From positions 2,976,001 to 3,040,000 of the forward strand of contig NZ_PGEX01000001.1 of the NCBI RefSeq assembly GCF_002797675.1: a DNA stretch of 64,000 nucleotides. Direction: 5' to 3'. The stretch is from Hallerella succinigenes (lineage in GTDB: Bacteria > Fibrobacterota > Fibrobacteria > Fibrobacterales > Fibrobacteraceae). Shown one piece after another: positions 1-64,000 of the stretch. The position numbers and the translations under genes were made by a program. Below the pieces are notes generated by a model. It saw only the letters and a program-made list of their open reading frames with translations, ran no database searches and was not told where the DNA came from. Positions within the stretch are counted from its first letter, which is position 1; each line of letters starts with the position of its first letter.

Positions 1-1
1 G

Positions 2-3000
2 GTAATTGACCCGGAAGGCGCAGAAGCAAAGCAGGAAGTGAAGCTCACTGTCCGCTCCATCAATGATCTCCCGGTCTTCAAGAAGATTCCGGACCAAACG
101 ATCGACGAAAAGGCAATGTTCGACGGCTTTGCTCTCGACGATTACCTCTCTGATGCAGACCATGATCTTTCTCAGTTGAAGATTACCGTTTCCGGCAACA
201 AGGAATTGAAGGTCAATGTGGACAACAATCGCATGGTCTCCATCCAGACTCCGGACATCAACTGGAACGGTTCTGAAACTGTGACATTCACCGCTACCGA
301 TCCGGATAATGGCAAGGCTTCTACTTCTGTCAAGTTCACGGTGAACTCTATCAATGACCCTCCAGTCATGAAAGACATCCCGTCTCAGACGATCAAGGAA
401 AAGGAAGAATTCAAGCCTATCGAGCTCGATAAATTCGTAAGCGACCTCGACCACCCGGCTAACAAGCTCAAGTGGACGATTTCTGGCAATAAGGACATCA
501 AGGTTACCCTCGATGCAAACCGTAAGGCTTCCTTCAAACTCCCGAGCATGAACTGGCACGGTTCTGAAGCAATCACCTTCAAGGTAACGGACCCGGAAGG
601 CGCTTCGAATGAACGCACCGTCAACTTTACCGTGGAATCGGTGAACGACGCTCCGGAATTCGTAAAGAAGATCCAAAATCAGACAATCAAGGAAAAGACT
701 CAGTTCAAGACCATTAACTTGGGTGAAATGGTCAAGGATGCTGACCACAAGCTTTCTGATCTCAATGTGGCTGTCGAAGTGAAGCCGGCTCCGGGCGTGA
801 AGAATACGCAGGGTGATCTCCAGGTGAATCTCGATGCAAAGCTTGTTGCAACGATTGCAATTCCGAACAAGTATTGGAACGGTGCAAACGTCGTGACCTT
901 TACAGTCACGGATCCGGAAGGTGCTAAGGCCTCCGAAACGGCAACCTTCACGGTGGAATCCGTGAACGACGCTCCGGTTCTGCAGGAAATCAAGTCTCAA
1001 ACGATTAATGAAAAGGCTCAGTTCGCTCCGATCAACCTTGCCGAACTCGTTACCGATGCAGACCATGCCTTCGATAAGCTCAAGTGGACGATCACCGGCA
1101 ATAAGGATCTCAAGGTCAATATCGACAAGGCTGGCACAGCAACGATCGCAATTCCGAACCAGCTCTGGAACGGTACCGAAAAGATCACCTTCACGGTAAC
1201 GGACCCGGAAGGCGCTTCGGCGAAGCAGACCGCAGTCTTTACGGTAAAATCCATCAACGATCCTCCGGTGATGAAGGACATTCCGTCTCAGACGATCAAG
1301 GAAAAAGGCCAGTTCAAGTCGATTAAACTTGACGACTACGTTAAGGATCTCGACCATCCGAATAACAAGCTCAAATGGAACATCACAGGTAATAAGGATC
1401 TCAAGTTCAAGATTGACGCGCAGCGTGAATTCTCTGTGGTGATCCCGAACAAGTACTGGCACGGTTCTGAAACTGTCCTCTTCGAAGTTGTGGACCCAGA
1501 AGGTGCTAAGGATTCTCGCAATGTGACCTTCACGGTGGAATCCGTGAACGACGCTCCGGAATTCGTAAAGAAGATCAACGATCAAACGATCGACGAAAAG
1601 AAGCAGTTTGCTCCGATCAACCTCACTGAAATCGTGAAGGATCCGGATCACAAAATTCAGGATCTCACTTGGGCTTTCAATGTCAAGGGTGCAAAGAATG
1701 GTTTGACGGTTCAGGTAGATCCGAAGACTCTCGTCGCTACAGTGGTTGCACCGGATAAGTATTGGAATGGTTCGAATGAAATCGAATTCGTCGTGACGGA
1801 TCCGGAAGGCGGCAAAGCTTCCCAGACAGCAACCTTCACGGTGAAGTCCATCAACGATGCTCCGGTTCTTGCAAAGATCAATGACCAGATCATTGTCGAA
1901 AAGGAAGAATTCAAGGATATCAACCTTGCAGAACTTGTAAAGGATCCAGACGATTCCTTCAAGTCTCTCAAGTGGACGATTACCGGCAATAAGGATTTGA
2001 AGATCTCTATCTCAAAGGATGGCGTAGCTTCGATTAAGACCCCAAACAAGCTTTGGAATGGTTCTGAAAAGGTGACCTTCATGGTGACCGATCCGGCCGG
2101 TGCTTCTGCTCGTCAAATGGTTCAGTTCACGGCAAAATCTGTGAACGATCCTCCGGTGATGAAAGATATTCCGAACCAGACAATCAAGGAAAAACAGGAA
2201 TTCAAGGAAATCGAATTGGATGACTTTGTGTCCGATCTCGACCATCCGAAGAACAAGCTCAAGTGGGATATTAAAGGCAATAAGGTTCTCAAGTTTGCCA
2301 TGACCCCGAGCCACAAGGTTTCGATCAAGACTCCGAACAACTACTGGTACGGCAAGGAAACCGTGACCTTCACGGTGATGGATCCGGAAGGCGCTAAGGA
2401 TTCCCGTACGGTGACCTTCGAAGTGATTTCTGTAAATGATCCTCCGGTCTTTGTGCGCGAAATCAAGGATCAAACAATTGATGAAAAGAAGCAATTCGCT
2501 CCGATCAAGCTTGACGATATGATCAAGGATCCGGACCACAAGCTGAACACGATCCAGTGGAGCTACAAGGTTTCTAAGGTGAATGCACAGCCAGCTTCGA
2601 AGAAGAAGGGCAAGAAGGCTGCAGATGAAGAAGTTTCTTCTGCAGATGGCTTGACGGTAAATATCGACAAGAATCATGTCGCAAAGATTGTGATTCCGAA
2701 CACGTACTGGAACGGTGCTGCGAAGATTACCTTCACGGCAACGGACCCGGAAGGCGCAAAGGCCAGCTCTTCTGCAACCTTCACAGTTCGCTCGATCAAC
2801 GATATCCCGGTGATTTCGGCTAACGCACCGAAGGGTGAAACGATCCGCGAAGGTGGCACGTTCCAGACGATCGACCTCTCTACTCTCGCTACGGACACAG
2901 ACCACTCTGCAAAGCAGCTCAAGTGGAGCTTCCATGGAAATCGTCAGCTCATGGTGACTTTGAACAAGGACAACACCGTTCAGGTGAAGGTCCCGAATTC

Positions 3001-5686
3001 TCAGTGGCACGGCAAGGAAACGATTACCTTCACGGTAACCGACCCGGAAGGTGGCAAGGCTTCTCATAAAATGGACTTCGTCGTGACGGAAGTGAACGAT
3101 CCTCCTGTGCTTTCCAAGATTCCGAACCAGAAGATTAAAGAAAAGGAAACCTTCAAGCCAATCGCTCTTGACGAATACGTGAAGGATCCGGACAACAAGC
3201 CGTCTGAAATGACGTGGAAGGTCTCTGGCAACAAGAACCTGAAGGCAGAAATCACCTCTGCAAGAAAGCTTGTTATCACAGCTCCGAACAAGTACTTCTG
3301 GTGCAATCCGGAAACGTTGACTCTCACGGTCACGGATTCGAAGGGTGCATCCGCATCCACGATGGTAACCTTCGAAATCACCTCGGTGAACGACGCTCCG
3401 GTTCTGAAGGATATTCCGAGCCAGACCATCAAGGAAAAAGCTCAGTTCAAGGATATTCCGCTAGACAACTATGTGCATGATCCAGACCATCGCAAGAATC
3501 AGTTGATTTGGACTGCAGTCGTGCAGAACGTCGAAGCCCCAGCCCCAGCTCCGAAGAAGAAAGGAAAGAAGGGTAAGAACGCTAAGAAGGAAGAACCGAA
3601 AGCCGACGAAAAGAAGGTCGACGACTTGACCGTGACGATTGACGACAAACACGTCGCTCATATCGCAGTGCCAAACAAGTACTGGAACGGTAAGCGTACG
3701 GTGACCTTCACTGTGGCAGACCCGGAAGGCGCCAAGGATTCCAAGACAATCCATCTCGAAGTTCTCTCGGTAAACGATCCTCCGACCTTCAGCAAGATTT
3801 CTGATCAAACGATCAAGGAAAAGGAACACTTCGCTCCGATAAGCCTTCTCGACTTTGTGAAGGATCCGGATCATCCGAAGTCCGCTCTGACCTTCGAAGT
3901 TTCTCAACCGCGTAGTCTTAAGGCTTCTATCAATAAGAAGAATCAGCTCGTGGTGACGACTCCGGACAAGTACTGGAATGGCTCTGAAAAGATCAATATC
4001 ACGGTTCGCGATCCGGAAGGTGGACGTGACGCCCAGCAGATTACTTTCACGGTTACCCCGGTGAACGATCCTCCTGTGCTCAAGGCTATCCCAAATCAGA
4101 CGATTAAGGAAAAGGAACGCTTTGCTCCGATCGATCTCTCGAAGTACGTGAGCGACCCGGATAACCGTCCAAATGAAATCAACTGGATTGTCTCCGGCAA
4201 CAAGGCTCTCAAGTTTGACATCCGCGGTTCTCGCGTGAACATCACGACTCCGGATGAATTCTGGAATGGTTCGGAAACCGTCGTCTTCACGGCGAAGGAT
4301 CCGGCAGGCGCTGGTGCAAGTGTGAAGAGTACGTTCAAGGTGATTCCGGTGAACGATCCGCCGCACTTCAACAAGCTCCCGGTTCAGCAAATCAAGGAAA
4401 AGAACCAGTTCTCTCCAATCGATCTCACGAAGCTCGTCGTGGATCCGGATAATGACGCATCTGAACTCCGCTGGTCTATCGATGACGGCGAGCCGGCTCA
4501 GAAGAACAAGCGTGGCCGCATGGGTAAGGCAAAACACCCGACCGTGAAGCACCCGCTCTCTTACAGTCTCTCTGACGCAGGCATCTTGACCGTAACGATT
4601 CCGAATAAGTATTGGAACGGCAAGGACCAGGTGAAGGTCAACGCTTACGATCCGGCTGGAGAAAAGGCTTCCCTCGACATCCAGTTCGTGGTGACACCGG
4701 TGAATGATCCTCCAGAACTTTCCAAGATTCCGGATATGGTGACGAATGAAGGCAAGAAGTTCGCTTCGATCAAGCTCGACAAGTATGTGAATGATCCGGA
4801 CCACAAGCCGAATGAACTCCGCTGGTCGATTTCTGGCAACCGTCATCTCGAAGTGATGATCAATGGAAGTCGCGAAGCTATCGTCCGCCCGAGCCGTGCA
4901 GACTGGTATGGCAAGGAAACCATCACATTCATCGTGAAGGATCCGGCTGGCGCAATGGCAAAAATCCCGGTGAACTTCGAAGTGAAGCATGTGAATGCGG
5001 TTCCGGAAATCCGTCCGATTCACGATGTGACGATACGCGAAGACGCGAACAAGGGTGTTCTCACAACGCTCAAGCTCGATCAGTTCGTGCGCGACCGCGA
5101 CCATAGCTTCAACGAACTCAAGTGGACGATCACGGGGAACAAGAAGCTCATTGTCGAACACGACAAGGCGCGTAACATTGTGACGATCAAGCAACCGTAT
5201 GAACACTGGAATGGTGCTCCGGAAACGCTCACCTTTACGGTGACGGACCCGGAAGGTGCTACCGCTAAGACCTCTGCGAAGTTTACCGTTATTCCAGTGA
5301 ACGATCCTCCGGTCGCTATCTCCAAGTCTTACCAGACAAAGGAAGGCGAAGCCCTGAAGGTGAGCGCTAAGGAAGGCCTCCTGGAAGGCGCGTTCGACCC
5401 AGATGGCAAGCTTGACGCTCGTGTCTCTCTCGTTCGTCGTCCGCAGAACGGTAATGTCGAAATCAATGAAAAGGATGGTTCCTTCGTGTACAAGCCGAAC
5501 AAGGGCTTCTACGGCCTCGATGAATTCGGCTTCAAACTCACGGATAAGGAAGGTGCTTCCTCTAAGGTGGAAACCGCTGAAATCAACGTGAACTTCAAGA
5601 TGAAGGACGTCCGCAATTCCGATAACGAAGCGCCGAAGTCTTCTTCTTCCTCGAGTGCGAAGAAGGGCAACAAGCGTCGCCGTTAA
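2..5686 (+). CDS. Giant cadherin-like tandem-repeat surface protein, 5' end missing
   Basis: The frame is open to the left edge, so the GTG at 38 is internal and the N-terminus lies outside the window. About 1890 residues form 18 tandem modules of roughly 95-125 residues. Each begins near (S/P)(V/I)NDPPV, continues with QTIKEK and a DPDH-type acidic motif, then PNKYWNGSETVTFTV and TDPEGAKAS. This is the bacterial cadherin/tandem-95 Ig-like fold, usually calcium-binding and found in exported adhesins. Modules 3, 6, 9, 12 and 15 carry a longer loop; in 9, 12 and 15 it is lysine-rich (KKKGKK). The last module is a divergent tandem-95 type, followed by a short serine run and the basic tail KKGNKRRR, with no recognisable T9SS sorting domain. 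Function as a cell-surface adhesin is inferred. Confidence 0.9.
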   Translation, partial: VIDPEGAEAKQEVKLTVRSINDLPVFKKIPDQTIDEKAMFDGFALDDYLSDADHDLSQLKITVSGNKELKVNVDNNRMVSIQTPDINWNGSETVTFTATDPDNGKASTSVKFTVNSINDPPVMKDIPSQTIKEKEEFKPIELDKFVSDLDHPANKLKWTISGNKDIKVTLDANRKASFKLPSMNWHGSEAITFKVTDPEGASNERTVNFTVESVNDAPEFVKKIQNQTIKEKTQFKTINLGEMVKDADHKLSDLNVAVEVKPAPGVKNTQGDLQVNLDAKLVATIAIPNKYWNGANVVTFTVTDPEGAKASETATFTVESVNDAPVLQEIKSQTINEKAQFAPINLAELVTDADHAFDKLKWTITGNKDLKVNIDKAGTATIAIPNQLWNGTEKITFTVTDPEGASAKQTAVFTVKSINDPPVMKDIPSQTIKEKGQFKSIKLDDYVKDLDHPNNKLKWNITGNKDLKFKIDAQREFSVVIPNKYWHGSETVLFEVVDPEGAKDSRNVTFTVESVNDAPEFVKKINDQTIDEKKQFAPINLTEIVKDPDHKIQDLTWAFNVKGAKNGLTVQVDPKTLVATVVAPDKYWNGSNEIEFVVTDPEGGKASQTATFTVKSINDAPVLAKINDQIIVEKEEFKDINLAELVKDPDDSFKSLKWTITGNKDLKISISKDGVASIKTPNKLWNGSEKVTFMVTDPAGASARQMVQFTAKSVNDPPVMKDIPNQTIKEKQEFKEIELDDFVSDLDHPKNKLKWDIKGNKVLKFAMTPSHKVSIKTPNNYWYGKETVTFTVMDPEGAKDSRTVTFEVISVNDPPVFVREIKDQTIDEKKQFAPIKLDDMIKDPDHKLNTIQWSYKVSKVNAQPASKKKGKKAADEEVSSADGLTVNIDKNHVAKIVIPNTYWNGAAKITFTATDPEGAKASSSATFTVRSINDIPVISANAPKGETIREGGTFQTIDLSTLATDTDHSAKQLKWSFHGNRQLMVTLNKDNTVQVKVPNSQWHGKETITFTVTDPEGGKASHKMDFVVTEVNDPPVLSKIPNQKIKEKETFKPIALDEYVKDPDNKPSEMTWKVSGNKNLKAEITSARKLVITAPNKYFWCNPETLTLTVTDSKGASASTMVTFEITSVNDAPVLKDIPSQTIKEKAQFKDIPLDNYVHDPDHRKNQLIWTAVVQNVEAPAPAPKKKGKKGKNAKKEEPKADEKKVDDLTVTIDDKHVAHIAVPNKYWNGKRTVTFTVADPEGAKDSKTIHLEVLSVNDPPTFSKISDQTIKEKEHFAPISLLDFVKDPDHPKSALTFEVSQPRSLKASINKKNQLVVTTPDKYWNGSEKINITVRDPEGGRDAQQITFTVTPVNDPPVLKAIPNQTIKEKERFAPIDLSKYVSDPDNRPNEINWIVSGNKALKFDIRGSRVNITTPDEFWNGSETVVFTAKDPAGAGASVKSTFKVIPVNDPPHFNKLPVQQIKEKNQFSPIDLTKLVVDPDNDASELRWSIDDGEPAQKNKRGRMGKAKHPTVKHPLSYSLSDAGILTVTIPNKYWNGKDQVKVNAYDPAGEKASLDIQFVVTPVNDPPELSKIPDMVTNEGKKFASIKLDKYVNDPDHKPNELRWSISGNRHLEVMINGSREAIVRPSRADWYGKETITFIVKDPAGAMAKIPVNFEVKHVNAVPEIRPIHDVTIREDANKGVLTTLKLDQFVRDRDHSFNELKWTITGNKKLIVEHDKARNIVTIKQPYEHWNGAPETLTFTVTDPEGATAKTSAKFTVIPVNDPPVAISKSYQTKEGEALKVSAKEGLLEGAFDPDGKLDARVSLVRRPQNGNVEINEKDGSFVYKPNKGFYGLDEFGFKLTDKEGASSKVETAEINVNFKMKDVRNSDNEAPKSSSSSSAKKGNKRRR

Positions 5687-5705
5687 TCGGTCTTGATTCT
5701 CTTTG

Positions 5706-5737
5706 AAAAAGCCTCCCCCATTCGGGGAGGTTTTTTG
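5706..5737 (+). terminator. Rho-independent terminator
   Basis: Inverted repeat CCTCCCC-cattc-GGGGAGG followed by six T, 20 bp after the stop codon of the repeat protein. Confidence 0.9.
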
Positions 5738-5775
5738 TATGCAAACCTTTTCTTTCGCGGAAAAGCTTTTTTATT

Positions 5776-5783
5776 TATATTTC
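5776..5783 (+). promoter_or_regulatory. TATATTTC box, candidate -7 promoter element
   Basis: TATATTTC lies 23 bp before the lipoprotein ATG and matches TAnnTTTG, the Bacteroidetes-type -7 element, except at the last base. It follows AAAAGCTTTTTTATT, a sequence also present just before the trp leader. Confidence 0.4.
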
Positions 5784-5806
5784 ATACAAAATGTGAGGAA
5801 TTCTCT

Positions 5807-6349
5807 ATGAAAAAATCTTTTGTTCTCGCTGGGATGATATCGATTTCCATGTTCTTGGGCGCATGCTCTTCGGAAAGCAACAGTGGTTCCAAGTCTCTCG
5901 CTGAAAAGTGCGAAAAGGGCGTTACCGAAAGTTGCCTTGAAGGGGCTACTTGGAGCATGAACGCCTTTTACACGATCAATGAAGGCAATACCGCATATTC
6001 TGTCGTTAAGGAATTGAAGTCGGGCGGTGTCGCTTCCCCGTCGACCTTGACCTTTGAAGAAGACGGTTCCTTTACCCTGATCAATTCCAAATCCCTTTAC
6101 CTGAACAGTGAAGGAACTTGCTTGGGTGAAGAAGAAGCTGGTACGTGGTCTGTTTCGGGTGGTCAGTTGACGATGAACTTCACCATGGGCTGCATGCTCG
6201 GCTCGATGGGCTACTCCTTTACGTCCACACCGACAATCATTGACCTGAATGGTTCTACTGCATTGAATCTGGGAGGTTCTTACATTTACAAGGATGCTCC
6301 GATTGCGGGCTACTCTTTGTATGAAGTTTTCACGGGTGTCGAAAGATAG
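5807..6349 (+). CDS. Small lipoprotein of unknown function
   Basis: 180 residues. The ATG at 5807 is chosen because GAGG lies 10 bp upstream and the product then starts MKKSFVLAG with a lipoprotein signal ending in LGAC, giving a lipidated cysteine at residue 20. A more upstream in-frame start would read through the terminator and is unlikely. The mature part contains SLAEKCEKG, four further cysteines and a Gly/Thr-rich sequence of alternating polar and apolar residues, like the lipocalin-type small-lipoprotein folds common in this phylum. A terminator separates it from the upstream gene, so it is probably monocistronic. I do not recognise a specific family. Confidence 0.8.
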   Translation: MKKSFVLAGMISISMFLGACSSESNSGSKSLAEKCEKGVTESCLEGATWSMNAFYTINEGNTAYSVVKELKSGGVASPSTLTFEEDGSFTLINSKSLYLNSEGTCLGEEEAGTWSVSGGQLTMNFTMGCMLGSMGYSFTSTPTIIDLNGSTALNLGGSYIYKDAPIAGYSLYEVFTGVER

Positions 6350-6381
6350 TCTGCGATAAAATCGTAAAATCACAGCTCCCC

Positions 6382-6384
6382 TAG
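6382..6384. repeat. Target-site duplication, left copy (TAG)
   Basis: TAG immediately outside the left inverted repeat; the same triplet lies outside the right end at 7809-7811. Three-base duplications are normal for the IS150 group. Confidence 0.7.
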
Positions 6385-6409
6385 TGATGTGAACCCCGAA
6401 AGTTGGACA
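6385..6409 (+). repeat. Left terminal inverted repeat of the IS150-like element
   Basis: Begins TGATGTGAACCCC and ends AAAGTTGGACA. The outer part is shared with the right end as TGAACCC and the inner part as AAAGTTGGACA. Confidence 0.85.
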
Positions 6410-6426
6410 CAACTTTCGGAGTTTTC

Positions 6427-6954
6427 ATGTACCAGAAACACACAAAAGAAGAATGGGCCAAGGCCTATGAACTTCACAAGGATGGTTACGACTCTCCGTC
6501 AATCTCAAGGTTGACAGGTCTGGAACTGTCCGAAATTAAGCGCCATATCCGGCTTTACCGACAGACCGGCTGTTGGCAGACTGAAAGGAAAACGAATGTT
6601 CGGTCAACTCCTGCCTTGAGGAGGACTGTCATCGACGCGGTCGTCAAGAAATCTCTATCTTATGCGGAAGTTATCGCCAAGTACAGCATAAGTTTTACCA
6701 GCCTGAGTTCTTGGCTGCGGAAATACCGTCATGGCGGATACGAAGAACTGCTAGCTACCAAGCCGAGAGGGAGACCACCCAAGATGAACAAGGCCAAGCC
6801 GAAATGGACAACGGGAATGAGCGAGATTGAACGCCTCAGGGAAGAAAATGAGTATCTAAAAGCGGAGAACGCCTACCTAAAAAAATTAAAGGCCCTAGAC
6901 CAGGAAGAAAGTGCCGAGATGTTCGGTATAGGGCCCAAGTCGTCCGCGAACTGA
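6427..6954 (+). CDS. IS150-type OrfA (DNA-binding subunit)
   Basis: 175 residues from the ATG at 6427, starting MYQKHTKEEWAKAYEL. Two helix-turn-helix segments (about residues 8-45 and 55-105) are followed by a basic stretch (KPRGRPPKMNKAKPK) and a leucine-zipper-like coiled coil (IERLREENEYLKAENAYLKK). In IS150-group elements this protein recognises the terminal repeats and limits transposition. The coiled coil runs into the A7 frameshift site, so the fused OrfAB transposase keeps the HTH and zipper. The residues after the slip site (GIGPKSSAN at the end) are the out-of-frame read of orfB. An earlier in-frame start at 6403 would fall in the inverted repeat and is not preferred. Confidence 0.9.
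   Translation: MYQKHTKEEWAKAYELHKDGYDSPSISRLTGLELSEIKRHIRLYRQTGCWQTERKTNVRSTPALRRTVIDAVVKKSLSYAEVIAKYSISFTSLSSWLRKYRHGGYEELLATKPRGRPPKMNKAKPKWTTGMSEIERLREENEYLKAENAYLKKLKALDQEESAEMFGIGPKSSAN
6879..6885 (+). other. Programmed -1 frameshift site A_AAA_AAA
   Basis: Seven adenines in the phase cta-aaa-aaa of orfA. A -1 slip gives att-aaa-ggc, which stays open to the end of orfB. This is the canonical position for OrfAB synthesis in IS3-family elements. Confidence 0.8.
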
Positions 6955-7775
6955 GCGCCGAGTACGCCCTGAGACATCTCCTGAAGGCTAGCGGGCTGTC
7001 CCGCTCCACGTACTACTACAACCTCAAGGATGGCCCCGACCGCTACGCCGTCGTGCGCAAGCGAATCAAGGCCATACACGCCCAGAACAAGGGTCGCTAT
7101 GGCTACCGCCGCATCGTGGCCCAGCTCCGGAACGAGGGCTATGCCATAAACCACAAGACGGTCTATCGGCTCATGAAGGAAGATGGCCTGAAGAACGTGC
7201 GCAGGCGCTGCAAGTACCGCTCGTACAAGGGCGAGGTCGGCAAGACCGCCCCGAACAGGCTCAAGCGGAACTTCAACACAAAGGCCCCCAACAGGAAATG
7301 GACTACCGACGTGACTCAGATAAACATCGGCATGGACAAGTGCTACCTGTCGCCAATACTCGACATGTATAACGGCGAGATAGTCAGCTACGCAATCTCG
7401 GACCATCCGGACCTGAAGATGGTAATGGACATGCTGGACCGGGCATATGCGAAGAAGCGTACCTGGAAGCGACTGGTTCTGCACTCGGATCAGGGGTGGC
7501 ACTACCAGCATGCGATTTACCAGAAATCGCTGAAAGATCATAAAATCATCCAGAGCATGAGCCGTAAGGGCAACTGCCTGGACAATGCCATGATGGAGAA
7601 CTTCTTTGGAATAATGAAGTCAGAGCTTCTCTACCCGAACACGTTCAGAAACATGGACCACTTCAAACAGGAGCTGAGGAAGTATATCGAATACTACAAC
7701 AACGACCGGATAAAGCTGCGCCTAAACGGAATGAGTCCGGTACAATACCGGACTCATAACGCTGTTTTATCCTAA
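6885..7775 (+). CDS. IS150-type OrfB, DDE transposase catalytic part
   Basis: Made as the C-terminal part of OrfAB; the frame is open from the slip site and has no good start of its own before 7053. The product of about 296 residues starts with the IS3 OrfB zone (RAQVVRELSAEYALRHLLKA, GLSRSTYYY), then the HTH_21-like segment RYGYRRIVAQL, then an rve/RNase H-fold integrase core. Catalytic residues visible are D in KWTTDVTQI, D in LHSDQGWHY and E in DNAMMENFFGIMKSE. The C-terminal YYNNDRIKLRLNGMSPVQYR is the usual end of the family. No truncation or internal stop is seen. Confidence 0.92.
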   Translation: MKGPRPGRKCRDVRYRAQVVRELSAEYALRHLLKASGLSRSTYYYNLKDGPDRYAVVRKRIKAIHAQNKGRYGYRRIVAQLRNEGYAINHKTVYRLMKEDGLKNVRRRCKYRSYKGEVGKTAPNRLKRNFNTKAPNRKWTTDVTQINIGMDKCYLSPILDMYNGEIVSYAISDHPDLKMVMDMLDRAYAKKRTWKRLVLHSDQGWHYQHAIYQKSLKDHKIIQSMSRKGNCLDNAMMENFFGIMKSELLYPNTFRNMDHFKQELRKYIEYYNNDRIKLRLNGMSPVQYRTHNAVLS

Positions 7776-7783
7776 CTTTAAAC

Positions 7784-7808
7784 TGTCCAACTTTTTGGGT
7801 TCAGTTCA
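7784..7808 (-). repeat. Right terminal inverted repeat of the IS150-like element
   Basis: Read on the minus strand it begins TGAACTGAACCCA and ends AAAGTTGGACA, matching the left end at 21 of 25 positions. Confidence 0.85.
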
Positions 7809-7811
7809 TAG
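7809..7811. repeat. Target-site duplication, right copy (TAG)
   Basis: Matches TAG at 6382-6384 on the other side of the IS150-like element. Confidence 0.7.
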
Positions 7812-7889
7812 CCGGCGGTTCTTCTTTTACGGGCGTAGCTCTAGGATACTAGCCACGCGTCACGTCGCGTTGGTCAATCTGCCACCTGC

Positions 7890-7921
7890 GTAAGGTCCTT
7901 ACCGGCCGCCCGTAAACGGGC
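7890..7921 (-). terminator. Two adjacent hairpins at the 3' end of tnpA
   Basis: GCCCGT-aa-ACGGGC overlaps the tnpA stop codon and GTAAGG-t-CCTTAC follows 5 bp later. There is no T run. In IS200 such hairpins serve as transposase recognition structures and can also end transcription. Confidence 0.5.
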
Positions 7922-8364
7922 TACATCTTGCCGAGCATGGTCAGCTGTTCTCCGTACTTGTCCTCCTCCAACTGATTTTTGATATACGAGGCAATCTTGC
8001 TCGCACTCTTGCCGGCCGTGTCTACGTAATACCCTCGGCACCAAAATTCCCTATTCCTGTATTTGAACTGAAGCGACGGATACCGTTCGTAGATCATCAA
8101 GCTACTCTTCCCCTTCAGGAATCCCATGAATCCCGAAACCGAATATTTCGGCGGTATCTCGAGAAGCATGTGTACATGATCTGGACAAACTTCCGCCTCG
8201 ACGATATTCACCTGTTTCCAGTTGCAAAGCGTACGTAGGATTTCACCTATCTCGCGGCGCTTTTCTCCATAGAACACCTTCCTGCGAAATTTGGGGGCAA
8301 ACACGATATGATACTTGCAATTCCACGTCGTGTGGGCCAAGGTATGATTATTGCTATTTTTCAT
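7921..8364 (-). CDS. tnpA: IS200 transposase TnpA (Y1 HUH family)
   Basis: 147 residues, the normal IS200 length. The start at 8364 (MKNSNNHTLAHTTWNCKY) has AAAGGA 5 bp upstream; a longer frame runs to 8517 but its extra 51 residues cross the terminal hairpin and look non-coding. The HUH metal motif is in CPDHVHMLLEIPP, and the catalytic tyrosine is in the conserved Y-I-K-N-Q segment after YYVDTAGKSASKIAS. KYHIVFAPKFRRKVFYG and KYRNREFWCRGYYVDT are nearly identical to enterobacterial IS200. The enzyme cuts and rejoins single-stranded DNA through a 5'-phosphotyrosine link. No TnpB is present, as expected for IS200. Confidence 0.93.
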   Translation of the reverse strand: MKNSNNHTLAHTTWNCKYHIVFAPKFRRKVFYGEKRREIGEILRTLCNWKQVNIVEAEVCPDHVHMLLEIPPKYSVSGFMGFLKGKSSLMIYERYPSLQFKYRNREFWCRGYYVDTAGKSASKIASYIKNQLEEDKYGEQLTMLGKM

Positions 8365-8468
8365 TTGAATCCTTTGGTTCTTTTGTTCGCAGCTGACAGA
8401 CCGCATTTCAAAAGCTACCAAAGGATTTCTTGTTTGTCGAGGAAGGAACGCCAGAAGGCTAAACGGGA

Positions 8469-8487
8469 CCGCCGGCCTAGCCGGCGG
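8469..8487 (-). repeat. Hairpin at the 5' end of the IS200-type element
   Basis: Perfect 8-bp stem CCGCCGGC/GCCGGCGG with a 3-base loop, about 105 bp upstream of the tnpA start. IS200 left ends carry such a stem-loop, which shields tnpA from outside transcription. Confidence 0.55.
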
Positions 8488-8551
8488 TTTTGAATACATA
8501 CAAGAAAGCCCCATCATCGCGATGGAGCCTTTTCTTTATGTTTTATAATCT

Positions 8552-11500
8552 TTAGTGGACAACTATATTTCTTGTCTGATTGCCAATACGAATCAGATAG
8601 TTCCCTGCTCTGGGAACAGCGACATTGAAATTATCGACATTCACATGGCCCTGATTCAATACGCGGCCCTGCATATCAAGAACCATATAGGCGGATCCAA
8701 TTCTTGCAGCGCTAATCTGAACGTTGCGTCCCACAATTTCTACGGAGAAGTGCGGAACACCAGCAATCTCGATAATTGCATCGCCCTTTTCGGAGCTGGA
8801 GCTTTCATGCTTTGCGCTAGAACTGGAATTGTCGCTCTTTTCGCTAGAACTTGATGATTTCGGAGCACTAGAGGAACTGCTGCTGGAGTTCTGTACGCTT
8901 GAAGAGCTAAGCTTTTCGTATTGAGCGGTTACATCAGTGTTCTTCACGATTTCATCAAACGATTTATCCCAGCCGGTAAACTTGTAGCCGTCTCGTTCAG
9001 GTTCTGCAGGAGCGGTAGCGGCAGCACCGAACTTTACATTCTGAGACTTGAGTGTGGAACCGTCATAATCCAGGAAGGTTACCTTATAAGCGTTCAGTAC
9101 GCTATTGTAAGAAGCTTTATAGGTGGCATCGCCTATTACCTTGACAATTCCCGGAGTCCAGCCAGCAAATTCATAGCTGTACTGGGCTGTAGAAGCCTTG
9201 GTCGGATCCGCCGGTGCAACAGGAGTCTTTCCATAGGCGACTGTACTCTTAGAAATTTCAGTACCGTCTTCATCGACGAAGGTGACTGTATAGCTCTTTG
9301 CCACTGCGTTATAGGTCGCGGAGTAAGTTGCCTTGCCCTTGACTGTTGTAATTTCCGGAGTCCAGCCTGCAAATTCGTAGATGTATTGGGCTGTAGAAGC
9401 CTTGGTCGGATCCGCCGGTGCAACAGGAGTCTTTCCATAGGCGACTGTACTCTTAGAAATTTCAGAGCCGTCTTCATCTACAAATGCAATTTCGTAGGTC
9501 CTTACCTTAGAGGTATAGGTTGCCGTATAAGTTGTATTGCTACTGACAGCAGTCACAGCCGGAGACCAGCCTGCAAATTCGTAACTGTACTGGGCCGTAG
9601 ATGCCTTGGACGGATCAGCAGGCGCCGAAGGAGTTTTGCCATAGGCGACTGTACTCTTGGAAATTTCAACACCGTCTTCATCGACGAAGGTGATGGTGTA
9701 ATTTCTCAAGGTTGAAGTAAATGTAGCCTTGTACGTTGCATCGTCTGTAACCTTCACGAGTTCAGGAGTCCAACCAGCGAAAGTGTAGTTGTACTGGGCT
9801 GTTGCAGCCTTTGTCGGTTCAGTTGCAGGTGCTGTAGGCATTTTGCCATAGGCCACACTGGAACTAGAAAGAGCCTTGCCGTTTTCGTCTGCGAATGTAA
9901 CGGTGTAATTTCTAACAACAGCATTATAAGTTGCTGTATAAACAGCATTGCCCTTGACTGTTGTAATTTCCGGAGTCCAGCCTGCAAACTCGTAGGTGTA
10001 TTGGGCGGTAGAAGCCTTGGTCGGATCTTTCGGAGCTGTGGGCATGGAACCATACTCAACAGAACCAGATTCTATTACAGAACCGTCTTCATCCACGAAG
10101 GTAATGGTGTAAGAAACGGTACTATAGCGGGCTTCAATGGAAATGTCTGCTGAAATTGTAATGCTTTCGCCCGGTTGACCTAAGTAGTTTCCCTTATTAT
10201 CGTACCAGCCGACAAAAGTATAGCCAGGCTTTTCAGCAGCTTCGGGCAAAGTATAGGAAGCACCTTCGTAAACATCTTCAGAAATTTCAACCTTACCATC
10301 TACATAGACAATAAGCTGGTGCTTCGGTGCGGCAGTAAACAAAGCATTCACCGTCAGGGCAGACTTCACAGAACTAAAGCTCTTGTCCCAGCCGTTGAAC
10401 ACATAGCCTTCTCGGGTCGGCGAGGCAGGAGCTGTAGCAGCCTTGCCGTATTCCACATACTGGGTTTTCAAAATTTCGGAACCATTCTTAAAAACGACTT
10501 CGTAAGTAACAGGCGTTGCATCAAATTCCGCAATGTATGTGGCATCGCCAACCACGCTGGCAATAGTTTTATCGAAGCCCTTGAATGTATAGTTAAATGC
10601 TACCGTAGATTCGCGTTCCGGATTTTCGCCCTTATAAGCAGGCATAGTTCCGTAGGCAAGCAGTTCTTCCTGCAGAACTGAATTATCGTAGTTCAGGAAC
10701 TGGACTGTGTACTTATTGATGGTGGCATCGTAAGTTGCCGTGTAAACGACTTCCTCTGTGACAGGAATCAGTGTTGCATCCCAACCGGCAAAGGTGTAGG
10801 TGTACTGGGCTGTAGCCGCAAGCGTAGGCGCATCGCCTGCGTACACAGGCACATTGCCGTATTGAACTGCAGAACTTTGTAGAACAGTGCCATCCACATT
10901 CTTGAAGGTAACTGTATAACTCAAGTCCAGGAGTTCCCCATACAAAGCCTTGACTGTGGTATTTTCTGTAAATACCGTCTTTGAATCGACTCGGGTAAGA
11001 TTTTCATCGAACCAGCCCTTGAAATAGTAGCCTTCTTCTGCGGCGGGAGCTTCGGGAATGGATTCCAACAAGCCATCTGCACCTGTAACGAGAGCCGCGA
11101 TTTCATTGTCTTCGGGATATTCGAAAGACACCACGTATTTCTGTTCTGCACTAGAAGCATACAAGGCAGAGACAGTCATATCAGCAGAAACTTTCTGCTT
11201 GCCAGTAAACACGTCCCCGTTTTCCTTGACCCAAGAAACAAACTTGTAACCCGAAGCAGGTTCAGGATCATCGGGCATAGATACAATTCCCTTGTTGTTG
11301 GTGTACTTACGGGTAGAAGCGCCATCATCGTCAAAGGTAACACGCATGGTCGGAAGATTGTTTGCATCGGCAAAAATCGGATAGCCATTTGCACGGCTCC
11401 AGATTTTTGAATTTTCCTGGGAACTGGCCATAGTATTCAGCTGCCAAGCGAACTGGTCGCGCTGCATATTGGCAGTAGAAAGGCCCCCCACATTAACCGT

Positions 11501-13207
11501 ATTTGCTGAAGACGAATCGACGCCTACTGCGGCAGAAAGGTCGGCTACCTTGGTATCGAAATATGCATTCTTTGTGCTTGCACCACTGGCGATTAAGCCA
11601 AACAAAGCACCCCTACGGGCTACATTACCATTACCACCTGTAGCTGTGCCCACAATATTTTCAGCGGCGCTGTAGACATTCTGTACTATACCCGAAGTAT
11701 AGCCGACAATACCACCTACATAGTATTTATTTGCGTAATATTTTACAGCAGAGGTCGCAACAGCTTCCACATCAGCAAGGTTGTGGGAATCTGTAATTTG
11801 GGAGGCACTATAACCAGCAATACCTCCGGCATAGGCAATTCTAAACAAAGTTGAGTTTGTATTCGTTGATGTTCCTGTATACTTTGTTGAAGAAAAAACC
11901 TTGCCCAAATTAACACAAGTGGAAACTAAGCCCTTTGAATTTATAAAAAAACCTACAATGCCACCGGAATAAGAATCATCATAAGAAGAAGAAGTAGTAG
12001 TTGCCGTCACGGAGCCGCTATTGCTACAGTTGCTAATAGTGGCGGCTGCATACACATAACCGGCTATGCCGCCGGAATAAGAATAAGAAGAAGAACCTGA
12101 AGCCGTTACGGCGCCGCTATTGGTGCAGTTGCTGATAGTAGCTGCGGCATTCACATCACCGGCTATACCACCGGAAGAAGAAGAACCTGACACGGCACCG
12201 CTATTGGTGCAGTTGCTGATAGTAGCTGCGGCATTCACATCACCGGCTATGCCGCCGGAAGAAGAACCTGACACAGCGCCGCTATTGGTGCAGTTGCTGA
12301 TAGTAGCTGCGGCATACACATAACCAGCTATGCCGCCGGAAGAAGAACCTGACACAGCGCCGCTATTGCTGCAGTTGCCGATGGTGGCGGCAGCATTCAC
12401 ATAACCGGCTACGCCTCCAGAATATTGACCAAAAACATCAGCCTTATTTTTAGAATTTTCAATAAACTTGCCTCCAGCCTCATAACCGACAACCCCACCA
12501 ACATAACTGACGTAGTTCGAGCCGACAGAGTGCTTTACCGAGCCAGACACCGTGGCTCCCTTGACACTTCCGGTATTGTATCCGGCAATTCCACCAACAT
12601 AACCATACGCATAATATGTAGAAGAACTGTAATATCCATTCAAATAAGTCAACACAGTTCCATCATAAGAAACATTTTCTATGGTTCCTTTATTTTTGCC
12701 AACTAGCCCGCCAATGTTACCATAACGTTTTTTTGATTTTGTAGAATCAACATGGGCGTACACATAAGCATTATCCACGCTTAAATTCTTAACCACTCCA
12801 TTTTCACCCACGACACCAAATAGGCCCCGGCTAATGGAGTCCGCCTTAGCTGCCAGCGTATCATTCACATACAGGCCACTGATCTTATGGCCATTTCCAT
12901 CAAAAATACCGTCAAAGGCACGGGTCGAAGTATCGCCTATGGCCTTCCAGCGGGTGGTTCCGCTTTTATCGGTAACCTCCGTGTCCCACAGCACAATGTC
13001 GTTAGCCAGCTGGGCATTTATGGTGGACTTGCCCGAATTCACCTGCACCGCAAACCAGGCCAGTTCCTCGGGCGTGGTAATCTGGTAAAACACCTTGCCA
13101 TCAATCTTCTTGGTGTTTTCGGGTTCACTGGTGCCCCCAAGCCAATTGGCAAAGGAGCTGGTAGCCACAAAAAGCAGCATCGCTAGAATTTTCGTTAATT
13201 TTGTCAT
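8552..13207 (-). CDS. GLUG and InlB-type repeat adhesin with T9SS-like tail
   Basis: 1551 residues, starting MTKLTKILAMLLFVATSSFA, a Sec signal peptide; the SD AAAGGGG lies just upstream. Residues 30-600 contain GLUG-like modules (GGIAGYVNAAATISNC, NSGAVSGSSS), the right-handed beta-helix type of bacterial adhesins. From about 620 to 1425 come roughly twelve InlB/Listeria-Bacteroides repeats of about 70 residues (YTVTFVDEDG, STVAYGKTP, YSYEFAGWTP). A serine-run linker (about 1427-1475) precedes a C-terminal domain ending RAGNYLIRIGNQTRNIVVH, close to the Por/T9SS sorting-domain pattern. The DNA repeats are strong: 81-bp units at 12100-12420 and about 205-bp units at 9130-9660. It is probably secreted and surface-held. 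The gene starts 10 bp after the 95-residue ORF, suggesting co-transcription. Confidence 0.9.
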   Translation of the reverse strand: MTKLTKILAMLLFVATSSFANWLGGTSEPENTKKIDGKVFYQITTPEELAWFAVQVNSGKSTINAQLANDIVLWDTEVTDKSGTTRWKAIGDTSTRAFDGIFDGNGHKISGLYVNDTLAAKADSISRGLFGVVGENGVVKNLSVDNAYVYAHVDSTKSKKRYGNIGGLVGKNKGTIENVSYDGTVLTYLNGYYSSSTYYAYGYVGGIAGYNTGSVKGATVSGSVKHSVGSNYVSYVGGVVGYEAGGKFIENSKNKADVFGQYSGGVAGYVNAAATIGNCSNSGAVSGSSSGGIAGYVYAAATISNCTNSGAVSGSSSGGIAGDVNAAATISNCTNSGAVSGSSSSGGIAGDVNAAATISNCTNSGAVTASGSSSYSYSGGIAGYVYAAATISNCSNSGSVTATTTSSSYDDSYSGGIVGFFINSKGLVSTCVNLGKVFSSTKYTGTSTNTNSTLFRIAYAGGIAGYSASQITDSHNLADVEAVATSAVKYYANKYYVGGIVGYTSGIVQNVYSAAENIVGTATGGNGNVARRGALFGLIASGASTKNAYFDTKVADLSAAVGVDSSSANTVNVGGLSTANMQRDQFAWQLNTMASSQENSKIWSRANGYPIFADANNLPTMRVTFDDDGASTRKYTNNKGIVSMPDDPEPASGYKFVSWVKENGDVFTGKQKVSADMTVSALYASSAEQKYVVSFEYPEDNEIAALVTGADGLLESIPEAPAAEEGYYFKGWFDENLTRVDSKTVFTENTTVKALYGELLDLSYTVTFKNVDGTVLQSSAVQYGNVPVYAGDAPTLAATAQYTYTFAGWDATLIPVTEEVVYTATYDATINKYTVQFLNYDNSVLQEELLAYGTMPAYKGENPERESTVAFNYTFKGFDKTIASVVGDATYIAEFDATPVTYEVVFKNGSEILKTQYVEYGKAATAPASPTREGYVFNGWDKSFSSVKSALTVNALFTAAPKHQLIVYVDGKVEISEDVYEGASYTLPEAAEKPGYTFVGWYDNKGNYLGQPGESITISADISIEARYSTVSYTITFVDEDGSVIESGSVEYGSMPTAPKDPTKASTAQYTYEFAGWTPEITTVKGNAVYTATYNAVVRNYTVTFADENGKALSSSSVAYGKMPTAPATEPTKAATAQYNYTFAGWTPELVKVTDDATYKATFTSTLRNYTITFVDEDGVEISKSTVAYGKTPSAPADPSKASTAQYSYEFAGWSPAVTAVSSNTTYTATYTSKVRTYEIAFVDEDGSEISKSTVAYGKTPVAPADPTKASTAQYIYEFAGWTPEITTVKGKATYSATYNAVAKSYTVTFVDEDGTEISKSTVAYGKTPVAPADPTKASTAQYSYEFAGWTPGIVKVIGDATYKASYNSVLNAYKVTFLDYDGSTLKSQNVKFGAAATAPAEPERDGYKFTGWDKSFDEIVKNTDVTAQYEKLSSSSVQNSSSSSSSAPKSSSSSEKSDNSSSSAKHESSSSEKGDAIIEIAGVPHFSVEIVGRNVQISAARIGSAYMVLDMQGRVLNQGHVNVDNFNVAVPRAGNYLIRIGNQTRNIVVH
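9130..9660 (-). repeat. Near-identical InlB-module repeats
   Basis: Units of about 205 bp share long identical tracts (for example around TCCATAGGCGACTGTACTC), encoding YGKTPVAPADPTKASTAQY. Recent duplication or gene conversion within the adhesin gene is inferred. Confidence 0.7.
12100..12420 (-). repeat. 81-bp tandem repeats in the GLUG region
   Basis: Four to five consecutive units of about 81 bp, encoding ISNCTNSGAVSGSSSGGIAG followed by DVNAAAT or YVNAAAT. The units differ by a few bases, so copy number may vary between strains. Confidence 0.8.
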
Positions 13208-13217
13208 ATCGTCCCCT

Positions 13218-13505
13218 TTATTTTAATGTCACCTTTGTCACACATGTGCGGTTTTCGCAACTCACTTGGACTTCAACCTTTTGATGACTTAACTTCGCGG
13301 CAACAAGCATCTGGTATTCCCACTGACGCCAGTCATTAGGTACCTTTAGCCCTTCGGATTCTGCAATGGGTTCGCAAGGTTTATCGCCATTCCAAAACAC
13401 ATTGTACTTCTTTCCGTCCTTTTCCAGACTGAATCCATCCCCGCCCCGGATTGTAAAACACCCATCCGAAGAGATAGTCTCCACATAACCTTCAATCTTA
13501 AACAT
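13218..13505 (-). CDS. Small protein of unknown function coupled to the FRG gene
   Basis: 95 residues, starting MFKIEGYVETISSDGCF. The ATG shares its A with the TGA stop of the FRG-domain gene (TGATG), so translation is coupled; GGAG precedes it. The sequence is rich in beta-prone and charged residues, with three cysteines, two of them in SCENRTC, and no signal peptide or membrane segment. No family recognised. The tight coupling suggests that it works with the FRG-domain protein, perhaps as partner, regulator or immunity protein; that is inference only. Confidence 0.7.
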   Translation of the reverse strand: MFKIEGYVETISSDGCFTIRGGDGFSLEKDGKKYNVFWNGDKPCEPIAESEGLKVPNDWRQWEYQMLVAAKLSHQKVEVQVSCENRTCVTKVTLK

Positions 13506-14413
13506 CACATCTCCTTCAAAAATTCTTTTGAATCCAGTCTTTGCTTTGTTCCTTTCCAATCGGGATAGACCACATCAATGGTCACACTCAGCATTCGCAA
13601 TTCCTTGAGCAACGGTTCCTTAGCTTCTGCGGGAATCCTGATTTTTCGGCGAATCATTCCGTTACGAGGGTTATCCTTCCATTGTGCGAGTTTGGTACGA
13701 TCGCCATCAATGCCATAAATCATAAACGCACCTTGCTGTGCCCGGATCCGGGGGTTATTCAGCAAAGGATGGACGCAGAAGATGCTTTCCATATCTTGTT
13801 TTTTTATCCATCCCTCAAAATGAGGCTTTTCGGCCTTGATTTCATGGAGCAGGTACTTTATAGGTCCACTTTCATTGAACTTTTTGCGGTCATGTTCCTC
13901 GTCTGCATCAAGATTGCGAATGTCCAGATTGTCTTCGTGCTGATACACCGCAATATTTGCCAAAATGCTAACCGCGTCGGAATGGTAGTTCTTGATTTTG
14001 TCTTCAGGAACTTCGTAGACATATATAACCCCATCCCTACAGCCTTCTTTTTCGTTACTCATACCGTAATCAGGATCGTTGTAGCAAGCAAAAAACACAG
14101 CCTGCAGCGCACTTGTGGTAATATCCAAAAGACGAGTGGGGACTTGGTAATGTTGCATCAAGACAAGTTTTTCAAAAGTTGACCTGCAGGCGGCAAATTC
14201 GTCGGGCAAGCGCCGTTCTGCCTCGCGGAAAATCTTCGTTTCCTTTTTCAAGCGATCATTTCTTGCAATACAAGGGGTCGCTCCCGTCGGGCCATAGTCC
14301 TCCGCTTCACCTCGGTAATAATAACAGACATTTTCACGATGGCCCTCCAGGCCTTCGCGTTCTATCTGTTTCAGGCAGTCCAAAAGTTCTGCAATGGAAT
14401 GAATCGTGCGCAC
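13505..14413 (-). CDS. FRG-domain protein
   Basis: About 302 residues from a GTG at 14413; the frame stays open to an ATG at 14557, but those 48 extra residues are low-complexity and lie upstream of a promoter-like sequence. The N-terminal half holds an FRG domain: YYYRGE at about residues 31-36, then FEKLVLMQHYQVPTRLLDIT and SALQAVFFACYND. FRG domains (named for the F-R-G motif) occur in prophage and defence-related genes, and their biochemistry is poorly known. The C-terminal half (about 150-302) is charged and contains HPLLNNPRIRAQQGAFMIYG, typical of longer FRG proteins. A small ORF is coupled downstream and a toxin-antitoxin pair diverges upstream, so a defence or stress role is plausible but unproven. 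Confidence 0.82.
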   Translation of the reverse strand: MRTIHSIAELLDCLKQIEREGLEGHRENVCYYYRGEAEDYGPTGATPCIARNDRLKKETKIFREAERRLPDEFAACRSTFEKLVLMQHYQVPTRLLDITTSALQAVFFACYNDPDYGMSNEKEGCRDGVIYVYEVPEDKIKNYHSDAVSILANIAVYQHEDNLDIRNLDADEEHDRKKFNESGPIKYLLHEIKAEKPHFEGWIKKQDMESIFCVHPLLNNPRIRAQQGAFMIYGIDGDRTKLAQWKDNPRNGMIRRKIRIPAEAKEPLLKELRMLSVTIDVVYPDWKGTKQRLDSKEFLKEM

Positions 14414-14417
14414 GATT
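14402..14417. promoter_or_regulatory. Perfect 16-bp palindrome, candidate operator
   Basis: AATCGTGCGCACGATT lies just downstream of a TTGACA-N15-TACATT promoter-like sequence on the minus strand and spans the GTG start of the FRG gene. Position and symmetry suggest a repressor site. Confidence 0.5.
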
Positions 14418-14419
14418 TG

Positions 14420-14446
14420 AATGTAAACAAAAAAAAACAATGTCAA
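14420..14446 (-). promoter_or_regulatory. Promoter-like sequence for the FRG operon
   Basis: On the minus strand TTGACA (14446-14441) is followed after 15 bp by TACATT (14425-14420). If used, transcription would begin almost at the GTG at 14413. Confidence 0.4.
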
Positions 14447-14478
14447 GTATTTTTGCCGAAAACGGCAAAAAACTTGAC
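14442..14478. repeat. 37-bp inverted repeat between FRG and mqsRA genes
   Basis: Arms GTCAAGTATTTTTGCCG and CGGCAAAAAACTTGAC pair over about 16 bp with an AAAA loop and one bulge. The repeat overlaps the minus-strand TTGACA, so it may be an operator or a regulatory hairpin. Confidence 0.5.
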
Positions 14479-14632
14479 TTTTTTCGGTAATTTTCACAGA
14501 AGATTCATGACTTTTGCCACCATTTTGACACTTTGTGACAAGAATTTGTGTGTACATTTGATTGCGGCGAAATTCGCGCAGATTTCAAACCGATTTCTGA
14601 TTTTTAGATAAGCAAAACCGAAGCACAAAACC

Positions 14633-14655
14633 GTCGCTTTTCAGCATGTAGCGAC
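14633..14655 (+). repeat. Short hairpin before the leader ORF
   Basis: GTCGCT and AGCGAC can pair across an 11-base loop; the stem ends one base before the AGGAGG ribosome-binding site of the 31-codon ORF and could affect access to it. Confidence 0.3.
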
Positions 14656-14665
14656 AGGAGGATAA

Positions 14666-14761
14666 ATGCAAAAATATTACCTGCAAAAAGTACCATTATG
14701 GTACATTTATATCTATATTTCAATCAAGACAGATTCTTTTGCGTTTGAGGAGGCTTTCTGA
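14666..14761 (+). CDS. Candidate 31-codon leader ORF upstream of mqsR
   Basis: The ATG at 14666 follows a strong AGGAGG ribosome-binding site. The 31 residues begin MQKYYLQKVPLWYIYIYIS and end in FEEAF; TGA at 14759-14761 abuts the mqsR ATG without a gap, in the same frame. The peptide is aromatic and hydrophobic. It contains the GTACCA palindrome and the TATATTTC box, so it would only be made from a promoter further upstream. It may be a leader peptide coupling translation to mqsR, or chance; no homolog is known to me. Confidence 0.35.
   Translation: MQKYYLQKVPLWYIYIYISIKTDSFAFEEAF
14690..14704. promoter_or_regulatory. Palindrome GTACCA-TTA-TGGTAC, candidate MqsA operator
   Basis: Six-base arms with a 3-base spacer, 57 bp before mqsR. 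MqsA-type antitoxins bind short palindromes with a 3-base spacer in their own promoter, so autoregulation here is likely although the arm sequence differs from the E. coli site. Confidence 0.5.
14714..14721 (+). promoter_or_regulatory. TATATTTC box, candidate -7 element of mqsRA
   Basis: Matches TAnnTTTG except for the last base, 10 bp downstream of the palindrome and 40 bp before the mqsR ATG. Confidence 0.4.
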
Positions 14762-15088
14762 ATGGAACACCTCGGCAAAGCACACTATGATTTGGAGTTG
14801 ATTAAAAAACTGCTCCAGGACAAAGACAAAAGATTTGTTACACGATCTTCTAAACAGACTGCCGTTCTGCTAGGATACACAGACGAAGATTCCATCGTTG
14901 AACGCGTATGCAAATTAAGGAGTAACGAAATATACAAGACTATGACAACCGACGCTGACACAACTCTTTGGCAAGATGTTTATCATTCCTCCGACAAAAA
15001 AGCAGATGGTTCTTGCGTAAAGCTGTACATCAAAATTCAAATAACAAAAAATGGAAACGGAGTTGTCATTTCGTTCAAGGAGCTATAA
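14762..15088 (+). CDS. mqsR: MqsR-type mRNA interferase toxin
   Basis: 108 residues, close to the family length (98 in E. coli). The family signature is clear in the second half: YKTMTTDADTTLWQDVYH, then KLYIKIQI and VVISFKEL, matching E. coli YKSMTTYSDHTIWQDVY and IVSFKEK. MqsR is a RelE-fold ribonuclease that cuts mRNA, mainly at GC(U/A), when freed from its antitoxin. GAGGAGG ends 8 bp before the ATG at 14762. The toxin gene comes first, as is usual for mqsRA, and the antitoxin ATG directly follows its stop. No truncation is seen. Confidence 0.9.
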   Translation: MEHLGKAHYDLELIKKLLQDKDKRFVTRSSKQTAVLLGYTDEDSIVERVCKLRSNEIYKTMTTDADTTLWQDVYHSSDKKADGSCVKLYIKIQITKNGNGVVISFKEL

Positions 15089-15577
15089 ATGATTATCAAA
15101 GAATGTCCCATTTGCAGCGCAAAAGTGATCCGAAAAAAAGTAAAAGAAACCTACACCTACAAGGGTAAATCCATCACCGTAAACAACCTTCCAATTTTCC
15201 ATTGTACCGGATGTGGCGAGGAATTCATTGACGAGGAACGCGTCGGACCAATCAACAAAAAACTCGACGCTCTCTACCGGGAAGTGGAGGGCTTATTGCA
15301 GCCCCAGGAAATCGTAGAAATTCGCAAGAAGTTCGGTTACTCCCAGGAAGAATTTGCAGAAATCGTAGGTGGCGGACCGAAGGCCTTTGCCAAGTACGAA
15401 AAAGGAACCGTGACACAGAGCCGTTCCATGGACAACCTGCTTCGCATCCTGCGGGATTCCTCGGACGCCATGGCCATTCTAACAAATCAAAAAGCAATCT
15501 GCGCCTGCGAAGCCAAAAGTGCTTATCAGGTAAAAAAAGACAAGAGTTCGTCCTGTTCAAAGACATCTCGTTCGTGA
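15089..15577 (+). CDS. mqsA: MqsA-type antitoxin, zinc-binding and HTH
   Basis: 162 residues. The N-terminal zinc domain has CPIC (C6, C9) and CTGC (C39, C42), the four ligands expected for MqsA, and binds the toxin. From about residue 70 an Xre-type helix-turn-helix follows (QEIVEIRKKFGYSQEEFAEI, GGGPKAFAKYEKG), which binds the operon promoter. The start ATG is immediately after the mqsR TAA (15086-15088), so the two are co-translated. The C-terminal 30 residues (beyond DSSDAMAIL) are longer than in E. coli MqsA (131 aa) and contain a Lys/Ser-rich tail. Confidence 0.92.
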   Translation: MIIKECPICSAKVIRKKVKETYTYKGKSITVNNLPIFHCTGCGEEFIDEERVGPINKKLDALYREVEGLLQPQEIVEIRKKFGYSQEEFAEIVGGGPKAFAKYEKGTVTQSRSMDNLLRILRDSSDAMAILTNQKAICACEAKSAYQVKKDKSSSCSKTSRS

Positions 15578-15594
15578 AGTTCACTGTTTTTTTC

Positions 15595-15602
15595 TAAATT
15601 TG
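15595..15602 (+). promoter_or_regulatory. TAAATTTG box, candidate -7 element of valS
   Basis: Exact match to TAnnTTTG, 33 bp before the valS ATG and just outside the mqsA stop. Confidence 0.5.
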
Positions 15603-15635
15603 CCCACATTAAGAAATTATTTGTGGAAATAAATT

Positions 15636-18383
15636 ATGGAAACTCGTTACAATTCTAAAGATGTGGAAGCCCGTTGGCATGAGACCTGGGCTGAGAACAA
15701 CAGTTTTGCACCCAGCGGAAAGGGCGAACCGTTCTCGGTCGTGATTCCGCCCCCGAACGTTACCGGCGCGCTCCATCTGGGACATGCGCTGAACGATACG
15801 CTCCAGGATATTTTGGTACGCTACCGCCGTAAGACGGGCCGCGACACGCTGTGGATTCCGGGTACGGACCACGCGGGCATCGCTACGCAGGCCGTGGTCG
15901 AAAAGCGACTTTTCCAAGACGAACACAAGACGCGTCATGACATCGGTCGAGAAGCCTTGGTGGAACGCATCTGGAAATGGAAGGACGAATACGAAGCCCG
16001 TATCACCAAGCAGCTCAAGAGCCTGGGCGTCAGCTGCGACTGGAGCCGTCAGCGCTTCACGCTGGACCCGGTCTGCGCGAAGGCCGTGCGCCACGCTTTC
16101 TTCAACTTGTTCAAGAAGGGCCTCATTTACCGCGGCAAGCGCCTGGTGAACTGGGATACCAAGCTCCAAACCGCCGTTGCCGATGACGAAATCTATTACG
16201 AACACGTGAAGGGCCACTTCTGGACGTTCAAGTACCCCCTGGCCGACGGTTCGGGATTTATCCCCGTTTCGACGACCCGTCCGGAAACCATCATGGGCGA
16301 TACCGCCCTCGCCGTGCACCCGAACGACGAACGCTATGCGCAGTTCATCGGCAAGATGCTGAAAGTGCCGTTTGTTGACCGTGAAATTCCGGTGATTGCC
16401 GACGCCATCTTGGTGGACAAGGACTTCGGTACGGGTTCCGTGAAGGTGACGCCCGCACACGACCCGAACGACTATGCGACGGGCCTCCGTCACAAGCTCC
16501 CGATGATCAACATCATGAACGATGACGGCAGCCTGAACGAGAACGCCGGCAAGTTCCAGGGTCTCAAGGGCCAGGCCGCCCGCGACGCCGTGGTGGCAGG
16601 TCTCGAAGAACTCGGACTCCTCATTAAGGTGGAAGACCACGAAATGGACGTGGGACACTCCGACCGTTCCAAGACTGTGATCGAGCCGTACCTCAGCGAC
16701 CAGTGGTTCGTGAAGATGGACGTGCTCGCCGAAAACGCGATGAATGCCGTAAAATCCGGTGAGATCAAGATTATCCCCGAACGCTACGCCAACAAGTACC
16801 TGGACTGGCTCGCCGAAAAGCGCGACTGGTGCATCAGCCGTCAGCTCTGGTGGGGCCACCGCATTCCTATCTGGCACACCGATGCTAGCGAAGACGAACT
16901 GAAGGCCGCATTTGCGGGCCGCGACGACATCTACTTCTACAAGGCCGAAAACGGTGGCTACCTCGTGTGCAGCCAGGAAGAAGACCTGAAGCCCGATGCG
17001 GTGCCGGGTCACGAACTCAAGCAGGAAGAAGACGTGCTCGACACGTGGTTCTCCAGCGGTTTGTGGCCGCATTCTACCATGGGTTGGCCGGAAAACACCG
17101 ACACGCTCAAGCGCTACTACCCCACCAGCGTGCTGGTGACGAGCCGCGACATCATTACGCTGTGGGTTGCCCGCATGGTGCTCTTTAGCCAAGAGAACAT
17201 GGGCACGGTCCCGTTCCACACGGTGTACATCCATCCGAAGATTCTAGACGGCAATGGCCAGACCATGAGCAAGTCCAAGGGCAACGGCGTGGACCCGATG
17301 GATATCGAAGAGAAGTACGGCACCGACGCTCTGCGCTTTGTGATGGCAAGCCTCTGCACCGACAACCAGGACGTGCGCCTGCCGGTGAAGAAGGAAAAGC
17401 AGCCGGATGGACGCGAAATCAACACCAGCGAAAAGTTCGAAATCGGCCGTAACTTCAGCAACAAGCTGTGGAACGCCTGCCGCTTCCTTTACCCGCAGCT
17501 CGAACAGGCCGGCGCTCTTGCCGCCGAACTCCCGATAGACAAGAGCTTGTTCGCGCTCGAAGACAAGTGGATTTTGAGCCGCCTGCAGACGACCATCAAG
17601 GACGCCACCCGCATGCTCGAAGAATACCACTTCGCCGAACTCGCCGGGTTCCTGTACCGCTTCGTGTGGGACGACGTCTGCTCCAGCTACCTAGAAATCA
17701 AGAAGTCCGTGATCAACAGCGAAACGCTCACCGCCGAAAAGAAGAACGCGATGGCCATCCTCAGCTACGTGCTGAAGAACGTGCTCGACCTGCTCCACCC
17801 GGTGATGCCGTTCATTACCGAAGAGCTCAACAGTATCCTGTTCCAGGGTAGCGAAATGGTGATCAGCCGCGCATGGCCCAAGGCAGACGAATCGCTCATT
17901 GACGCCAAGATCGAAGCCGCATTCGACCAGGCATTCGCCGTGGTGGAAAGCGTGCGTGGCGTGCGTGGCCGCTACAACGTGAGCCCCGCCACCAAGCTGA
18001 GCGCCGTAGTGAGCGTGGACGACGCCGCAACAGAAGCCAGCGTGAAAGACTGCATGGCTATCATCACCGAACTTTCGGGTCTTTCTGACCTGAGCGTCGC
18101 CGTGAAGGCCGTGAAGCCGAAGTTCAGCGCGAGCGCCGTGGTGCCCGGTGGCGAACTTTACATCCCGCTCGAAGGCATTCTCGACCCGGCCGCAGAAATC
18201 GCCCGCCTCGAAAAAGAAATCGAGAAGGCCAAGGCATTCGCCGCTTCGATTGAACGCAAACTCTCGAACGAAAAGTTCGTGAGCGGTGCCCCCGAAGCCG
18301 TCGTGAACGCCGAACGCACCAAGCTCGCTACGCAGCAAGATATCATTGCTAAGAACGAGAAGGCTCTCGAAGAATTGCGCTAG
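15636..18383 (+). CDS. valS: Valine--tRNA ligase
   Basis: 915 residues, full length for class I ValRS. The HIGH-type motif is in PPNVTGALHLGHAL (about residues 37-50) and the KMSKS-type motif in DGNGQTMSKSKGNG (about 540). CP1 editing-domain features such as TTRPETIMGDTALAVHP and TPAHDPNDY are present, followed by the anticodon-binding domain. A C-terminal coiled coil (AAEIARLEKEIEKAKA through QQDIIAKNEKALEELR) is the ValRS tRNA-binding arm. It charges tRNA-Val in the cytoplasm. It is the only obvious core gene between two toxin-antitoxin loci, and its codon use is strongly C/G-ending, as expected for a highly expressed gene. Monocistronic: own promoter box and terminator. Confidence 0.97.
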   Translation: METRYNSKDVEARWHETWAENNSFAPSGKGEPFSVVIPPPNVTGALHLGHALNDTLQDILVRYRRKTGRDTLWIPGTDHAGIATQAVVEKRLFQDEHKTRHDIGREALVERIWKWKDEYEARITKQLKSLGVSCDWSRQRFTLDPVCAKAVRHAFFNLFKKGLIYRGKRLVNWDTKLQTAVADDEIYYEHVKGHFWTFKYPLADGSGFIPVSTTRPETIMGDTALAVHPNDERYAQFIGKMLKVPFVDREIPVIADAILVDKDFGTGSVKVTPAHDPNDYATGLRHKLPMINIMNDDGSLNENAGKFQGLKGQAARDAVVAGLEELGLLIKVEDHEMDVGHSDRSKTVIEPYLSDQWFVKMDVLAENAMNAVKSGEIKIIPERYANKYLDWLAEKRDWCISRQLWWGHRIPIWHTDASEDELKAAFAGRDDIYFYKAENGGYLVCSQEEDLKPDAVPGHELKQEEDVLDTWFSSGLWPHSTMGWPENTDTLKRYYPTSVLVTSRDIITLWVARMVLFSQENMGTVPFHTVYIHPKILDGNGQTMSKSKGNGVDPMDIEEKYGTDALRFVMASLCTDNQDVRLPVKKEKQPDGREINTSEKFEIGRNFSNKLWNACRFLYPQLEQAGALAAELPIDKSLFALEDKWILSRLQTTIKDATRMLEEYHFAELAGFLYRFVWDDVCSSYLEIKKSVINSETLTAEKKNAMAILSYVLKNVLDLLHPVMPFITEELNSILFQGSEMVISRAWPKADESLIDAKIEAAFDQAFAVVESVRGVRGRYNVSPATKLSAVVSVDDAATEASVKDCMAIITELSGLSDLSVAVKAVKPKFSASAVVPGGELYIPLEGILDPAAEIARLEKEIEKAKAFAASIERKLSNEKFVSGAPEAVVNAERTKLATQQDIIAKNEKALEELR

Positions 18384-18401
18384 TCGCTCATATTATTACA
18401 C

Positions 18402-18431
18402 AAAGAGGTGCTTCTGAAGCACCTCTTTTTT
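18402..18431 (+). terminator. valS terminator
   Basis: AAAGAGGTGCTTC pairs with GAAGCACCTCTTT, then a T run. Same design as two more terminators at 19152 and 19381. Confidence 0.9.
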
Positions 18432-18501
18432 ATTCCCTCATGTCGGTCTATTGACTATCATTGTCAAAAATATATATTGGTAATGAAAACGGAGGTTTCT
18501 T

Positions 18502-18717
18502 ATGTCTGAAGCCATGCTCGCAGAATTTACCAAACGAGCAGCGTCCCTCTCCAAAGAGGAGACGATTTTCGTCATTTCCATCCTTCTGGAAAAATTAAAA
18601 GTGCCTGCCGAAACTAAGAAAAGCAACTCCTTAGACAGTCTTTTCAGCATGGCGGACCGGCTCCACTTAAACTCCAACGGAAAGTCCTGGAGTCGCGAGG
18701 ACCTTTATGACCGCTAG
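18502..18717 (+). CDS. Putative antitoxin of a VapBC-like pair
   Basis: 71 residues, start ATG with GGAGG 7 bp upstream. The sequence begins MSEAMLAEFTKRAASLSKEE and ends SWSREDLYDR. The helical N-terminal half and the tail with a conserved tryptophan and an acidic-basic end resemble small antitoxins placed before PIN toxins; I do not see a clear MazE/AbrB fold. The ORF overlaps the toxin gene by 11 bp, which supports a shared operon and coupled translation. Function is assigned mainly by position. Confidence 0.75.
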   Translation: MSEAMLAEFTKRAASLSKEETIFVISILLEKLKVPAETKKSNSLDSLFSMADRLHLNSNGKSWSREDLYDR

Positions 18718-19123
18718 TTGTTTCCTAGACACGAACATCCTCGTATATTCCGTTGACGAAAAAGACAAGATTAAACAAAAGGTTGCGAGAGATTTAATCG
18801 TCTCTTTAGTTCGAAACGAGGATGCCATTATTTCAACGCAGACCCTACAAGAATTTTACAACGCAGCCACCAAGAAATTGATTGCATCAAAGAAGGATGC
18901 AGGATTATTTGTCAAGCAGTTTTCCGACATCATCCCGGTTCACAGCAACACCGTAAATGACGTCTTGACGGCAATTGACATCAGCGATGCATCCCAACTA
19001 TCGTTTTGGGATTCTCTCATCTTGGCATCCGCAAAATCCTGTGGATGTTCAACCGTTTATTCTGAAGACCTCAATGATGGGCAAACCGTCAACGGCGTAA
19101 AAATTGTAAATCCGTTTAAATAG
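18707..19123 (+). CDS. PIN-domain toxin, VapC-like
   Basis: 138 residues covering one complete PIN domain. Acidic metal ligands are visible: D8 in CFLDTNILVYS, E in STQTLQEFYN (about 46), D in LSFWDSLILASA (about 104), and the final ED in VYSEDLNDG. PIN proteins of this class are Mg-dependent ribonucleases; VapC toxins cut initiator tRNA or other RNAs. The ATG at 18707 lies inside the end of the antitoxin gene. The locus ends in its own terminator, so it forms a compact two-gene unit. Confidence 0.9.
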   Translation: MTASCFLDTNILVYSVDEKDKIKQKVARDLIVSLVRNEDAIISTQTLQEFYNAATKKLIASKKDAGLFVKQFSDIIPVHSNTVNDVLTAIDISDASQLSFWDSLILASAKSCGCSTVYSEDLNDGQTVNGVKIVNPFK

Positions 19124-19151
19124 GATTTGCCATTAAAAAATTTTCCAATTC

Positions 19152-19181
19152 AAAAGAGGTGTTCTTAGAACACCTCTTTTT
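19152..19181 (+). terminator. Terminator of the VapBC-like operon
   Basis: AAAAGAGGTGTTCT pairs with AGAACACCTCTTTT, followed by T. Outer stem sequence identical to the valS terminator. Confidence 0.88.
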
Positions 19182-19226
19182 ACTTATAAAAGATTTAATG
19201 ATATTTTTTTTGACAAAACATTTTCC

Positions 19227-19391
19227 CTATAACAGGATATTATTCTGTGACGAAGGCGCTCCCATTTTTGATTTCAAAGCATCTTCCAAAAGAGTCTTAT
19301 TATATTTATGAGCCGCATATATTGAGCCACAAATAGAAAGGACCTCTAATCCCAAAATAGCTTCCGGAGCATAGATTATAAAGAGGTGCTC
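19227..19391 (-). other. Possible remnant of a small gene
   Basis: Between the second and third terminators the minus strand is open for 54 codons without a good start codon. It reads, among other things, APEAILGLEVLSICGSIYAA and then HKYNKTLLEDALKSKMGAP, a protein-like sequence with one hydrophobic helix. It ends at TAG (19229-19227). No homolog is known to me. It could be the tail of a decayed gene or chance. Nothing else was found in 19182-19380 apart from TTGACA at 19210 with no well-spaced -10. Confidence 0.2.
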
Positions 19392-19407
19392 CTAGAGCAC
19401 CTCTTTT
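19381..19407 (+). terminator. Third copy of the valS-type terminator, no gene upstream
   Basis: AAGAGGTGCTC-cta-GAGCACCTCTT and T run. It is the third hairpin of this design within 1 kb. No plus-strand gene precedes it. Confidence 0.75.
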
Positions 19408-19424
19408 TGCGAGCACAGAGCACC

Positions 19425-19715
19425 CTATTGACCTTTTCTATTAAAAATATTAACAGAGATTAAAAGACTCCAAACTTTTTTTATCCCCCCCCTAGCGATT
19501 GCTGTGTTCATTTCCGGGGCAAACGGAATGCCGTAAACCTGCGCATATTGGTGAACAGTCACGTTCTTGCCGAGGAAACGCCCGTAGAGCTTTTTACTCG
19601 ACTGGCCCAAAACCAAATCGGCGTTTGAAGCTTGCTCATTCCGCGTTTCAACGACAACCGCGGCGTTGAGGCTGCTCGCCAAAAGCGCACAAAAATTTAT
19701 TTCATCCATAACCAA
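19425..19715 (-). pseudogene. Last spacer ORF fused to a truncated seventh array gene
   Basis: The spacer ORF (VMDEINFCALLASSLNAAVV and onward) does not stop at the next gene start as in the other units. The start codon has been lost (ATG to ATA in a G-rich tract), and the reading frame runs into KKVWSLLISV, the signal-peptide start of the seventh gene, ending after 7 more residues. KKVWSLLISV is identical to the start of the gene at 20482. The seventh copy is therefore deleted after about 18 codons, marking the worn 3' end of the array. Confidence 0.7.
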
Positions 19716-20482
19716 TTCCCATGCACCCGGGCGACCGCAGGAACGTTCGGGATTTCCAAAAAGCCGCCGTCGAAATTTTTGCGCAGGAGCAACTTCCCGT
19801 TCAAATCGAAAACGGAAACTTCCATGCCGAGAGGGACTCCCGACAAACGAAATTTTCCCGCCGAAACCTTCTCCGCGCGGACGCCCTGCGAAACTTTCGA
19901 AATGCGGGAAATCGCTGTGGAAGAATCCACAAGCGAGCAGCAGCCGGGGCCGATTGTCCATTCGGCGCCGTTTTCTTCAAAAAAAGAAACACCGTCAATG
20001 TCTTCACACTTTCCCACAGCCTTCATCAATTCTATTTTTTCTTGTAAAAAATTCTCAAGAGAGTCCTGCTGCATTTTTATAATTCCAAAAGACTGCATTC
20101 TCAACAATTCTATTTTTAGAACTTCGCTAAATTGCAGTTTCCCAGAATTTCCCGAAACTTCGGATGGCGAAAGAAAAGGATCAATACAGATTTGGTATTC
20201 CCGGTACAGTCGAATGGTCAGCAACGAGTCGCTTCTTTCCATTTCCAGATAAACGGATTCGTCCGCGGGAGCGTTGTACGCTATCGAGTTGGTTGACGAT
20301 TCACACAATTTTCCCATTTTTTTGACCCAGAGCGATTCAATCGAGTCGCAAAAAGATTCCGTAATTTGATTTTCATCCATTTTTAACGAATGGAAAACCA
20401 AATCCAATGTCTCCGGACTGAAGTCTAAAGCATAAGAAAAATACGTTCCAACAGAGATTAAAAGACTCCAAACTTTTTTCAT
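19697..20482 (-). CDS. Secreted cysteine-containing array protein, unit 6
   Basis: 261 residues. Signal peptide MKKVWSLLISVGTYFSYA. The body has the array motifs LQFSEVLKIELLRMQSFGI, CEDID and GPGCCSLVDSSTAIS; this copy has the most diverged middle. The last 60 residues (RAEKVSAGKFRLSGVPLG, VSVFDLNGKLLLRKNFDGGF) are shared by all copies and resemble a Por/T9SS C-terminal sorting domain (V-D-x-x-G-K-x-L pattern), ending HGNWLWMK. It is therefore probably exported across both membranes and surface-attached or released. The ATG overlaps the upstream spacer-ORF stop (ATGA) with SD AGGAGGGG. No known enzymatic motif; function unknown. Confidence 0.85.
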   Translation of the reverse strand: MKKVWSLLISVGTYFSYALDFSPETLDLVFHSLKMDENQITESFCDSIESLWVKKMGKLCESSTNSIAYNAPADESVYLEMERSDSLLTIRLYREYQICIDPFLSPSEVSGNSGKLQFSEVLKIELLRMQSFGIIKMQQDSLENFLQEKIELMKAVGKCEDIDGVSFFEENGAEWTIGPGCCSLVDSSTAISRISKVSQGVRAEKVSAGKFRLSGVPLGMEVSVFDLNGKLLLRKNFDGGFLEIPNVPAVARVHGNWLWMK

Positions 20483-20715
20483 CTTCCCCTCCTAGCGATT
20501 GCGGTGTTCATTTCCGGGGCAAACGGAATGCCGTAAACTTGTGTATATTGGTGAACAGTCACGTTCTTGCCGAGGAAACGCCCGTAGAGCTTTTTACTCG
20601 ACTGGCCCAAAACCAAATCGGCGTTTGAAGCTTGCTCATTCCGCGTTTCAACGACAACCGCGGCGTTGAGGCTGCTCGCCAAAAGCGCACAAAAATTTAT
20701 TTCATCCATAACCAA
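20479..20715 (-). CDS. Conserved spacer ORF, array unit 5 to 6
   Basis: 78 codons overlapping the end of the unit-5 gene by 19 bp and the start of unit 6 by 4 bp (ATGA). The second half (DLVLGQSSKKLYGRFLGKN, VTVHQYTQVYGIPF) is the same as the C-terminus of the gene at 25464. Start is TTG or ATG. It may be a translated small protein or a relic of that gene tail carrying the SD for the next gene. Confidence 0.4.
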   Translation of the reverse strand: MVMDEINFCALLASSLNAAVVVETRNEQASNADLVLGQSSKKLYGRFLGKNVTVHQYTQVYGIPFAPEMNTAIARRGR

Positions 20716-21449
20716 TTCCCATGCACCCGGGCGATCGCAGGAACGTTCGGGATTTCCAAAAAGCCGCCGTCGAAATTTTTGCGCAGAAGCAACTTCCCGT
20801 TCAAATCGAAAACGGAAACTTCCATGCCGAGAGGGACTCCCGACAAACGAAATTTTCCCGCCGAAACCTTCTCCGCGCGAATATCCCGCGAAATTTTCAA
20901 AATGTTGGAAATCACCGAGGGAGACTCCACAAGCGAGCAGCAGCTATAATTTGGTAGCATTGTGTAAATTCCGTAAGCCTTATCGATATCGTCACAATAG
21001 CCTTTATTTCCCACTTTCAACGAATCTATCACGCTTAGAACAAACGCTTCGGCGGAATCTTTTTCCATGTCGACCACACCCAATTCCTGAAGCCGCAAAA
21101 ACTCCGCTAGAAAAACTTCACTGAATTGCAGCGTCCCGCTTTGGCCTACCGTAACATGCCCAAAGGCGTCTCCTTCACAAACTTGCGTATTACGATTTAT
21201 CCAAATAGAATTTTCATAAAACATAAATCCGAACGACACCGTGGAATCCAACGGCGATCTATAATAAATGGAAAAGTCGTTGTCGCAGTTTGCCCCGTCG
21301 TCAAAAGTAGGCAGCTGCATTATCGTTTCGCAGGCTTTCGGAATATTTTCGTAATTGACGAATTCAAAATTCGAAAAATACTTCGTTTCCGGGGGAGTTG
21401 CTAAAGCCAAATCGATCAATAGAATTCCCAAAAACAATATCTTTTTCAT
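20697..21449 (-). CDS. Secreted cysteine-containing array protein, unit 5
   Basis: 250 residues, the shortest copy. Signal peptide MKKILFLGILLIDLALA. The variable part differs strongly from its neighbours but keeps LDSTV, CEGD, LQFSEVFLAEFLRLQELGV, CDDID and SCCSLVESPSVIS. It lacks the WLFGPG or WTIGPG stretch before the CC pair that most copies have, reading MLPNYSCCS instead. The tail is the shared T9SS-like domain (FRLSGVPLGMEVSVFDLNGK). The junction variant SNILKISRDI is of the same type as units 1 and 3. SD and ATGA coupling are as in the other units. Confidence 0.85.
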   Translation of the reverse strand: MKKILFLGILLIDLALATPPETKYFSNFEFVNYENIPKACETIMQLPTFDDGANCDNDFSIYYRSPLDSTVSFGFMFYENSIWINRNTQVCEGDAFGHVTVGQSGTLQFSEVFLAEFLRLQELGVVDMEKDSAEAFVLSVIDSLKVGNKGYCDDIDKAYGIYTMLPNYSCCSLVESPSVISNILKISRDIRAEKVSAGKFRLSGVPLGMEVSVFDLNGKLLLRKNFDGGFLEIPNVPAIARVHGNWLWMK

Positions 21450-21682
21450 CTTCCCCTCCTAGCGATTGCTGTGTTCATTTCCGGGGCAAACGGAATGCCG
21501 TAAACTTGTGTATATTGGTGAACAGTCACGTTCTCGCCGAGGAAACGCCCGTAGAGCTTTTTACTCGACTGGCCCAAAACCAAATCGACATTGGAAGCTT
21601 GCTCATTCCGCGTTTCAACGACAACCGCGGCGTTGAGGCTGCTCGCCAAAAGCGCACAAAAATTTATTTCATCCAAAACCAA
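21446..21682 (-). CDS. Conserved spacer ORF, array unit 4 to 5
   Basis: 78 codons in the same place as the other spacer ORFs. The internal ATG of the other copies is TTG here (VLDEINFCALL), and it reads NVDLVLGQSS like the gene at 25464. The stop overlaps the unit-5 start. Confidence 0.35.
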   Translation of the reverse strand: MVLDEINFCALLASSLNAAVVVETRNEQASNVDLVLGQSSKKLYGRFLGENVTVHQYTQVYGIPFAPEMNTAIARRGR

Positions 21683-22455
21683 TTCCCATACACCCGGGCG
21701 ACCGCAGGAACGTTCGGGATTTCCAAAAAGCCGCCGTCGAAATTTTTGCGCAGGAGCAACTTCCCGTTCAAATCGAAAACGGAAACTTCCATGCCGAGAG
21801 GGACTCCCGACAAACGAAATTTTCCCGCCGAAACCTTCTCCGCGCGGATGCCCTGCGAAACTTTCGAAATGCGGGAAATCGCTGTGGAAGAATCTACAAG
21901 CGAGCAGCAGCCGGGGCCGAACAGCCACTGGGCTCCGCTATTTTCTCCATAAGAACCCCAATCCAAATCCGGACATTTTTTGTTTTTTGCTTTTATCTGC
22001 GCAATGGCGGACACCAGAAGCAACTCAAGCGAATCCCGCTGTATATTAATTATCCCGCATTCTTGAAATCGTAAAAGTTCAAACATCATCACTTCGCTGA
22101 ACTGGTGCGTACCCGGCGTTCCCACCGTACTGTCTTCCGGATACGGGCCAACACAATTTTGCGAAATTCGCGTCATCTCCAAAATTTGTTCTGTTTCGTC
22201 ACCTGTAAAATAAATACGAACGGTGGAATCCAATAGGGAATTGAAACCAATGCCATTCCTGTCCGCACAATCGTAAATGAATTTCTCTTTTTGTGACGAA
22301 TCCACAAAATATTGGGCATAGATTTCGCAAGCCGATTCCATCGCGGAGGAATCGATTTTTAGCGAAGCAAAACCCAAATCGTTAATAAGAGGTTGCCCCA
22401 CAGAAAACGAGAAAAAAGTTAGTACGCAAAAGAACTGAGACGCTATTTTTTTCAT
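21664..22455 (-). CDS. Secreted cysteine-containing array protein, unit 4
   Basis: 263 residues from the ATG at 22455; a GTG one codon earlier is possible. Signal peptide MKKIASQFFCVLTFFSFSVG. The first 100 residues are unlike units 1 and 3, but from NCVGPYPEDSTVGTPGTHQF to the CC pair it is nearly identical to them, so the gene is a mosaic. The tail is the shared T9SS-like domain, with junction variant SRISKVSQGI, the type also seen in units 2 and 6. Its terminus reads NWFWMK. The spacer upstream ends in TGATG, one base of overlap, instead of ATGA. Confidence 0.85.
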   Translation of the reverse strand: MKKIASQFFCVLTFFSFSVGQPLINDLGFASLKIDSSAMESACEIYAQYFVDSSQKEKFIYDCADRNGIGFNSLLDSTVRIYFTGDETEQILEMTRISQNCVGPYPEDSTVGTPGTHQFSEVMMFELLRFQECGIINIQRDSLELLLVSAIAQIKAKNKKCPDLDWGSYGENSGAQWLFGPGCCSLVDSSTAISRISKVSQGIRAEKVSAGKFRLSGVPLGMEVSVFDLNGKLLLRKNFDGGFLEIPNVPAVARVYGNWFWMK

Positions 22456-22688
22456 CACTTCCTCCTAGCTATTGCTGTGTTCATTTCCGGGGCAAACGGA
22501 ATGCTGTAAACCTGCGCATATTGGTGAACCGTTACATTCTTGCCGAGGAAACGCCCGTAGAGCTTTTTACTCGACTGGCCCAAAACCAAATCGGCGTTTG
22601 AAGCTTGCTCATTCCGCGTTTCAACGACAACCGCGGCGTTGAGGCTGCTCGCCAAAAGCGCACAAAAATTTATTTCATCCATAACCAA
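22455..22688 (-). CDS. Conserved spacer ORF, array unit 3 to 4
   Basis: 77 codons, one shorter than its sisters (ends IARRK) and ending in TGATG at the unit-4 start. Contains YAQVYSIPFAPEMN, a slightly diverged version of the common tail. Confidence 0.38.
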   Translation of the reverse strand: MVMDEINFCALLASSLNAAVVVETRNEQASNADLVLGQSSKKLYGRFLGKNVTVHQYAQVYSIPFAPEMNTAIARRK

Positions 22689-23464
22689 TTCCCATGTACC
22701 CGGACAACCGCAGGAACGTTCAGGATTTCCAAAAAGCCGCCGTCGAAATTTTTGCGCAGGAGCAACTTCCCGTTCAAATCGAAAACGGAAACTTCCATAC
22801 CGAGAGGGACTCCCGACAAACGAAATTTTCCCGCCGAGACTTTTTCCGCGCGAATATCCCGCGAAATTTTCAAAATGTTGGAAATCACCGAGGGAGACTC
22901 CACAAGCGAGCAGCAGCCGGGGCCGAACAGCCACTGGGCTCCGCTATTTTCTCCATAAGAACCCCAATCCAAATCCGGACATTTTTTGTTTTTTGCTTTT
23001 ATCTGCGCAATGGCGGACACCAGAAGCAACTCAAGCGAATCCCGCTGTATATTAATTATCCCGCATTCTTGAAATCGTAAAAATTCAAACATCATCACTT
23101 CGCTGAACTGGTGCGTTCCCGGCGTTCCCACCGTACTGTCTTCCGGATACGGGCCGACGCAATTTTGAAAAGCTCTAGCCAAGTCCAAGTATTGTCTTTT
23201 TTCATCGCCGCGAAAATAAATAAATACAGTAGAGTCTAACAAAGAGTGAAAGCCTATACCTTCTGAATCCGAAGAGCAGTCTTCATTAAATTTCTTGGAT
23301 GAGGAATCGGACAAGAAATATGAGGAATACATTTCACAGGCTTTGGGCATTTGTACAGAATTTATTTTCAACGAAGTAAAATACAAATCGCCTACAAGAG
23401 GCTGCCCTAAAGAAAAAGACGAAAAAGTCAAAACGCAAAAGAACAGGGACGCTATTTTTTTCAT
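22670..23464 (-). CDS. Secreted cysteine-containing array protein, unit 3
   Basis: 264 residues, almost identical to unit 1 over the whole length, apart from a few residues (for example ILNVPAVVRVHG at the tail). Signal peptide MKKIASLFFCVLTFSSFSLG. Cysteines occur at KACEMY, NEDCSS, QNCVGP, KKCPDLD and GPGCCS, a pattern conserved through the array and suggesting disulphide bonds outside the cytoplasm. The shared T9SS-like domain ends the protein. Near-identity with unit 1, two units away, indicates a recent duplication of a two-unit block or gene conversion. Confidence 0.86.
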   Translation of the reverse strand: MKKIASLFFCVLTFSSFSLGQPLVGDLYFTSLKINSVQMPKACEMYSSYFLSDSSSKKFNEDCSSDSEGIGFHSLLDSTVFIYFRGDEKRQYLDLARAFQNCVGPYPEDSTVGTPGTHQFSEVMMFEFLRFQECGIINIQRDSLELLLVSAIAQIKAKNKKCPDLDWGSYGENSGAQWLFGPGCCSLVESPSVISNILKISRDIRAEKVSAGKFRLSGVPLGMEVSVFDLNGKLLLRKNFDGGFLEILNVPAVVRVHGNWLWMK

Positions 23465-23697
23465 CTTCCCCTCCTAGCGATTGCTGTGTTCATTTCCGGG
23501 ACAAACGGAATGCCGTAAACTTGTGTATATTGGTGAACCGTTACATTTTTTCCGAGAAAACGCCCGTAGAGGGATTTGCTCGATTGTCCGAGAATCAAAT
23601 CGGCGTTTGAAGTTTGCTCATTCCGCGTTTCAACGATAACCGCGGCGTTGAGGCTGCTCGCCAAAAGCGCACAAAAATTTATTTCATCCATAACCAA
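23461..23697 (-). CDS. Conserved spacer ORF, array unit 2 to 3
   Basis: 78 codons, the most diverged spacer. Compared with the unit 1-2 spacer about two thirds of the codon changes are synonymous (for example CTC/TTA, GGA/GGC, CAA/CAG, AGC/AGT), and most others are conservative (L/F, I/V, A/V). This pattern indicates selection on the protein. Confidence 0.45.
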   Translation of the reverse strand: MVMDEINFCALLASSLNAAVIVETRNEQTSNADLILGQSSKSLYGRFLGKNVTVHQYTQVYGIPFVPEMNTAIARRGR

Positions 23698-24458
23698 TTC
23701 CCATGCACCCGGGCGATCGCAGGAACGTTCGGGATTTCCAAAAAGCCGCCGTCGAAATTTTTGCGCAGAAGCAACTTCCCGTTCAAATCGAAAACGGAAA
23801 CTTCCATGCCGAGAGGGACTCCCGACAAACGGAACTTTCCCGCCGAGACTTTTTCCGCACGAACGCCCTGCGAAACTTTCGAAATGCGGGAAATCGCCGA
23901 GGGAGACTCCACAAGCGAGCAGCAGCCGGGGCCGATTACACCATCCGAAAACTCCAAATCAACACAATAATCATTTTTCTCAATCATTTTCGTCACTGTT
24001 TCGTTTAATTGGAGTTCAAAACTATCGCGATTGTTTTTAATAACGCCAAGTTCCTGGAAACGTAAAAGCTCAAAAATTAAAACTTCGCTGAATTGATGCG
24101 TCCCGGGAATCCCCGTTGTTTCCAAGTCAGCAAGAGAAGCGCCCACGCATGCTTGCTGATTTCTTGTCATAAAAAAAGAAGGTTTCTCTGTATTGATTGC
24201 TGAAATATACAAAGCAACAGTTGAATCTAATATCGACAAAAATCCAACTTCCCCACCTTCATGAAAACAGTTCTCTAAAAAGTAGTTTTTTTGAGAACTG
24301 TCGACAAAAGCGTCAGCGTATATTTCGCAAATATTTTCTGTACTTTTTGAAGTATCCACTTTTAAAAAATCAAAATCAAAATCTCCGAAATGAGGCGAAA
24401 ATGCACAGCAAAAACAAGGGACGCAAAATAGTAAAGAATTCAACACTCGCATTTTCAT
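23679..24458 (-). CDS. Secreted cysteine-containing array protein, unit 2
   Basis: 259 residues. Start MKMRVLNSLLFCVPCFCCAF, a signal peptide unusually rich in cysteine. The variable part is distinct (DFDFLKVDTSKSTENICEIY, QQACVGASLADLETTG) but follows the same plan: LDSTV, QACVG, THQFSEVLIFELLRFQELGV, CVDLE, GPGCCSLVESPSAIS. Its junction combines VESPSAIS (as in unit 1) with RISKVSQGV (as in unit 6), a clear recombinant. The shared T9SS-like tail follows. Function unknown. Confidence 0.85.
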   Translation of the reverse strand: MKMRVLNSLLFCVPCFCCAFSPHFGDFDFDFLKVDTSKSTENICEIYADAFVDSSQKNYFLENCFHEGGEVGFLSILDSTVALYISAINTEKPSFFMTRNQQACVGASLADLETTGIPGTHQFSEVLIFELLRFQELGVIKNNRDSFELQLNETVTKMIEKNDYCVDLEFSDGVIGPGCCSLVESPSAISRISKVSQGVRAEKVSAGKFRLSGVPLGMEVSVFDLNGKLLLRKNFDGGFLEIPNVPAIARVHGNWLWMK

Positions 24459-24691
24459 CTTCCCCTCCTAGCTATTGCTGTGTTCATTTCCGGGGCAAAC
24501 GGAATGCCGTAAACTTGTGTATATTGGTGAACAGTTACGTTCTTGCCGAAGAAACGCCCGTAGAGCTTTTTACTCGACTGGCCTAAAACTAAATCGACAT
24601 TTGAAGCTTGCTCATTCCGCGTTTCAACGACAACCGCGGCGTTGAGGCTGCTAGCCAAAAGCGCACAAAAATTTATTTCATCCATAACCAA
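24455..24691 (-). CDS. Conserved spacer ORF, array unit 1 to 2
   Basis: 78 codons. Same layout as the other spacer ORFs; reads NVDLVLGQSSKKLYGRFFGK with L to F at the second glycine loop. Stop overlaps the unit-2 start by 4 bp. Confidence 0.4.
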   Translation of the reverse strand: MVMDEINFCALLASSLNAAVVVETRNEQASNVDLVLGQSSKKLYGRFFGKNVTVHQYTQVYGIPFAPEMNTAIARRGR

Positions 24692-25467
24692 TTCCCATGT
24701 ACCCGGACAACCGCAGGAACGTTCGGGATTTCCAAAAAGCCGCCGTCGAAATTTTTGCGCAGGAGCAACTTCCCGTTCAAATCGAAAACGGAAACATCCA
24801 TGCCGAGAGGGACTCCCGACAAACGAAATTTTCCCGCCGAAACCTTCTCCGCGCGAATATCCCGCGAAATTTTCAAAATGTTGGAAATCGCCGAGGGAGA
24901 CTCCACAAGCGAGCAACAGCCGGGGCCGAACAGCCACTGGGCTCCGCTATTTTCTCCATAAGAGCCCCAATCCAAATCCGGACATTTTTTGTTTTTTGCT
25001 TTTATCTGCGCAATGGCGGACACCAGAAGCAACTCAAGCGAATCCCGCTGTATATTAATTATCCCGCATTCTTGAAATCGTAAAAGTTCAAACATCATCA
25101 CTTCGCTGAACTGGTGCGTTCCCGGCGTTCCCACCGTACTGTCTTCCGGATACGGGCCGACGCAATTTTGAAAAGCTCTAGCCAAGTCCAAGTATTGTCT
25201 TTTTTCATCGCCGCGAAAATAAATAAATACAGTAGAGTCTAACAAAGAGTGAAAGCCTATACCTTCTGAATCCGAAGAGCAGTCTTCATTAAATTTCTTG
25301 GATGAGGAATCGGACAAGAAATATGAGGAATACATTTCACAGGCTTTGGGCATTTGTACAGAATCTATTTTCAACGAAGTAAAATACAAATCGCCTACAA
25401 GAGGCTGCCCTAAAGAAAAAGACGAACAAGTCAAAACGCAAAAGAACAGGGACGCTATTTTTTTCAT
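24673..25467 (-). CDS. Secreted cysteine-containing array protein, unit 1
   Basis: 264 residues, first array gene in the direction of transcription. Signal peptide MKKIASLFFCVLTCSSFSLG. The body is nearly the same as unit 3 and shares its middle with unit 4. Conserved features: LDSTVFIYFRGDEK, NCVGPYPEDSTVG, THQFSEVMMFELLRFQECG, CPDLDWG and GPGCCSLVESPSAIS, then the T9SS-like C-terminal domain with VSVFDLNGKLLLRK. The ATG overlaps the stop of the preceding gene (ATGA), with AGGAGGGGGAG as SD. The family is not recognised; the signal peptide, cysteines and tail point to an extracellular protein. Confidence 0.86.
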   Translation of the reverse strand: MKKIASLFFCVLTCSSFSLGQPLVGDLYFTSLKIDSVQMPKACEMYSSYFLSDSSSKKFNEDCSSDSEGIGFHSLLDSTVFIYFRGDEKRQYLDLARAFQNCVGPYPEDSTVGTPGTHQFSEVMMFELLRFQECGIINIQRDSLELLLVSAIAQIKAKNKKCPDLDWGSYGENSGAQWLFGPGCCSLVESPSAISNILKISRDIRAEKVSAGKFRLSGVPLGMDVSVFDLNGKLLLRKNFDGGFLEIPNVPAVVRVHGNWLWMK

Positions 25468-26060
25468 CTCCCCCTCCTAGCGATTGCTGTGTTCATTTCC
25501 GGGACAAACGGAATGCCGTAAACTTGTGTATATTGGTGAACCGTTACATTTTTTCCGAGAAAACGCCCGTAGAGCTTTTTACTCGACTGGCCCAAAACCA
25601 AATCGACGTTCGGGGCAAAAATCGTATCCGCCCACATCCCTTCTACCGTCATCGTTTCGCTTCCGTGCTGAATGAGCTTGAAGCCTTTGGCGACTTTTTC
25701 CAAGTCGTCGTTCAACGTTCTTGCCCGCCAAATAACGCCGCCGTGTAAATGCAAAATTGTCTGCATTCCCGGATTGATGAATAGCACTTTGCTGCCGGAT
25801 TCCAACTGAATATTTCCAATGGAAATTTCTCCGGGTTCCACAAAAAGCGTTCCGCCGGGACTCACTTTTAATGTCTGAAAACGGTCGCCGTCTTTCAAGG
25901 TGTAACTTTCATTGTTGGCGATTTCTTTGGTGACAAGCCCTGCACTTTGCATTGCCGGAAGTTCGGCAACACGGTGCGGCCACAGTGTTTTTAATTGAAG
26001 GATAAAGGCTTTTGGATTTGTAAGTTTTCTAATAGTGGGTTCATGAATGACCATATTCAT
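25464..26060 (-). CDS. Protein whose C-terminus is repeated in the array spacers
   Basis: 198 residues. A beta-rich part with GDRFQTLKVSPGGTLFVEPG, GSKVLFINPG and ILHLHGGVIWRART resembles a repetitive beta-fold or right-handed helix. The last 46 residues (DLVLGQSSKKLYGRFLGKN and so on) occur in every array spacer. It starts MNMVIHEPTIRKL and has no signal peptide, odd for a gene heading a run of secreted proteins; an N-terminal export part may have been removed by the transposase wreck upstream. A TATATTTA box lies 12 bp before the ATG. Function unknown. Confidence 0.65.
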   Translation of the reverse strand: MNMVIHEPTIRKLTNPKAFILQLKTLWPHRVAELPAMQSAGLVTKEIANNESYTLKDGDRFQTLKVSPGGTLFVEPGEISIGNIQLESGSKVLFINPGMQTILHLHGGVIWRARTLNDDLEKVAKGFKLIQHGSETMTVEGMWADTIFAPNVDLVLGQSSKKLYGRFLGKNVTVHQYTQVYGIPFVPEMNTAIARRGR

Positions 26061-26072
26061 TACCGGTTAAGT

Positions 26073-26080
26073 TAAATATA
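26073..26080 (-). promoter_or_regulatory. TATATTTA box, candidate promoter of the whole array
   Basis: TAnnTTT-type box 12 bp upstream of the gene at 26060 and the only candidate found ahead of the array genes, which are all translationally coupled. Confidence 0.35.
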
Positions 26081-26112
26081 TCCTTTTTTCTTGTTAAGTG
26101 GCATACCCTTGT

Positions 26113-26680
26113 GGTCTAGGCAGCCTGTTTTGACAGCCTATATTCAACCGGAGTCATGTATCCCAGCGAACTATGGAGCCGTTTCCGGTTGTAGAACAGT
26201 TCGATGTACCTGAAAACGGCCTCCCGCACCTCTTCGATGTCCTTGAAGTCACACCTGTAGGCCAGCTCCTTCTTGAAGCTTGCGAAGAAGCTTTCCGTGC
26301 AAGCGTTGTCATAGGGGCAGCCCGGGGCGCTCATCGAGGGCGTTATCCCGTTCTCCGAGAGCATCGTGCGGTAGCCCATGCTACTGTACTGCACGCCACG
26401 GTCGATAACTCTACTACGGCAAGGTACACCCACCCAAGCGCAGCCTTGACGTAGGTGATGTCGACGGCCGAGACTGCGTTCAGGCTGTCGGGATCGAAGT
26501 TCCGCTGCACCAGGTTCTCGCTGTACATGGCGTCGCATTTGCCCTTGCGCCTCAATCATGCCCATAGGCAAATAAGTTTGCCTGGGTCACGATACTCGGC
26601 TTGTTGACTTTTCGCCTTTCAGGACCGGTTTGATGACTTGTTCCCTTGTCTCGGAGTTGTAGCTATCCTCTTATTAAACT
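26113..26680 (-). pseudogene. Wreck of an IS3-family element
   Basis: Three pieces in different frames. Near 26590-26660 an orfA start (NSETREQVIKPVLKGEKS). Near 26420-26500 the first catalytic aspartate region of orfB (SAVDITYVKAALGWVYLAVV). From 26119 to 26420 the remaining end (DRGVQYSSMGYRTML, DNACTESFFASFKKELAYRC, RLHSSLGYMTPVEYRLSKQ). Roughly 50 codons are lost between the first two aspartates, and frames are broken, so it cannot make a working transposase. It is a different subgroup from the intact IS150-like element. No other gene is seen in 26061-26789. Confidence 0.8.
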
Positions 26681-26766
26681 CCTGCATGGTCCAATTTTTC
26701 CAAACAAAAAAATACTCCAACTTGGAATGAACTCCCCTAAAACTTGCCTTTATGGGGTGAAAAAGG

Positions 26767-26774
26767 TATATTTA
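26767..26774 (+). promoter_or_regulatory. TATATTTA box before the PIN toxin-antitoxin pair
   Basis: TAnnTTT-type box 15 bp upstream of the antitoxin ATG, with TGGAGGA in between. Confidence 0.35.
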
Positions 26775-26789
26775 GAGTGGAGGACCACC

Positions 26790-27017
26790 ATGGCAGCAGC
26801 ACAAACGCTAAATCCGACTCAGATACATCTTCTTGAGATGTTTTCCTTTTGCAAAGATGCAGAAGCCTTACAGGATTTGAAGGCTGTTCTAGCTGATTAC
26901 TATGCCAAGAAGGTTCAAGAAGAAGCAGACGCTCTGTGGGATGATGGCGTGCTAGGTGCAGACGCTATTGAGCAGATTGGCAAAGAACACTGGAGAACCC
27001 CTTATTCCAAAGTATAA
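26790..27017 (+). CDS. Putative antitoxin of a PIN-type pair
   Basis: 75 residues from the ATG at 26790 (SD TGGAGGA 5 bp upstream); an earlier in-frame start at 26646 would run through transposase debris. Sequence starts MAAAQTLNPTQIHLLEMFSF and ends IGKEHWRTPYSKV. The helical middle (EALQDLKAVLADYYAKKVQEE) and the short basic-aromatic tail are typical for the small proteins encoded before COG1569-type PIN toxins; the tail is likely the part that fits into the toxin active site. The assignment rests on these features and position. Confidence 0.78.
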   Translation: MAAAQTLNPTQIHLLEMFSFCKDAEALQDLKAVLADYYAKKVQEEADALWDDGVLGADAIEQIGKEHWRTPYSKV

Positions 27018-27019
27018 CC

Positions 27020-27436
27020 TTGCGCCGCATTTGCCTTGATACAAACTGCCTGTTGATGAGCCTCCCGTCTAAAAGTCCATATCATCAAATATGGACCGAA
27101 TTCTTGAACGGGGACTTGGAAATTTGCGTATCGCCAGAGATACTTCTTGAGTACGAAGAAATTGTTTCCCAGAAGATTTCAAGTCGCATGGCAACCATTT
27201 TAATGGAAGCCTTAACCAATCGCCCGAACCTTGTGAGAACAACTCCTACTTGGCGTTTCAACTTGATTACGCAAGATCCAGACGACAACAAGTTCGTTGA
27301 TTGTGCTATCTGCGGAATGGCAGAATACATCGTTTCTAACGATCGACATTTCGACATTCTGAAGAGCATCGACTTTCCGCTGGTCTCAGTTCGATCCATT
27401 CAAGAATTTTCCAAAGAACTCGCGGACGAGATGTAA
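27020..27436 (+). CDS. PIN-domain toxin, COG1569-like
   Basis: 138 residues with a TTG start 2 bp after the antitoxin stop. One PIN domain: D7 in ICLDTNCLLMSL, E in SPEILLEYEEIV, D in QDPDDNKFVDCAI and the SNDRHF segment. This matches the subgroup of PIN toxins paired with short antitoxins, expected to be Mg-dependent RNases. It sits between two dead transposases, so it is probably part of a transferred segment. The whole domain is present and no defect is visible. Confidence 0.88.
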   Translation: MRRICLDTNCLLMSLPSKSPYHQIWTEFLNGDLEICVSPEILLEYEEIVSQKISSRMATILMEALTNRPNLVRTTPTWRFNLITQDPDDNKFVDCAICGMAEYIVSNDRHFDILKSIDFPLVSVRSIQEFSKELADEM

Positions 27437-27459
27437 AGGATTTTGTCCCACCCAAGTTG

Positions 27460-27810
27460 AACTTGGACATTTTTGGCAAAGCTAATAAGATAGTCCATCA
27501 TGTCGGCTGGGATTTCCAGTAGGCCTGACGGTCCTTGACTGCATGATACATTTTTCTCTCCGTTCGTTAAGCAGATCTTCCATCCTGCCCGCAAAAACTT
27601 CATCGGGGGGCAGGTACCCGATAGCCGAGTGCAACCTTGCCGTTGTCGTGGATGATGCGGGCGCGGGCATCGGGATAGAGTTCCTCGTCGGGAAAAGAAC
27701 CGGATGACCGCCGCCGGGCCGATGCCCGTCCTTTCCGCGAGCGTCATCTTCTTTTTCCCTAGGGACGGCAAAGGATTAAGCCAGTCCTTTTCTGTAAAAT
27801 CACGCACAAA
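27460..27810 (-). pseudogene. Remnant of an integrase-core transposase
   Basis: Only the C-terminal end is recognisable: RLHSAIGYLPPDEVFAGRME, preceded by out-of-frame RARIIHDNGK-like sequence and followed by DLLNERREKCI. This is the usual tail of IS3/IS481-type transposases (R-x-H-S-x-x-G-Y-x-P-P-x-E-x-F). It is split over two frames and lacks the catalytic core. Nothing else is seen between 27437 and 27920 except a weak hairpin at 27893-27911 after the glycosyltransferase gene. Confidence 0.65.
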
Positions 27811-27920
27811 AAGTGGATTTTTCAGTATCCTTTTCGGTTAGGTAGGCGTTTTGTGTCCGAATCGAAGCGTTGGTTTGTAACTACAATTGAGCTTGGCTTT
27901 ATAAAGCCCAACTGAACTAA

Positions 27921-28898
27921 TTATTTCTGCAACGGATAACGCTTTAAGATTTCGAGCATCTTATTTTGTACGTTGCCGTAGCGTTCTTCGTAAGAGTTTC
28001 GAATCCCCCACTCCCGAGGAATGGCGAAGATCGCTTCAATCCAAGCTTTGAAAAGCGCATTGCAGATTGAAACCTTGGAAAGCTTTTTGCCGTCGCTCGA
28101 TTGTTTTGGAACGCCACCCTTGGCCATACGAAGGTAACGCTTGAATGCAATGACCGGCAAGCGGACAAGGCTTGAAACGGGCAGCAAGCGGACCGCAGAA
28201 CGCAACCGGTTTCGTTCCGAGAAATAAAGCTTTCGAGGCGAATAACGGACCGTAGTGAGGGAACGATCGTGGAAAACCTTGGCACATGGGCAGAAGAAGG
28301 TCTTGAATCCGCAAAGATTAAAGCGGAAATACCATTCGGATTCTTCAAAGAAGAGGAAGAAGGATTCGTCAAGCTCGCCTACCTTATCTGCACACTCCTT
28401 GCGGAACGCCATCACGGCGCCGTAGCAGCCAAAGACTTCCTTTTCGCGGATATCCGTATCCTTCTCGTCTTTTCCGGAGCCTTCGTTTTCGGCAAAAAGG
28501 TCTTCTCCAAAGAGAACACCAATCGCGTTCACAAAACCAGAACGTTCCATGACAAGGCTTGCCACGGATGCAGCTTCGGGATGCGCTTCAAAACAGGCGA
28601 AAAGATTCTTTGCCCAATCCTTGTCAAAATCCAGATCCATGTTGCAAAGAACCTGGATGTCGGAAGTCATGTGTTCGCGGAGTCCATTGCAAGCCCCTGC
28701 GTAGCCGCGGTTCTTTGTTGAACGGATGATTTCGCAAGGTTCACCCGACTGCTCAAGCAATTCGAGGGAATGATCGGCGGAGGCGTTGTCATAAACGAAG
28801 ACGCGAACCGGGAACGATTGCGCGGTCAAGCTTTTGACACAGCGGACGAGTTCTTCTCCACCGTTATAATTGATGATTCCGACTTCCATTTGGTTCAT
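27921..28898 (-). CDS. Family 2 glycosyltransferase
   Basis: 325 residues. GT-A fold: VGIINYNGGEELVRCVKSL at the N-terminus, VYDNASADHS, then NRGYAGACNG and the metal-binding acidic motif in LCNMDLDFD (about residues 84-92). ESEWYFRFNLCGFKTFFCP and AKVFHDRS are the usual acceptor-side motifs of the rhamnosyltransferase-like GT2 branch. It probably adds a sugar to a surface glycan on the cytoplasmic side of the inner membrane. It diverges from a YbhN/flippase-type gene across only 26 bp, which may hint at a shared envelope role. The substrate cannot be told from sequence. Confidence 0.9.
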   Translation of the reverse strand: MNQMEVGIINYNGGEELVRCVKSLTAQSFPVRVFVYDNASADHSLELLEQSGEPCEIIRSTKNRGYAGACNGLREHMTSDIQVLCNMDLDFDKDWAKNLFACFEAHPEAASVASLVMERSGFVNAIGVLFGEDLFAENEGSGKDEKDTDIREKEVFGCYGAVMAFRKECADKVGELDESFFLFFEESEWYFRFNLCGFKTFFCPCAKVFHDRSLTTVRYSPRKLYFSERNRLRSAVRLLPVSSLVRLPVIAFKRYLRMAKGGVPKQSSDGKKLSKVSICNALFKAWIEAIFAIPREWGIRNSYEERYGNVQNKMLEILKRYPLQK

Positions 28899-28902
28899 GC
28901 GT

Positions 28903-28910
28903 AAAAAATA
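28903..28910 (-). promoter_or_regulatory. TATTTTTT box 4 bp before the glycosyltransferase ATG
   Basis: Read on the minus strand the box is followed by ACGC and then the ATG. With this spacing transcription would start at or next to the start codon. Confidence 0.4.
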
Positions 28911-28911
28911 C

Positions 28912-28919
28912 TATTTTTG
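28912..28919 (+). promoter_or_regulatory. TATTTTTG box 5 bp before the YbhN-like gene ATG
   Basis: Exact TAnnTTTG match, followed by CAACT and ATG. It sits back to back with the minus-strand box, one base apart. Confidence 0.45.
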
Positions 28920-28924
28920 CAACT

Positions 28925-29854
28925 ATGCAAAAGATAAAGACAATTCTCAAATTGGTGGTCAGCGTCGGCGGCTTGATCTTTGTCTTTTCACGTGTGCCTT
29001 TTTCTGATATTTCCAAGAACTGGAATTTGTCGGTTCTTCCGTGGCTGATTCCGATGCTTATACTCACGGAACTAGGCATGTTGATTCAGGCGAACCGTTG
29101 GAAGAAGATGTCCATCGAAGGACCGGAAATTCCCTACCGCAGTTACTACGCCTATATCGCTCTCGGTTATTTCTTTAACAACCTTTTGCCGGGAGGTTTT
29201 GGCGGCGACGTCGTAAAATCCGTCGCTTTTGGAAAGCGCTATGGTCAAACTTCTCAATCGGTGGCGTCCATTTTGATTTCGCGCATTCTAGGATTGCTCG
29301 CTTTGTTCGTTTGTTTCTTTTGCGCGATCCCGTTTTTGAGCCTTCAAAAAGCAATTCCTTCGGTTTACCATGTGACGATGATTTGCATGTGCGGATTATG
29401 CATTGCGGCGACCGTGTTATGCCTTTTTTCGGACAAGTTCCATTTGGACATTATTTCGAAGCGTGTGCCGTTCGTGGCGAAGTTGCAGAACAGTCTTGCC
29501 ATTTACCGCAAGCATAAAGGCATTCTTTTTTTTGCGGTGATGGATTCCATTTGGCTGCAGCTGATTACGATTGCGACAAACTGCCTGTACTTTATGGCGA
29601 TCGGGCATCCGGTTTCCTGGGCGGCAGTCACCGTATTTTCGGGAATTATCATTATCGTTTCGATGATTCCGATTTCGATCAACGGGATCGGGATTCGTGA
29701 AGGCGTCCAGATAAGCCTTTATACAGGCCTCCTCGGAATCCCTGCGGACATTGTGCTTTCGGCAGGACTTTTGGGCTATATCCTTCTACTCTTTCAAGTG
29801 TGTCAGGGAGCCGTGGTCTTTGCGATTCAGAAAAAGCATTCTAAAGCGGGATAA
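28925..29854 (+). CDS. YbhN/LPG synthase-type membrane protein (flippase-like)
   Basis: 309 residues, about eight transmembrane helices. The family motif NNLLPGGFGGDVVKSVAFGK (about residues 89-108) and the C-terminal PISINGIGIREGVQISLYTG are typical for the UPF0104/lysylphosphatidylglycerol synthase TM domain (PF03706). The cytoplasmic synthase domain of MprF is absent. Such stand-alone proteins are thought to move lipid-linked molecules across the membrane, so partnership with the divergent glycosyltransferase is plausible. No Shine-Dalgarno is seen; a TATTTTTG box ends 5 bp before the ATG. Confidence 0.88.
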   Translation: MQKIKTILKLVVSVGGLIFVFSRVPFSDISKNWNLSVLPWLIPMLILTELGMLIQANRWKKMSIEGPEIPYRSYYAYIALGYFFNNLLPGGFGGDVVKSVAFGKRYGQTSQSVASILISRILGLLALFVCFFCAIPFLSLQKAIPSVYHVTMICMCGLCIAATVLCLFSDKFHLDIISKRVPFVAKLQNSLAIYRKHKGILFFAVMDSIWLQLITIATNCLYFMAIGHPVSWAAVTVFSGIIIIVSMIPISINGIGIREGVQISLYTGLLGIPADIVLSAGLLGYILLLFQVCQGAVVFAIQKKHSKAG

Positions 29855-29875
29855 GAGCCTTTTATGGCTCTTTTT
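29854..29875 (+). terminator. Terminator of the YbhN-like gene
   Basis: AGAGCC-ttttat-GGCTCT followed by TTTT, starting at the stop codon. Confidence 0.8.
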
Positions 29876-29962
29876 CAATAATTAAGAACGAAAATTTACA
29901 TCTCAATTTCCATAAAGAATGCTAGTTTGATAAAAGTCGGTCAGCAAAAAGAGGATTTTGCT

Positions 29963-30889
29963 ATGCGTATTTTTATTACTGGTGGTACCGGTTTTATCGG
30001 TCATTATGTGGCTCGTGAACTTTTGGAAAGCAACCACGAAGTTGTCATTTTGACAAGACACCCGGATAAGATTCCCGCACTTGCAAACCATTCCAAGGTG
30101 ACGATCCTCGTAGGAACCATTTACGATGCCGCGACCATTTCCAAAGGCCTTGTCGGCTGTGATGCGTGTATTCATATTGCACTCGGTTGGGGCGAAACTC
30201 CACTTTCCATGCTTGAAAATGATACACGTGCTACCGTGCTGATTTTGCAGGCGGCAAGCAAGGCGGGGTGCAAGAAATTTATTTATACCTCAAGTACCGC
30301 CGCGATGGGAAAATTCCGCTCGGTGATGAATGAAAACGTCATCAACCTTCCGGTGGACCTTTACGGAGCGACGAAGGCGGCAGGCGAAGCCTATGTGCTC
30401 GGCTTCCGTGGAACCTCGATGAAGCGCAACATTATTCGTCCGGGTTATACGTTCGGAAACCCCGCCTTTGGCGAAAACGGCGTCACTCAGCCCGATAGAC
30501 GTTTCGCTTTGATGGCGCAAGCCGTAGTGAATGGTGGCGATATTCACCTGATTAGGAATGATGGTACGCAATTCATTTCTGCTGCAGACCAGGCAAAGCT
30601 CTTTAAACGCGTTCTCGACAGCGATTATAACGAAGAAATTTATTTGGGACTCAGCCGTAACTGGATTTCTTGGCACGACATTGCCAATCGAATGCTCGAA
30701 CTCTATGAAAAATTGACCCGCAAAAAAAGCTCCGCGAAAATCGTGGAGCAAGATTTGGGGTGGTCCGACCATCCGATGCTCTTTTCTGTGGAAAAAATCG
30801 CAGCCACTTTCGGCTTAAGCTTTGACGCTAGCGCCGAAATGGACAAGCATATCGAATGGCAGTTGAAATCTACAATAGCGAATTCTTGA
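29963..30889 (+). CDS. NAD-dependent epimerase/dehydratase (extended SDR)
   Basis: 308 residues from the ATG at 29963, with AAAGAGGA 7 bp upstream; an upstream start at 29927 is less likely. Rossmann fold: FITGGTGFIGHYVARELLES (GxxGxxG) at the N-terminus, with active-site Ser/Thr in YTSSTAAMGKF and the Y-x3-K pair in YGATKAAGE. The rest follows the atypical SDR pattern that uses NAD(P) to modify nucleotide-bound sugars or related substrates. The exact substrate is unclear. The 3' end overlaps the convergent kinase gene by 20 bp. Confidence 0.88.
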   Translation: MRIFITGGTGFIGHYVARELLESNHEVVILTRHPDKIPALANHSKVTILVGTIYDAATISKGLVGCDACIHIALGWGETPLSMLENDTRATVLILQAASKAGCKKFIYTSSTAAMGKFRSVMNENVINLPVDLYGATKAAGEAYVLGFRGTSMKRNIIRPGYTFGNPAFGENGVTQPDRRFALMAQAVVNGGDIHLIRNDGTQFISAADQAKLFKRVLDSDYNEEIYLGLSRNWISWHDIANRMLELYEKLTRKKSSAKIVEQDLGWSDHPMLFSVEKIAATFGLSFDASAEMDKHIEWQLKSTIANS

Positions 30890-31889
30890 GGAAAGTAATC
30901 GCTTCGTGGCGAGAAGGGCTCAGCGGTTCGTAAAGTTCGAGTACGCGGAGCAAACGCTTTTTGCCCGGTTCAATATACTGCTCAAAGCTTGCAATCTTCT
31001 TTTCCATCGACAAGAAACAGAACGCTCCCATCGCCTGCATCAAACGTTGCAGGCTTGCTTGTAAAAAGAGCGTCCATGCTTCATCCTTGTCGAAGGATTC
31101 GTGGCAAAGCGTATAACCGCGGTACCAATCTTCAAAGAAATCTTCCACCATTGCTTCTGGGAGAGAGACGTACGGATCCCAAAGAAGCGAAGCGATGTCG
31201 TAGAACATCGTGCCGCGGCGAGCGCCTTGGAAGTCTACAAAGCCGACTTCGGAATTGTTGCAAACCATGATGTTCTGGGACTGGAAATCGCGATGCATCA
31301 AAACCTTCGGATGCGTGTCGACCATGCAAGCGAGGGTCGAAAAGAAGTTTTCGACTGCCTGCGGAATTTCGGCAATGCCCCTTTTCTTTTGAAGATAATT
31401 TGTACGGAAATAATCGGTTTCCCATTTGAGAGCGCTGTAATCAAAACGGCGAGCTGCAATATCTGCACGGCAAAGGAAGAACTTGGGGCTGGATTCCTGC
31501 CAGCGGACCAATGCATCGATCACAGCCGGGTACAGAACACGTGCGCTGCCAGCGAGGGTCTGACCGTCTTTGACTACAACGGAAAGGAGCGTGTGTTCGC
31601 CCATGTCCTGCATCAGGATTTGGGCGAAAGCATCGTCGACAGCCCAAATTTCTGGTGTCGGCAGGCTAAAGTCGTTAAAGGATTTTCCGTAAGAGACAAA
31701 ATGTTCAAAGTCTTCATTCGCGGAGGCGTTCGTTTGCAGAATCGCGGTCTTTTCGCCTTCGGTGATGCGGTAATATTGACGACCCGATCCTGCGGAACCG
31801 GCGAGGCTCCATGCGGCTTTAGCGGTAAAGCCTTTACTTTCAAGGGAACGGAGAATCTTGGGGGCAATTTGCGGACGTTCTTGTATCAT
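30870..31889 (-). CDS. Aminoglycoside-phosphotransferase-fold kinase, AmgK-like
   Basis: 339 residues from the ATG at 31889 (MIQERPQIAPKILRSL; CCAGGA 7 bp upstream); an earlier in-frame start at 31940 lacks an SD. Kinase-fold motifs: LMQDMGEHTLLS, the catalytic loop HRDFQSQNIMV and the metal-binding VDFQGARRGTMFYD. The order and length match AmgK, the N-acetylmuramate/GlcNAc anomeric kinase of cell-wall recycling, more than antibiotic resistance kinases. The partner MurU is not visible nearby. Assignment to amino-sugar phosphorylation is inferred. Confidence 0.8.
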   Translation of the reverse strand: MIQERPQIAPKILRSLESKGFTAKAAWSLAGSAGSGRQYYRITEGEKTAILQTNASANEDFEHFVSYGKSFNDFSLPTPEIWAVDDAFAQILMQDMGEHTLLSVVVKDGQTLAGSARVLYPAVIDALVRWQESSPKFFLCRADIAARRFDYSALKWETDYFRTNYLQKKRGIAEIPQAVENFFSTLACMVDTHPKVLMHRDFQSQNIMVCNNSEVGFVDFQGARRGTMFYDIASLLWDPYVSLPEAMVEDFFEDWYRGYTLCHESFDKDEAWTLFLQASLQRLMQAMGAFCFLSMEKKIASFEQYIEPGKKRLLRVLELYEPLSPSRHEAITFLKNSLL

Positions 31890-32025
31890 AGCGTATCCTG
31901 GAATTGAATTTCTTTGATAATATATCATTCTAATTTTCATTTTTGTACGAAATTCAAATATTTCAAAAATATTTTTTTGAATTTCCCGTTGCCATTGCCA
32001 AAAAGCTTTTTTATTTTCTTTGCGT

Positions 32026-32100
32026 ATGAATTACTCGATCATCACTCTCAACGGCAACAACTGGTGGTGGCGTACTTTGAAATCGGAGTACGCGTTTTGA
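32026..32100 (+). CDS. trpL: trp leader peptide
   Basis: 24 codons, starting MNYSIITLNGNN, then WWW and RTLKSEYAF, with TGA at 32098-32100. Three tryptophan codons in a row at residues 13-15 are the sensor of tryptophan supply. Product is not expected to have a function of its own. No clear Shine-Dalgarno. Confidence 0.85.
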   Translation: MNYSIITLNGNNWWWRTLKSEYAF

Positions 32101-32127
32101 TCGTTTGATCCATTTTTAGGCAAATGC

Positions 32128-32158
32128 GGCTCCGATATGAAATCGGGGCTTTTTTTTT
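32128..32158 (+). terminator. Attenuator terminator
   Basis: GCTCCGAT-atgaa-ATCGGGGC, an 8-bp stem with one U-G pair, followed by nine T. It lies 31 bp before the trpE start. Confidence 0.85.
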
Positions 32159-32189
32159 GCATTAGAAATTCAATTATAAGGAAGAAATC

Positions 32190-33599
32190 ATGACCGAAAG
32201 AACAGACAGTATCTATGTAGCGCTCCCCGGTGAACGCTATACCCCGTTCTCCTTAGCGAAAAAGCTCGGCGCTAAGGCAATCTTTGAATCGGCAAGCTTT
32301 GCGCACGGTCGTAGCCGCTATTCCACTCTGATGGTAGACGAAGGCTTCCGTTTGCGTCAGAACGAAAAGGACGTGAGCATTATCGTGGACGGCAAGGAAA
32401 GCGTCTTTTTGAAGGAAGGCGAAGGAGACATTCTCGATGCTCTTTTAAGGATCTCTGCGGAAAATACGGTTCCGCCTAACCAGATCCCAATCCCTTCTTC
32501 GGGCGTGGGCTATCTCGGCTATGAATTCTGCGCCCGCTGCGATACGATTCGCCTGGCTCCGCAGGTCGATGAATTGAACATTCCAGAAGCGGAATTCTTA
32601 ATCGGTCACATTTACATCGTCTTTGACCACTTTACCGAAAAGCTTCACCTGTTCGCTCTGAACTACGAAGAACACCAGATTAATTTGCCGGCTGCGATCG
32701 AAAACATCCAGAAGCGTCTTGCGGATCTGGACTTTAGCTATCTCGCTCCGGAAGCCAAGTACAGCAAGGGCATTACGATGACGGACATCGAAAACTCTCG
32801 CAAGGAATACGTGGAAAAGGTCGCGGAACTGCAGAAGCATATTATCGCAGGTGACATCGTGCAAGCGGTCCCATCTCGCCGCATCCAGTTCGCAAGCGAT
32901 ATCGAAGCTTTGGACATTTATCGCAGACTTCGCACGGTGAACCCGTCGCCGTATATGTTCTACCTCGATTACGGTACGCATCAGTTCATCGGCGCTTCGC
33001 CGGAAAGCCTTGTACGTGTGCGCGAGGGCATCGCCACAATTCACCCGATTGCCGGTACACGTCGTCGCGGTAAAGATGAAGCGGAAGATGAAATACTCAT
33101 CAAGAATTTGAAGGCCGATCCCAAGGAACGCGCAGAACACCTGATGCTCGTGGACCTAGCTCGTAACGACCTCGGCCGAGTTTGTGAAGCGGGTACCGTG
33201 GAAACGACCAAGTACATGGATTGCGAAAAGTTCAGCCATGTGATTCACCTCGTTTCCGATGTGCAGGGAAAGGTTTCGAAGGGCAAAAAAGCGATTGAAG
33301 TCTTGCGTTCGAGCTTCCCGGCGGGTACGGTGAGCGGCGCTCCGAAAATCAGCGCAATCGAAATTCTTTCTCGCCTTGAAAAGGTCAAGCGTCGCTTCTA
33401 TGCGGGTGCCGTGGGCTATATGGAATCCGATGGTGACTTGGATTTTTGCATTGCCATTCGTTGCTGCTTGAAGCAGGGTAAGACGATTAGCTTGCAGGCG
33501 GGAGGCGGTATTGTCGCAGCCTCTAACGCTGAACGTGAATTCGAAGAAACAAATGAGAAATTGGGTGCCGTCCGCGCCGTGTTGGAAGGAGAAAATTAA
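32190..33599 (+). CDS. trpE: Anthranilate synthase component I
   Basis: 469 residues. It converts chorismate to anthranilate using ammonia from TrpG. Chorismate-binding signatures: IHPIAGTRRRGKDE, ERAEHLMLVDLARNDLGRVC, SSFPAGTVSGAPKISAIEIL and GGGIVAASNAEREFEE. The N-terminal tryptophan-inhibition motif is present as FESASFAHGRSRYSTLM in place of the usual LLES. AAGGA lies 8 bp before the ATG. It is the first structural gene after the attenuator; the next ORF begins one base after its TAA. Confidence 0.97.
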   Translation: MTERTDSIYVALPGERYTPFSLAKKLGAKAIFESASFAHGRSRYSTLMVDEGFRLRQNEKDVSIIVDGKESVFLKEGEGDILDALLRISAENTVPPNQIPIPSSGVGYLGYEFCARCDTIRLAPQVDELNIPEAEFLIGHIYIVFDHFTEKLHLFALNYEEHQINLPAAIENIQKRLADLDFSYLAPEAKYSKGITMTDIENSRKEYVEKVAELQKHIIAGDIVQAVPSRRIQFASDIEALDIYRRLRTVNPSPYMFYLDYGTHQFIGASPESLVRVREGIATIHPIAGTRRRGKDEAEDEILIKNLKADPKERAEHLMLVDLARNDLGRVCEAGTVETTKYMDCEKFSHVIHLVSDVQGKVSKGKKAIEVLRSSFPAGTVSGAPKISAIEILSRLEKVKRRFYAGAVGYMESDGDLDFCIAIRCCLKQGKTISLQAGGGIVAASNAEREFEETNEKLGAVRAVLEGEN

Positions 33600-33600
33600 A

Positions 33601-35199
33601 ATGATCGTCATTATCGATAACTACGATTCCTTTACATACAACGTCTATCAGGCGCTGGCAAAAATCACCCCGGAAGAAATTCGCGTGCTCCGTAGCCGTG
33701 AATGCACGATCCAGGAAATTGAAGCCTTGAATCCGAGCCGTTTGATCGTGAGCCCGGGTCCGGGTCGTCCGGAAGATGCGGGAATTTCCGTAGAAGCGAT
33801 CAAGCATTTTGCTGGCAAGCTTCCGATTCTCGGCGTATGCCTCGGGCATCAGGCTATCGGCTACGCTTTTGGTGCAAAGATTGTGCAGGCGAAGTTCATT
33901 AAGCACGGCATTGCGGAAGAAATTGACTTGGACGGCAAGGGCCTTTTCCGTACCATCGGCAAGAAGAACATCTTTACGCGTTACCACAGCCTTGTGATCG
34001 ATGAATCGACACTGCCTTCGGATTTTGAAATCACGGCACGTGCTACGGACGGCGACATTATGGGCATTCGCCATAAGACGATGCCGATTGAAGGCGTGCA
34101 GTTCCATCCGGAATCCATTGCGAGCGGCCGTGCAGACGAATTTTTCAAGGCGTTCTTGAACTACCGTCGCGAACCGCTCGATGTGCGCGGCATTTTGAAC
34201 ACGCTCATGGACGGCAAGGATCTTTCCCGTAAGACAGCAGAGCTCTTTATGGAAGACCTGACGGACGGCATCATGGATGAACGCCAGATGGCGGGCATCT
34301 TGACCGCACTCTTTGCTAAGGGTCCTGTGGCAGACGAAATCGCCGGCTGCGCCTATGTGCTGAACAAGAAGAAACGCCGTTTCCCGTACAGCGGTGACGA
34401 ACTCACGGATATCGTGGGTACGGGTGGCGATGGTAAGGGAAGCTTCAACGTGAGTTCCCTTTCGGGCCTCATCGCCGCGACTTGCGGTGCGAAGGTAGCT
34501 AAGCACGGTAACCGTGCCGTTTCGAGCAAGTCGGGCGCAGCGGACTTCTATACGGCTGCAGGCTTTAAGCTCGATATGACGCCAACGCAGGCTGCAACAG
34601 TCATCGACAAGACGAACTTTGTATTTCTCATGGCTCCGGTTTATCACAGCGCAATGCGCTTTGCGGCCCCGGTGCGTGCGGCTCTTGGCGTAAAGACCAT
34701 CATGAACTTGCTTGGACCTCTCACGAACCCGGCTGAAGCCAAGTATCTGATGCTCGGCGTATACAGCAAATCAGTGCTCGAACCGTTTACCAAGGCGGCA
34801 AAGGCTCTCGGTGCAAAGCGTGTGATGGTCGCAATCAGCGATGACGGCTATGATGAAATTTCTCCGTGCGTTCCGTCAACGATTGCAGAAATTCTCGAAG
34901 ACGGCAAGTACCGTGAATACCGCCTGGATCCAAAGGAATTCGGCGTTCCGTCTGTGGACCCGGAAGATCTCGCCGGCGGCACGGGCGCAGACAACTTTGC
35001 GCTCGCCATAGATCTGTTGAATGGCAAGGGTCGCCCGGGCATCAAGTATGCTTGCGCTTTGAATGCGGGGGCAGCCCTTTATATTAGCAATAAGGCAAAG
35101 ACCGTGAAGGAAGGCTACGACATGGCGATGAAGGCAATGGAAGACGGCTCAGTTCTAAAGAAGATCGAAGAAGTCAAGAACGCCACTCAGCAGTTCTAA
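33601..35199 (+). CDS. trpGD: Fused anthranilate synthase component II and anthranilate phosphoribosyltransferase
   Basis: 532 residues, a fusion like E. coli TrpGD (531). TrpG part about 1-192: class I glutaminase with C80 in ILGVCLGHQ and H169/E171 in GVQFHPES. TrpD part about 200-532: GTGGDGKGSFNVS for phosphoribosyl diphosphate and KHGNRAVSSKSGAAD. The ATG at 33601 is chosen because GGAG lies 8 bp upstream and the glutaminase starts normally (MIVIIDNYDSFTYN); an ORF from 33511 overlaps trpE in another frame. No trpC, F, B or A follow; a terminator closes the operon. Confidence 0.96.
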   Translation: MIVIIDNYDSFTYNVYQALAKITPEEIRVLRSRECTIQEIEALNPSRLIVSPGPGRPEDAGISVEAIKHFAGKLPILGVCLGHQAIGYAFGAKIVQAKFIKHGIAEEIDLDGKGLFRTIGKKNIFTRYHSLVIDESTLPSDFEITARATDGDIMGIRHKTMPIEGVQFHPESIASGRADEFFKAFLNYRREPLDVRGILNTLMDGKDLSRKTAELFMEDLTDGIMDERQMAGILTALFAKGPVADEIAGCAYVLNKKKRRFPYSGDELTDIVGTGGDGKGSFNVSSLSGLIAATCGAKVAKHGNRAVSSKSGAADFYTAAGFKLDMTPTQAATVIDKTNFVFLMAPVYHSAMRFAAPVRAALGVKTIMNLLGPLTNPAEAKYLMLGVYSKSVLEPFTKAAKALGAKRVMVAISDDGYDEISPCVPSTIAEILEDGKYREYRLDPKEFGVPSVDPEDLAGGTGADNFALAIDLLNGKGRPGIKYACALNAGAALYISNKAKTVKEGYDMAMKAMEDGSVLKKIEEVKNATQQF

Positions 35200-35221
35200 A
35201 CTTCCTCGCTTTGGAATATGA

Positions 35222-35251
35222 AAAAGGCCCGCAATGATGCGGGTCTTTTTT
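35222..35251 (+). terminator. Terminator after trpGD
   Basis: GGCCCGC-aatgat-GCGGGTC flanked by A-rich and T6 sequence; may act in both directions for the convergent trxA. Confidence 0.85.
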
Positions 35252-35306
35252 GCAATGCTTGAATTTTAATTTACAATGCTGTGTTTGCCGTTCAAACAGA
35301 ATCAAA

Positions 35307-35624
35307 TTAGAGGTTCTTGTTGATAGCGGCAACAAGCGTGTTCTTGGGAACTGCACCGACGATATTTGCCACTTCCAAACCGTTCTTGAAAAACTTCATG
35401 TTCGGGATGTTCGTAATGCCGAAACGAGCGCAAAGAGATTCGTTCGAATCCACGTCCACCTTGGCAACGACGATCTTTTCGTCAAATTCTTGGGCGAGTT
35501 CTTCCATCACAGGACCCATCATCTGGCACGGTCTGCACCATACAGCCCAGAAGTCCACCAAGACGAGTTTACCAGAATTTATCACCTGGTCAAAATCTTT
35601 TTCTGTCACATTGAGAACGGACAT
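35307..35624 (-). CDS. trxA: Thioredoxin
   Basis: 105 residues, the usual size for TrxA. Active site WCRPC (C30, C33) in DFWAVWCRPCQMMGPVMEEL; the common form is WCGPC, and the change of G to R can shift the redox potential. The cis-proline segment FGITNIPNMKFFKNG is intact. It reduces protein disulphides in the cytoplasm with thioredoxin reductase. GAGAGGTG lies 6 bp before the ATG. Divergent from the barrel gene at 35685. Confidence 0.95.
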   Translation of the reverse strand: MSVLNVTEKDFDQVINSGKLVLVDFWAVWCRPCQMMGPVMEELAQEFDEKIVVAKVDVDSNESLCARFGITNIPNMKFFKNGLEVANIVGAVPKNTLVAAINKNL

Positions 35625-35658
35625 TCTTCACCTCTCTAAATTTTTGCTATAAAATAGC

Positions 35659-35666
35659 TATTTTTC
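35659..35666 (+). promoter_or_regulatory. TATTTTTC box before the outer-membrane gene
   Basis: TAnnTTT-type box 18 bp before the ATG at 35685, in the 60-bp gap to the divergent trxA. Confidence 0.35.
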
Positions 35667-35684
35667 TACATCGAGAGTATAGAT

Positions 35685-37601
35685 ATGCCTTTTTTTGCGA
35701 TTCTCATCACGTTTTGCCTGTTCCTTTCGCCAGCACTCGCTGCTGTCGATGAACTCAGCACAGCGCGCAAGGGAGCAGAATCGCCGGAAATCGCAGAACG
35801 CACCTACGACTTGGAAGGTCAGAAGGCGGAATGGATTCTCGGCACTTCGATTCTCGGCAATCCGGATTTGGATTTTCGTTCCGCAGGAATCGGCGGCCCC
35901 ACGCGCAGACTCCCCTCTAAGCTTGCTGGCATTTTCACGTTCCCGCTTGAATACGATGAGACGCAGCTTTCGATGTATGGCGAAAACGGTGTGATGAAGG
36001 AAGACTTTGCCCGCGGAATTCCTGTGGACACTCCAGAAACGCATATCCTTTGGGAACGTTATTCGTTTAACGGAAACTCTTTCGGTTTGGACTTTAGACG
36101 TCTGTTGCTCGACAGCATTGAGCTCGATATCGGTTGGGCAAGCTATTCAAATGACAGCTCCAAAGTATTCCGCTATCAGGATGTGACCCACCAGCCGTTC
36201 TTTGCTTTGGGACGAGACTCTTCGCAGATTCCATTCACCGGGCGTAACGTACAAATGAACACGACGCATTTTAAGCCTGCGATTGCCTGGTATTTTCCCA
36301 AGGGAACCGCCGTGGCAAGCATGAGCTACCTCGTGGTAGAGAACGACGATATTCCTCCGTACTCATACACGCAGGATACGACCGATTACAGCAGTGTAAC
36401 CTATTTGAGAAACCCGTTGAATACGGAATTGCGTTCGTTCACGTATGGCATTCGCGGATCGTTTCATCCGATCAAGCCGTTAGAAATTTATGCAAGCATT
36501 TACAGCGGCGAGCATGAAATCCATTACGACAGTTTGCCGGATTTGGTGAAGAGCATTCAAGACACTCTCGATGAAGACGGCAAAACGATCCAAGATACTA
36601 CCTGGTACGGTGTGACCGACGCTTTGAAATATGAAACGATCAATGGCGAAGGCGGAATTGCGTTAAAACTTCCGCTGAATCCAGCACTTCGCATGCAGTA
36701 TGAATTCACCGAGCTCAATTCCCGGTACAAGCAGGACCGTGAACTTTATTATTTGGAATTGAAAGACGAACTCGCATTCCTCGAATTTAGAGTTCAGGCA
36801 GGTGCGTTGCGCAATTCGAACATCTTTGATTCCGTGGAAGTGGCAAAGATGACATCCGCCTATGCGACTTTGCACTTGCCGTACCATTTGGACCTCAAGG
36901 GGACGGTTCGAAACGACGTGCGCTTCCCCGATGTCGATGAGCTCAAGGTTTACAACCGCGCCCGATATGCTTACCCGAACAAAGATTTGAAGGAAGAAGA
37001 ACGCGTACGCATGACCGGAGATTTCGAATGGAATCCGGGTGGAATCTTTTACGGCGTCGGTTTGCGATACGAATATGCGGATAATCCGATCAAGCAGCGC
37101 TGGGTAACAGGAGAAGGTCTCGAATCGATTGAAACGGCTTCGCAGTGGATCAATCTGGATTATGCAGAAGTTTTGGACTGGTATGTGGCGGCAGGCATTT
37201 CCATTGGAAATTGGCAGCTCTATTTGGAACGTGAACAGTCCCTAGCAAAAGAGAATCGCCCGATCGATGTCACGGATCTTTATTACAAAGGTTACATCCG
37301 CTGGTCGGATAAATTTGTGAAGAACCGTTTAGGCGTAAGCGTCGCCTTCAACTTTACATGGTTCGGCAACCGCTACGATCTTCAAGTGACGGAAGACGAG
37401 GAAACAGAAAAAGAAGTGCTGGAAGTCGTCGAACTCAAGCATTATCTCGCTCTGAACTTTGAAGCCCGCATGCGGATTCTTACGTTCTCGCTGTACACGC
37501 GTATCGACAATTTAAATCACAGCCTTTATGAACCTGCTGCGGGTTACCGACCCGAAGGAATCCGATTCCTCTACGGCATTACGTGGAGCTTTGACAATTA
37601 A
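35685..37601 (+). CDS. Putative outer-membrane beta-barrel protein
   Basis: 638 residues, signal peptide MPFFAILITFCLFLSPALAA. The mature protein is rich in alternating aromatic and polar strands (FGLDFRRLLLDSIELDIGWA, FTYGIRGSFHPIKPLEIYAS) and ends with the aromatic barrel terminus ITWSFDN. There is no TonB box or plug domain, so it is not a typical TonB-dependent receptor; an outer-membrane channel or porin-like protein is more likely. A specific family is not recognised. It is probably monocistronic and faces the convergent cyclase gene. Confidence 0.75.
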   Translation: MPFFAILITFCLFLSPALAAVDELSTARKGAESPEIAERTYDLEGQKAEWILGTSILGNPDLDFRSAGIGGPTRRLPSKLAGIFTFPLEYDETQLSMYGENGVMKEDFARGIPVDTPETHILWERYSFNGNSFGLDFRRLLLDSIELDIGWASYSNDSSKVFRYQDVTHQPFFALGRDSSQIPFTGRNVQMNTTHFKPAIAWYFPKGTAVASMSYLVVENDDIPPYSYTQDTTDYSSVTYLRNPLNTELRSFTYGIRGSFHPIKPLEIYASIYSGEHEIHYDSLPDLVKSIQDTLDEDGKTIQDTTWYGVTDALKYETINGEGGIALKLPLNPALRMQYEFTELNSRYKQDRELYYLELKDELAFLEFRVQAGALRNSNIFDSVEVAKMTSAYATLHLPYHLDLKGTVRNDVRFPDVDELKVYNRARYAYPNKDLKEEERVRMTGDFEWNPGGIFYGVGLRYEYADNPIKQRWVTGEGLESIETASQWINLDYAEVLDWYVAAGISIGNWQLYLEREQSLAKENRPIDVTDLYYKGYIRWSDKFVKNRLGVSVAFNFTWFGNRYDLQVTEDEETEKEVLEVVELKHYLALNFEARMRILTFSLYTRIDNLNHSLYEPAAGYRPEGIRFLYGITWSFDN

Positions 37602-37613
37602 AAGGCTCAAAGA

Positions 37614-38342
37614 TCAGGGTTTGATTTGAACCTTGTACATCACCGGCCAGTTTTTCCCAGTGATCCAAAAAGCTTTTCCGTCATAGGCGATGCCGTTCAG
37701 GACTTCTGCTTCCGGAATCTTTTTACGGATCTGACGGGCAATCCTTGAAAAATCATACCACTTGAGAACCTTGCCCGATTTCGGATCAATTGCGGCAATG
37801 GAATCGGACTGCCAAACGTTTGCGTAAACAATGTCCCCCACCGCTTCCAGTTCATTCAGATTGCGGACAGGTTTGGAATCGTCCGTTACAGAAACGTTTC
37901 GAAAAACGTTCTTTTCGCCAGGCGAAAGAAAGTACAGGCGATCACTGCCATCAGACATCAACAAGGAGCCTTTATAAAAAGCGAGTCCCCAGCCTTCTGT
38001 CGGAATCGAAAAGGCGCTTTTGCGGGTTAGCGTTTGAGCGTCATAAACGAAAGCGGTTCCCTCACGCCAAGTCAGCCAAAAAATATCGTTTCCCAGTTTA
38101 ATGGACCCTTCGCCAAAAAATCGAGATTCCAAAGAAACGGAATCCGTCGGTGCTTTGCCCGGCGCCGGGTAACGGAACATTCGGGATTTCCCATAATGCC
38201 CCGTCGTTTCGTAAAGAACTCCCCCGTCAAAAAACAGGCCCTGCGTATAATGGTCCACAGAATGTTCTGCGGAATCCAAAACCGTAAAAGAGCCGAGAGC
38301 CGCGGCGCAGAGGAGTTCAGAAAGCATTACTTCGAAAGCCAA
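37614..38342 (-). CDS. Glutaminyl-peptide cyclotransferase (plant type)
   Basis: 242 residues (start could also be the ATG at residue 6, 38327). Five-bladed propeller of PF05096: HYTQGLFFDGGVLYETTGHY at residues 31-50, GEGSIKLGNDIFWLTWREG, TEGWGLAFYKGSLLMSDGSD, LNELEAVGDIVYANVWQSD and IDPKSGKVLKWYD, all characteristic of papaya-type glutaminyl cyclase. It cyclises N-terminal glutamine to pyroglutamate on exported proteins. A weak N-terminal hydrophobic stretch (LLCAAALGSF) suggests export. The gene overlaps the end of the upstream propeller gene by 16 bp, so they are likely co-transcribed. Confidence 0.88.
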   Translation of the reverse strand: MAFEVMLSELLCAAALGSFTVLDSAEHSVDHYTQGLFFDGGVLYETTGHYGKSRMFRYPAPGKAPTDSVSLESRFFGEGSIKLGNDIFWLTWREGTAFVYDAQTLTRKSAFSIPTEGWGLAFYKGSLLMSDGSDRLYFLSPGEKNVFRNVSVTDDSKPVRNLNELEAVGDIVYANVWQSDSIAAIDPKSGKVLKWYDFSRIARQIRKKIPEAEVLNGIAYDGKAFWITGKNWPVMYKVQIKP

Positions 38343-39364
38343 ATGTCCGGCCAGCGGTCATTGCCGGAGTGATACGTGATACGAGCTGCGGTCTTTGGAT
38401 CTTTACCGATTTCCCACAGGTAAAGTTCGTAATCATAAATGTCGTGATCGTGACCCTTTGCCGTTGCGCCCCAGACGAGCCATTTGCCGTTTGCGGAAAC
38501 GCGCGGGAAGTATTCATGCGAGCGACGGCCCGGAAGGTCCATGAGCTTCGCGGCTTTCGGAACGCCAAAGAAGCCGACCTTTTCTTGCTGTTCGCCGTTC
38601 TTGACGTTGAACCAAAGAATTTCACTTGGAGCGGCAGTGCCACCGTTACCCGTCGGATTTACACGGTAAACCTTGCTGCCGTCGGCAAAGAAGTCAATTT
38701 GACAGCCGTCTCCGGACTTGTTCCACTTTTTATTTGCAATGTCCCAGATGCCCGTTTCGCGCATGGAACCGCGGAGGGTGATGGCGATGTACTTGCCATC
38801 TGGAGAAAGGTTCGGTTCCTGCAGAATGACGCCCTTTTCGTCAAAGGCTTTTTCGCCGTCCAAAAGCAGCTTTTCTTCACCCGATTCGAGGTTCTTCTGG
38901 AACACTTTTGCGCCGCGGGAAAAAACGATGTTTTTACCATCTGGGCGGAAAGTGCCCCAGGTGGCGTTATCGGCGACTTTCTTTTCGTTTTCACCGTTCA
39001 CGTCGATCATCCAGAGATCCCATTTTTCTGGATAATTCGCATCGTTTTCCGGAGTCCAGCCACCCTTGGAACGGGTAAAGATGATCTTTTGACCGTCCGG
39101 AGAGAAGCGCGGAAACCAGTCCACGGTAGAAGAATTGGTGAGCGCCTTCGAATCAGTTCCGTCTGCGTTCATAATCCAAAGATCATGCGTCGAATGGACA
39201 CGGGATGTGGACCAGACGATTTTACCGTTGAGCTTTCCCTTGATCGCATTCAAGGATGACTGTTCTTCGGAAGTCGGGGCTACCGGAGCACCTGTCGGAG
39301 CTTCATCTGCAAAAGCGAATGTAGAAAGGGCGAGCGTTGCAACGGCGAGTTTCAAAATTTTCAT
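38327..39364 (-). CDS. Exported TolB-like beta-propeller protein
   Basis: 345 residues from the ATG at 39364 (MKILKLAVATLALSTFAFAD, signal peptide); GAGGAATTC lies upstream. WD40-like/PD40 blades are visible: STRVHSTHDLWIMNADGTD, FPRFSPDGQKIIFTRSKGG, WDLWMIDVNGENEKKV, NLSPDGKYIAITLRG. Such TolB-type propellers bind proteins or glycans in the periplasm; there is no TolB N-terminal domain and no enzymatic motif. The cyclotransferase gene overlaps its 3' end by 16 bp, which suggests a joint role in processing exported proteins. Confidence 0.85.
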   Translation of the reverse strand: MKILKLAVATLALSTFAFADEAPTGAPVAPTSEEQSSLNAIKGKLNGKIVWSTSRVHSTHDLWIMNADGTDSKALTNSSTVDWFPRFSPDGQKIIFTRSKGGWTPENDANYPEKWDLWMIDVNGENEKKVADNATWGTFRPDGKNIVFSRGAKVFQKNLESGEEKLLLDGEKAFDEKGVILQEPNLSPDGKYIAITLRGSMRETGIWDIANKKWNKSGDGCQIDFFADGSKVYRVNPTGNGGTAAPSEILWFNVKNGEQQEKVGFFGVPKAAKLMDLPGRRSHEYFPRVSANGKWLVWGATAKGHDHDIYDYELYLWEIGKDPKTAARITYHSGNDRWPDIWLSK

Positions 39365-39416
39365 TTTAGAATTCCTCAAATCAAATTCAAATATGGAATA
39401 TAAAATATAAATGAGT

Positions 39417-42173
39417 TTATGGATGGAGTTGTTCCAAGGAGTCGAGCAGACTGTTTAAGCGTCTAGTCATTTGAATCGCTCCGACGGAACAGAGATGGTC
39501 GCGGTTTTGGGCATCCGCATCGGTGTAGTCGTGGTTCCCCATTTTATTTTCATCCATCAGCACAAAATTCGTATAGGTTTTCGAAAGGCTTTGGAGGCTG
39601 TCGATGAGTTCCGGAGCTTTGGAACGGCTAAGCCCGTAACGGCCAAAAGAGTTCGTTTCGACAAATTTGGGGCTCATCGGGAAAATCACACCGATGACGG
39701 TGATGTTCTTTTTGGAAGCGAGTGCAAGAATTGCTTCCAGCTCTTCCACATTGGCTTTGAAAAATTCCGGATTGTCTTCGTACCAAGTGACGATTTTATC
39801 GACGGAAGCTTCTTCTTCCCAGCCGTAGCACGCTTCATTCTTATAGCCTCGAGTTGGAATCAACCATTCGCGGTAGATGGAATTGCCTGGCGAATTTTCA
39901 GTATGTTCCGCAAGACCTGCCGGGTACCCGGATTTCCAAAATTCATGATTTTTGTCATAGACAAATCCGGGAGATTTCTTGTACGCTTTGTAGAAGTAGT
40001 TTTCGATTTCATTGGTCTTCTGTTTCCACCACATGTCGATGTCCAAAGAGACGACCAAATATTTAAGATTTGGCATGTGGTTCAAAGCGTAATTTTCGAA
40101 CAAGTAACGGGTTTCGTACAGAGAATTGGGAACGTTCGAAGCGTTGATGGCAAAATAAGCGGAGTCCAATTCTTTCGGAACAACGCCTGCATTGGAACGG
40201 GACGATCCAAGGATCAACACGTTTGCAGCATTGCGGTATTCCCAAAGCAATTCCATTTTGTAGCGCAAAATGACATCTACTGCTCCGCCTGCAGAAGTGT
40301 AGTAAACACCTGCACTGTCGCTATTCAAAAGTTCAGAAAATTTTTCCGTCCTTTTTGCCCAAAGGCAAGGATGCCACAGTTCTTCCCCTTCGACAATTTC
40401 AAAAACTTTGGCTCGACTTAGCCCGACGACGGCAATCTTTTGATGGGCCCCTGCATCATTGGCGAGCGACGCTATCGCCACGTTTGATGTAGAACCAGAA
40501 ATCCATTCAGTATGGTCAAATGTATAGCCATCTGGAGCAGGAATCACCTGTGTCAAGTTTCCCGTACTGTCTGCGACCAAAAGGGCTTTGTGCGCATTGT
40601 AAGAGGTCTCTGCAAAGCTTTGACCGATAGAGCCCCCGAAATCGAGGAAAAGCGTTCGTTTAGTTCCATCATTTGCAAGCGAAGCGTTGCAAGCCTGTTC
40701 CCCACCGTACCAGACGGTGTCTTTTCCATTTCGATGAGCGCGGAGAAGGCGTGCGCCCGAAACGGCAAATTCCGATTCGGCGTCATAGCCGTCGTGGTAA
40801 TTTCCGGAAAGAAGCTTTTCGGGAGTTCCAAACTTTCCATCGCTGAAAGGAACCTGCCACAGTGCATGGGCTTGGAATGTAGCGTCATCGGTATTGTTAC
40901 CCGCATCGTCCACGTAGCGGATGACGGTATCGCCCGAGGCGAGAATGCCCCAACGCGGAATCGCCGCGCTTTCGACATCCAGCTTTACCAAATTCGAACC
41001 TGTTTCGTTCAAATCGCGCACATACAAGCTTGAGATTCCCGAAATCCCTTCCGGCTTTGTACAAAAAGCAACTCGCTTTCCATCAGGAGAAATATCGGGA
41101 TGGAAACTGTCGATGGTATCAGCGATTTCGATTGCGGAAAGGATTGCATTGGAATAATCGATGTAAACCAGATTTCCTGTTTCATCGTTTCGGAAAGCGA
41201 GCTTTGTATGGAAAGAACCTGTATAGGAACGCATTTCGCCGGCACTGGCAAGCACGCTGATGACAGAAGAAGAAACATTCCCCGTGGAACTCATCCAGGT
41301 CGGATTGGGAATTTTTCCAATCGCCAAACGGAAACCGACGTAATCCGCCGCTGTCGAAGAGGTGACTGTGTAAACATCGCCACGGCTGTAAAGGGTTGTC
41401 GCATTCGGAGCATCGCGGTAGCTGCCGCCTTTGATGATGCGTTCGCCAAGGGTTCCGCCATCAGGAGCGCCTGCAAAATTTGAAAGTGTCGTGTCTTTGA
41501 ATTTTGAAAGCCAGTCGTTTACCCATTCGCTGACGTTTCCTGCCATATCGCAGACCGACGCACTCGTATCGGATGAGCAGACAGGGTGAACCTTGTACTT
41601 GGAATTATTGGAATTCCAACCTTTGGAAGGATTCCAATTCTTGGAGGCGACAAGAGTCCATTCCGCTTCGGTGGGAAGCCGGTAGGCTTCGACATCGGTG
41701 CGGAAAATTAAATTTCCAAGCGAAAGGCAGTGATTATCGGCGTCAAATAAGGCAGAGCCGTAAACGTATGCGGTATCGAGACCTTCCGCCTTGCTCCTTT
41801 CGTTTGCAAAAAGAATGGCGTCGTAATAGTTGACGTTGGTAATCGGCAGGGAGTCTCCCTTACAAACCACCTGCATTTTACTGTAAGTTTTGAACTCTTC
41901 ACAAGTGACTTCATGCTTGCCGATGGAAAAGTTGTAATCGAAGTCCACCTTCATCTGCGGACGTTCACTAGCGCGGGCGGTCGAATCTTGCGTGCCGAGA
42001 ATGGTTTCTGAATTTTCGGCAAAGATAAACATCATCCCTTCGAGAGTCGGATCGGTATTATTCGAATACGTGGGATCATCGACTTTTTCACTGGTTGTAT
42101 TTGGAGACGATTCCAAACAGCCTGCGAAAAAGAGGCCAAGCAAGGTAAAGAGAAAAATCTTCCAAACTTTCAC
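39417..42173 (-). CDS. Fibrobacter paralogous lipoprotein (TIGR02171), copy 1
   Basis: 918 residues. Lipoprotein signal MKVWKIFLFTLLGLFFAGC. Three parts: an FGE/SUMF1-type fold at about 45-290 (FSIGKHEVTCEEFKTYSKM, YRLPTEAEWTLVAS, CDMAGNVSEWVNDWLSK, IIKGGSYRDAPNATTLYSRG) without the catalytic cysteines of formylglycine-generating enzyme; a WD40-type propeller at 310-630 (FHPDISPDGKRVAFCTKPEG); and an SGNH-hydrolase-like domain from 655 (VLILGSSRSNAG, then DADAQNRDHLCSVGA with the D-x-H catalytic pair). The architecture fits the family TIGR02171, first described in Fibrobacter succinogenes, function unknown. Its ATG overlaps the stop of the upstream paralog by 4 bp (ATGA). Confidence 0.9.
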   Translation of the reverse strand: MKVWKIFLFTLLGLFFAGCLESSPNTTSEKVDDPTYSNNTDPTLEGMMFIFAENSETILGTQDSTARASERPQMKVDFDYNFSIGKHEVTCEEFKTYSKMQVVCKGDSLPITNVNYYDAILFANERSKAEGLDTAYVYGSALFDADNHCLSLGNLIFRTDVEAYRLPTEAEWTLVASKNWNPSKGWNSNNSKYKVHPVCSSDTSASVCDMAGNVSEWVNDWLSKFKDTTLSNFAGAPDGGTLGERIIKGGSYRDAPNATTLYSRGDVYTVTSSTAADYVGFRLAIGKIPNPTWMSSTGNVSSSVISVLASAGEMRSYTGSFHTKLAFRNDETGNLVYIDYSNAILSAIEIADTIDSFHPDISPDGKRVAFCTKPEGISGISSLYVRDLNETGSNLVKLDVESAAIPRWGILASGDTVIRYVDDAGNNTDDATFQAHALWQVPFSDGKFGTPEKLLSGNYHDGYDAESEFAVSGARLLRAHRNGKDTVWYGGEQACNASLANDGTKRTLFLDFGGSIGQSFAETSYNAHKALLVADSTGNLTQVIPAPDGYTFDHTEWISGSTSNVAIASLANDAGAHQKIAVVGLSRAKVFEIVEGEELWHPCLWAKRTEKFSELLNSDSAGVYYTSAGGAVDVILRYKMELLWEYRNAANVLILGSSRSNAGVVPKELDSAYFAINASNVPNSLYETRYLFENYALNHMPNLKYLVVSLDIDMWWKQKTNEIENYFYKAYKKSPGFVYDKNHEFWKSGYPAGLAEHTENSPGNSIYREWLIPTRGYKNEACYGWEEEASVDKIVTWYEDNPEFFKANVEELEAILALASKKNITVIGVIFPMSPKFVETNSFGRYGLSRSKAPELIDSLQSLSKTYTNFVLMDENKMGNHDYTDADAQNRDHLCSVGAIQMTRRLNSLLDSLEQLHP

Positions 42174-44851
42174 TGGAATGTCTCCAACGTCCTTAATACG
42201 GAATCCAGTCGATCCGTCAATCGCTCTGCACCAGGAGTCGCCAAGTGATCAACACCATACGCCATGGCATCGGAATAATCATGATCGCCCATTTTGTTTT
42301 CGTCCATCAGAACGAAATTCGGATATTTTTTTTGCAGAGCATTTAAGCCTTCGATAATGGAAACTGCAACCGAACGCTGGGGACCGTAACGGCCAAAAGA
42401 ACCCGTTTCTTTATACAAGGGAGACTGCGGAAAGATAATACCGACGACAGAAATTCCCCGAGCTTTTGTTAGAGTCAAGAAATTTTCCAACAGCAACCAT
42501 TGTGCGTCGATAATTTCAGGATGGATAGAAGCCCACATAGAATCCACATTGACTTCGGAAACTTCCCCCCAACCTTGAGGTTCCAAGGCGTTAAAACCTA
42601 ATGTGTTCAGATAGGTATTTCGAATATTGGGTTCTGCGTAGGAGGATTGAACCATTTGGGGGAAATAGGACGGAGTTCCATTTTTCCAATAGTGATGGTT
42701 TCTATCATAAACAGTGCCTGGGTATTTTTGGAATTGATTGAAATAAGCGTTTTCAGAAGCCTGCCAAATGTCGATATCCAAAGCGATGACAAGGGCTTTC
42801 AACTTGTGCGCATGATTCAATACGTAATTTTCCGCGATAAATAAGGTAAAAGAAAGCGTATTTCCGGGATGTCCCAAATTCACAGCAGCATAGGATGAGT
42901 CTAATTTTTGAGCGATAATTCCATCTTCCACACGTGAACTTCCCAAGCAGACCACTTCTAAAGAATCCGCCCGGTTCCAAAAAAGTTCCATCTTGACTCG
43001 CAAGAGCTGATAGACGTATTCATCTCCCTGAAAGACATAGACCCCAGCACTGTCCATGTCAAGGTCGATCTGCTGATTGGCTTCCATGGCGTCTATCCAC
43101 AAATTCGGATGCCATAGTTCATTGCCGGAAGCGATTTCCATCACAGAAGAATCCATCGTGCGAACCAAAACGATTTTAGAATGGGCTCCGTCGTTATCGG
43201 TAAGCGTCGCCACTGCATAATCCGGGCTGTTTTCCACCCATTCTGTATGATCAAACGTGTAATGTTCCGGAGCAGGAATCATCGCAGTCAAATTTCCGCG
43301 GGCATCAGATACCAAAAGTTTTTGATGTGGCAAATAAGCTTCTCCCGAAAATGCTTCCCCCGTAGAACTTCCAAAGTCGAGGAAAAGCACCTGTCGAGAG
43401 ACTTCGGAAAGGGAGACGTTGCAAGCCTGTTCCCCGTCCAGCCAAACTTCTTCACGGCCATTTACCTTTGCCCGGAGAAGTCTCGCTCCGCTGACCGCCA
43501 ACGTTCCGTCGTTCAGAACACCGCCGTTGTAAGAGCCTTCCAGGATTTTTGTCGGCGTTCCAAATGTTCCATTTGCAAAAGGAACGCTCCATGTCGAAGC
43601 TTGTTTCCATTCCACATCATTCGCATTATTTGCGGCACTTGTCACATAAACGATCTGCGTATCCGCGCCGAGAACTCGCCAACGCGGAATCGCCGCGCTT
43701 TCCACATCGAGCTTTACCAAATTCGAGCCTGTTTCGTTCAGATCGCGCACATACAAACTGGAATTTCCGGAAATCCCTTCTGGCTTGGTGCAGAAGGCGA
43801 TTTTAGAACCATCTGGAGAAATCACCGGATGGTAAACATCCAGCGTATCTACAATTTCAACAACCGTCGGATTGGAAGAGGCGAAGCGGATATATCCGAG
43901 GTTTCCCGTTTCATCATCGCGGAACGCCAAAACGGAATTCAAGGCTCCCAACTTTTTCTTTATTTCCGAGGCAGAAGTCTGTACTTGAACATTCCATTCC
44001 CAAGCAAGGCCGCCGCCTTCTTCCGGTTGCTGAATAAAATCCACAATGCCACGTACCAAACGGAATCCAACATAAGCGGCGTGCATTGCAGGCGAAACCG
44101 TGTAAACATCGCCACGATTCTTTAATTGGATGTTGGCTGCCGCATTCCGGTAGCTTCCGCCTTTGACAACCACTTCACTCAAAGAATTGGCGTGAGAGGC
44201 TCCGGCGAAATTTTCAACAGATATATCCTTAGCGCTAGAAAGCCAGTCGTTCGTCCATTCAAGGACATTGCCAGCCATGTCGCAGAGGCCATTCTTGTCT
44301 TTGGGAAGTTCGCAGACTTTATGTTTTTCAAAATCGGAATTTTCAGAAGTCCAAGCATTTTTCAACGGATTCCAACCATTTTGGGCTGCATAAATCCATT
44401 CGGCTTCTGTCGGCAAGCGGTAGCCGTTCGCTTGGAAATCGGTAGTGAATTTTTCAAGGAAAATGATGTGTCCGTCCGAGGATCGGGAAAGCCCCTCGTA
44501 GCTGTAAACGGTATCGAGTTCCATCGCCTTGGACTTTTCGTTTGCAAAAAACACGGCGTCATAGAAAGAGACGTCGGTTACCGGATAATCCTTCTCGTCG
44601 GAATCAAAAGATGCGTTCAAAACTTGCGCATATTCACCGACAGTGACTTCGTGTACATCGATGTAAAAGTTATATGAAAAACGGGACGTGATATTCGCCG
44701 CCGTAATTTGAACCGAATCCCCTTGCGAAACGATGCGTTGCATATCGTGATAGGAGGCAGACAATGTGTCTGCCGTCGAGGCTTCATTTGTACAAGAAAT
44801 CAAGCCTGCCAAACAAACAGCGAGAATCCAAAGCCAACGAAAAATCATCAT
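42170..44851 (-). CDS. Fibrobacter paralogous lipoprotein (TIGR02171), copy 2
   Basis: 893 residues from the ATG at 44851, giving lipoprotein signal MMIFRWLWILAVCLAGLISC; the frame is open to an ATG at 44884 but that would put a charged stretch before the signal. Same three parts as copy 1: inactive FGE-like fold (FYIDVHEVTVGEYAQVLNAS, YRLPTEAEWIYAAQNGWN), propeller (YHPVISPDGSKIAFCTKPEG), and SGNH-like domain (VVCLGSSRVEDG, then SDAMAYGVDHLATPGAE). The two copies share about half their residues, so this is an old tandem duplication. A role in surface glycan or protein modification is likely but unproven. Confidence 0.88.
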   Translation of the reverse strand: MMIFRWLWILAVCLAGLISCTNEASTADTLSASYHDMQRIVSQGDSVQITAANITSRFSYNFYIDVHEVTVGEYAQVLNASFDSDEKDYPVTDVSFYDAVFFANEKSKAMELDTVYSYEGLSRSSDGHIIFLEKFTTDFQANGYRLPTEAEWIYAAQNGWNPLKNAWTSENSDFEKHKVCELPKDKNGLCDMAGNVLEWTNDWLSSAKDISVENFAGASHANSLSEVVVKGGSYRNAAANIQLKNRGDVYTVSPAMHAAYVGFRLVRGIVDFIQQPEEGGGLAWEWNVQVQTSASEIKKKLGALNSVLAFRDDETGNLGYIRFASSNPTVVEIVDTLDVYHPVISPDGSKIAFCTKPEGISGNSSLYVRDLNETGSNLVKLDVESAAIPRWRVLGADTQIVYVTSAANNANDVEWKQASTWSVPFANGTFGTPTKILEGSYNGGVLNDGTLAVSGARLLRAKVNGREEVWLDGEQACNVSLSEVSRQVLFLDFGSSTGEAFSGEAYLPHQKLLVSDARGNLTAMIPAPEHYTFDHTEWVENSPDYAVATLTDNDGAHSKIVLVRTMDSSVMEIASGNELWHPNLWIDAMEANQQIDLDMDSAGVYVFQGDEYVYQLLRVKMELFWNRADSLEVVCLGSSRVEDGIIAQKLDSSYAAVNLGHPGNTLSFTLFIAENYVLNHAHKLKALVIALDIDIWQASENAYFNQFQKYPGTVYDRNHHYWKNGTPSYFPQMVQSSYAEPNIRNTYLNTLGFNALEPQGWGEVSEVNVDSMWASIHPEIIDAQWLLLENFLTLTKARGISVVGIIFPQSPLYKETGSFGRYGPQRSVAVSIIEGLNALQKKYPNFVLMDENKMGDHDYSDAMAYGVDHLATPGAERLTDRLDSVLRTLETFQ

Positions 44852-44901
44852 ATACAAGTTAGAATTTACATCCAGCTTTGGCATTTTTCAAAAAGCTTGC
44901 T

Positions 44902-46527
44902 TTATTTGTTTTTCCACAAATCGGGGTGCAAAATGTCGTTCCCAGAAGCCAAAACATGAACAGAAGAATCCCGAATGTCCAAAACGGCGATTTTTTCATG
45001 ATAATCCGACGTTAATGCATCCATGACCAATATGCGGTGATGATCCCAGACCGCATAGACGCTATCTTGATAAACGCAAGTCCATTCTGGATTTTGTTCC
45101 AAGGCTTTCGCTAACGGAATCCACAGCGGAATATAACGCACCGGAAGTAGCGCTCGCTGAATGGAAAGTGAATCGGCAAACGAAAAAAATTCCTCCGGCT
45201 TTTCTGAGAATTTTAGATAGTTTGCAAGGAAAGTGGAATCCTTTAAAATGAAACGTCCATCGGCAAAAGTTTTTACGCCAGGCAGTTTCCATTCGATGTA
45301 TCCGCCGGAGCGGTCATCGTTAAAAAGTCGAGACGACACAGACTGCGGATTTGAGCGCATAAATTCCACCGCTCCACTCGGAAGGCGTTCCGCAGAAATC
45401 GTTTTGAACGAACCGTTTTCAAAATAAGCGGGAAGGCTCCGTACGAAAGTCCCAACGACAAATGCGAAGCCCAAGACCGTAAAAATTTGGAGACTCGTCG
45501 AAAACATTTTTTTAGAAACGGAAAGGTTCTTTTCCAAGGCGCTCCGCAAAGAAAGAAGCTCGCCCGAATGTGAAAGCACGATCGAGGCAAACGGGAAAAA
45601 GAAAAGCGTCAGATTACGCTCGGCTGTAGCCGCCAAAAAAATTCCGATGACAAGCCATGCGATTTGAAAAGGCTTTGCCAAGTGGCGATGCCGTAAAATC
45701 GCAAAAGCCGAAATAAAAATGCCCACGAGCAAAGCGATCATCGCCGCCTGATTTTCTCCCTGTGCAAGCAAGGTTGTGGGAGCTCGGTTTTCTGCAATCT
45801 GCTGAGAAAAAATCTGCGAAGAAGCATTACCGCCCACAAGACGGTTCAAAAGTTCCAGCGGATATAGCCACAGCAGAACGCCCTGCGTATGAGCTAGCGG
45901 CGTTAAAAGAAGCAGGACGAAAAAGATTCCGTTCCCCACTTTTCCAGAAAGGGAAAGGTCTTGAAAAGAAAAAGCAATCGCGCAAAAGGCAAGAACAAAT
46001 CCCAACGGGAAAAGGCCCTGCATTCGCACCCAGATCCATTCCACAGCGATCAATACCACCGTCGAAAGGATCCACTTTGCCGAAATCCGTTTTTCCAGTT
46101 GCGGCAAAAGATTCCAAAAAATGCCAAGAAAAAGCATCGATAAAAGAATTGGTCGGCATTCAAACGCATAGCGGAATAAAAACGCAAAAGCGAAAAGCAA
46201 CGCAAAATGCACAGGAAGTATTTTGCGTTTAACCGGAAGAATCCACAAAAAGGCGACAAGTCCCCACAGCAGAGCCTTCAACGCCACAAGCCCGAATGTT
46301 CCTGCAAAATGTTCTACACCATAAAGCGCGAGCTGAAAATACAGATGGACATTGATCCAAGGAGATTTCGACGCTGTCCAGCAAAAGGGATCATCCGTCG
46401 CAAGTCCATTTTCCAAGAAGTCCCTTGCGCTGGCCAAATGCCACCAAATATCGGTATCGGTCAGCGGAAAAAAAGCAAAGACCGTGACGCAGATGGCAAA
46501 CAGAATTTTGGGCAATGCAGTTTTCAT
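44902..46527 (-). CDS. Polytopic membrane protein with a TIGR02171-derived C-terminus
   Basis: 541 residues, about ten transmembrane helices (ILFAICVTVFAFFPLTDTDI to FTVLGFAFVVGTFVRS at residue 355), followed by a soluble part of 180 residues. WWHLASARDFLENG and PWINVHLYFQLALYG in the first loop resemble GT-C-type or oligosaccharide-transfer membrane proteins. The last 30 residues (KIAVLDIRDSSVHVLASGND, then HPDLWKNK) match the propeller/SGNH junction of the TIGR02171 proteins encoded downstream (KIVLVRTMDSSVMEIASGNE, then HPNLW). The gene thus seems to be fused at its 3' end to a fragment of a lost third paralog. The role is probably envelope assembly. Confidence 0.8.
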   Translation of the reverse strand: MKTALPKILFAICVTVFAFFPLTDTDIWWHLASARDFLENGLATDDPFCWTASKSPWINVHLYFQLALYGVEHFAGTFGLVALKALLWGLVAFLWILPVKRKILPVHFALLFAFAFLFRYAFECRPILLSMLFLGIFWNLLPQLEKRISAKWILSTVVLIAVEWIWVRMQGLFPLGFVLAFCAIAFSFQDLSLSGKVGNGIFFVLLLLTPLAHTQGVLLWLYPLELLNRLVGGNASSQIFSQQIAENRAPTTLLAQGENQAAMIALLVGIFISAFAILRHRHLAKPFQIAWLVIGIFLAATAERNLTLFFFPFASIVLSHSGELLSLRSALEKNLSVSKKMFSTSLQIFTVLGFAFVVGTFVRSLPAYFENGSFKTISAERLPSGAVEFMRSNPQSVSSRLFNDDRSGGYIEWKLPGVKTFADGRFILKDSTFLANYLKFSEKPEEFFSFADSLSIQRALLPVRYIPLWIPLAKALEQNPEWTCVYQDSVYAVWDHHRILVMDALTSDYHEKIAVLDIRDSSVHVLASGNDILHPDLWKNK

Positions 46528-47261
46528 CGAATGCGAACTTTTTCTCTAGGATCTACCTTTTCAATCGCTAAACGGCGATTTTTATCGATGCCCGGAAAGG
46601 CCGGGAAGAGTTCGCTCGCCATTTTGTACCAGCCGAGAGCCACTTCAGCATCTGTCGAAAGGTAATAGTTGCCCATATTAAAAGCGACTAAGCCCAAAAA
46701 TTGTTTTTTATACAAAGGACGGAATTCATAACCAGACCATGAACCGTCTGCATATTTTTGACGGTATTCTTCATCCGAATAGTGATAACCTTCCCGGTTC
46801 GGTTCCATATTCGCACCGTTCACCCGAAAGAACATGTGCCCAGGAACGAGAATCGCATCGACACGCAGATTGCGCGCTTCACCCACCATCAAAGCGAGCC
46901 ATGTTGCACTGACGCAGCCTGTTTTTCCAGTTTCTAAAGATCGACCTGCCAAAATCGAAGATGGAATGGATGCCGCACCTTCGCCAGCAAATTCAAGCTT
47001 CCAAAAATCCCACATAAGGGATTTCATCGCTTTGATCGTATCCTTAGTCGCATACAGCACGCTGTCGAAATAATACAAGCCATCGTTCCACATAGGATTG
47101 CGGTCAAAACACTGCGGTTCAAAATCGTCAAAAGTACATGCAGAGGCTATCAAAGAAATGTGTTGTCCGCGCTTCGGTGCAAATACAAACATCAAAGCGA
47201 CAATCAGCATAACAAACAATGCAATGACAACCATCGATCGAAAAATGGATCTAGAGAACAT
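46524..47261 (-). CDS. Transglutaminase-like protein
   Basis: 245 residues with one N-terminal membrane anchor (SMVVIALFVMLIVALMFVFA). Cysteine-protease-fold motif: ETGKTGCVSATWLALMVGEA (Cys about residue 114) and VDAILVPGHMFFRVNG (His about 142) with a following NMEPN acid segment. This fits the SirB1/transglutaminase-like fold, acting outside the inner membrane. It probably works with the AlgX/AlgJ-like protein upstream, which it overlaps by 11 bp; the downstream gene overlaps by 4 bp. The target is unknown. Confidence 0.8.
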   Translation of the reverse strand: MFSRSIFRSMVVIALFVMLIVALMFVFAPKRGQHISLIASACTFDDFEPQCFDRNPMWNDGLYYFDSVLYATKDTIKAMKSLMWDFWKLEFAGEGAASIPSSILAGRSLETGKTGCVSATWLALMVGEARNLRVDAILVPGHMFFRVNGANMEPNREGYHYSDEEYRQKYADGSWSGYEFRPLYKKQFLGLVAFNMGNYYLSTDAEVALGWYKMASELFPAFPGIDKNRRLAIEKVDPREKVRIR

Positions 47262-49158
47262 CCCACTCCAATGGCGATTGCCAGAAATCGCGAAGAGTCA
47301 TCATGTAAATGACCAGACGCTTTGTTTTCAAGGATTTTTTGTCTTTGACCATGCGATGGCGCACAAGCGGTCCACCGCCCCAACTGGTCACAACCTGAAC
47401 ATCCAAACCGGTTGCAAAAGCGAGAAGAGAGCCAGGACCACCCGACTTTCCGTCCACAGATTCAAAGACTCCGGTGAAGGAATCGCCCATCAAAAGAATG
47501 GGAGCGTTCTTTCCACCCACATAAGGTTTTCCGTTCTTGTAAATCTTTTTAACGTCGAGGGTTTCCGGGGCAAAAGCTCCCTGCTCGGCCTGCGGAAGCT
47601 GTTGAATCAAATCGCCTTCACGTAAAATGGTCGTGTCACGCATTTCAAGCGTTCCCGGTACCGCTCCGGAATTTTCATACCAGGCGTAAGTCGTCACCTT
47701 CATCGCGAGCTGTTCCATCGTCGCAAGGAGTCCTGGTGCGGCCCAGTGCGTATCGAACTTTTGAAACGAAAAATGCTCAGCATCGTCGCTCGCGCGAGCC
47801 GCCTGCAGCGCCGGGAAAACGTCCAGAACGTCCACGCCTGCCGCAAGAAGCTTCCGGATGATGTCTCGGCCCGCAATGTCCACGCAAAGCGTATCTGCTG
47901 TACCGGAGATCATTTTGTCTGCATAAAGAGCTTCCTTGGTGGGCATCGGCACGACCAGGAACTGAATTCCTAAACTGTCGAGATATGCCTTGAGTTCCAA
48001 AAGTCTCGGAAGCGGATTGTGCAAGGAATCCTGAGCGGTAAAATCCTTGGCGAGCAACGAGTTCGCATCACGGCGAAACCAGAGCATTCCATTTGCACTC
48101 CAAGCATTTTGGCCGGCGGGAAGCGAATCAAGAACATGGGAAAGCTTCACCTTAAAGGCTTCGGTCTCTGGAGTTTCCGGACAAACGCCTTGCAGCTTTT
48201 CCAATTCCTGCGTTCTCCAAGCGGAATTCGTGTCGAGGGCACGGGTGAATTCCTTTTCGGCTACGGCTGTATCCGCCGGCTTCAAAGCGACCTTGCGGAA
48301 TTGCGGAATGTCAAAAGCGACCCATATCGGCGTCCCCATCGGATTTCCACGCATCACGGCGAAAGGCTTTGCTCCGTTCCATTCCTTGCCCACTTCGTGA
48401 ACTTCCATGTCGGTATTGAAGGTCGGATACCAGTAAGCGGCAAGCGTCTTAATCCAATCCTGAGCCATTTCCAGGTTCAAGCGCTGCGAAGTGTAACGCT
48501 TGAAAATATCGATTTCCGCTTGAGAAGGCTTCCGCTTAAGCCTTGCCCAAAACGCCTGCTTTCCTGTCCACTTTCGTGGAACGACCTGAACCCACCATGC
48601 GCCGTACTGCTTATTGGAGCCAAACAGATAGAGCTTTTCAATTTTTTGGAAATCGGCAAAGACGTTCGACTGCCCCCACTTGACGCTTTCCACGCTGCGG
48701 AAGACTTGCGCAAGAGAATCCCCCGCCCCTTTTGCATAAAGGATCTTAGAGAACGGCTCCCAGGCGATCGGATTTAGAATTTGCGCAAATTCCGGTTCTT
48801 CGGCCACAAGCGAATCAAACATCGGAAACGGATAAGCGTCGAATTCTGCGGTCAAAGGTTTTGCATTTTCCGGAAGTTCCTGCTTGCCCGCTTCACGAAT
48901 CGGATTCTGGTAATAAGCGGCAAAATCCAAAGCGGCAAGAGTCGGAAGGTCGATCGAATCCCAAACGGATACGTGGCGCAGTTCGCTATTGTTAGCCACG
49001 GAATCAATCGAAAAAGGAATGCCCATTTTTTTTACGATAACCGTCGGCTGCACACCTAAGTCGTGCAACATCACGGTTTCAGAATGCGACGCGCATCCTC
49101 CCCAAAAACTCAAAATCAAAATCAGATTGAAAACGTAAACGATAGCCCCATTTTTCAT
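47251..49158 (-). CDS. AlgX/AlgJ-type SGNH acyltransferase-like lipoprotein
   Basis: 635 residues from the ATG at 49158 with lipoprotein signal ending ILSFWGGC; a longer frame to 49317 is rejected as it has no signal. The C-terminal half has the AlgX/AlgJ SGNH fold: WFRRDANSLLAKDF, LDSLGIQFLVVPMPTKEALY, catalytic D-x-H in KFDTHWAAPG (about 474) and serine in LLMGDSFTGVFES (about 557). These enzymes transfer acetyl groups to exported polysaccharides, as in alginate O-acetylation. The N-terminal half (about 60-330) is not recognised. First gene of a five-gene operon, divergent from aguB. Confidence 0.85.
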   Translation of the reverse strand: MKNGAIVYVFNLILILSFWGGCASHSETVMLHDLGVQPTVIVKKMGIPFSIDSVANNSELRHVSVWDSIDLPTLAALDFAAYYQNPIREAGKQELPENAKPLTAEFDAYPFPMFDSLVAEEPEFAQILNPIAWEPFSKILYAKGAGDSLAQVFRSVESVKWGQSNVFADFQKIEKLYLFGSNKQYGAWWVQVVPRKWTGKQAFWARLKRKPSQAEIDIFKRYTSQRLNLEMAQDWIKTLAAYWYPTFNTDMEVHEVGKEWNGAKPFAVMRGNPMGTPIWVAFDIPQFRKVALKPADTAVAEKEFTRALDTNSAWRTQELEKLQGVCPETPETEAFKVKLSHVLDSLPAGQNAWSANGMLWFRRDANSLLAKDFTAQDSLHNPLPRLLELKAYLDSLGIQFLVVPMPTKEALYADKMISGTADTLCVDIAGRDIIRKLLAAGVDVLDVFPALQAARASDDAEHFSFQKFDTHWAAPGLLATMEQLAMKVTTYAWYENSGAVPGTLEMRDTTILREGDLIQQLPQAEQGAFAPETLDVKKIYKNGKPYVGGKNAPILLMGDSFTGVFESVDGKSGGPGSLLAFATGLDVQVVTSWGGGPLVRHRMVKDKKSLKTKRLVIYMMTLRDFWQSPLEWDVL

Positions 49159-49191
49159 ACAGAATAATATAGATAAAAGTGCTCTGTTTTC

Positions 49192-49199
49192 TAAATTTA
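49192..49199 (+). promoter_or_regulatory. TAAATTTA box 5 bp before aguB
   Basis: TAnnTTT-type box, followed by AGAAT and ATG at 49205. The spacing implies a leaderless or nearly leaderless message. Confidence 0.4.
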
Positions 49200-49204
49200 A
49201 GAAT

Positions 49205-50071
49205 ATGAAATCACTCCGCATTGCAACATTACAAGGCAAATGGTTTAAAACAACCGAAGCGACAAACGCTTGGTATGTTTCCGAAGCTAAAAAATTGAAA
49301 GATTCGAAGCTCGACATCCTTGTTCTTCCGGAACTTTACCACACCCCGTATTTTCCGATCGAAGAAGGCGAAAAGGGCTTTGACTGGGCCATCGAAAAGA
49401 ATGATGCCCTGGTGAGCGAATGGCAAACAATAGCCAAGGAGCTGAACGCCGTTGTCGTGTTCCCGTTCTTTGAAAAACGCGCCCGTGGAATCTATTACAA
49501 CAGCGCCTATGTCTTTGAACGTGACGGAAGCATTGCGGGTCTCTATCGCAAGAGTCACATTCCTGACGATCCGGGCTTTTACGAAAAGTATTACTTTGCA
49601 CCAGGCGACACGGGCTTTGAACCGATCCAGACTTCCGCTGGTAAAATCGGCGTTCTTATCTGCTGGGATCAGTGGTTCCCGGAAGCAGCCCGCATCAACG
49701 CGCTCAAGGGAGCAGATGTTCTGATTTACCCGACAGCCATCGGTTGGGACTGCAAGGAACCGGAATCCCTTTACGAGCGTCAAAAAGACAGCTGGATGAC
49801 AGTGATGCGCGGTCATGCAATTGCGAACCGCCTTTTCGTCGTCGCAGCAAACCGCATCGGAACAGAAGACGACTTAACTTTCTGGGGACATTCCTTCGTG
49901 AGCGCTCCGGACGGATTCGTTATCGAAGATTTGAAATCGGACTTCCTCGGTGCATCCATCACGGAAATCGACCTTTCGGAAATTGAATTCAACCGACGCT
50001 GGTGGCCGCATTTCCGCGACCGTCGCACCGACCTGTACAAAGACATTCTCAAAACCTGGGACACGCCATGA
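49205..50071 (+). CDS. aguB: N-carbamoylputrescine amidohydrolase
   Basis: 288 residues, nitrilase/carbon-nitrogen hydrolase fold. The Glu-Lys-Cys triad is visible: E in DILVLPELYHTPYF, K in LYRKSHIPDDPGFYEKYYF and C in IGVLICWDQWFPEAAR. The FEKRARGIYYNSAYVFERDG segment matches the AguB branch. It hydrolyses N-carbamoylputrescine to putrescine, ammonia and CO2 in the cytoplasm. The stop overlaps the aguA start (ATGA), so both steps of the agmatine route are made together. No SD is seen; a TAAATTTA box ends 5 bp before the ATG. Confidence 0.93.
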   Translation: MKSLRIATLQGKWFKTTEATNAWYVSEAKKLKDSKLDILVLPELYHTPYFPIEEGEKGFDWAIEKNDALVSEWQTIAKELNAVVVFPFFEKRARGIYYNSAYVFERDGSIAGLYRKSHIPDDPGFYEKYYFAPGDTGFEPIQTSAGKIGVLICWDQWFPEAARINALKGADVLIYPTAIGWDCKEPESLYERQKDSWMTVMRGHAIANRLFVVAANRIGTEDDLTFWGHSFVSAPDGFVIEDLKSDFLGASITEIDLSEIEFNRRWWPHFRDRRTDLYKDILKTWDTP

Positions 50072-51078
50072 CCTTGCACTACCCTGCCGAATGGGAAACC
50101 CAAAAATCCATCTGGCTTTCTTTTCCGCACAACTCACAGAACTGGCGTGGTAAAAATCGAGAAAAGATTTTCGCCTTCTACTTTGAACTGATCGAAATCT
50201 GCTCCCGTTTTCAGCCGGTGAACGTGCTTGTTCCGCTGGACTTTGTACTGCCGAAAGCCCAAAAGAAGATCTTTGCGAAAGCCAAGTTCAAGCCGAAGTT
50301 TATCAAACAAGAAACCGATGACGTCTGGATCCGTGACTACGGTCCGTTCTTCGTTTACAATGGAACGGGTAAAGAAAAAATTGTGAAGTTCCAGTTCAAC
50401 GCCTGGGGCGCCAAGTTCCCGCCGTGGAGTAAAGACGAAAAGATTCCTTTTGCAATCGCTAAAAAGAAAAAGCTCGCCGTTAAGGAATACCCGTATATCT
50501 TTGAAGGTGGCGCCATCGAAGTGAATGACGATGGTCTCGGCATCACGACCCTACCCTGCCTCATCGGCAAGCATCGCAATTCCAAAAAGGATTTAAAGCA
50601 CGTCGAAGACGCTCTGAAGGAAGCCCTCGGCCTTAAGGATTTGCTCGTTCTTCCGGAAGGCCTCGCCGGAGACCACACGGACGGTCACATCGACAATGCG
50701 GTCCGCTTTATCTCGAAAACGTGCGTCGCCATGGCTTGGGAAGAAGACCAGTCCAAAGTGAACTTTAAACCGCTTTTGCGCAACAAGACCATTCTCGAAA
50801 CGTGGTTAAAGCGTCATTACGGCTCCAAGGCTCGTGTCGATATGGTCCAGATTCCGACGCAAAAAAAGCTCGGGCGTGGTACGCTCCCAGCTTCTTACAT
50901 GAACTACATCTATTTGAACGGTGCGCTCGTGTATCCGAAGTACGAAGAAGAATTCGACAAAAAAGCCGAAGCCTACTTCAAGAAGGTTTACCCGAAGCGT
51001 GAAATCATCGGCATTGACGCCACGACGGTCATTCGTCAGGGCGGAAGCCTGCACTGCATCAGCAAGCAAGAAAACTGA
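50068..51078 (+). CDS. aguA: Agmatine deiminase
   Basis: 336 residues from the ATG at 50068, which overlaps the aguB TGA; an ORF starting at 50002 in the same frame lies inside aguB. Family motifs: PAEWETQKSIWLSFPHN at the start, DDVWIRDYGPFFVYNG, LAGDHTDGHIDNAVRF and the catalytic Cys in RQGGSLHCISKQ (about residue 330). It converts agmatine to N-carbamoylputrescine and ammonia. Guanidine-modifying fold (beta/alpha propeller). The length is slightly shorter than in plants (about 380), normal for bacteria. Confidence 0.94.
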   Translation: MTLHYPAEWETQKSIWLSFPHNSQNWRGKNREKIFAFYFELIEICSRFQPVNVLVPLDFVLPKAQKKIFAKAKFKPKFIKQETDDVWIRDYGPFFVYNGTGKEKIVKFQFNAWGAKFPPWSKDEKIPFAIAKKKKLAVKEYPYIFEGGAIEVNDDGLGITTLPCLIGKHRNSKKDLKHVEDALKEALGLKDLLVLPEGLAGDHTDGHIDNAVRFISKTCVAMAWEEDQSKVNFKPLLRNKTILETWLKRHYGSKARVDMVQIPTQKKLGRGTLPASYMNYIYLNGALVYPKYEEEFDKKAEAYFKKVYPKREIIGIDATTVIRQGGSLHCISKQEN

Positions 51079-51080
51079 TT

Positions 51081-51839
51081 TTAGCCGAACAAGTCTAGAG
51101 ATTCGCCGGGCGAAGGCATTCGTTCCGGCGTTTTTGTTTGCGCAGGGACTTCTTTTTTGACCGTTTTCGTCGGAGCGGAGTTTTCGACGGTCTTTACAAC
51201 GGGTTTTGCGGCAGCCGGAGTTGCCGGTTTTGCAGTCTTTGCGGCTTTTGCTGCCTTTTCGCGAGCCTTGCAATCGGCAATCGCCTTTTTGGCGAGCTGG
51301 TCCACAGCTTCGTTCCACTTAACGCCAGAATGGGCTGGAACTTTTTCAAATTTTGCGTTCGGGAATTCCTTGACCGCTTCCTTGTAGCGGATGGCAATCG
51401 GCTTGTTCGCCTTCCATTCGCCTTTTGCCCAGCGGGCAATCCCTTCATAATCGTGACAGATGACGCCCGTTTTTCCCATTCTTTTGAGCCAAGCAAGGGC
51501 GTGCAAACTCGCGGTCAGTTCCCCGTCAATATTGCGGCTTTCGGCGGGTAAATCCGTTACCCCGTTTTCCGCTCCAATCTGTTTGTCATTTTCTACGGCA
51601 ATAAACGCCCAGCCAGCACGGTCAAAGTCTGGAGTAAAGGATCCATCTACGTAAATGCGCAAACCTTCCCCATGGATTTCCGAAACGCCGGAAAGCCATG
51701 ATTCTGCGTCTTCACGCGTAGCGAACGATTTGAAGAGGCAACCTTTGACTCCATGCGTAAGTTTTTCACATTCCAGCCAAGAAGTGACAATTTTTTGCAC
51801 AGAAGGCGATTTTATCGCGTAAAACTTCATTTTTCCCAT
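51081..51839 (-). CDS. rnhA: Ribonuclease HI with viroplasmin-type N-terminal domain
   Basis: 252 residues; the second ATG at 51830 is an alternative start. Residues 5-50 are a Cauli_VI/viroplasmin RNA:DNA-binding domain (FYAIKSPSVQKIVTSWLE, CLFKSFATREDAESWL). The RNase H fold follows, with acidic residues in IYVDGSFTPDFD, NIDGELTASLHA, ICHDYEGIARW and NEAVDQLAKK. A low-complexity Lys/Ala/Pro tail (from about 195) ends PGESLDLFG. It removes the RNA strand from RNA:DNA hybrids. A TAAATTTT box ends 5 bp before the first ATG. Confidence 0.92.
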   Translation of the reverse strand: MGKMKFYAIKSPSVQKIVTSWLECEKLTHGVKGCLFKSFATREDAESWLSGVSEIHGEGLRIYVDGSFTPDFDRAGWAFIAVENDKQIGAENGVTDLPAESRNIDGELTASLHALAWLKRMGKTGVICHDYEGIARWAKGEWKANKPIAIRYKEAVKEFPNAKFEKVPAHSGVKWNEAVDQLAKKAIADCKAREKAAKAAKTAKPATPAAAKPVVKTVENSAPTKTVKKEVPAQTKTPERMPSPGESLDLFG

Positions 51840-51844
51840 TGGCG

Positions 51845-51852
51845 AAAATTTA
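51845..51852 (-). promoter_or_regulatory. TAAATTTT box 5 bp before rnhA
   Basis: Minus-strand TAnnTTT-type box followed by CGCCA and ATG; nearly overlaps the plus-strand box of the divergent gene. Confidence 0.35.
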
Positions 51853-51858
51853 TATTTT
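51851..51858 (+). promoter_or_regulatory. TATATTTT box before the gene at 51884
   Basis: TAnnTTT-type box 25 bp before the TTG start, overlapping the divergent rnhA box by two bases. Confidence 0.3.
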
Positions 51859-51883
51859 CCTCGTTTAACATGGGAGTCCTGTT

Positions 51884-52462
51884 TTGAAACCTTCGCTTTA
51901 TTTTAAAGATTGCCTGCGATACAGCTTGAAAAAGTTTGCGTCGAAGGAATCGCTTTTGCGTTGGTTCATTAAGCAGGCTGGCGACTTCTCTGTCGCCTTT
52001 GAATATCCGATGAAGCTTTCGGAAAAGCAGACCGTTCTGTTCCTTCTTCCGGAAGATACGGAATCCGTAAACGCCTATCTGCCGTTCTTGCAAAAGCTCT
52101 ATCGCATTCAAAAGCACGGTGTACTGCTCCTTGTGAACAGCAAGCTGGAAAATCTATTGCAGACGAACCAGATAAAGCAGGAAGTGCTTTATTACTCGAC
52201 CTTGGGCTGTCGATACGGAGAACAGGAATTCCAAAAGATCGAAGAAGTTTTGAAGGCGCGCCAGATTACAGCGACCTTCGACTTGCAAGACCAGACGCTT
52301 TTCCAGATGCTCTATCTCTGCAAGACCTGCGGTGCAACATACCGATTCGGTTTCGACTGTGAAAGCCTTTACCCTCTGCTCAATTTGAGCCTTGTTTCGG
52401 AAGGCGAGGTTTCCAAACGCATCGAAGCTCTGACGGCGATCTTTGAAGGGGCTGTGAAATGA
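51884..52462 (+). CDS. Protein of unknown function
   Basis: 192 residues, TTG start with GGGAG 9 bp upstream. Sequence starts MKPSLYFKDCLRYSLKKFAS. It has no signal peptide or membrane segment. A Rossmann-like alternation of strands and helices (QTVLFLLPEDTESVNAYLP, KHGVLLLVNSKLENLL) and a central LYLCKTCGATYRFGFDCESL resemble the nucleotide-binding half of some heptosyltransferase-like proteins, but no motif is conclusive. The stop overlaps the PHP-domain gene by 4 bp (ATGA), so a link to that enzyme is likely. Confidence 0.8.
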   Translation: MKPSLYFKDCLRYSLKKFASKESLLRWFIKQAGDFSVAFEYPMKLSEKQTVLFLLPEDTESVNAYLPFLQKLYRIQKHGVLLLVNSKLENLLQTNQIKQEVLYYSTLGCRYGEQEFQKIEEVLKARQITATFDLQDQTLFQMLYLCKTCGATYRFGFDCESLYPLLNLSLVSEGEVSKRIEALTAIFEGAVK

Positions 52463-53316
52463 CCGATGCTCTCAAGCAAAAAATCGGATTTGCAGACCTG
52501 CACCTCCACACGAACCTTTCCGACGGCTCGCTCACTCCGCTAGAAGTGGTCAAACTTTCCAAAAGAAAGGGTCTCCGCTGTATTTCAGTGACCGATCACG
52601 ACACGCTCGCCTCTTACTCCGCGACAAAGCCTTATGCCGACGAACTCGGAATTGAAATCATTCCAGGAATCGAAGTTTCTGCCGTGTGGCAAGGACGTGA
52701 CGTTCACATTCTCGGCTATTTCTGCGACCCGACGAACCTCGCCATGAACATGGAACTGGAAGAAAGCGCGAAACAGCGAATTTCTCGCGCCAAGGCAATT
52801 CTCAAAAAACTTTCGTCGCTCGGCGTCAATTTGAGCTTTGAAAAGGTAATGACCTACTGCAAAGGTAAAGTCGTTGGACGTCCGCATATCGCCATGGCTT
52901 TGGTCGACGAAGAATACGTTTCGAATTTTGGCGAGGCATTTAACAAGTACCTCGCAGACGGAGCTCCAGCCTTTGTCGAAAAACGCGGTCTGAATCCGCA
53001 ACAGACAATCCGTTTGATTGAAAATGCAGGTGGCATTGCGGTCCTCGCCCACCCATACAAGTCCAATGTCGATAACCTGATTCCAGACCTTGTCGAAGTA
53101 GGCCTCAAAGGGATTGAAACCTACTCGCCGGCACAAAAAGGCGCAGTCGGAAGGCGTTACCGAGAGATCGCCGAGCGTTACAGCTTGCTTGGCACGGGCG
53201 GTTCGGATTTTCACACCGAAAACAGCCCCTATGGCCCAAACTGCATGAAGATGCCATACACGGTCGTAGAAGAACTCCGCGAATGCCGTGAAAAGTTCCG
53301 CGCGGAATCCTTCTAA
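52459..53316 (+). CDS. PHP-domain phosphoesterase, RNase AM/YciV-like
   Basis: 285 residues. PHP metal-binding motifs in order: FADLHLHTNLSDGSLTP, CISVTDHDTLASY, IIPGIEVSAVWQGRDVHILG, VGRPHIAMAL, IAVLAHPYK and GTGGSDFHTENSPYG. Length and order fit the RnmA (YciV) group, which hydrolyses 3',5'-nucleoside bisphosphates and trims RNA 5' ends. It is the second gene of an operon with the unknown gene at 51884. A specific substrate cannot be fixed from sequence. Confidence 0.9.
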   Translation: MTDALKQKIGFADLHLHTNLSDGSLTPLEVVKLSKRKGLRCISVTDHDTLASYSATKPYADELGIEIIPGIEVSAVWQGRDVHILGYFCDPTNLAMNMELEESAKQRISRAKAILKKLSSLGVNLSFEKVMTYCKGKVVGRPHIAMALVDEEYVSNFGEAFNKYLADGAPAFVEKRGLNPQQTIRLIENAGGIAVLAHPYKSNVDNLIPDLVEVGLKGIETYSPAQKGAVGRRYREIAERYSLLGTGGSDFHTENSPYGPNCMKMPYTVVEELRECREKFRAESF

Positions 53317-53327
53317 ACCTCAAAAAG

Positions 53328-55985
53328 TTATTCGTAAATCAAACGCATGGCGTCGCAATAAAGCGTTGCGCCGACAGAGCCTTCGTACACATTTCCCAGC
53401 GCACTCGAAGCGACCACCACACGAATATGCGTCACATCAAAATCATCCGGGGAATCGGTTTCCACCAAATGATTGTCGATGCCTTCGGAATTTTTGAGCG
53501 AAGTTGCGAAAACGCTCGAATTATAAATCGGCGATGCGGAATTCGGTTTGCCATATTGCAACTTTAATCGGATCGTTTTGTAGCCAGAGCGTTCTGCGTC
53601 GGTAATCGAAACGACATCCGGGTCTTCGGTCGATTCGACGGTCGTGGCGCGGTACCAAGCACTGGCAACAAGAGTATTCACATCGCTGGATTTGCGGAAT
53701 TGGTTTTTGCCATTGTTCTCGGTTGCGGTACGATTTTCAAGCAAAAGATACAAGTCGCAGGAATCGCCTAATCCTTTATATTGAACATCGAATTCCACAT
53801 ATTGGGGGCGTCCGTAGAAAGGTCTTCCAAAGTCGATAAGCTCATTTCCGTCGTCGTAACCAGTCATCGCAAAGGTGGTCACATTCTTCGGGTTAAAGTA
53901 GGCGATCAGCATATTGCCAGCGGCAAAGCGTCCGATGCCTAGGATTTTAGCGGACTTGGATTCCATTTTAATGACGGTTTCGTTTTCCGCACTCGTGGTG
54001 AGCGTTTTGGTGGAAGCCAGCGCGCTGTTGTTTCCGTTATCCCAATATTCGATGTCATTGCGATTTCCGAATGCGTCATCTGTCCACGTATTGAAATCGC
54101 TGTTCGGGTATTGATAGCCCGCTTGAATCGTATAAGTTTTAGAATCGCCTGCCGAGTTTGAAACGGTAACCGTTTTCTTTTTGGCGAAGTCATAAGCGGA
54201 GCCTTCTTCCAAATCCCTTGTCGAAGCGCCATCCGAAAGCGAAAGCGATTGCACCGTCAGCTTACGCAGATCCAAATCCTCCGTATAAGTCATATTAAAG
54301 AAGATCGTTCCGGCAGACTGGTCGATGATGCCAGAAACTTTTCCGGAACCGATCGACATAGCCGTAATCTGAGGAGCCGAAGTGGATACGGTTACAAACA
54401 CGGTCCAAATGACGGTTGAACCGTCTTCTGCGGTCACAATGATTTCTGCTGAGCCGTCGGAAAGATCCAGATAATCTGTCATGGGACTTGTCTTTTTTGC
54501 GCCGTCGGAATAGGTCGCGCTGAAATAAACCTTTTCCAATTGGATTGCCTGGGCCGCGGGGATTTTTACATCGATGGTTTTTGCTGCAGTGGAAATGGAA
54601 ACTTGCGATGTAAAATCATCCGTGGTAAAACTCAAAATGACCGCCGCTGAAGACTTTGGATAGTCCGCAGAAATCGTCCACGTTTCAAAGCTTGCGTCTT
54701 CCGCGGTAATGGTGAACGTTTGTTCGGTACGCAAATCCAGCGCCGTCGTTTGCAAGTTATGCGAAGCCGTTTTTGAAATTTCCAGAGTTACGGTTACGGA
54801 CGAAAGAGCGCTTGCCGTCGCGAGGTGCAGTACCACGGTCTTTTTAGAAGTATCCACGGTAGCTGCCGAAATTTCCTTTTCTGCAGAAATCGAAAGGAGT
54901 TCCTTGTCGCTAGAAACGGTTTCATCTTCCGCGGCAATCGAAAGAAGAACGGTCCACGTCCTTACAGTGCCATCTTCCGCAGTCACCGTAAAAGCCTGAG
55001 AAGCGTCCCAAGTTTTAACGGAATCCGGATTCGGCGAAATCGAAGCACCTGCCGGAATGCGGAAGGAATCAAGAACCGCATCGGTCACAAGCGATCCGTA
55101 AACGAGTTTAACAGAAATGGTATCACCGGAGCGATTGACCTTAAACTGATCTTGAAAGGCCATCTGCAAATCCGTCGCAGAACTTTGTGTCGTGTAAGCG
55201 ATCACCGTCCACGTTTTTTCGGTGCCATCTTCTGCGGTCACGGTAAACGACTGAGCCTTGGACCAATCCGTCACGGAACTTGGTGCAGGAGAAAGGCTCG
55301 ATTTGCGGAAAATAATCGCCGTATCCAGTTTGACTTTCGAAAGATCGGTTCCCTGCGGAAATTCTACAAGAATGGAATCTCCCGAAACTTGCACACCCAA
55401 AGCATCCGCAAATTCAAGCGAAAGCGAAACATCCGAATTCAAGTTCGCCGAACTCGAACTATAAACCTCTTCCGCAGAAGAACTCGAATATCCTTCTTCA
55501 GCACTCGAACTGGGTTCTGCGACAACGTCCGGAATGGAAAATTCAATCTGCCAAATCGCGGGTTTACCGCTTTCCGAAAGAATCACGATGTACACCAAAT
55601 GGCTCGAAGGTATCCGAATTTTACTGCCTTCTTTTAACTCCTTTTCCACATAGGAAACTTCTCTCGCAAGCGAATCCAACTCCGCCGAATCGGTTGGAAA
55701 CGATTTGAATTTGGAATCAACCAGATGAAGACTCGCAAAATGACTCATATCGATATCCGAAATCGTCACCGAATCCCAAGTGTCCATCGAATCGGGAACA
55801 TCGATTGTTGTCACCACAATCTTGTGTTCCGAAGCGTAAATCGATGGTTTGCCCGCTTCTTCTTCAAAATGAATTTCTTTCAGCACATGATAATCCGATG
55901 AGCCAAAGGTATCCATGTCCGCAGAGCAAGCTGCGAAAATCAAGGCGAAAAAAAGAAATACAAAAGTGCGCAATAAATTCATCAT
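53328..55985 (-). CDS. PCMD-domain lipoprotein with Ig-like repeats
   Basis: 885 residues from the ATG at 55985, overlapping the upstream stop (ATGA). Lipoprotein signal MMNLLRTFVFLFFALIFAAC. An N-terminal domain of 130 residues is followed by a serine-run linker (YSSSSAEEVYSSSSA), then five Ig-like modules with FTVTAEDGTEKTWTV or similar endings (about 165-610). The C-terminal 260 residues form a PCMD-type carbohydrate-binding/metabolism domain (PNSDFNTWTDDAFGNRND, FGRPFYGRPQYVEFDVQYK, THIRVVVASSALGNVYEGS). PCMD proteins in Bacteroidetes are surface lipoproteins in polysaccharide loci. The tail ends DAMRLIYE, like that of the upstream gene (NWKLIYE). Confidence 0.86.
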   Translation of the reverse strand: MMNLLRTFVFLFFALIFAACSADMDTFGSSDYHVLKEIHFEEEAGKPSIYASEHKIVVTTIDVPDSMDTWDSVTISDIDMSHFASLHLVDSKFKSFPTDSAELDSLAREVSYVEKELKEGSKIRIPSSHLVYIVILSESGKPAIWQIEFSIPDVVAEPSSSAEEGYSSSSAEEVYSSSSANLNSDVSLSLEFADALGVQVSGDSILVEFPQGTDLSKVKLDTAIIFRKSSLSPAPSSVTDWSKAQSFTVTAEDGTEKTWTVIAYTTQSSATDLQMAFQDQFKVNRSGDTISVKLVYGSLVTDAVLDSFRIPAGASISPNPDSVKTWDASQAFTVTAEDGTVRTWTVLLSIAAEDETVSSDKELLSISAEKEISAATVDTSKKTVVLHLATASALSSVTVTLEISKTASHNLQTTALDLRTEQTFTITAEDASFETWTISADYPKSSAAVILSFTTDDFTSQVSISTAAKTIDVKIPAAQAIQLEKVYFSATYSDGAKKTSPMTDYLDLSDGSAEIIVTAEDGSTVIWTVFVTVSTSAPQITAMSIGSGKVSGIIDQSAGTIFFNMTYTEDLDLRKLTVQSLSLSDGASTRDLEEGSAYDFAKKKTVTVSNSAGDSKTYTIQAGYQYPNSDFNTWTDDAFGNRNDIEYWDNGNNSALASTKTLTTSAENETVIKMESKSAKILGIGRFAAGNMLIAYFNPKNVTTFAMTGYDDGNELIDFGRPFYGRPQYVEFDVQYKGLGDSCDLYLLLENRTATENNGKNQFRKSSDVNTLVASAWYRATTVESTEDPDVVSITDAERSGYKTIRLKLQYGKPNSASPIYNSSVFATSLKNSEGIDNHLVETDSPDDFDVTHIRVVVASSALGNVYEGSVGATLYCDAMRLIYE

Positions 55986-57655
55986 TCGTAAATCAGCTTC
56001 CAATTTTCCAAAGTGAGGGTTGAGCCTTCGCCACCGCGATATTCAATCGCCGGATCGTTCATAACAGTTGTTCCACCGGCGACAACATGCGCATAAGCGG
56101 AAGAAGCAAAAACAACGCGGATCGAGGCAACGTCTTCTCTGCCCGTGCCGAGAGTCAAATCCGAAGTTCCTACGTACCCTGCGGAAAGAACTGCATCCGG
56201 GTCTGCTCCATAAGAAAGTTCCGTTGTGGATGTCCCTTCTGCGGAAGCATCCAACGTGAATGCGCCGATTGCAACCGCCTTCGAATCCTTGCTGACCAAG
56301 ATAACATAAGCAAGCGCTTTTTGAGGATAGCTTGAATTCGAATTCGCAACGTGAACGTAAGAATAAGTCAGTTCAAATGCAGAGGGACGTGCTGTAAATT
56401 CACGTCCAAACGTCATCTGCGAAGAGATGTCCGAAAGGTCTGTCGAAGGCGTTCCGCTTGTATAATTCACGTCGTAGATATTCATCGCATTTTGGCCCGC
56501 ATAAGTACCGGCAAAGTAGATGCCCGTTGCGAGCTTCTTCGCGCCCAAGATACCTGCCCATGCACAAGAAACGATTTCCGACGAAAGCGAAATGGATTCG
56601 CCGTTTTCGACTAAATTCGCTGTTGCCGTAAAGGTGTAATTCGCCACGACCTGTACAGAGCCTTCCGTCGCCATGGCATCGCTCGTCGTTGCAAAGAAAG
56701 CATCTTCCCGTTTTGTAAAATCAGAGCCTAGAACTTGTACCCCGGCGATTACACGATAAGCCGTCCAAAGAGAATCCGCAGAAAGCAAGTTCAATGTTTT
56801 CGCCGTGCGAAGATCCAATACAGAATCCATTCCCACAAACCGCACTTGAGAAAGTGCGTTCCCCAGCGACGAAGAATATGGGACGTTAATCAGAATTTTG
56901 TCGCCGTTTACTGTCACCGCATTTTTAAGCGTATCTCCATTCACAATCGGCTGCAAATCTGCAAGGGTCAGTTGAGCCGTCTCGCTCGAACTCGATTGCC
57001 ACGAGCTTGACGAAGAGCTGTCTTTGCGAGCACACGAAGAGGACAAAACCGTCTCGCTCGAACTCGATTGCTGCGAGCTTGACGAAGAGCTGTCTTTGTG
57101 AGAACTCGAAGAGGACAAAACCGTCTCGCTCGAACTCGATTGCCGCGAGCTTGACGAAGAGCTGTCTTTGCGAGCACTCGAAGAGGATAAAGCCATCTCG
57201 CTCGAACTGGATTGACTCGCTTCGCTCGCAATGGCATTCGAAGAAGAACTCGCAATGACACTCGGGGAATCCCACGAGACCAGCCAAACAACCACAATGC
57301 GATTCTTTTTATCCAATACGATAATCGAAAATTCCGAGGTATCCACCGTCGAAATCACCGTACCCGAAACAAGTTCCTTCCCCAATTCTGGGTCATAAAG
57401 ATCATCATCTGCGGCCAAGTAAAGTTTTGCATCGCCAAGAGCTTCCACCGAATCGATGACAATGGAATCCAGCCATTTTTTCAAAGGAGAGATAGAAATC
57501 GTATGGGAATCTTCATCCTTCGATTCTACGGTCCAACCGGAAAGCTCAAGCGTCCCAAGATTTGGAGCCATCGTCTTCGGTCCCGTCGAATCCTCTTCGC
57601 AAGCAACCAACATCAAGACGAGGCAAGCAAGAATCCAAATGCAAAAATTCTTCAT
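55982..57655 (-). CDS. PCMD-type lipoprotein with 24-residue serine repeats
   Basis: 557 residues, lipoprotein signal MKNFCIWILACLVLMLVAC. About residues 138-223 form a low-complexity linker of 24-residue repeats (SSSSARKDSSSSSSRQSSSS then ETVL). The C-terminal 250 residues carry the PCMD-type fold shared with the next gene (FGREFTARPSAFELTYSYV, ASIRVVFASSAYAHVVAGG) and end NWKLIYE. The linker probably spans the cell envelope to hold the domain outside. The gene starts 12 bp after the barrel gene and overlaps the next by 4 bp. Confidence 0.85.
   Translation of the reverse strand: MKNFCIWILACLVLMLVACEEDSTGPKTMAPNLGTLELSGWTVESKDEDSHTISISPLKKWLDSIVIDSVEALGDAKLYLAADDDLYDPELGKELVSGTVISTVDTSEFSIIVLDKKNRIVVVWLVSWDSPSVIASSSSNAIASEASQSSSSEMALSSSSARKDSSSSSSRQSSSSETVLSSSSSHKDSSSSSSQQSSSSETVLSSSCARKDSSSSSSWQSSSSETAQLTLADLQPIVNGDTLKNAVTVNGDKILINVPYSSSLGNALSQVRFVGMDSVLDLRTAKTLNLLSADSLWTAYRVIAGVQVLGSDFTKREDAFFATTSDAMATEGSVQVVANYTFTATANLVENGESISLSSEIVSCAWAGILGAKKLATGIYFAGTYAGQNAMNIYDVNYTSGTPSTDLSDISSQMTFGREFTARPSAFELTYSYVHVANSNSSYPQKALAYVILVSKDSKAVAIGAFTLDASAEGTSTTELSYGADPDAVLSAGYVGTSDLTLGTGREDVASIRVVFASSAYAHVVAGGTTVMNDPAIEYRGGEGSTLTLENWKLIYE
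56985..57200 (-). repeat. 72-bp tandem repeats in the serine linker
   Basis: Three units of 72 bp with few differences, for example GGACAAAACCGTCTCGCTCG at 57041 and again at 57113. On the minus strand they encode SSSSxRKDSSSSSSxQSSSS-type units. Copy number is likely to vary. Confidence 0.8.
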
Positions 57656-57667
57656 CCAAGCATCCTC

Positions 57668-58420
57668 TTAGAAGAATGTGACCAAAGAAAAATTCAGCGC
57701 CAAAAGATTAATCGTAAAGTTCACAATGTTGTAAGTAAATTCGCTTCGCGTTTCCCCGTTTTCTTCGATTTCCATAACGGTGGAGCTCAGTCCTAAAAGA
57801 CCGACCGAAGTTTCGAACGCCATGTTGCGGAGCACCATAATGCTTAAGCCTGGATTGATGCCGAATTCAAAAGTCCAGCCGCGGATTCGTGTTTTGGAAA
57901 GATCTTCTCCGTCATCTGCTTGCGAAATTCCATAGGCATATTCCACCGAAACCGATGTTTCATTGAAGAAGTATAGATTCTTGGAATCAAAGACTTTCAG
58001 ATAATTCTTCAGTAATGGCTGAATGAAGAAAGCATTCTTCACATACTGCCGATGTTCGGCAATGTCCGCTAGATCTTTTAAAATCGAATAGTCAATATCA
58101 AGTTTCGTGCGGGAATACCCAGCACGAGCTCCTACCGCCATCGCATTCTTAACAAAGTAACCGCCAAAGACCTTGGCTGTAAAAGTGTAACCTTCTGCTT
58201 CGTACACATCGCCAATCAGAATGTTCAGCGTTTCTTCATCAGTATTGCCTTGCAGTAAAAAGAGCGTTGCACCCGCAAAAATATTTTTGCGATAAATAGC
58301 TTCATCTGTTTCGACCGAGAAAAGATCTCCGAGAATCCCGCCGCCCTTCTCCGTTTCTGTTGCAAAAATGGAATGAGCACAAACTAAACAGAAGATGATC
58401 GCATACTTCAAAAATTGCAT
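57668..58420 (-). CDS. Putative outer-membrane barrel protein of the PCMD operon
   Basis: 250 residues, signal peptide MQFLKYAIIFCLVCAHSIFA. The mature part alternates hydrophobic and polar residues in strands (NIFAGATLFLLQG, FTAKVFGGYFVKNAMAVGAR, WTFEFGINPGLSIMVLRNMA) and ends LNFSLVTFF, a terminal aromatic typical for outer-membrane barrels. About eight strands are expected. It is the first gene of an operon with two PCMD lipoproteins. A specific family is not recognised. A TATCTTTG box ends 4 bp before the ATG. Confidence 0.78.
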   Translation of the reverse strand: MQFLKYAIIFCLVCAHSIFATETEKGGGILGDLFSVETDEAIYRKNIFAGATLFLLQGNTDEETLNILIGDVYEAEGYTFTAKVFGGYFVKNAMAVGARAGYSRTKLDIDYSILKDLADIAEHRQYVKNAFFIQPLLKNYLKVFDSKNLYFFNETSVSVEYAYGISQADDGEDLSKTRIRGWTFEFGINPGLSIMVLRNMAFETSVGLLGLSSTVMEIEENGETRSEFTYNIVNFTINLLALNFSLVTFF

Positions 58421-58424
58421 GCGT

Positions 58425-58432
58425 CAAAGATA
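58425..58432 (-). promoter_or_regulatory. TATCTTTG box 4 bp before the barrel gene
   Basis: Exact TAnnTTTG match on the minus strand, followed by ACGC and ATG, as at the glycosyltransferase gene. Confidence 0.45.
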
Positions 58433-58474
58433 GAAATTTTAACCTGCACACTACAAACAAGTTTCGTTCTTTGA

Positions 58475-58522
58475 AAAAACAAAGAAAGCACAGGCAAACG
58501 CTTGTGCTTTCTTTGTTGAACT
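58475..58522 (-). terminator. Terminator after the GH94 gene
   Basis: A long stem AACAAAGAAAGCACA with TGTGCTTTCTTTGTT around a short loop, followed on the minus strand by T. Confidence 0.85.
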
Positions 58523-58531
58523 TCGTACAAA

Positions 58532-61033
58532 TTAGCCGAGGATGACTTCGACCTTATGAGTACCCTTAGTGAAAATCGGAGCGACGTTGGAATCGATTTC
58601 CTGACCGTCGACGATCATCTGAGCCACGCCCTTAGAAACGTGCTTCGGGTTCTTCACGGAGATTTCGTACGTTGCACCGCGGAACTTACGGACAGCGTCA
58701 AAGCCATTCCACTTCGTCGGAATGCACGGATCCACAACGAGACCGTTGTAGCTTGCACGGATACCGAGAATGTACTGCGTTGCAGCCTGGTAAGTCCAGG
58801 TAGAGGTTCCGGAGAGCCATGCATTACGGCCCATACCGAACTGCTTGTGTTCGTCACCGAGAATGTTCTGCGGATAGCAGTACGGTTCGGATTCGAAGAC
58901 ATCGAGGATATCGTTCTTCGCAGCCGGGTTGATCTGGCAGTAGTAATTGTAAGCGTTATCGCCACGACCGAGAATCGTTTCGGCAATCATCACCCACGGG
59001 TTCGTGTGGAGGAAGATACCGCCGTTTTCCTTAGCTCCTGGAGGATAGGTAGAGATACCGCCGACAGACGGTTCGAAACCACGGTAGCCCGGAGTGGAGC
59101 TCTTCACACCGTACTTGGTATTGAGAAGCTTGTTCAGGCTGTCCATGCCCTGTTCAGCATGTGCGCCAGTCGCAATGCCACTGATCACCGGCCAAGACTG
59201 ACCGTTGCAGTAGATCTTGCCGTACTTGGCCTTGTTCGTACCGTAAGCGTTGCCGTCCTTGTCGAACCAGCGGACCCACCACTTGCCGTCCCAAGCGCTT
59301 TCGTTGAAAGCCTTCTTCACATCTTCGTACCAGCCCTTGTACATTTCAACAGCCTTGGTATCGCCGAGATGTTCTTCGATGTCCATCATTTCAAGCAAAG
59401 CCTTCGCATAGAGGGCCGTGTTGAAGGTAGATTCTGCACCGAGCGGGAGGTTCATGCAGTCGTTCCAGTCCGCGAATCCAAGGAGCGGAAGGTTGTGCTT
59501 ACCCAAGTGTTCTCGGGTGAACTTGAGAGCGCGCTTCAAGTGTTCAAGGATTGTGCCCTTTTCACGTTCTGCACGCTTCTTGCCCTTTTCGTAGAACGGA
59601 ATTTCTTCGTCGAGAAGTTCCATCTTACCGGTTTCCTTGAGGTAGCTAGCCACCGTAAGAACGATCCAAAGATGGTCATCGCCGTACCAGTCTGCATAAA
59701 GGTGATTGCCCTGTGCGTCGACGGCATTTGCCTTTTCGCGAGAGTCGCCTTCATTTGCTTCGCTACCGGTGTCTTCTTCGAGAGCGAGCGGGGCGTACTG
59801 ATGCATAGCGTTACCTTCCGGACGCTGCACGGAAATCAAATTCTTGGTGAGGACAAGAGCTTCTTCCGGCATGTGGCTCATCACGCCCATCAAGTCCTGC
59901 GTGGAGTCACGGTAGCCGATACCGCGGCTTGTACCATAACCGAGCTGATAGAGCGACAGGTAGCGGCTCCAGTTCTTGGTGGTGTGGCACTGACGCGGGT
60001 TGTGCACGTTGACCATCGTGTTGAAGGAAGCGTCCGGAGTCTTGACCTGGATGGTTTCGAGATACTTGTCCCAGAATGCGGCGAGTTCGGCGAAAGCCTT
60101 GTCGACGTTCTTCAAATCGCGATACTTCTTGATAGCCTTGTTAGCCACCTTGAGGCTCTGTTCCTGACCGAGCTGGGTGCAGGTGCGGAAGGTCTTCTTC
60201 GCACCGATCTTGCCGGCGTGGATCATGAGAGCGGCGATATTGTCGCCACGGTCGCATTCGCTATTGGAGAGTTCCTTGTTATCCAAGGAAAGCGGGTGCT
60301 GCCAAGAACCCATTTCGTTGCAACCGAGGAAAACGCGACGGTCTCCATCGAAGCTAGAAATCTTGCAGTCTGCCGTCACATAGTTCACGGCGTAGTCGCG
60401 CTTCATGTAAGCGTACTGTTCGAGAACGAGGTGACCATCCTTTTCCGGATGAGCCTTGAGGGTCATGGTCTGCGGAACCCAGTCAGCATTCGTGAGCTGC
60501 TTTTCAGCTTCAAAGTGGCTGAATTCATAAACCGGGATCACGTCCACTTCCTTAGCGCCGCCCGCGATATTTGTAATCTGGATATCCTGGAGGAGAGTAT
60601 TGGACTTGGTCGGAACGAAAATCGTCACCTGGACGCGGAGACCAAATGCTTCAGCGATCCAACGACTATAAGAAAGACCGATGTGGCATTCCCACTTGTC
60701 GAGCTTCTGGAGAGTCGGAACGTAGAACGGGGAGAAGAACTTGTAGCTCTTGCCGTCCTTGACGCGGATATAAACAGTGCTTGCCTTGAAGTCGGCATTC
60801 GGCATCTGGGCAATGTACTTCGTGATACGATTCAAAGCCGGGTCACCCTTACAGACGAGGGTTCCGCCAGTCGTATCGACGATACCGCCGAAATCAAGCG
60901 TACCAACGTAGTTGCACCACTTAATCGGGGTTGCCGGGGTGGTGAGCACGTATTCTTTATTAGCGTCATCGAAATAGCCGTACTTTTTGGAGGCTTTTGC
61001 CTTCACAGCCGGCTTCTTTTTCGTTGCTGTCAT
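58532..61033 (-). CDS. GH94 glycoside phosphorylase (cellobiose/chitobiose phosphorylase-like)
   Basis: 833 residues, normal for GH94. The N-terminal sandwich domain starts KYGYFDDANKEYVLTTPATP, as in cellobiose and diacetylchitobiose phosphorylases. In the (alpha/alpha)6 barrel GIGYRDSTQDLMGV is followed by the catalytic Asp in GFADWNDCMNLPLG (about residue 505). GISTYPPGAKENGGIFLH and the C-terminal CIPTKWNGFDAVRKFRGATY complete the signature. It cleaves a beta-linked disaccharide with phosphate in the cytoplasm. Cellobiose is the likely substrate in a cellulose degrader, but specificity was not resolved. CGGAGATAAA precedes the ATG. The PadR gene lies 30 bp upstream. Confidence 0.93.
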   Translation of the reverse strand: MTATKKKPAVKAKASKKYGYFDDANKEYVLTTPATPIKWCNYVGTLDFGGIVDTTGGTLVCKGDPALNRITKYIAQMPNADFKASTVYIRVKDGKSYKFFSPFYVPTLQKLDKWECHIGLSYSRWIAEAFGLRVQVTIFVPTKSNTLLQDIQITNIAGGAKEVDVIPVYEFSHFEAEKQLTNADWVPQTMTLKAHPEKDGHLVLEQYAYMKRDYAVNYVTADCKISSFDGDRRVFLGCNEMGSWQHPLSLDNKELSNSECDRGDNIAALMIHAGKIGAKKTFRTCTQLGQEQSLKVANKAIKKYRDLKNVDKAFAELAAFWDKYLETIQVKTPDASFNTMVNVHNPRQCHTTKNWSRYLSLYQLGYGTSRGIGYRDSTQDLMGVMSHMPEEALVLTKNLISVQRPEGNAMHQYAPLALEEDTGSEANEGDSREKANAVDAQGNHLYADWYGDDHLWIVLTVASYLKETGKMELLDEEIPFYEKGKKRAEREKGTILEHLKRALKFTREHLGKHNLPLLGFADWNDCMNLPLGAESTFNTALYAKALLEMMDIEEHLGDTKAVEMYKGWYEDVKKAFNESAWDGKWWVRWFDKDGNAYGTNKAKYGKIYCNGQSWPVISGIATGAHAEQGMDSLNKLLNTKYGVKSSTPGYRGFEPSVGGISTYPPGAKENGGIFLHTNPWVMIAETILGRGDNAYNYYCQINPAAKNDILDVFESEPYCYPQNILGDEHKQFGMGRNAWLSGTSTWTYQAATQYILGIRASYNGLVVDPCIPTKWNGFDAVRKFRGATYEISVKNPKHVSKGVAQMIVDGQEIDSNVAPIFTKGTHKVEVILG

Positions 61034-61063
61034 TTTATCTCCGTGGATGGTGAATGAAATAAA

Positions 61064-61657
61064 TCAGTTGTTCTTGTTGAAATCACGAGAACCGAAATTG
61101 ATGTAGAAGTATCCGCCGAGCTTCTTGCTCTTTTGCGGGTCGCGCAGAATCGAGATTGCAGCACGGGTGTACTTGAGTTCTACCATGATGTGGTCGCGGC
61201 TCATGCAGTTGAGGAACGGTCCTTCCGGGTAAAGGGTCGGACGCGGTTCTTCGTCTATCATCTTCTGCAGACGAGAGATTTCTTCCAAAAGCTTCTTTTC
61301 GTGAACTTCGAGAACGCGGATCGTGTCAATCGGATCGACCGCGTAAAGGAACGCGTAACCCAGCGTACGCGGATCATCGTTGAATCCGGTCAGGTGACGC
61401 AAAACTTCTTTCTTTAAGAGTTCCGAGCCTTTGTCAAGAATACGGTAGACGGTGCGTTCCGGACGGTTGCCGTCACGTTCCGCATGGCCTTCGATCGAGC
61501 CGTTCTTTTCAAGACGCGTCAAACGATTGTAAATCGTGGACGTACTGATTTTAGCCCAGCGATCGAGTTCGCGGTTCTTGATTTCCGTCATAATATCGTA
61601 GCCACTGCGTTCCTGTTCTTTAATCAGGCCGAGCAAGACAAGGTCGTAACGATTCAT
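61064..61657 (-). CDS. PadR-family transcription regulator
   Basis: 197 residues from the ATG at 61657 (GGAG 10 bp upstream). Winged-helix PadR domain at 1-85: DLVLLGLIKEQERSGYDIMT and STSTIYNRLTRLEKNGSIEG. The C-terminal part (about 100-175) has the helical dimerisation region of PadR-s2 proteins. It is in the same direction as, and 30 bp before, the GH94 gene, so it may control this operon. A short inverted repeat ATTC-N7-GAAT lies upstream at 61671-61685. Confidence 0.9.
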   Translation of the reverse strand: MNRYDLVLLGLIKEQERSGYDIMTEIKNRELDRWAKISTSTIYNRLTRLEKNGSIEGHAERDGNRPERTVYRILDKGSELLKKEVLRHLTGFNDDPRTLGYAFLYAVDPIDTIRVLEVHEKKLLEEISRLQKMIDEEPRPTLYPEGPFLNCMSRDHIMVELKYTRAAISILRDPQKSKKLGGYFYINFGSRDFNKNN

Positions 61658-61736
61658 TTTTATTTCTCCATATTCCAATTTAGAATAATAATGGATGAAA
61701 GTACAAATCTTTTTTTTAAAACTTTCAGATAAAGGC

Positions 61737-62558
61737 TTAAACTTTCATCGAGCGGTGAGCAGCACGCATCTTGCTCATCGGGGCAAAGCTCATCACCGGG
61801 AATTCCACAAGCAAGAACAAGGCAAGGGAAATCACCGGGAAAGCAATCGCCATCCAGATCGGAATGCAGGAATGGTAAAAATAGCCATTCAACCCGCCAA
61901 GAAGAACCGTCGAAATCACCGACGGCAAAAAGGCTTTGCAAAAGCTCGAAACGAGAGAACCGGAAACAGGCGTTCCCTTCTTGAGTTCCGCACCCGTATC
62001 TAAAGACACAGCAAGCATATCCGCCAAAGCGAATACAACAAAAGAAACGCCCACAAAGAACGGAATCGCAACCACAGCGGAAATCGAAATCCAGAAGAAG
62101 CTCGCAAGCAAAACGGGCAAAAGCGCCTTAAAGCTTGCCACACGCACCACAAAGAAAAGGATCATGCTCAGCAACAAAAAGCCGAGGAAAACATAGGCCA
62201 CCGTTTCTTCCACTTCGTTCAGCGCAAGGGCGAGGGCAGAAATAAAGAGCGTCGAAAAAAGGAATGAAAGCGCATTGCGGATTTTGCCGAGCCAAAGGCG
62301 CATCACAAAAAGAACCACAAAAAGCGCACCGACCGCGATCAAGAACGGATAATCCGCTTCGGCCACGCCCTTGTCTGTCCAAGAAGCGATCGTCTGAGCC
62401 AAAGACTCCCCTGCTCCGAGGATATAGGCGAAAGTAGAACTAAAATCCCTTGCAAAGATTACATACAAAACGGCAAAGATCACTAAAAAAATCAGTCGAA
62501 AGCGGAGAAGGCTTTCGCCCAAGATTTGAACCGGCGATGCTTTTTTTCTTAAATCCAT
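61737..62558 (-). CDS. Polytopic inner-membrane protein, unknown function
   Basis: 273 residues with about eight transmembrane helices (FRLIFLVIFAVLYVIFA, YPFLIAVGALFVVLFVMRLW, TVAYVFLGFLLLSMILFFVV and others) and charged ends. The N-terminus (MDLRKKASPVQILGESLLRF) is cytoplasmic. The start lies 5 bp after the porU stop, so the two are co-transcribed, but it shows no similarity to a known T9SS component that I can name. Confidence 0.8.
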   Translation of the reverse strand: MDLRKKASPVQILGESLLRFRLIFLVIFAVLYVIFARDFSSTFAYILGAGESLAQTIASWTDKGVAEADYPFLIAVGALFVVLFVMRLWLGKIRNALSFLFSTLFISALALALNEVEETVAYVFLGFLLLSMILFFVVRVASFKALLPVLLASFFWISISAVVAIPFFVGVSFVVFALADMLAVSLDTGAELKKGTPVSGSLVSSFCKAFLPSVISTVLLGGLNGYFYHSCIPIWMAIAFPVISLALFLLVEFPVMSFAPMSKMRAAHRSMKV

Positions 62559-62563
62559 GCGTA

Positions 62564-64000
62564 TTACCTCGAAATGACAAGCTTCTGTTTTTTGCGGAAC
62601 ATCTTTGCCGCAGCCCCGTCTGTAGCAGGGACCTTGGATACGACGATATAATGGTAAAGACCGTTGGCAAGCTTACGTCCGTAGAAGTCTCGACCGTCCC
62701 AAGTGGTAACGCCCGAAACCGCGTGGGCAATGCGCTGAACCAAACGACCGTTCTGATTGTAAATGAAAATCGTGACATCGGCGGAACGCCCCACGGCGAG
62801 ATCCTTGAAGTAGAAGGTCGTTCCCTTCTTTTTCATCGGGTTCGGAGCCGTAAAGACGTTAGCAAGGCCTTCCGAAAGTCCATCGGTAATATTCAGTCTC
62901 AAATAACGAGAGCTTTCATTGCCGACGATGTCCATCGCAGAAACACGGAACGTGTAAAGTCCCGGCGGATACTTGCTTTCGGCAAAGGTCATGCGGGCCA
63001 CAGCCTTTTTGCTCGACTGTTCCGAATACGGCCACGGATGAAACGGCGATGTCGAAACGGTTTCGCCGATGACTTCAAACAAAATGCCCTCGTCCGCTTC
63101 TTCACGGAAGTCAATCGCGGTCGAATCTTCGATCGTCACCTGCAAACAGGCCGGAGAAGCGATCGTCACCATTTCGCCTTCAGCAAAAGAAGTTCCCGAA
63201 GCCGGAGAGAGACAGCTCTGAATGGAAATCGAAGGAGCGGTCGTATCATTTGCAATAATAGAATCTGCATAAGCGGAAGTTCCCGAAATCACAATATCCG
63301 AAACCAGAGCGTGTCCAATGCTCGATGTAGAATTCGAATTTGCCCAAATGCGAATTTCCGCCGCCGTATCGCCAAAAGAAATCTTGCGTGGAGTGATAAA
63401 GTTGAGTGAAAATTTTCCATCCTTGACTTCGGCATCTTCGCTAAAAATCATGGAACCGTCGTAAAGTACAGAAACCGAATCACGATCCGAAGGCGACTGA
63501 CTCAACATCTTTTCGTAGCTCTGCTCCAAAATGGAAAAGTGGATTTTTCCATCCGAAATTCCGGAAACGGTTCCAGAAAGAGTCATGCTGTCCAAAGCGC
63601 GAATCGTATCCACCTGCTGATCGAGTTTGATCTTCAGTTGAGCATTCGGCATCGGCACGACCGGTTCGCCAAAAAGGGCGTAACGGGCATTATTGTAACG
63701 CTGGCTTTCCGGCTTTATGGAAGTCTGGATAGTCAAACCCTTGGCAAGCGCATAGGCCCTGCCTAAAGTTCCACCCGTCGGGAAAAAGGCATTTGTCATG
63801 ACAGACTTGGCAAAGACACGGTTATAGCTACCGTAAGTTTCACGGGTCGCGCCAATCGATGCGATTGCTCCGCGTTTGGAAGCCTGGATAAAGGTTTCGG
63901 AAAGCGAGGTTTCATTACCCATGTCAAAGCGACCAACCGTACAGGAGAAAGATCCGAGAATCGTATAACGGGATTCATTAGCCAGGCTTGAAATATACGA
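62564..64000 (-). CDS. porU: PorU-like C25 (gingipain-fold) protease, N-terminus outside the window
   Basis: The frame is open to the right edge; about 479 residues are visible. GSFSCTVGRFDMGNETSLSE holds the catalytic cysteine region of C25 proteases, followed by SKRGAIASIGATRETYGSYN, the gingipain fold end, and NARYALFGEPVVPMPNAQL. Ig-like domains fill 110-390, and the end carries a FlgD-type domain (IFIYNQNGRLVQRIAHAV, WDGRDFYGRKLANGLYHY). PorU is the T9SS signal peptidase that removes C-terminal sorting domains at the cell surface. Its presence supports the reading of the T9SS-like tails at 8552 and in the array. The ATG at 63922 is internal. Confidence 0.85.
   Translation of the reverse strand, partial: SYISSLANESRYTILGSFSCTVGRFDMGNETSLSETFIQASKRGAIASIGATRETYGSYNRVFAKSVMTNAFFPTGGTLGRAYALAKGLTIQTSIKPESQRYNNARYALFGEPVVPMPNAQLKIKLDQQVDTIRALDSMTLSGTVSGISDGKIHFSILEQSYEKMLSQSPSDRDSVSVLYDGSMIFSEDAEVKDGKFSLNFITPRKISFGDTAAEIRIWANSNSTSSIGHALVSDIVISGTSAYADSIIANDTTAPSISIQSCLSPASGTSFAEGEMVTIASPACLQVTIEDSTAIDFREEADEGILFEVIGETVSTSPFHPWPYSEQSSKKAVARMTFAESKYPPGLYTFRVSAMDIVGNESSRYLRLNITDGLSEGLANVFTAPNPMKKKGTTFYFKDLAVGRSADVTIFIYNQNGRLVQRIAHAVSGVTTWDGRDFYGRKLANGLYHYIVVSKVPATDGAAAKMFRKKQKLVISR

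Follow-up and report, generated by a model that had tools for sequence, protein, structure and literature searches.

Tandem accordions of surface-protein genes are known from Staphylococcus aureus, in which csa1 and sdrCDE form such arrays and sdrCDE recombines through a shared domain (PMC7360770). Other described systems are the operons of C10 proteases and staphostatin-like inhibitors of Bacteroides (PMC2873492) and the maf islands of Neisseria (PMC4287609). For Fibrobacter succinogenes, export of surface enzymes by the T9SS has been proposed (PMC6851124). The array described here resembles each of these in part. It was found in Hallerella succinigenes (GCF_002797675.1, NZ_PGEX01000001.1, positions 2,976,001–3,040,000 of the forward strand). 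This entire analysed stretch of 64,000 nt is called the window.

A sequence-only reading had described six consecutive genes of 250–264 residues with the motifs LDSTV, C-x-D-(L/I)-(D/E), FSEV...ELLR, and a CC pair. These genes were confirmed on the minus strand, where their starts lie 967–1009 bp apart, and the motifs were present in the copies. The array comprises six complete genes running back to back from 25467 to 19697, with lengths of 264, 259, 264, 264, 250, and 261 aa in reading order, and a seventh unit that is truncated. The six genes are joined by spacer ORFs, each about 76 codons long, whose own start and stop overlap, respectively, the stop of the preceding small gene and the start of the next. 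The place of the first spacer is taken by the end of a longer ORF (25464–26060). Each of the six copies has its own signal peptide, Shine–Dalgarno site, and intact frame. The genome is a single 3.13-Mb contig rated complete, so assembly collapse of the repeat is unlikely. In reading order, the features are:

26116–26571, minus strand: IS3-family transposase remnant adjoining the truncated large gene (Pfam rve_3 1.3e-17, rve_2 4.5e-17)
25464–26060, minus strand: 3′ end of the large CBM3/peptidase gene (198-aa ORF), 5′ part lost, in the first-spacer position; 82% aa identity to residues 682–862 of an 863-aa F. intestinalis protein and 83.5% DNA identity over 557 bp
24673–25467, minus strand: small gene 1, 264 aa, with signal peptide, head, and T9SS-type tail
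24455–24685, minus strand: spacer ORF 2, a mini-copy of the large gene with an internal deletion
23679–24458, minus strand: small gene 2, 259 aa, of the F. intestinalis C93 head lineage (head tree)
23461–23691, minus strand: spacer ORF 3, the most divergent spacer, nearest to the F. intestinalis C77 allele
22670–23464, minus strand: small gene 3, 264 aa, a near duplicate of small gene 1
22455–22682, minus strand: spacer ORF 4
21664–22458, minus strand: small gene 4, 264 aa, with residues 22–103 of its own, a middle in common with genes 1 and 3, and a tail in common with gene 6
21446–21676, minus strand: spacer ORF 5, with a TTG start
20697–21449, minus strand: small gene 5, 250 aa, of the F. 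intestinalis C77 head lineage (head tree)
20479–20709, minus strand: spacer ORF 6
19697–20482, minus strand: small gene 6, 261 aa, with a head lineage in common with genomes G001 and G017 (head tree)
19450–19709, minus strand: spacer 7, then about 27 bp of a gene-6-like gene start (the truncated seventh unit)
19380–19406, minus strand: perfect 11-bp hairpin 3′ of the array, a possible terminator, read off the sequence and absent from the consensus-scan list

Two ORFs were reinterpreted. The one of 178 aa at 19425–19961 is not a family gene: it reads through the last spacer and some 27 bp of a gene start, with a frame upstream that is open by chance. The 198-aa ORF at 25464–26060 is what truncation has left of the end of a much larger gene. 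Beyond the truncated seventh unit, the sequence is unrelated and contains the 11-bp hairpin. A sigma-70 promoter scan gave matches at chance level, none of which stood out, and RNA folding around the ribosome sites weakly favored translational coupling. PIN-domain genes flank the array on both sides (18502–19123 and 26646–27436, plus strand), each preceded by a small gene in the manner of toxin–antitoxin pairs; no tRNA that might mark an island edge was found in the window. Elsewhere in the window, the minus strand at 8552–13207 encodes a 1551-aa protein with GLUG motifs and many Listeria–Bacteroides repeats, which is probably another surface protein, and 58532–61057 carries 833-codon open frames on both strands of the same stretch, one of them presumably a shadow frame.

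Relatives were searched with the longer ORF, and intact large genes of about 860–1100 codons were identified in Fibrobacter intestinalis ATCC 43854 and other Fibrobacteraceae. Every spacer ORF is the start of this large gene fused to its last ~50 codons, and the deletion junction is identical in all spacers of the window and in the Fibrobacter MAG UBA4373 (G003). Most simply, the spacers would derive from one internal deletion that was then amplified. The earlier description of conserved spacer ORFs stood in that they are near-identical (mutually 88–98.5%), and it was revised in that they are internally deleted copies of a surface-peptidase-like gene. Changes among the window spacers fell preferentially on synonymous sites (p = 1.3e-4 with every spacer included, 2.5e-4 with the divergent spacer 3 left out). 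The reading frame thus seems to have been kept, although import from intact large genes could be an alternative source of this bias.

Besides a signal peptide, the large protein has a CBM3-like domain, a segment resembling papain-like cysteine peptidases, calcium repeats of the TSP3 type, and an end domain. The CBM3-like domain had a best PDB match of 7e-7, and Pfam CBM_3 was matched in two relatives. The peptidase segment contains an invariant Cys and His and matched C39_2 in six of 11 segments, C10 in four, and C70 in three, at strengths from below cut-off up to 2.5e-5; a PDB profile search with this segment returned chance matches only. The predicted model of the large protein was unusable (pLDDT 32), and the putative peptidase assignment consequently rests on sequence. 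The C-terminal end showed a weak likeness to ice-binding or choice-of-anchor domains and is beta-helix-like. In both F. intestinalis and genome G002, one or two small genes, each with a T9SS-type tail, come directly after the intact large gene. Reduced forms were also observed: F. intestinalis C60 has two small genes with a 3′ end of the large gene lying between them, C69 holds a separate mini-gene with a different joint, and in a yak-caecum MAG the large gene is reduced to its 3′ end ahead of its small gene. The H. succinigenes genome contains no intact copy of the large gene, which makes a partner role for the small proteins impossible here unless they act on the peptidases of other cells.

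The model of the small protein (12 sequences, mean pLDDT 81) comprised an alpha/beta head at residues 22–190, a loose linker at 192–201, and a seven-strand tail. T9SS substrate C-terminal domains (8gl8, 5hfs, 8glk, and RgpB) were among the best PDB matches for the tail fold, although these matches were short (52–70 columns, probability 0.92–0.99 but E 0.04–0.4). Matches of the tail to T9SS sequence models were below threshold, with a best E of 0.1 to NF033708 for seven of 15 members and 0.016 to TIGR04183 for one. The genome encodes SprA (1210 bits, above cut-off) and a PorU-like sortase (390 bits, slightly below the cut-off of 420), and a type A sorting domain was matched at 33 places in it at E ≤ 0.01. 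The C-terminal part of a PorU-like C25 peptidase, a T9SS sortase candidate, lies at the right edge of the window (62564–64000, minus strand), about 36 kb from the array. The fold match, together with the SprA and sortase-like genes of this genome, supported the suggestion that the near-identical C-terminal domain is T9SS-like, and the tail is predicted to be a T9SS-type sorting domain with an Ig-like beta-sandwich fold. The head contains six conserved cysteines and has no clear relative in Pfam, NCBIfam, PADLOC, the PDB, or a viral fold library. Scans of the small proteins against Pfam, NCBIfam, and PADLOC gave no usable match, a PDB profile search with the family gave one chance match, and fold searches matched the tail only. 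No known inhibitor family was matched in Pfam or the PDB, and searches of the variable part for toxin or immunity domains yielded chance-level matches.

The histories of heads and tails were then compared. The C-terminal ~74 codons are 90–99% identical between the six copies. The sequence-only reading held that only the part in between varies; this applies to residues 22–103, which are mostly 37–61% identical (genes 1 and 3, near duplicates, are the exception), but the middle is itself mosaic, with residues 104–190 almost exactly common to genes 1, 3, and 4. Within the same genes, synonymous divergence is 0–0.22 for the tails and above 1 or saturated for most head pairs, a difference that would not be produced by differing protein constraint alone. 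Identity rises sharply near nucleotides 550–600 of the unit; genes 1 and 4 show another such rise near 330–350. The head tree joins gene 6 to G001 and G017 (83/86), gene 5 to F. intestinalis C77 (90/88), and gene 2 to F. intestinalis C93 (100/100); common ancestry of the eight array heads was rejected (AU p = 2e-46). The six tails, together with one tail from G003, form a single clade (98/92). Conflict between these trees indicates old heads on locus-specific, homogenised tails: the array heads are old lineages of different ancestry whose closest relatives are in other species. Together with a PHI-type recombination test (p = 0.003), it agrees with the proposed mosaic layout with identical flanks for recombination. 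Homologous recombination has presumably homogenised the tails and spacers, and such concerted evolution could occur without the exchange having any function.

Rapid diversification of the exposed part, as the sequence-only reading had proposed, was not supported. The heads in G003 are 98.8–99.6% identical to those of genes 1, 3, and 4, which represent two head types; this is far above the backbone DNA, which is 79–86% identical between G003 and H. succinigenes. The ratio dN/dS over residues 22–103 was below 1 wherever it could be estimated, and a few pairs exceeded 1 in segment 161–190, over 22 codons only. Diversifying selection on the heads was rejected on the ground of their near-identity between species. 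The copies are not uniform in number among relatives, with six units in H. succinigenes and two in G003 (one genome per species). Heads ~99% identical across species and a differing number of units imply that diversity lies in which heads are present, and the array looks like a means of collecting several different surface heads rather than quickly mutating one. The surroundings of the G003 array differ from those in the window, and an IS3 end adjoins it; the simplest reading of these sequences would be recent transfer between species with stable heads. The window also contains an IS3-family-like element (6403–7807, plus strand), whose end at 7711–7807 is 93% identical to the sequence cutting off the G003 array.

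Similar layouts were observed at other loci. In F. intestinalis C60, tail and spacer are 94% identical and the middle was not alignable by blastn, and in G002, the tail is 86% identical and the head not alignable. In G014, from another genus, three tandem secreted lipoprotein genes alternate with 3′-end remnants of a related large gene (L075 1–2801), with spacers 92–100% and middles 46–70% identical. The same slot holds unrelated heads at some other Fibrobacteraceae loci. On contig 1 of H. succinigenes itself, at ~1084000–1088500 (L076 8700–10950), the nuo operon is adjoined by a second tandem pair of small genes, which have T9SS tails and heads of another family; one of the two copies is frameshifted. 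A guess that these heads are CBM11-like was unsupported. In G002, nuo is accompanied at the corresponding place by the large peptidase-like gene and a pair of small genes, which suggests that the H. succinigenes nuo locus has lost its large gene too. In contig C77 of F. intestinalis, a stretch of 1775 N starts inside the small gene 3′ of the intact large gene (L060 3296–5070) and may hide further tandem copies that short reads did not resolve.

We favor, at a probability of roughly 0.55, the reading of the array as a tandem "head collection" whose members are exported by the T9SS. Its ancestor would have been an operon of two genes. The first would have encoded a large secreted protein with CBM3, a papain-like cysteine peptidase, TSP3 repeats, and a beta-helix-like end; the second, its start codon overlapping the stop codon of the first, would have encoded a small secreted protein in which a T9SS tail follows a cysteine-rich head. 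The 1-kb unit, a mini-remnant with a ribosome site followed by the small gene, would have arisen by tandem duplication together with an internal deletion of the large gene. Through the near-identical tails and spacers, units would then be multiplied, deleted, and re-paired by homologous recombination, which would keep tails and spacers alike, and heads of old, different ancestry would be retained. Since every copy is complete, several heads are probably translated in series from one message and displayed together on the surface, which presumes that the array is expressed.

As an alternative, the array might be an orphan inhibitor or immunity bank, left after its own peptidase was lost, whose small proteins guard against the papain-like surface peptidases of competitors. 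The operon with a C10/C39-like peptidase in relatives fits this idea, as do the retention of six heads in a genome without an intact large gene and the greater divergence of the heads compared with the peptidase (77% identity between the F. intestinalis C77 and C93 large proteins). In Bacteroides, genes for C10 peptidases lie on mobile elements and are transcribed together with those for small inhibitors (PMC2873492), and by this analogy an inhibitor or specificity role for the heads may be a fair lead. We nevertheless regard such a bank as unlikely, given that no known inhibitor or immunity family was matched, that peptidase activity is putative, and that unrelated heads occupy the same slot elsewhere, which also speaks against one single answer for the role of the heads. 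That the heads are partners of this family's surface peptidases, as specificity factors or inhibitors, is offered as a low-confidence guess.

Two further explanations were weighed. The array could be a recently transferred, decaying tandem duplication without a selected function, homogenised because recombination between repeats is inevitable. The transposase remnant and truncation here, the IS3 end beside the G003 array, the truncated seventh unit, the likely transfer between species, and the frameshifted copy at the second locus would all fit decay, but six intact frames, the synonymous excess in the spacer frames (p = 2.5e-4), and distinct old head lineages ~99% conserved between species leave it only a small chance. 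Silent-cassette antigenic variation, as in pilE/pilS or vls, in which the copies would be a donor store feeding one expression site, shares the near-identical flanks, divergent middle, and mosaic joints. It is quite improbable for an array in which every copy has a signal peptide, Shine–Dalgarno site, and complete frame, in a genome with no separate expression copy or further full copy elsewhere, and with heads that are ~99% conserved between species and not fast-changing.

Under the head-collection reading, T9SS tails may be the joints at which fibre-degrading gut bacteria exchange surface heads. If more than one head is shown at the same time, fibre attachment or competition could be tuned by whole-head shuffling, not mutation. 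The CBM3-bearing papain-like secreted family, apparently undescribed, would be tied to small, fast-reassorting partner genes. More tentatively, and with considerable doubt, the T9SS tail and the 3′ end of the large gene may serve Fibrobacteraceae as constant sites of recombination, through which unrelated small heads are gathered, exchanged, and displayed side by side, with mini-peptidase spacers kept as working parts; this would be an undescribed modular system for the exchange of surface proteins.

No description of the small-protein family, or of peptidase-gene remnants as spacers, was found in the searches, which covered open-licence papers. Compared with silent-cassette systems, the array differs in its complete copies. 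Like the maf islands (PMC4287609), it alternates truncated large-gene copies with small variable genes downstream, but the variable part of maf is the toxin ends of the truncated copies, whereas the truncated copies here are uniform and the small genes vary; unlike maf and polymorphic toxin loci, the array has no toxin or immunity match. The likeness to the Bacteroides C10 operons (PMC2873492) lies in the mobile-DNA link and in a secreted papain-like peptidase gene joined, in relatives, to a small secreted partner gene, but the Fibrobacteraceae partner is larger, cysteine-rich, T9SS-tailed, and of no inhibitor family, and the array lacks the peptidase. With Fibrobacter T9SS surface proteins (PMC6851124) it has in common a C-terminal domain of the kind proposed for export and outer-membrane attachment; those described are mainly plant-fibre enzymes, whereas the array heads match no enzyme family. 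As in the S. aureus accordions, tandem surface-protein genes contain long homologous stretches that permit expansion and contraction. Unlike in S. aureus, the repeat carries what remains of an upstream peptidase-like gene, copy number was compared here between species (six versus two), and whole heads of different old ancestry sit on a homogenised export tail.

Follow-up and report, generated by a model that had tools for sequence, protein, structure and literature searches.

Ribosome-mediated attenuation is a switch long known from Escherichia coli, whose trp attenuator comprises tandem Trp codons, RNA strands 1 to 4 with mutually exclusive 2:3 and 3:4 pairings, and an intrinsic terminator ahead of trpE-trpGD. 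Elsewhere, trp genes are controlled by T-box elements, TRAP or TrpR, and a TRAP-controlled leader carries 9 to 11 (G/U)AG repeats. According to the excerpt cited here, the range of attenuation then known covered Proteobacteria, Actinobacteria, and that paper's own Firmicutes case (PMC2965389). The partial text of a second source describes trp attenuators of Corynebacterium and Streptomyces, with a double or triple UGG leader and a terminator, an attenuated second trp operon (trpB2A) in C. diphtheriae, and a pseudoknot LEU element at actinobacterial leuA (PMC1262725). In Sinorhizobium meliloti, as far as the cited portion of the work goes, the ATG of trpL is the 5' end of the transcript and attenuation operates without repression (PMC7298713). 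The earlier note on this DNA was aware of no description for the phylum, and we likewise found nothing in the open-access literature that deals with leader-peptide attenuation in Fibrobacter or with mapping of its start sites; reports elsewhere are possible. The mechanism itself is known, and in Fibrobacterota it is apparently undescribed.

The window analyzed here, a stretch of 64,000 nt in the 3.13-Mb single-contig genome of the gut bacterium Hallerella succinigenes, has, ahead of trp genes, a short ORF that can be translated and includes tandem Trp codons and, between this ORF and trpE, an intrinsic terminator (Table 1). The description of the genome as Fibrobacter-like was apt, since the nearest named relative of the window trpE, 97% identical, is that of a Fibrobacter MAG (Fibrobacteraceae, Fibrobacterota). 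Direct reading and translation confirmed the 24-codon leader with three tandem Trp codons, and the terminator with nine T is also where the earlier note had placed it; a hairpin scan detected both the 1:2 and the terminator hairpins mechanically. The antiterminator had been described as 7 perfect base pairs: its core stands (ATCGGAG at 32082-32088 with CTCCGAT at 32130-32136, by direct reading), but its length does not, the helix in the stalled-ribosome fold consisting of 8 bp, one bulge, and 7 bp. The leader ATG lies 8 nt past the -10 box and lacks a Shine-Dalgarno sequence. Upstream, a divergently oriented gene for a member of the APH phosphotransferase family (30870-31940) has the intergenic region in common with the trp leader promoter, and an ORF at 26116-26571, judged by eye, resembles the C-terminal portion of a transposase of the IS3 type.

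Table 1. Features of the trp leader and the genes downstream of it in the H. succinigenes window
Feature	Position	Strand	Details and basis
Predicted sigma-70 promoter	31989..32017	+	-35 TTGCCA 31989-31994, 17-nt spacer, -10 TATTTT 32012-32017; promoter scan
Leader peptide ORF	32026..32100	+	24 aa, MNYSIITLNGNNWWWRTLKSEYAF then stop; direct reading and ORF translation
Three tandem Trp codons (sensor)	32062..32070	+	direct reading, ORF translation
1:2 (pause/protector) hairpin	32070..32093	+	10 pairs, within leader ORF; folding and hairpin scan
Antiterminator 2:3	32082..32136	+	32082-32097 with 32122-32136; 15 pairs and one bulge
Terminator 3:4	32128..32158	+	9 pairs, 32128-32136 with 32142-32150, then nine T at 32150-32158
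trpE Shine-Dalgarno-like AAGGA	32178..32182	+	direct reading
trpE, anthranilate synthase component I	32190..33599	+	Pfam PF00425, PF04715
trpGD fusion (glutamine amidotransferase and anthranilate phosphoribosyltransferase)	33601..35199	+	Pfam PF00117, PF00591, PF02885

The locus shares with the E. coli attenuator each of the elements listed at the outset. It differs in that no TrpR was found in the genome, that the transcript is predicted to be leaderless, that a leader also precedes a separate trpB unit, and that in the window genus the 1:2 hairpin lies, by eye, entirely within the ORF; the leader stop codon of most other genera falls in or beside the loop of this hairpin (also by eye). The trpLE(G) system of S. 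meliloti, as described in the cited portion, is similar in its trpL transcript starting from the ATG and in its attenuation without repression, but belongs to another phylum, and here trpB and leuA have leaders too. The actinobacterial attenuators, going by the part of the source cited, are similar in their double or triple UGG leader, their terminator, and the second attenuated trp operon; they also belong to another phylum, and their leuA has a pseudoknot LEU element where a Leu-codon attenuator is found here.

We propose, with a probability of about 0.93, that trpE-trpGD is under the control of a ribosome-mediated transcription attenuator. RNA polymerase would initiate at the leader AUG or within a few bases of it, and the ribosome would bind at the 5' AUG. 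With ample Trp-tRNA, the ribosome would reach the stop codon and mask strand 2, and the 3:4 terminator would form; with scarce Trp-tRNA, it would stall at the Trp codons and mask strand 1, leaving strand 2 free for strand 3, and the 2:3 pairing would lead to readthrough into trpE-trpGD. RNA folding, which the earlier note had suggested as a check, supports this proposal. In folding, the leader stretch surpasses 199 of 200 shuffled versions (z = -3.1), and when the stretch covered by a ribosome was masked, with and without strand 4, the antiterminator and the terminator proved mutually exclusive. A ribosome placed on any of W13, W14, and W15 leads to the 2:3 antiterminator (-21.4 kcal/mol) while strand 4 is still lacking, and with the ribosome on W14 or W15 this structure remains the final minimum once strand 4 is present. 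For a ribosome on W13, the final minimum-energy structure is the terminator by 1.5 kcal/mol (-22.9 versus -21.4), so that antitermination from this position would depend on the order of folding. With the ribosome at the stop codon, the terminator alone remains.

Among 4227 Rfam families, the best match to the leader was RF00513 (Trp_leader), full-length but weak at 23.2 bits (E = 0.013); as this is below the 41-bit gathering cut-off, the element would work like members of the Trp_leader family without being filed among them. The terminator taken alone would fit control by a T-box, TRAP or TrpR, all of them known regulators of trp genes in other bacteria, with the short ORF being incidental. 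We regard this as very improbable: the T-box covariance model gave no match at the leader, nor did any other Rfam family at its gathering score; neither TrpR (0/41) nor TRAP (0/41) was found in 41 genomes, in searches that included positive controls; 32022-32160 contains just two GAG/TAG triplets, a count unlike that of a TRAP-type leader; and the WW(W) ORF is conserved together with the stems.

This conservation was examined in 60 relatives, 52 of which had a trpE match; two genomes with a match were not fetched, and the upstream region of one locus (L032) was too short to judge. A WW or WWW leader lies upstream of trpE in 23/23 loci with the window type of the gene (21 from Fibrobacteraceae and 2 from a sister family; trpE identity, 61 to 100%), and both competing pairings (2:3 and 3:4) persist along with it, in agreement with the conservation that the earlier note had asked about. 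A WWW leader is likewise present at two further Fibrobacteraceae loci with a divergent trpE (L047 and L048, 38 to 40%), where the stem sequences are unrelated. In a named collection, the leader was present at 41 of the 42 Fibrobacter trpE loci; at the remaining one (L059 / L280, a MAG), trpE is located behind trpB-trpA and a WWW leader heads the combined operon, before trpB. The earlier note had held that loss of the leader and its competing pairings from relatives that keep trpE would speak against attenuation. No such loss was seen within the family wherever the window type of trpE occurs, but conservation does not extend across the phylum, as no such leader was found in 7/7 loci of genus g6 or in 17/17 informative loci of other families. 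Comparison of the sequences indicates that the leader is conserved beyond chance, with compensatory changes in relatives, and a candidate attenuator in Fibrobacteraceae is well supported on this basis.

Two related ideas were considered and set aside. Acquisition of the leader together with trpE from rumen Treponema, whose TrpE is ∼60 to 66% identical, was dropped after a WW leader was found in 0/33 Treponema/Spirochaetaceae loci examined with 700 nt of upstream sequence. Four rumen Treponema loci among those lacking it (L086, L095, L103, and L104; TrpE 62 to 65% identical) instead carry a palindromic repeat similar to GTTACTAT..ATAGTAAC close to the promoter; this repeat resembles the operator of a repressor. 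A function of the leader peptide in trans likewise found no support, given that the part before the Trp codons varies among genera.

Compensatory changes are seen in both alternative structures. Across the trp leaders, the 2:3 helix exchanges C-G for U-A (GAGUCCGG:CCGGACUC versus GAGUCUGG:CCAGACUC) and, within one genus, A-U for G-C (AAGUCUGG:CCGGACUU versus GAGUCUGG:CCGGACUC); a second type of 2:3 helix also shows C-G replaced by U-A (CGGAGU:GCUCCG versus UGGAGU:GCUCCA). In 24 leaders of genus g2, the helix has 7/8 pairs and one C-A mismatch. The terminator columns exchange G-C, C-G, and A-U (57 trp leaders, L047 and L048 excluded), and in g2 the T tract is discontinuous in several leaders (for example, CTCTTTTAC). 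In a test with 100 shuffles per leader, counted after removal of duplicates, the stalled-state energy was better than that of at least 95% of the shuffles in 32/34 trpE, 9/15 trpB, and 15/23 leuA distinct leaders; the number of strand-3 bases paired upstream, which is a cruder and poor measure, beat the shuffles in only 4/34, 0/15, and 2/23 leaders, respectively. With the ribosome at the stop codon, the terminator was intact in 72/72 leaders. Most g2 trpE leaders (L005, L006, L008-L010, and others) carry an extra element ∼30 to 40 nt past the terminator, in which either AAGCCTTTGC shows complementarity to GCAAAGGCTT in the region of strand 3 or CCTCC[GA]G does so to strand 4; L012 and L075 have a corresponding G/A change. 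This element is absent from the window genome; since it is made after the terminator, it may stabilize the readthrough RNA.

Terminator-like hairpins arise at 0.4 per shuffled region of equal size, a frequency that leaves room for a constitutive terminator or an mRNA-stability hairpin next to an ORF that occurs by chance. The comparison makes this explanation highly unlikely: in all leaders (44 distinct cores were tabulated, duplicates being dropped before counting), WW(W) stands directly before strand 1 while the rest of the peptide differs between genera, the 2:3 helix shows the compensatory pairs described above, and a version of the same plan with Leu codons precedes leuA.

This Leu leader was among the sites recovered when the own genome was scanned with TTGCCA-N16-18-TANNNT-N6-8-ATG, a pattern derived from the trpE leaders. 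The scan returned five sites versus one in the reversed control, namely, the window leader, a Trp leader at trpB, a Leu leader at leuA, and two others. The second Trp leader, MKNVKNNNRWWRRA, lies outside the window before trpB (L132 / L142; C1, ∼129650-129830) and has the same promoter plan, predicted to be leaderless, as the trpE leader. It was present in 15/15 genomes listed for genera g1 and g2, loci L163-L170 being left out because the trpB start was not located; in five genomes from other genera, trpB has no leader of its own and follows trpE at a distance of ∼3 to 4 kb downstream, on the strand that also carries trpE. The Leu-rich peptide MRTTLILNLLNDRLPGFSSGAVSVFG, followed by a candidate attenuator, precedes leuA, also outside the window (L131 / L172; C1, ∼68700-68960). 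Such a leader is conserved across the family, being found in 24/24 loci with a located start (six loci, L196-L201, were left out for want of one); at leuA_L182 the script called no terminator where one is readable. The leuA 2:3 helix retains 6/6 pairs in each of the 22 cases aligned by the script, shows compensatory changes, and alternates mainly between GGAGCG:CGCUCC and GAAGCG:CGCUUC. No leader peptide was found before hisG/hisE (0/30 loci) or ilvB (0/30 loci), showing that attenuation is not general among the amino acid operons. Scans of the own genome with TTGACA (6 matches, 2 in the control) and with TTGCNN plus TATNTT (18 matches, 7 in the control) gave no leader peptide and no new leader peptide, respectively.

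The arrangement TTGNC[AG]-17-TANNNT recurs upstream of the leaders of relatives. In 81 distinct upstream regions, the ATG lies 6 nt (33 regions), 7 nt (42), 8 nt (3), 9 nt (2), or 10 nt (1) past the -10 box, a distribution that is biased because the leaders were partly chosen for a -10 box; the 17-nt spacer, found in 72/81, and the -35 box are free of this bias. When all fetched loci were considered, 106 of 29,291 distinct ATGs had such a promoter 6 to 8 nt upstream; 87 of them were leader-like by a script filter, L191, a leuA leader, adds one more, and several of the others stem from loci that the pattern itself had brought in. Transcription usually starts ∼7 nt past the -10 box, and the transcripts of the trpE, trpB, and leuA leaders should therefore start at or next to the AUG. 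Judging from promoter geometry, the leader RNA appears to have its start codon as its 5' end, which is an unusual trait. An attenuator whose leader is not leaderless, with a promoter further upstream and a normal 5' untranslated region, is the alternative. We consider it unlikely in view of the distance of 6 to 8 nt in 78/81 regions (biased) and the prevailing 17-nt spacer (unbiased), the absence of a Shine-Dalgarno-like 4-mer from 76/81 regions (present in 5/81), and the recovery of the trpB and leuA leaders by a scan derived from trpE. In Fibrobacteres, the excerpt cited reports a Shine-Dalgarno signal that is less obvious but detectable (PMC3155529). A broader reading of the leaderless attenuator is possible, though we hold it only tentatively: trp and leu control in Fibrobacteraceae might form a set of leaderless attenuators in which coupling between ribosome and polymerase sets in at the first codon, the terminated RNA of ∼130 nt might be a leaderless mRNA, perhaps acting in trans as in S. 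meliloti, and the Fibrobacter-proper element complementary to strand 3/4 might add a further layer.

A conserved set of trp and leu leaders would show that close coupling of transcription and translation serves regulation in Fibrobacterota, and these leaders would provide a simple assay of such coupling in rumen cellulose degraders. That a design predicted to be leaderless occurs in another, distant lineage suggests that it is a good fit to attenuators.
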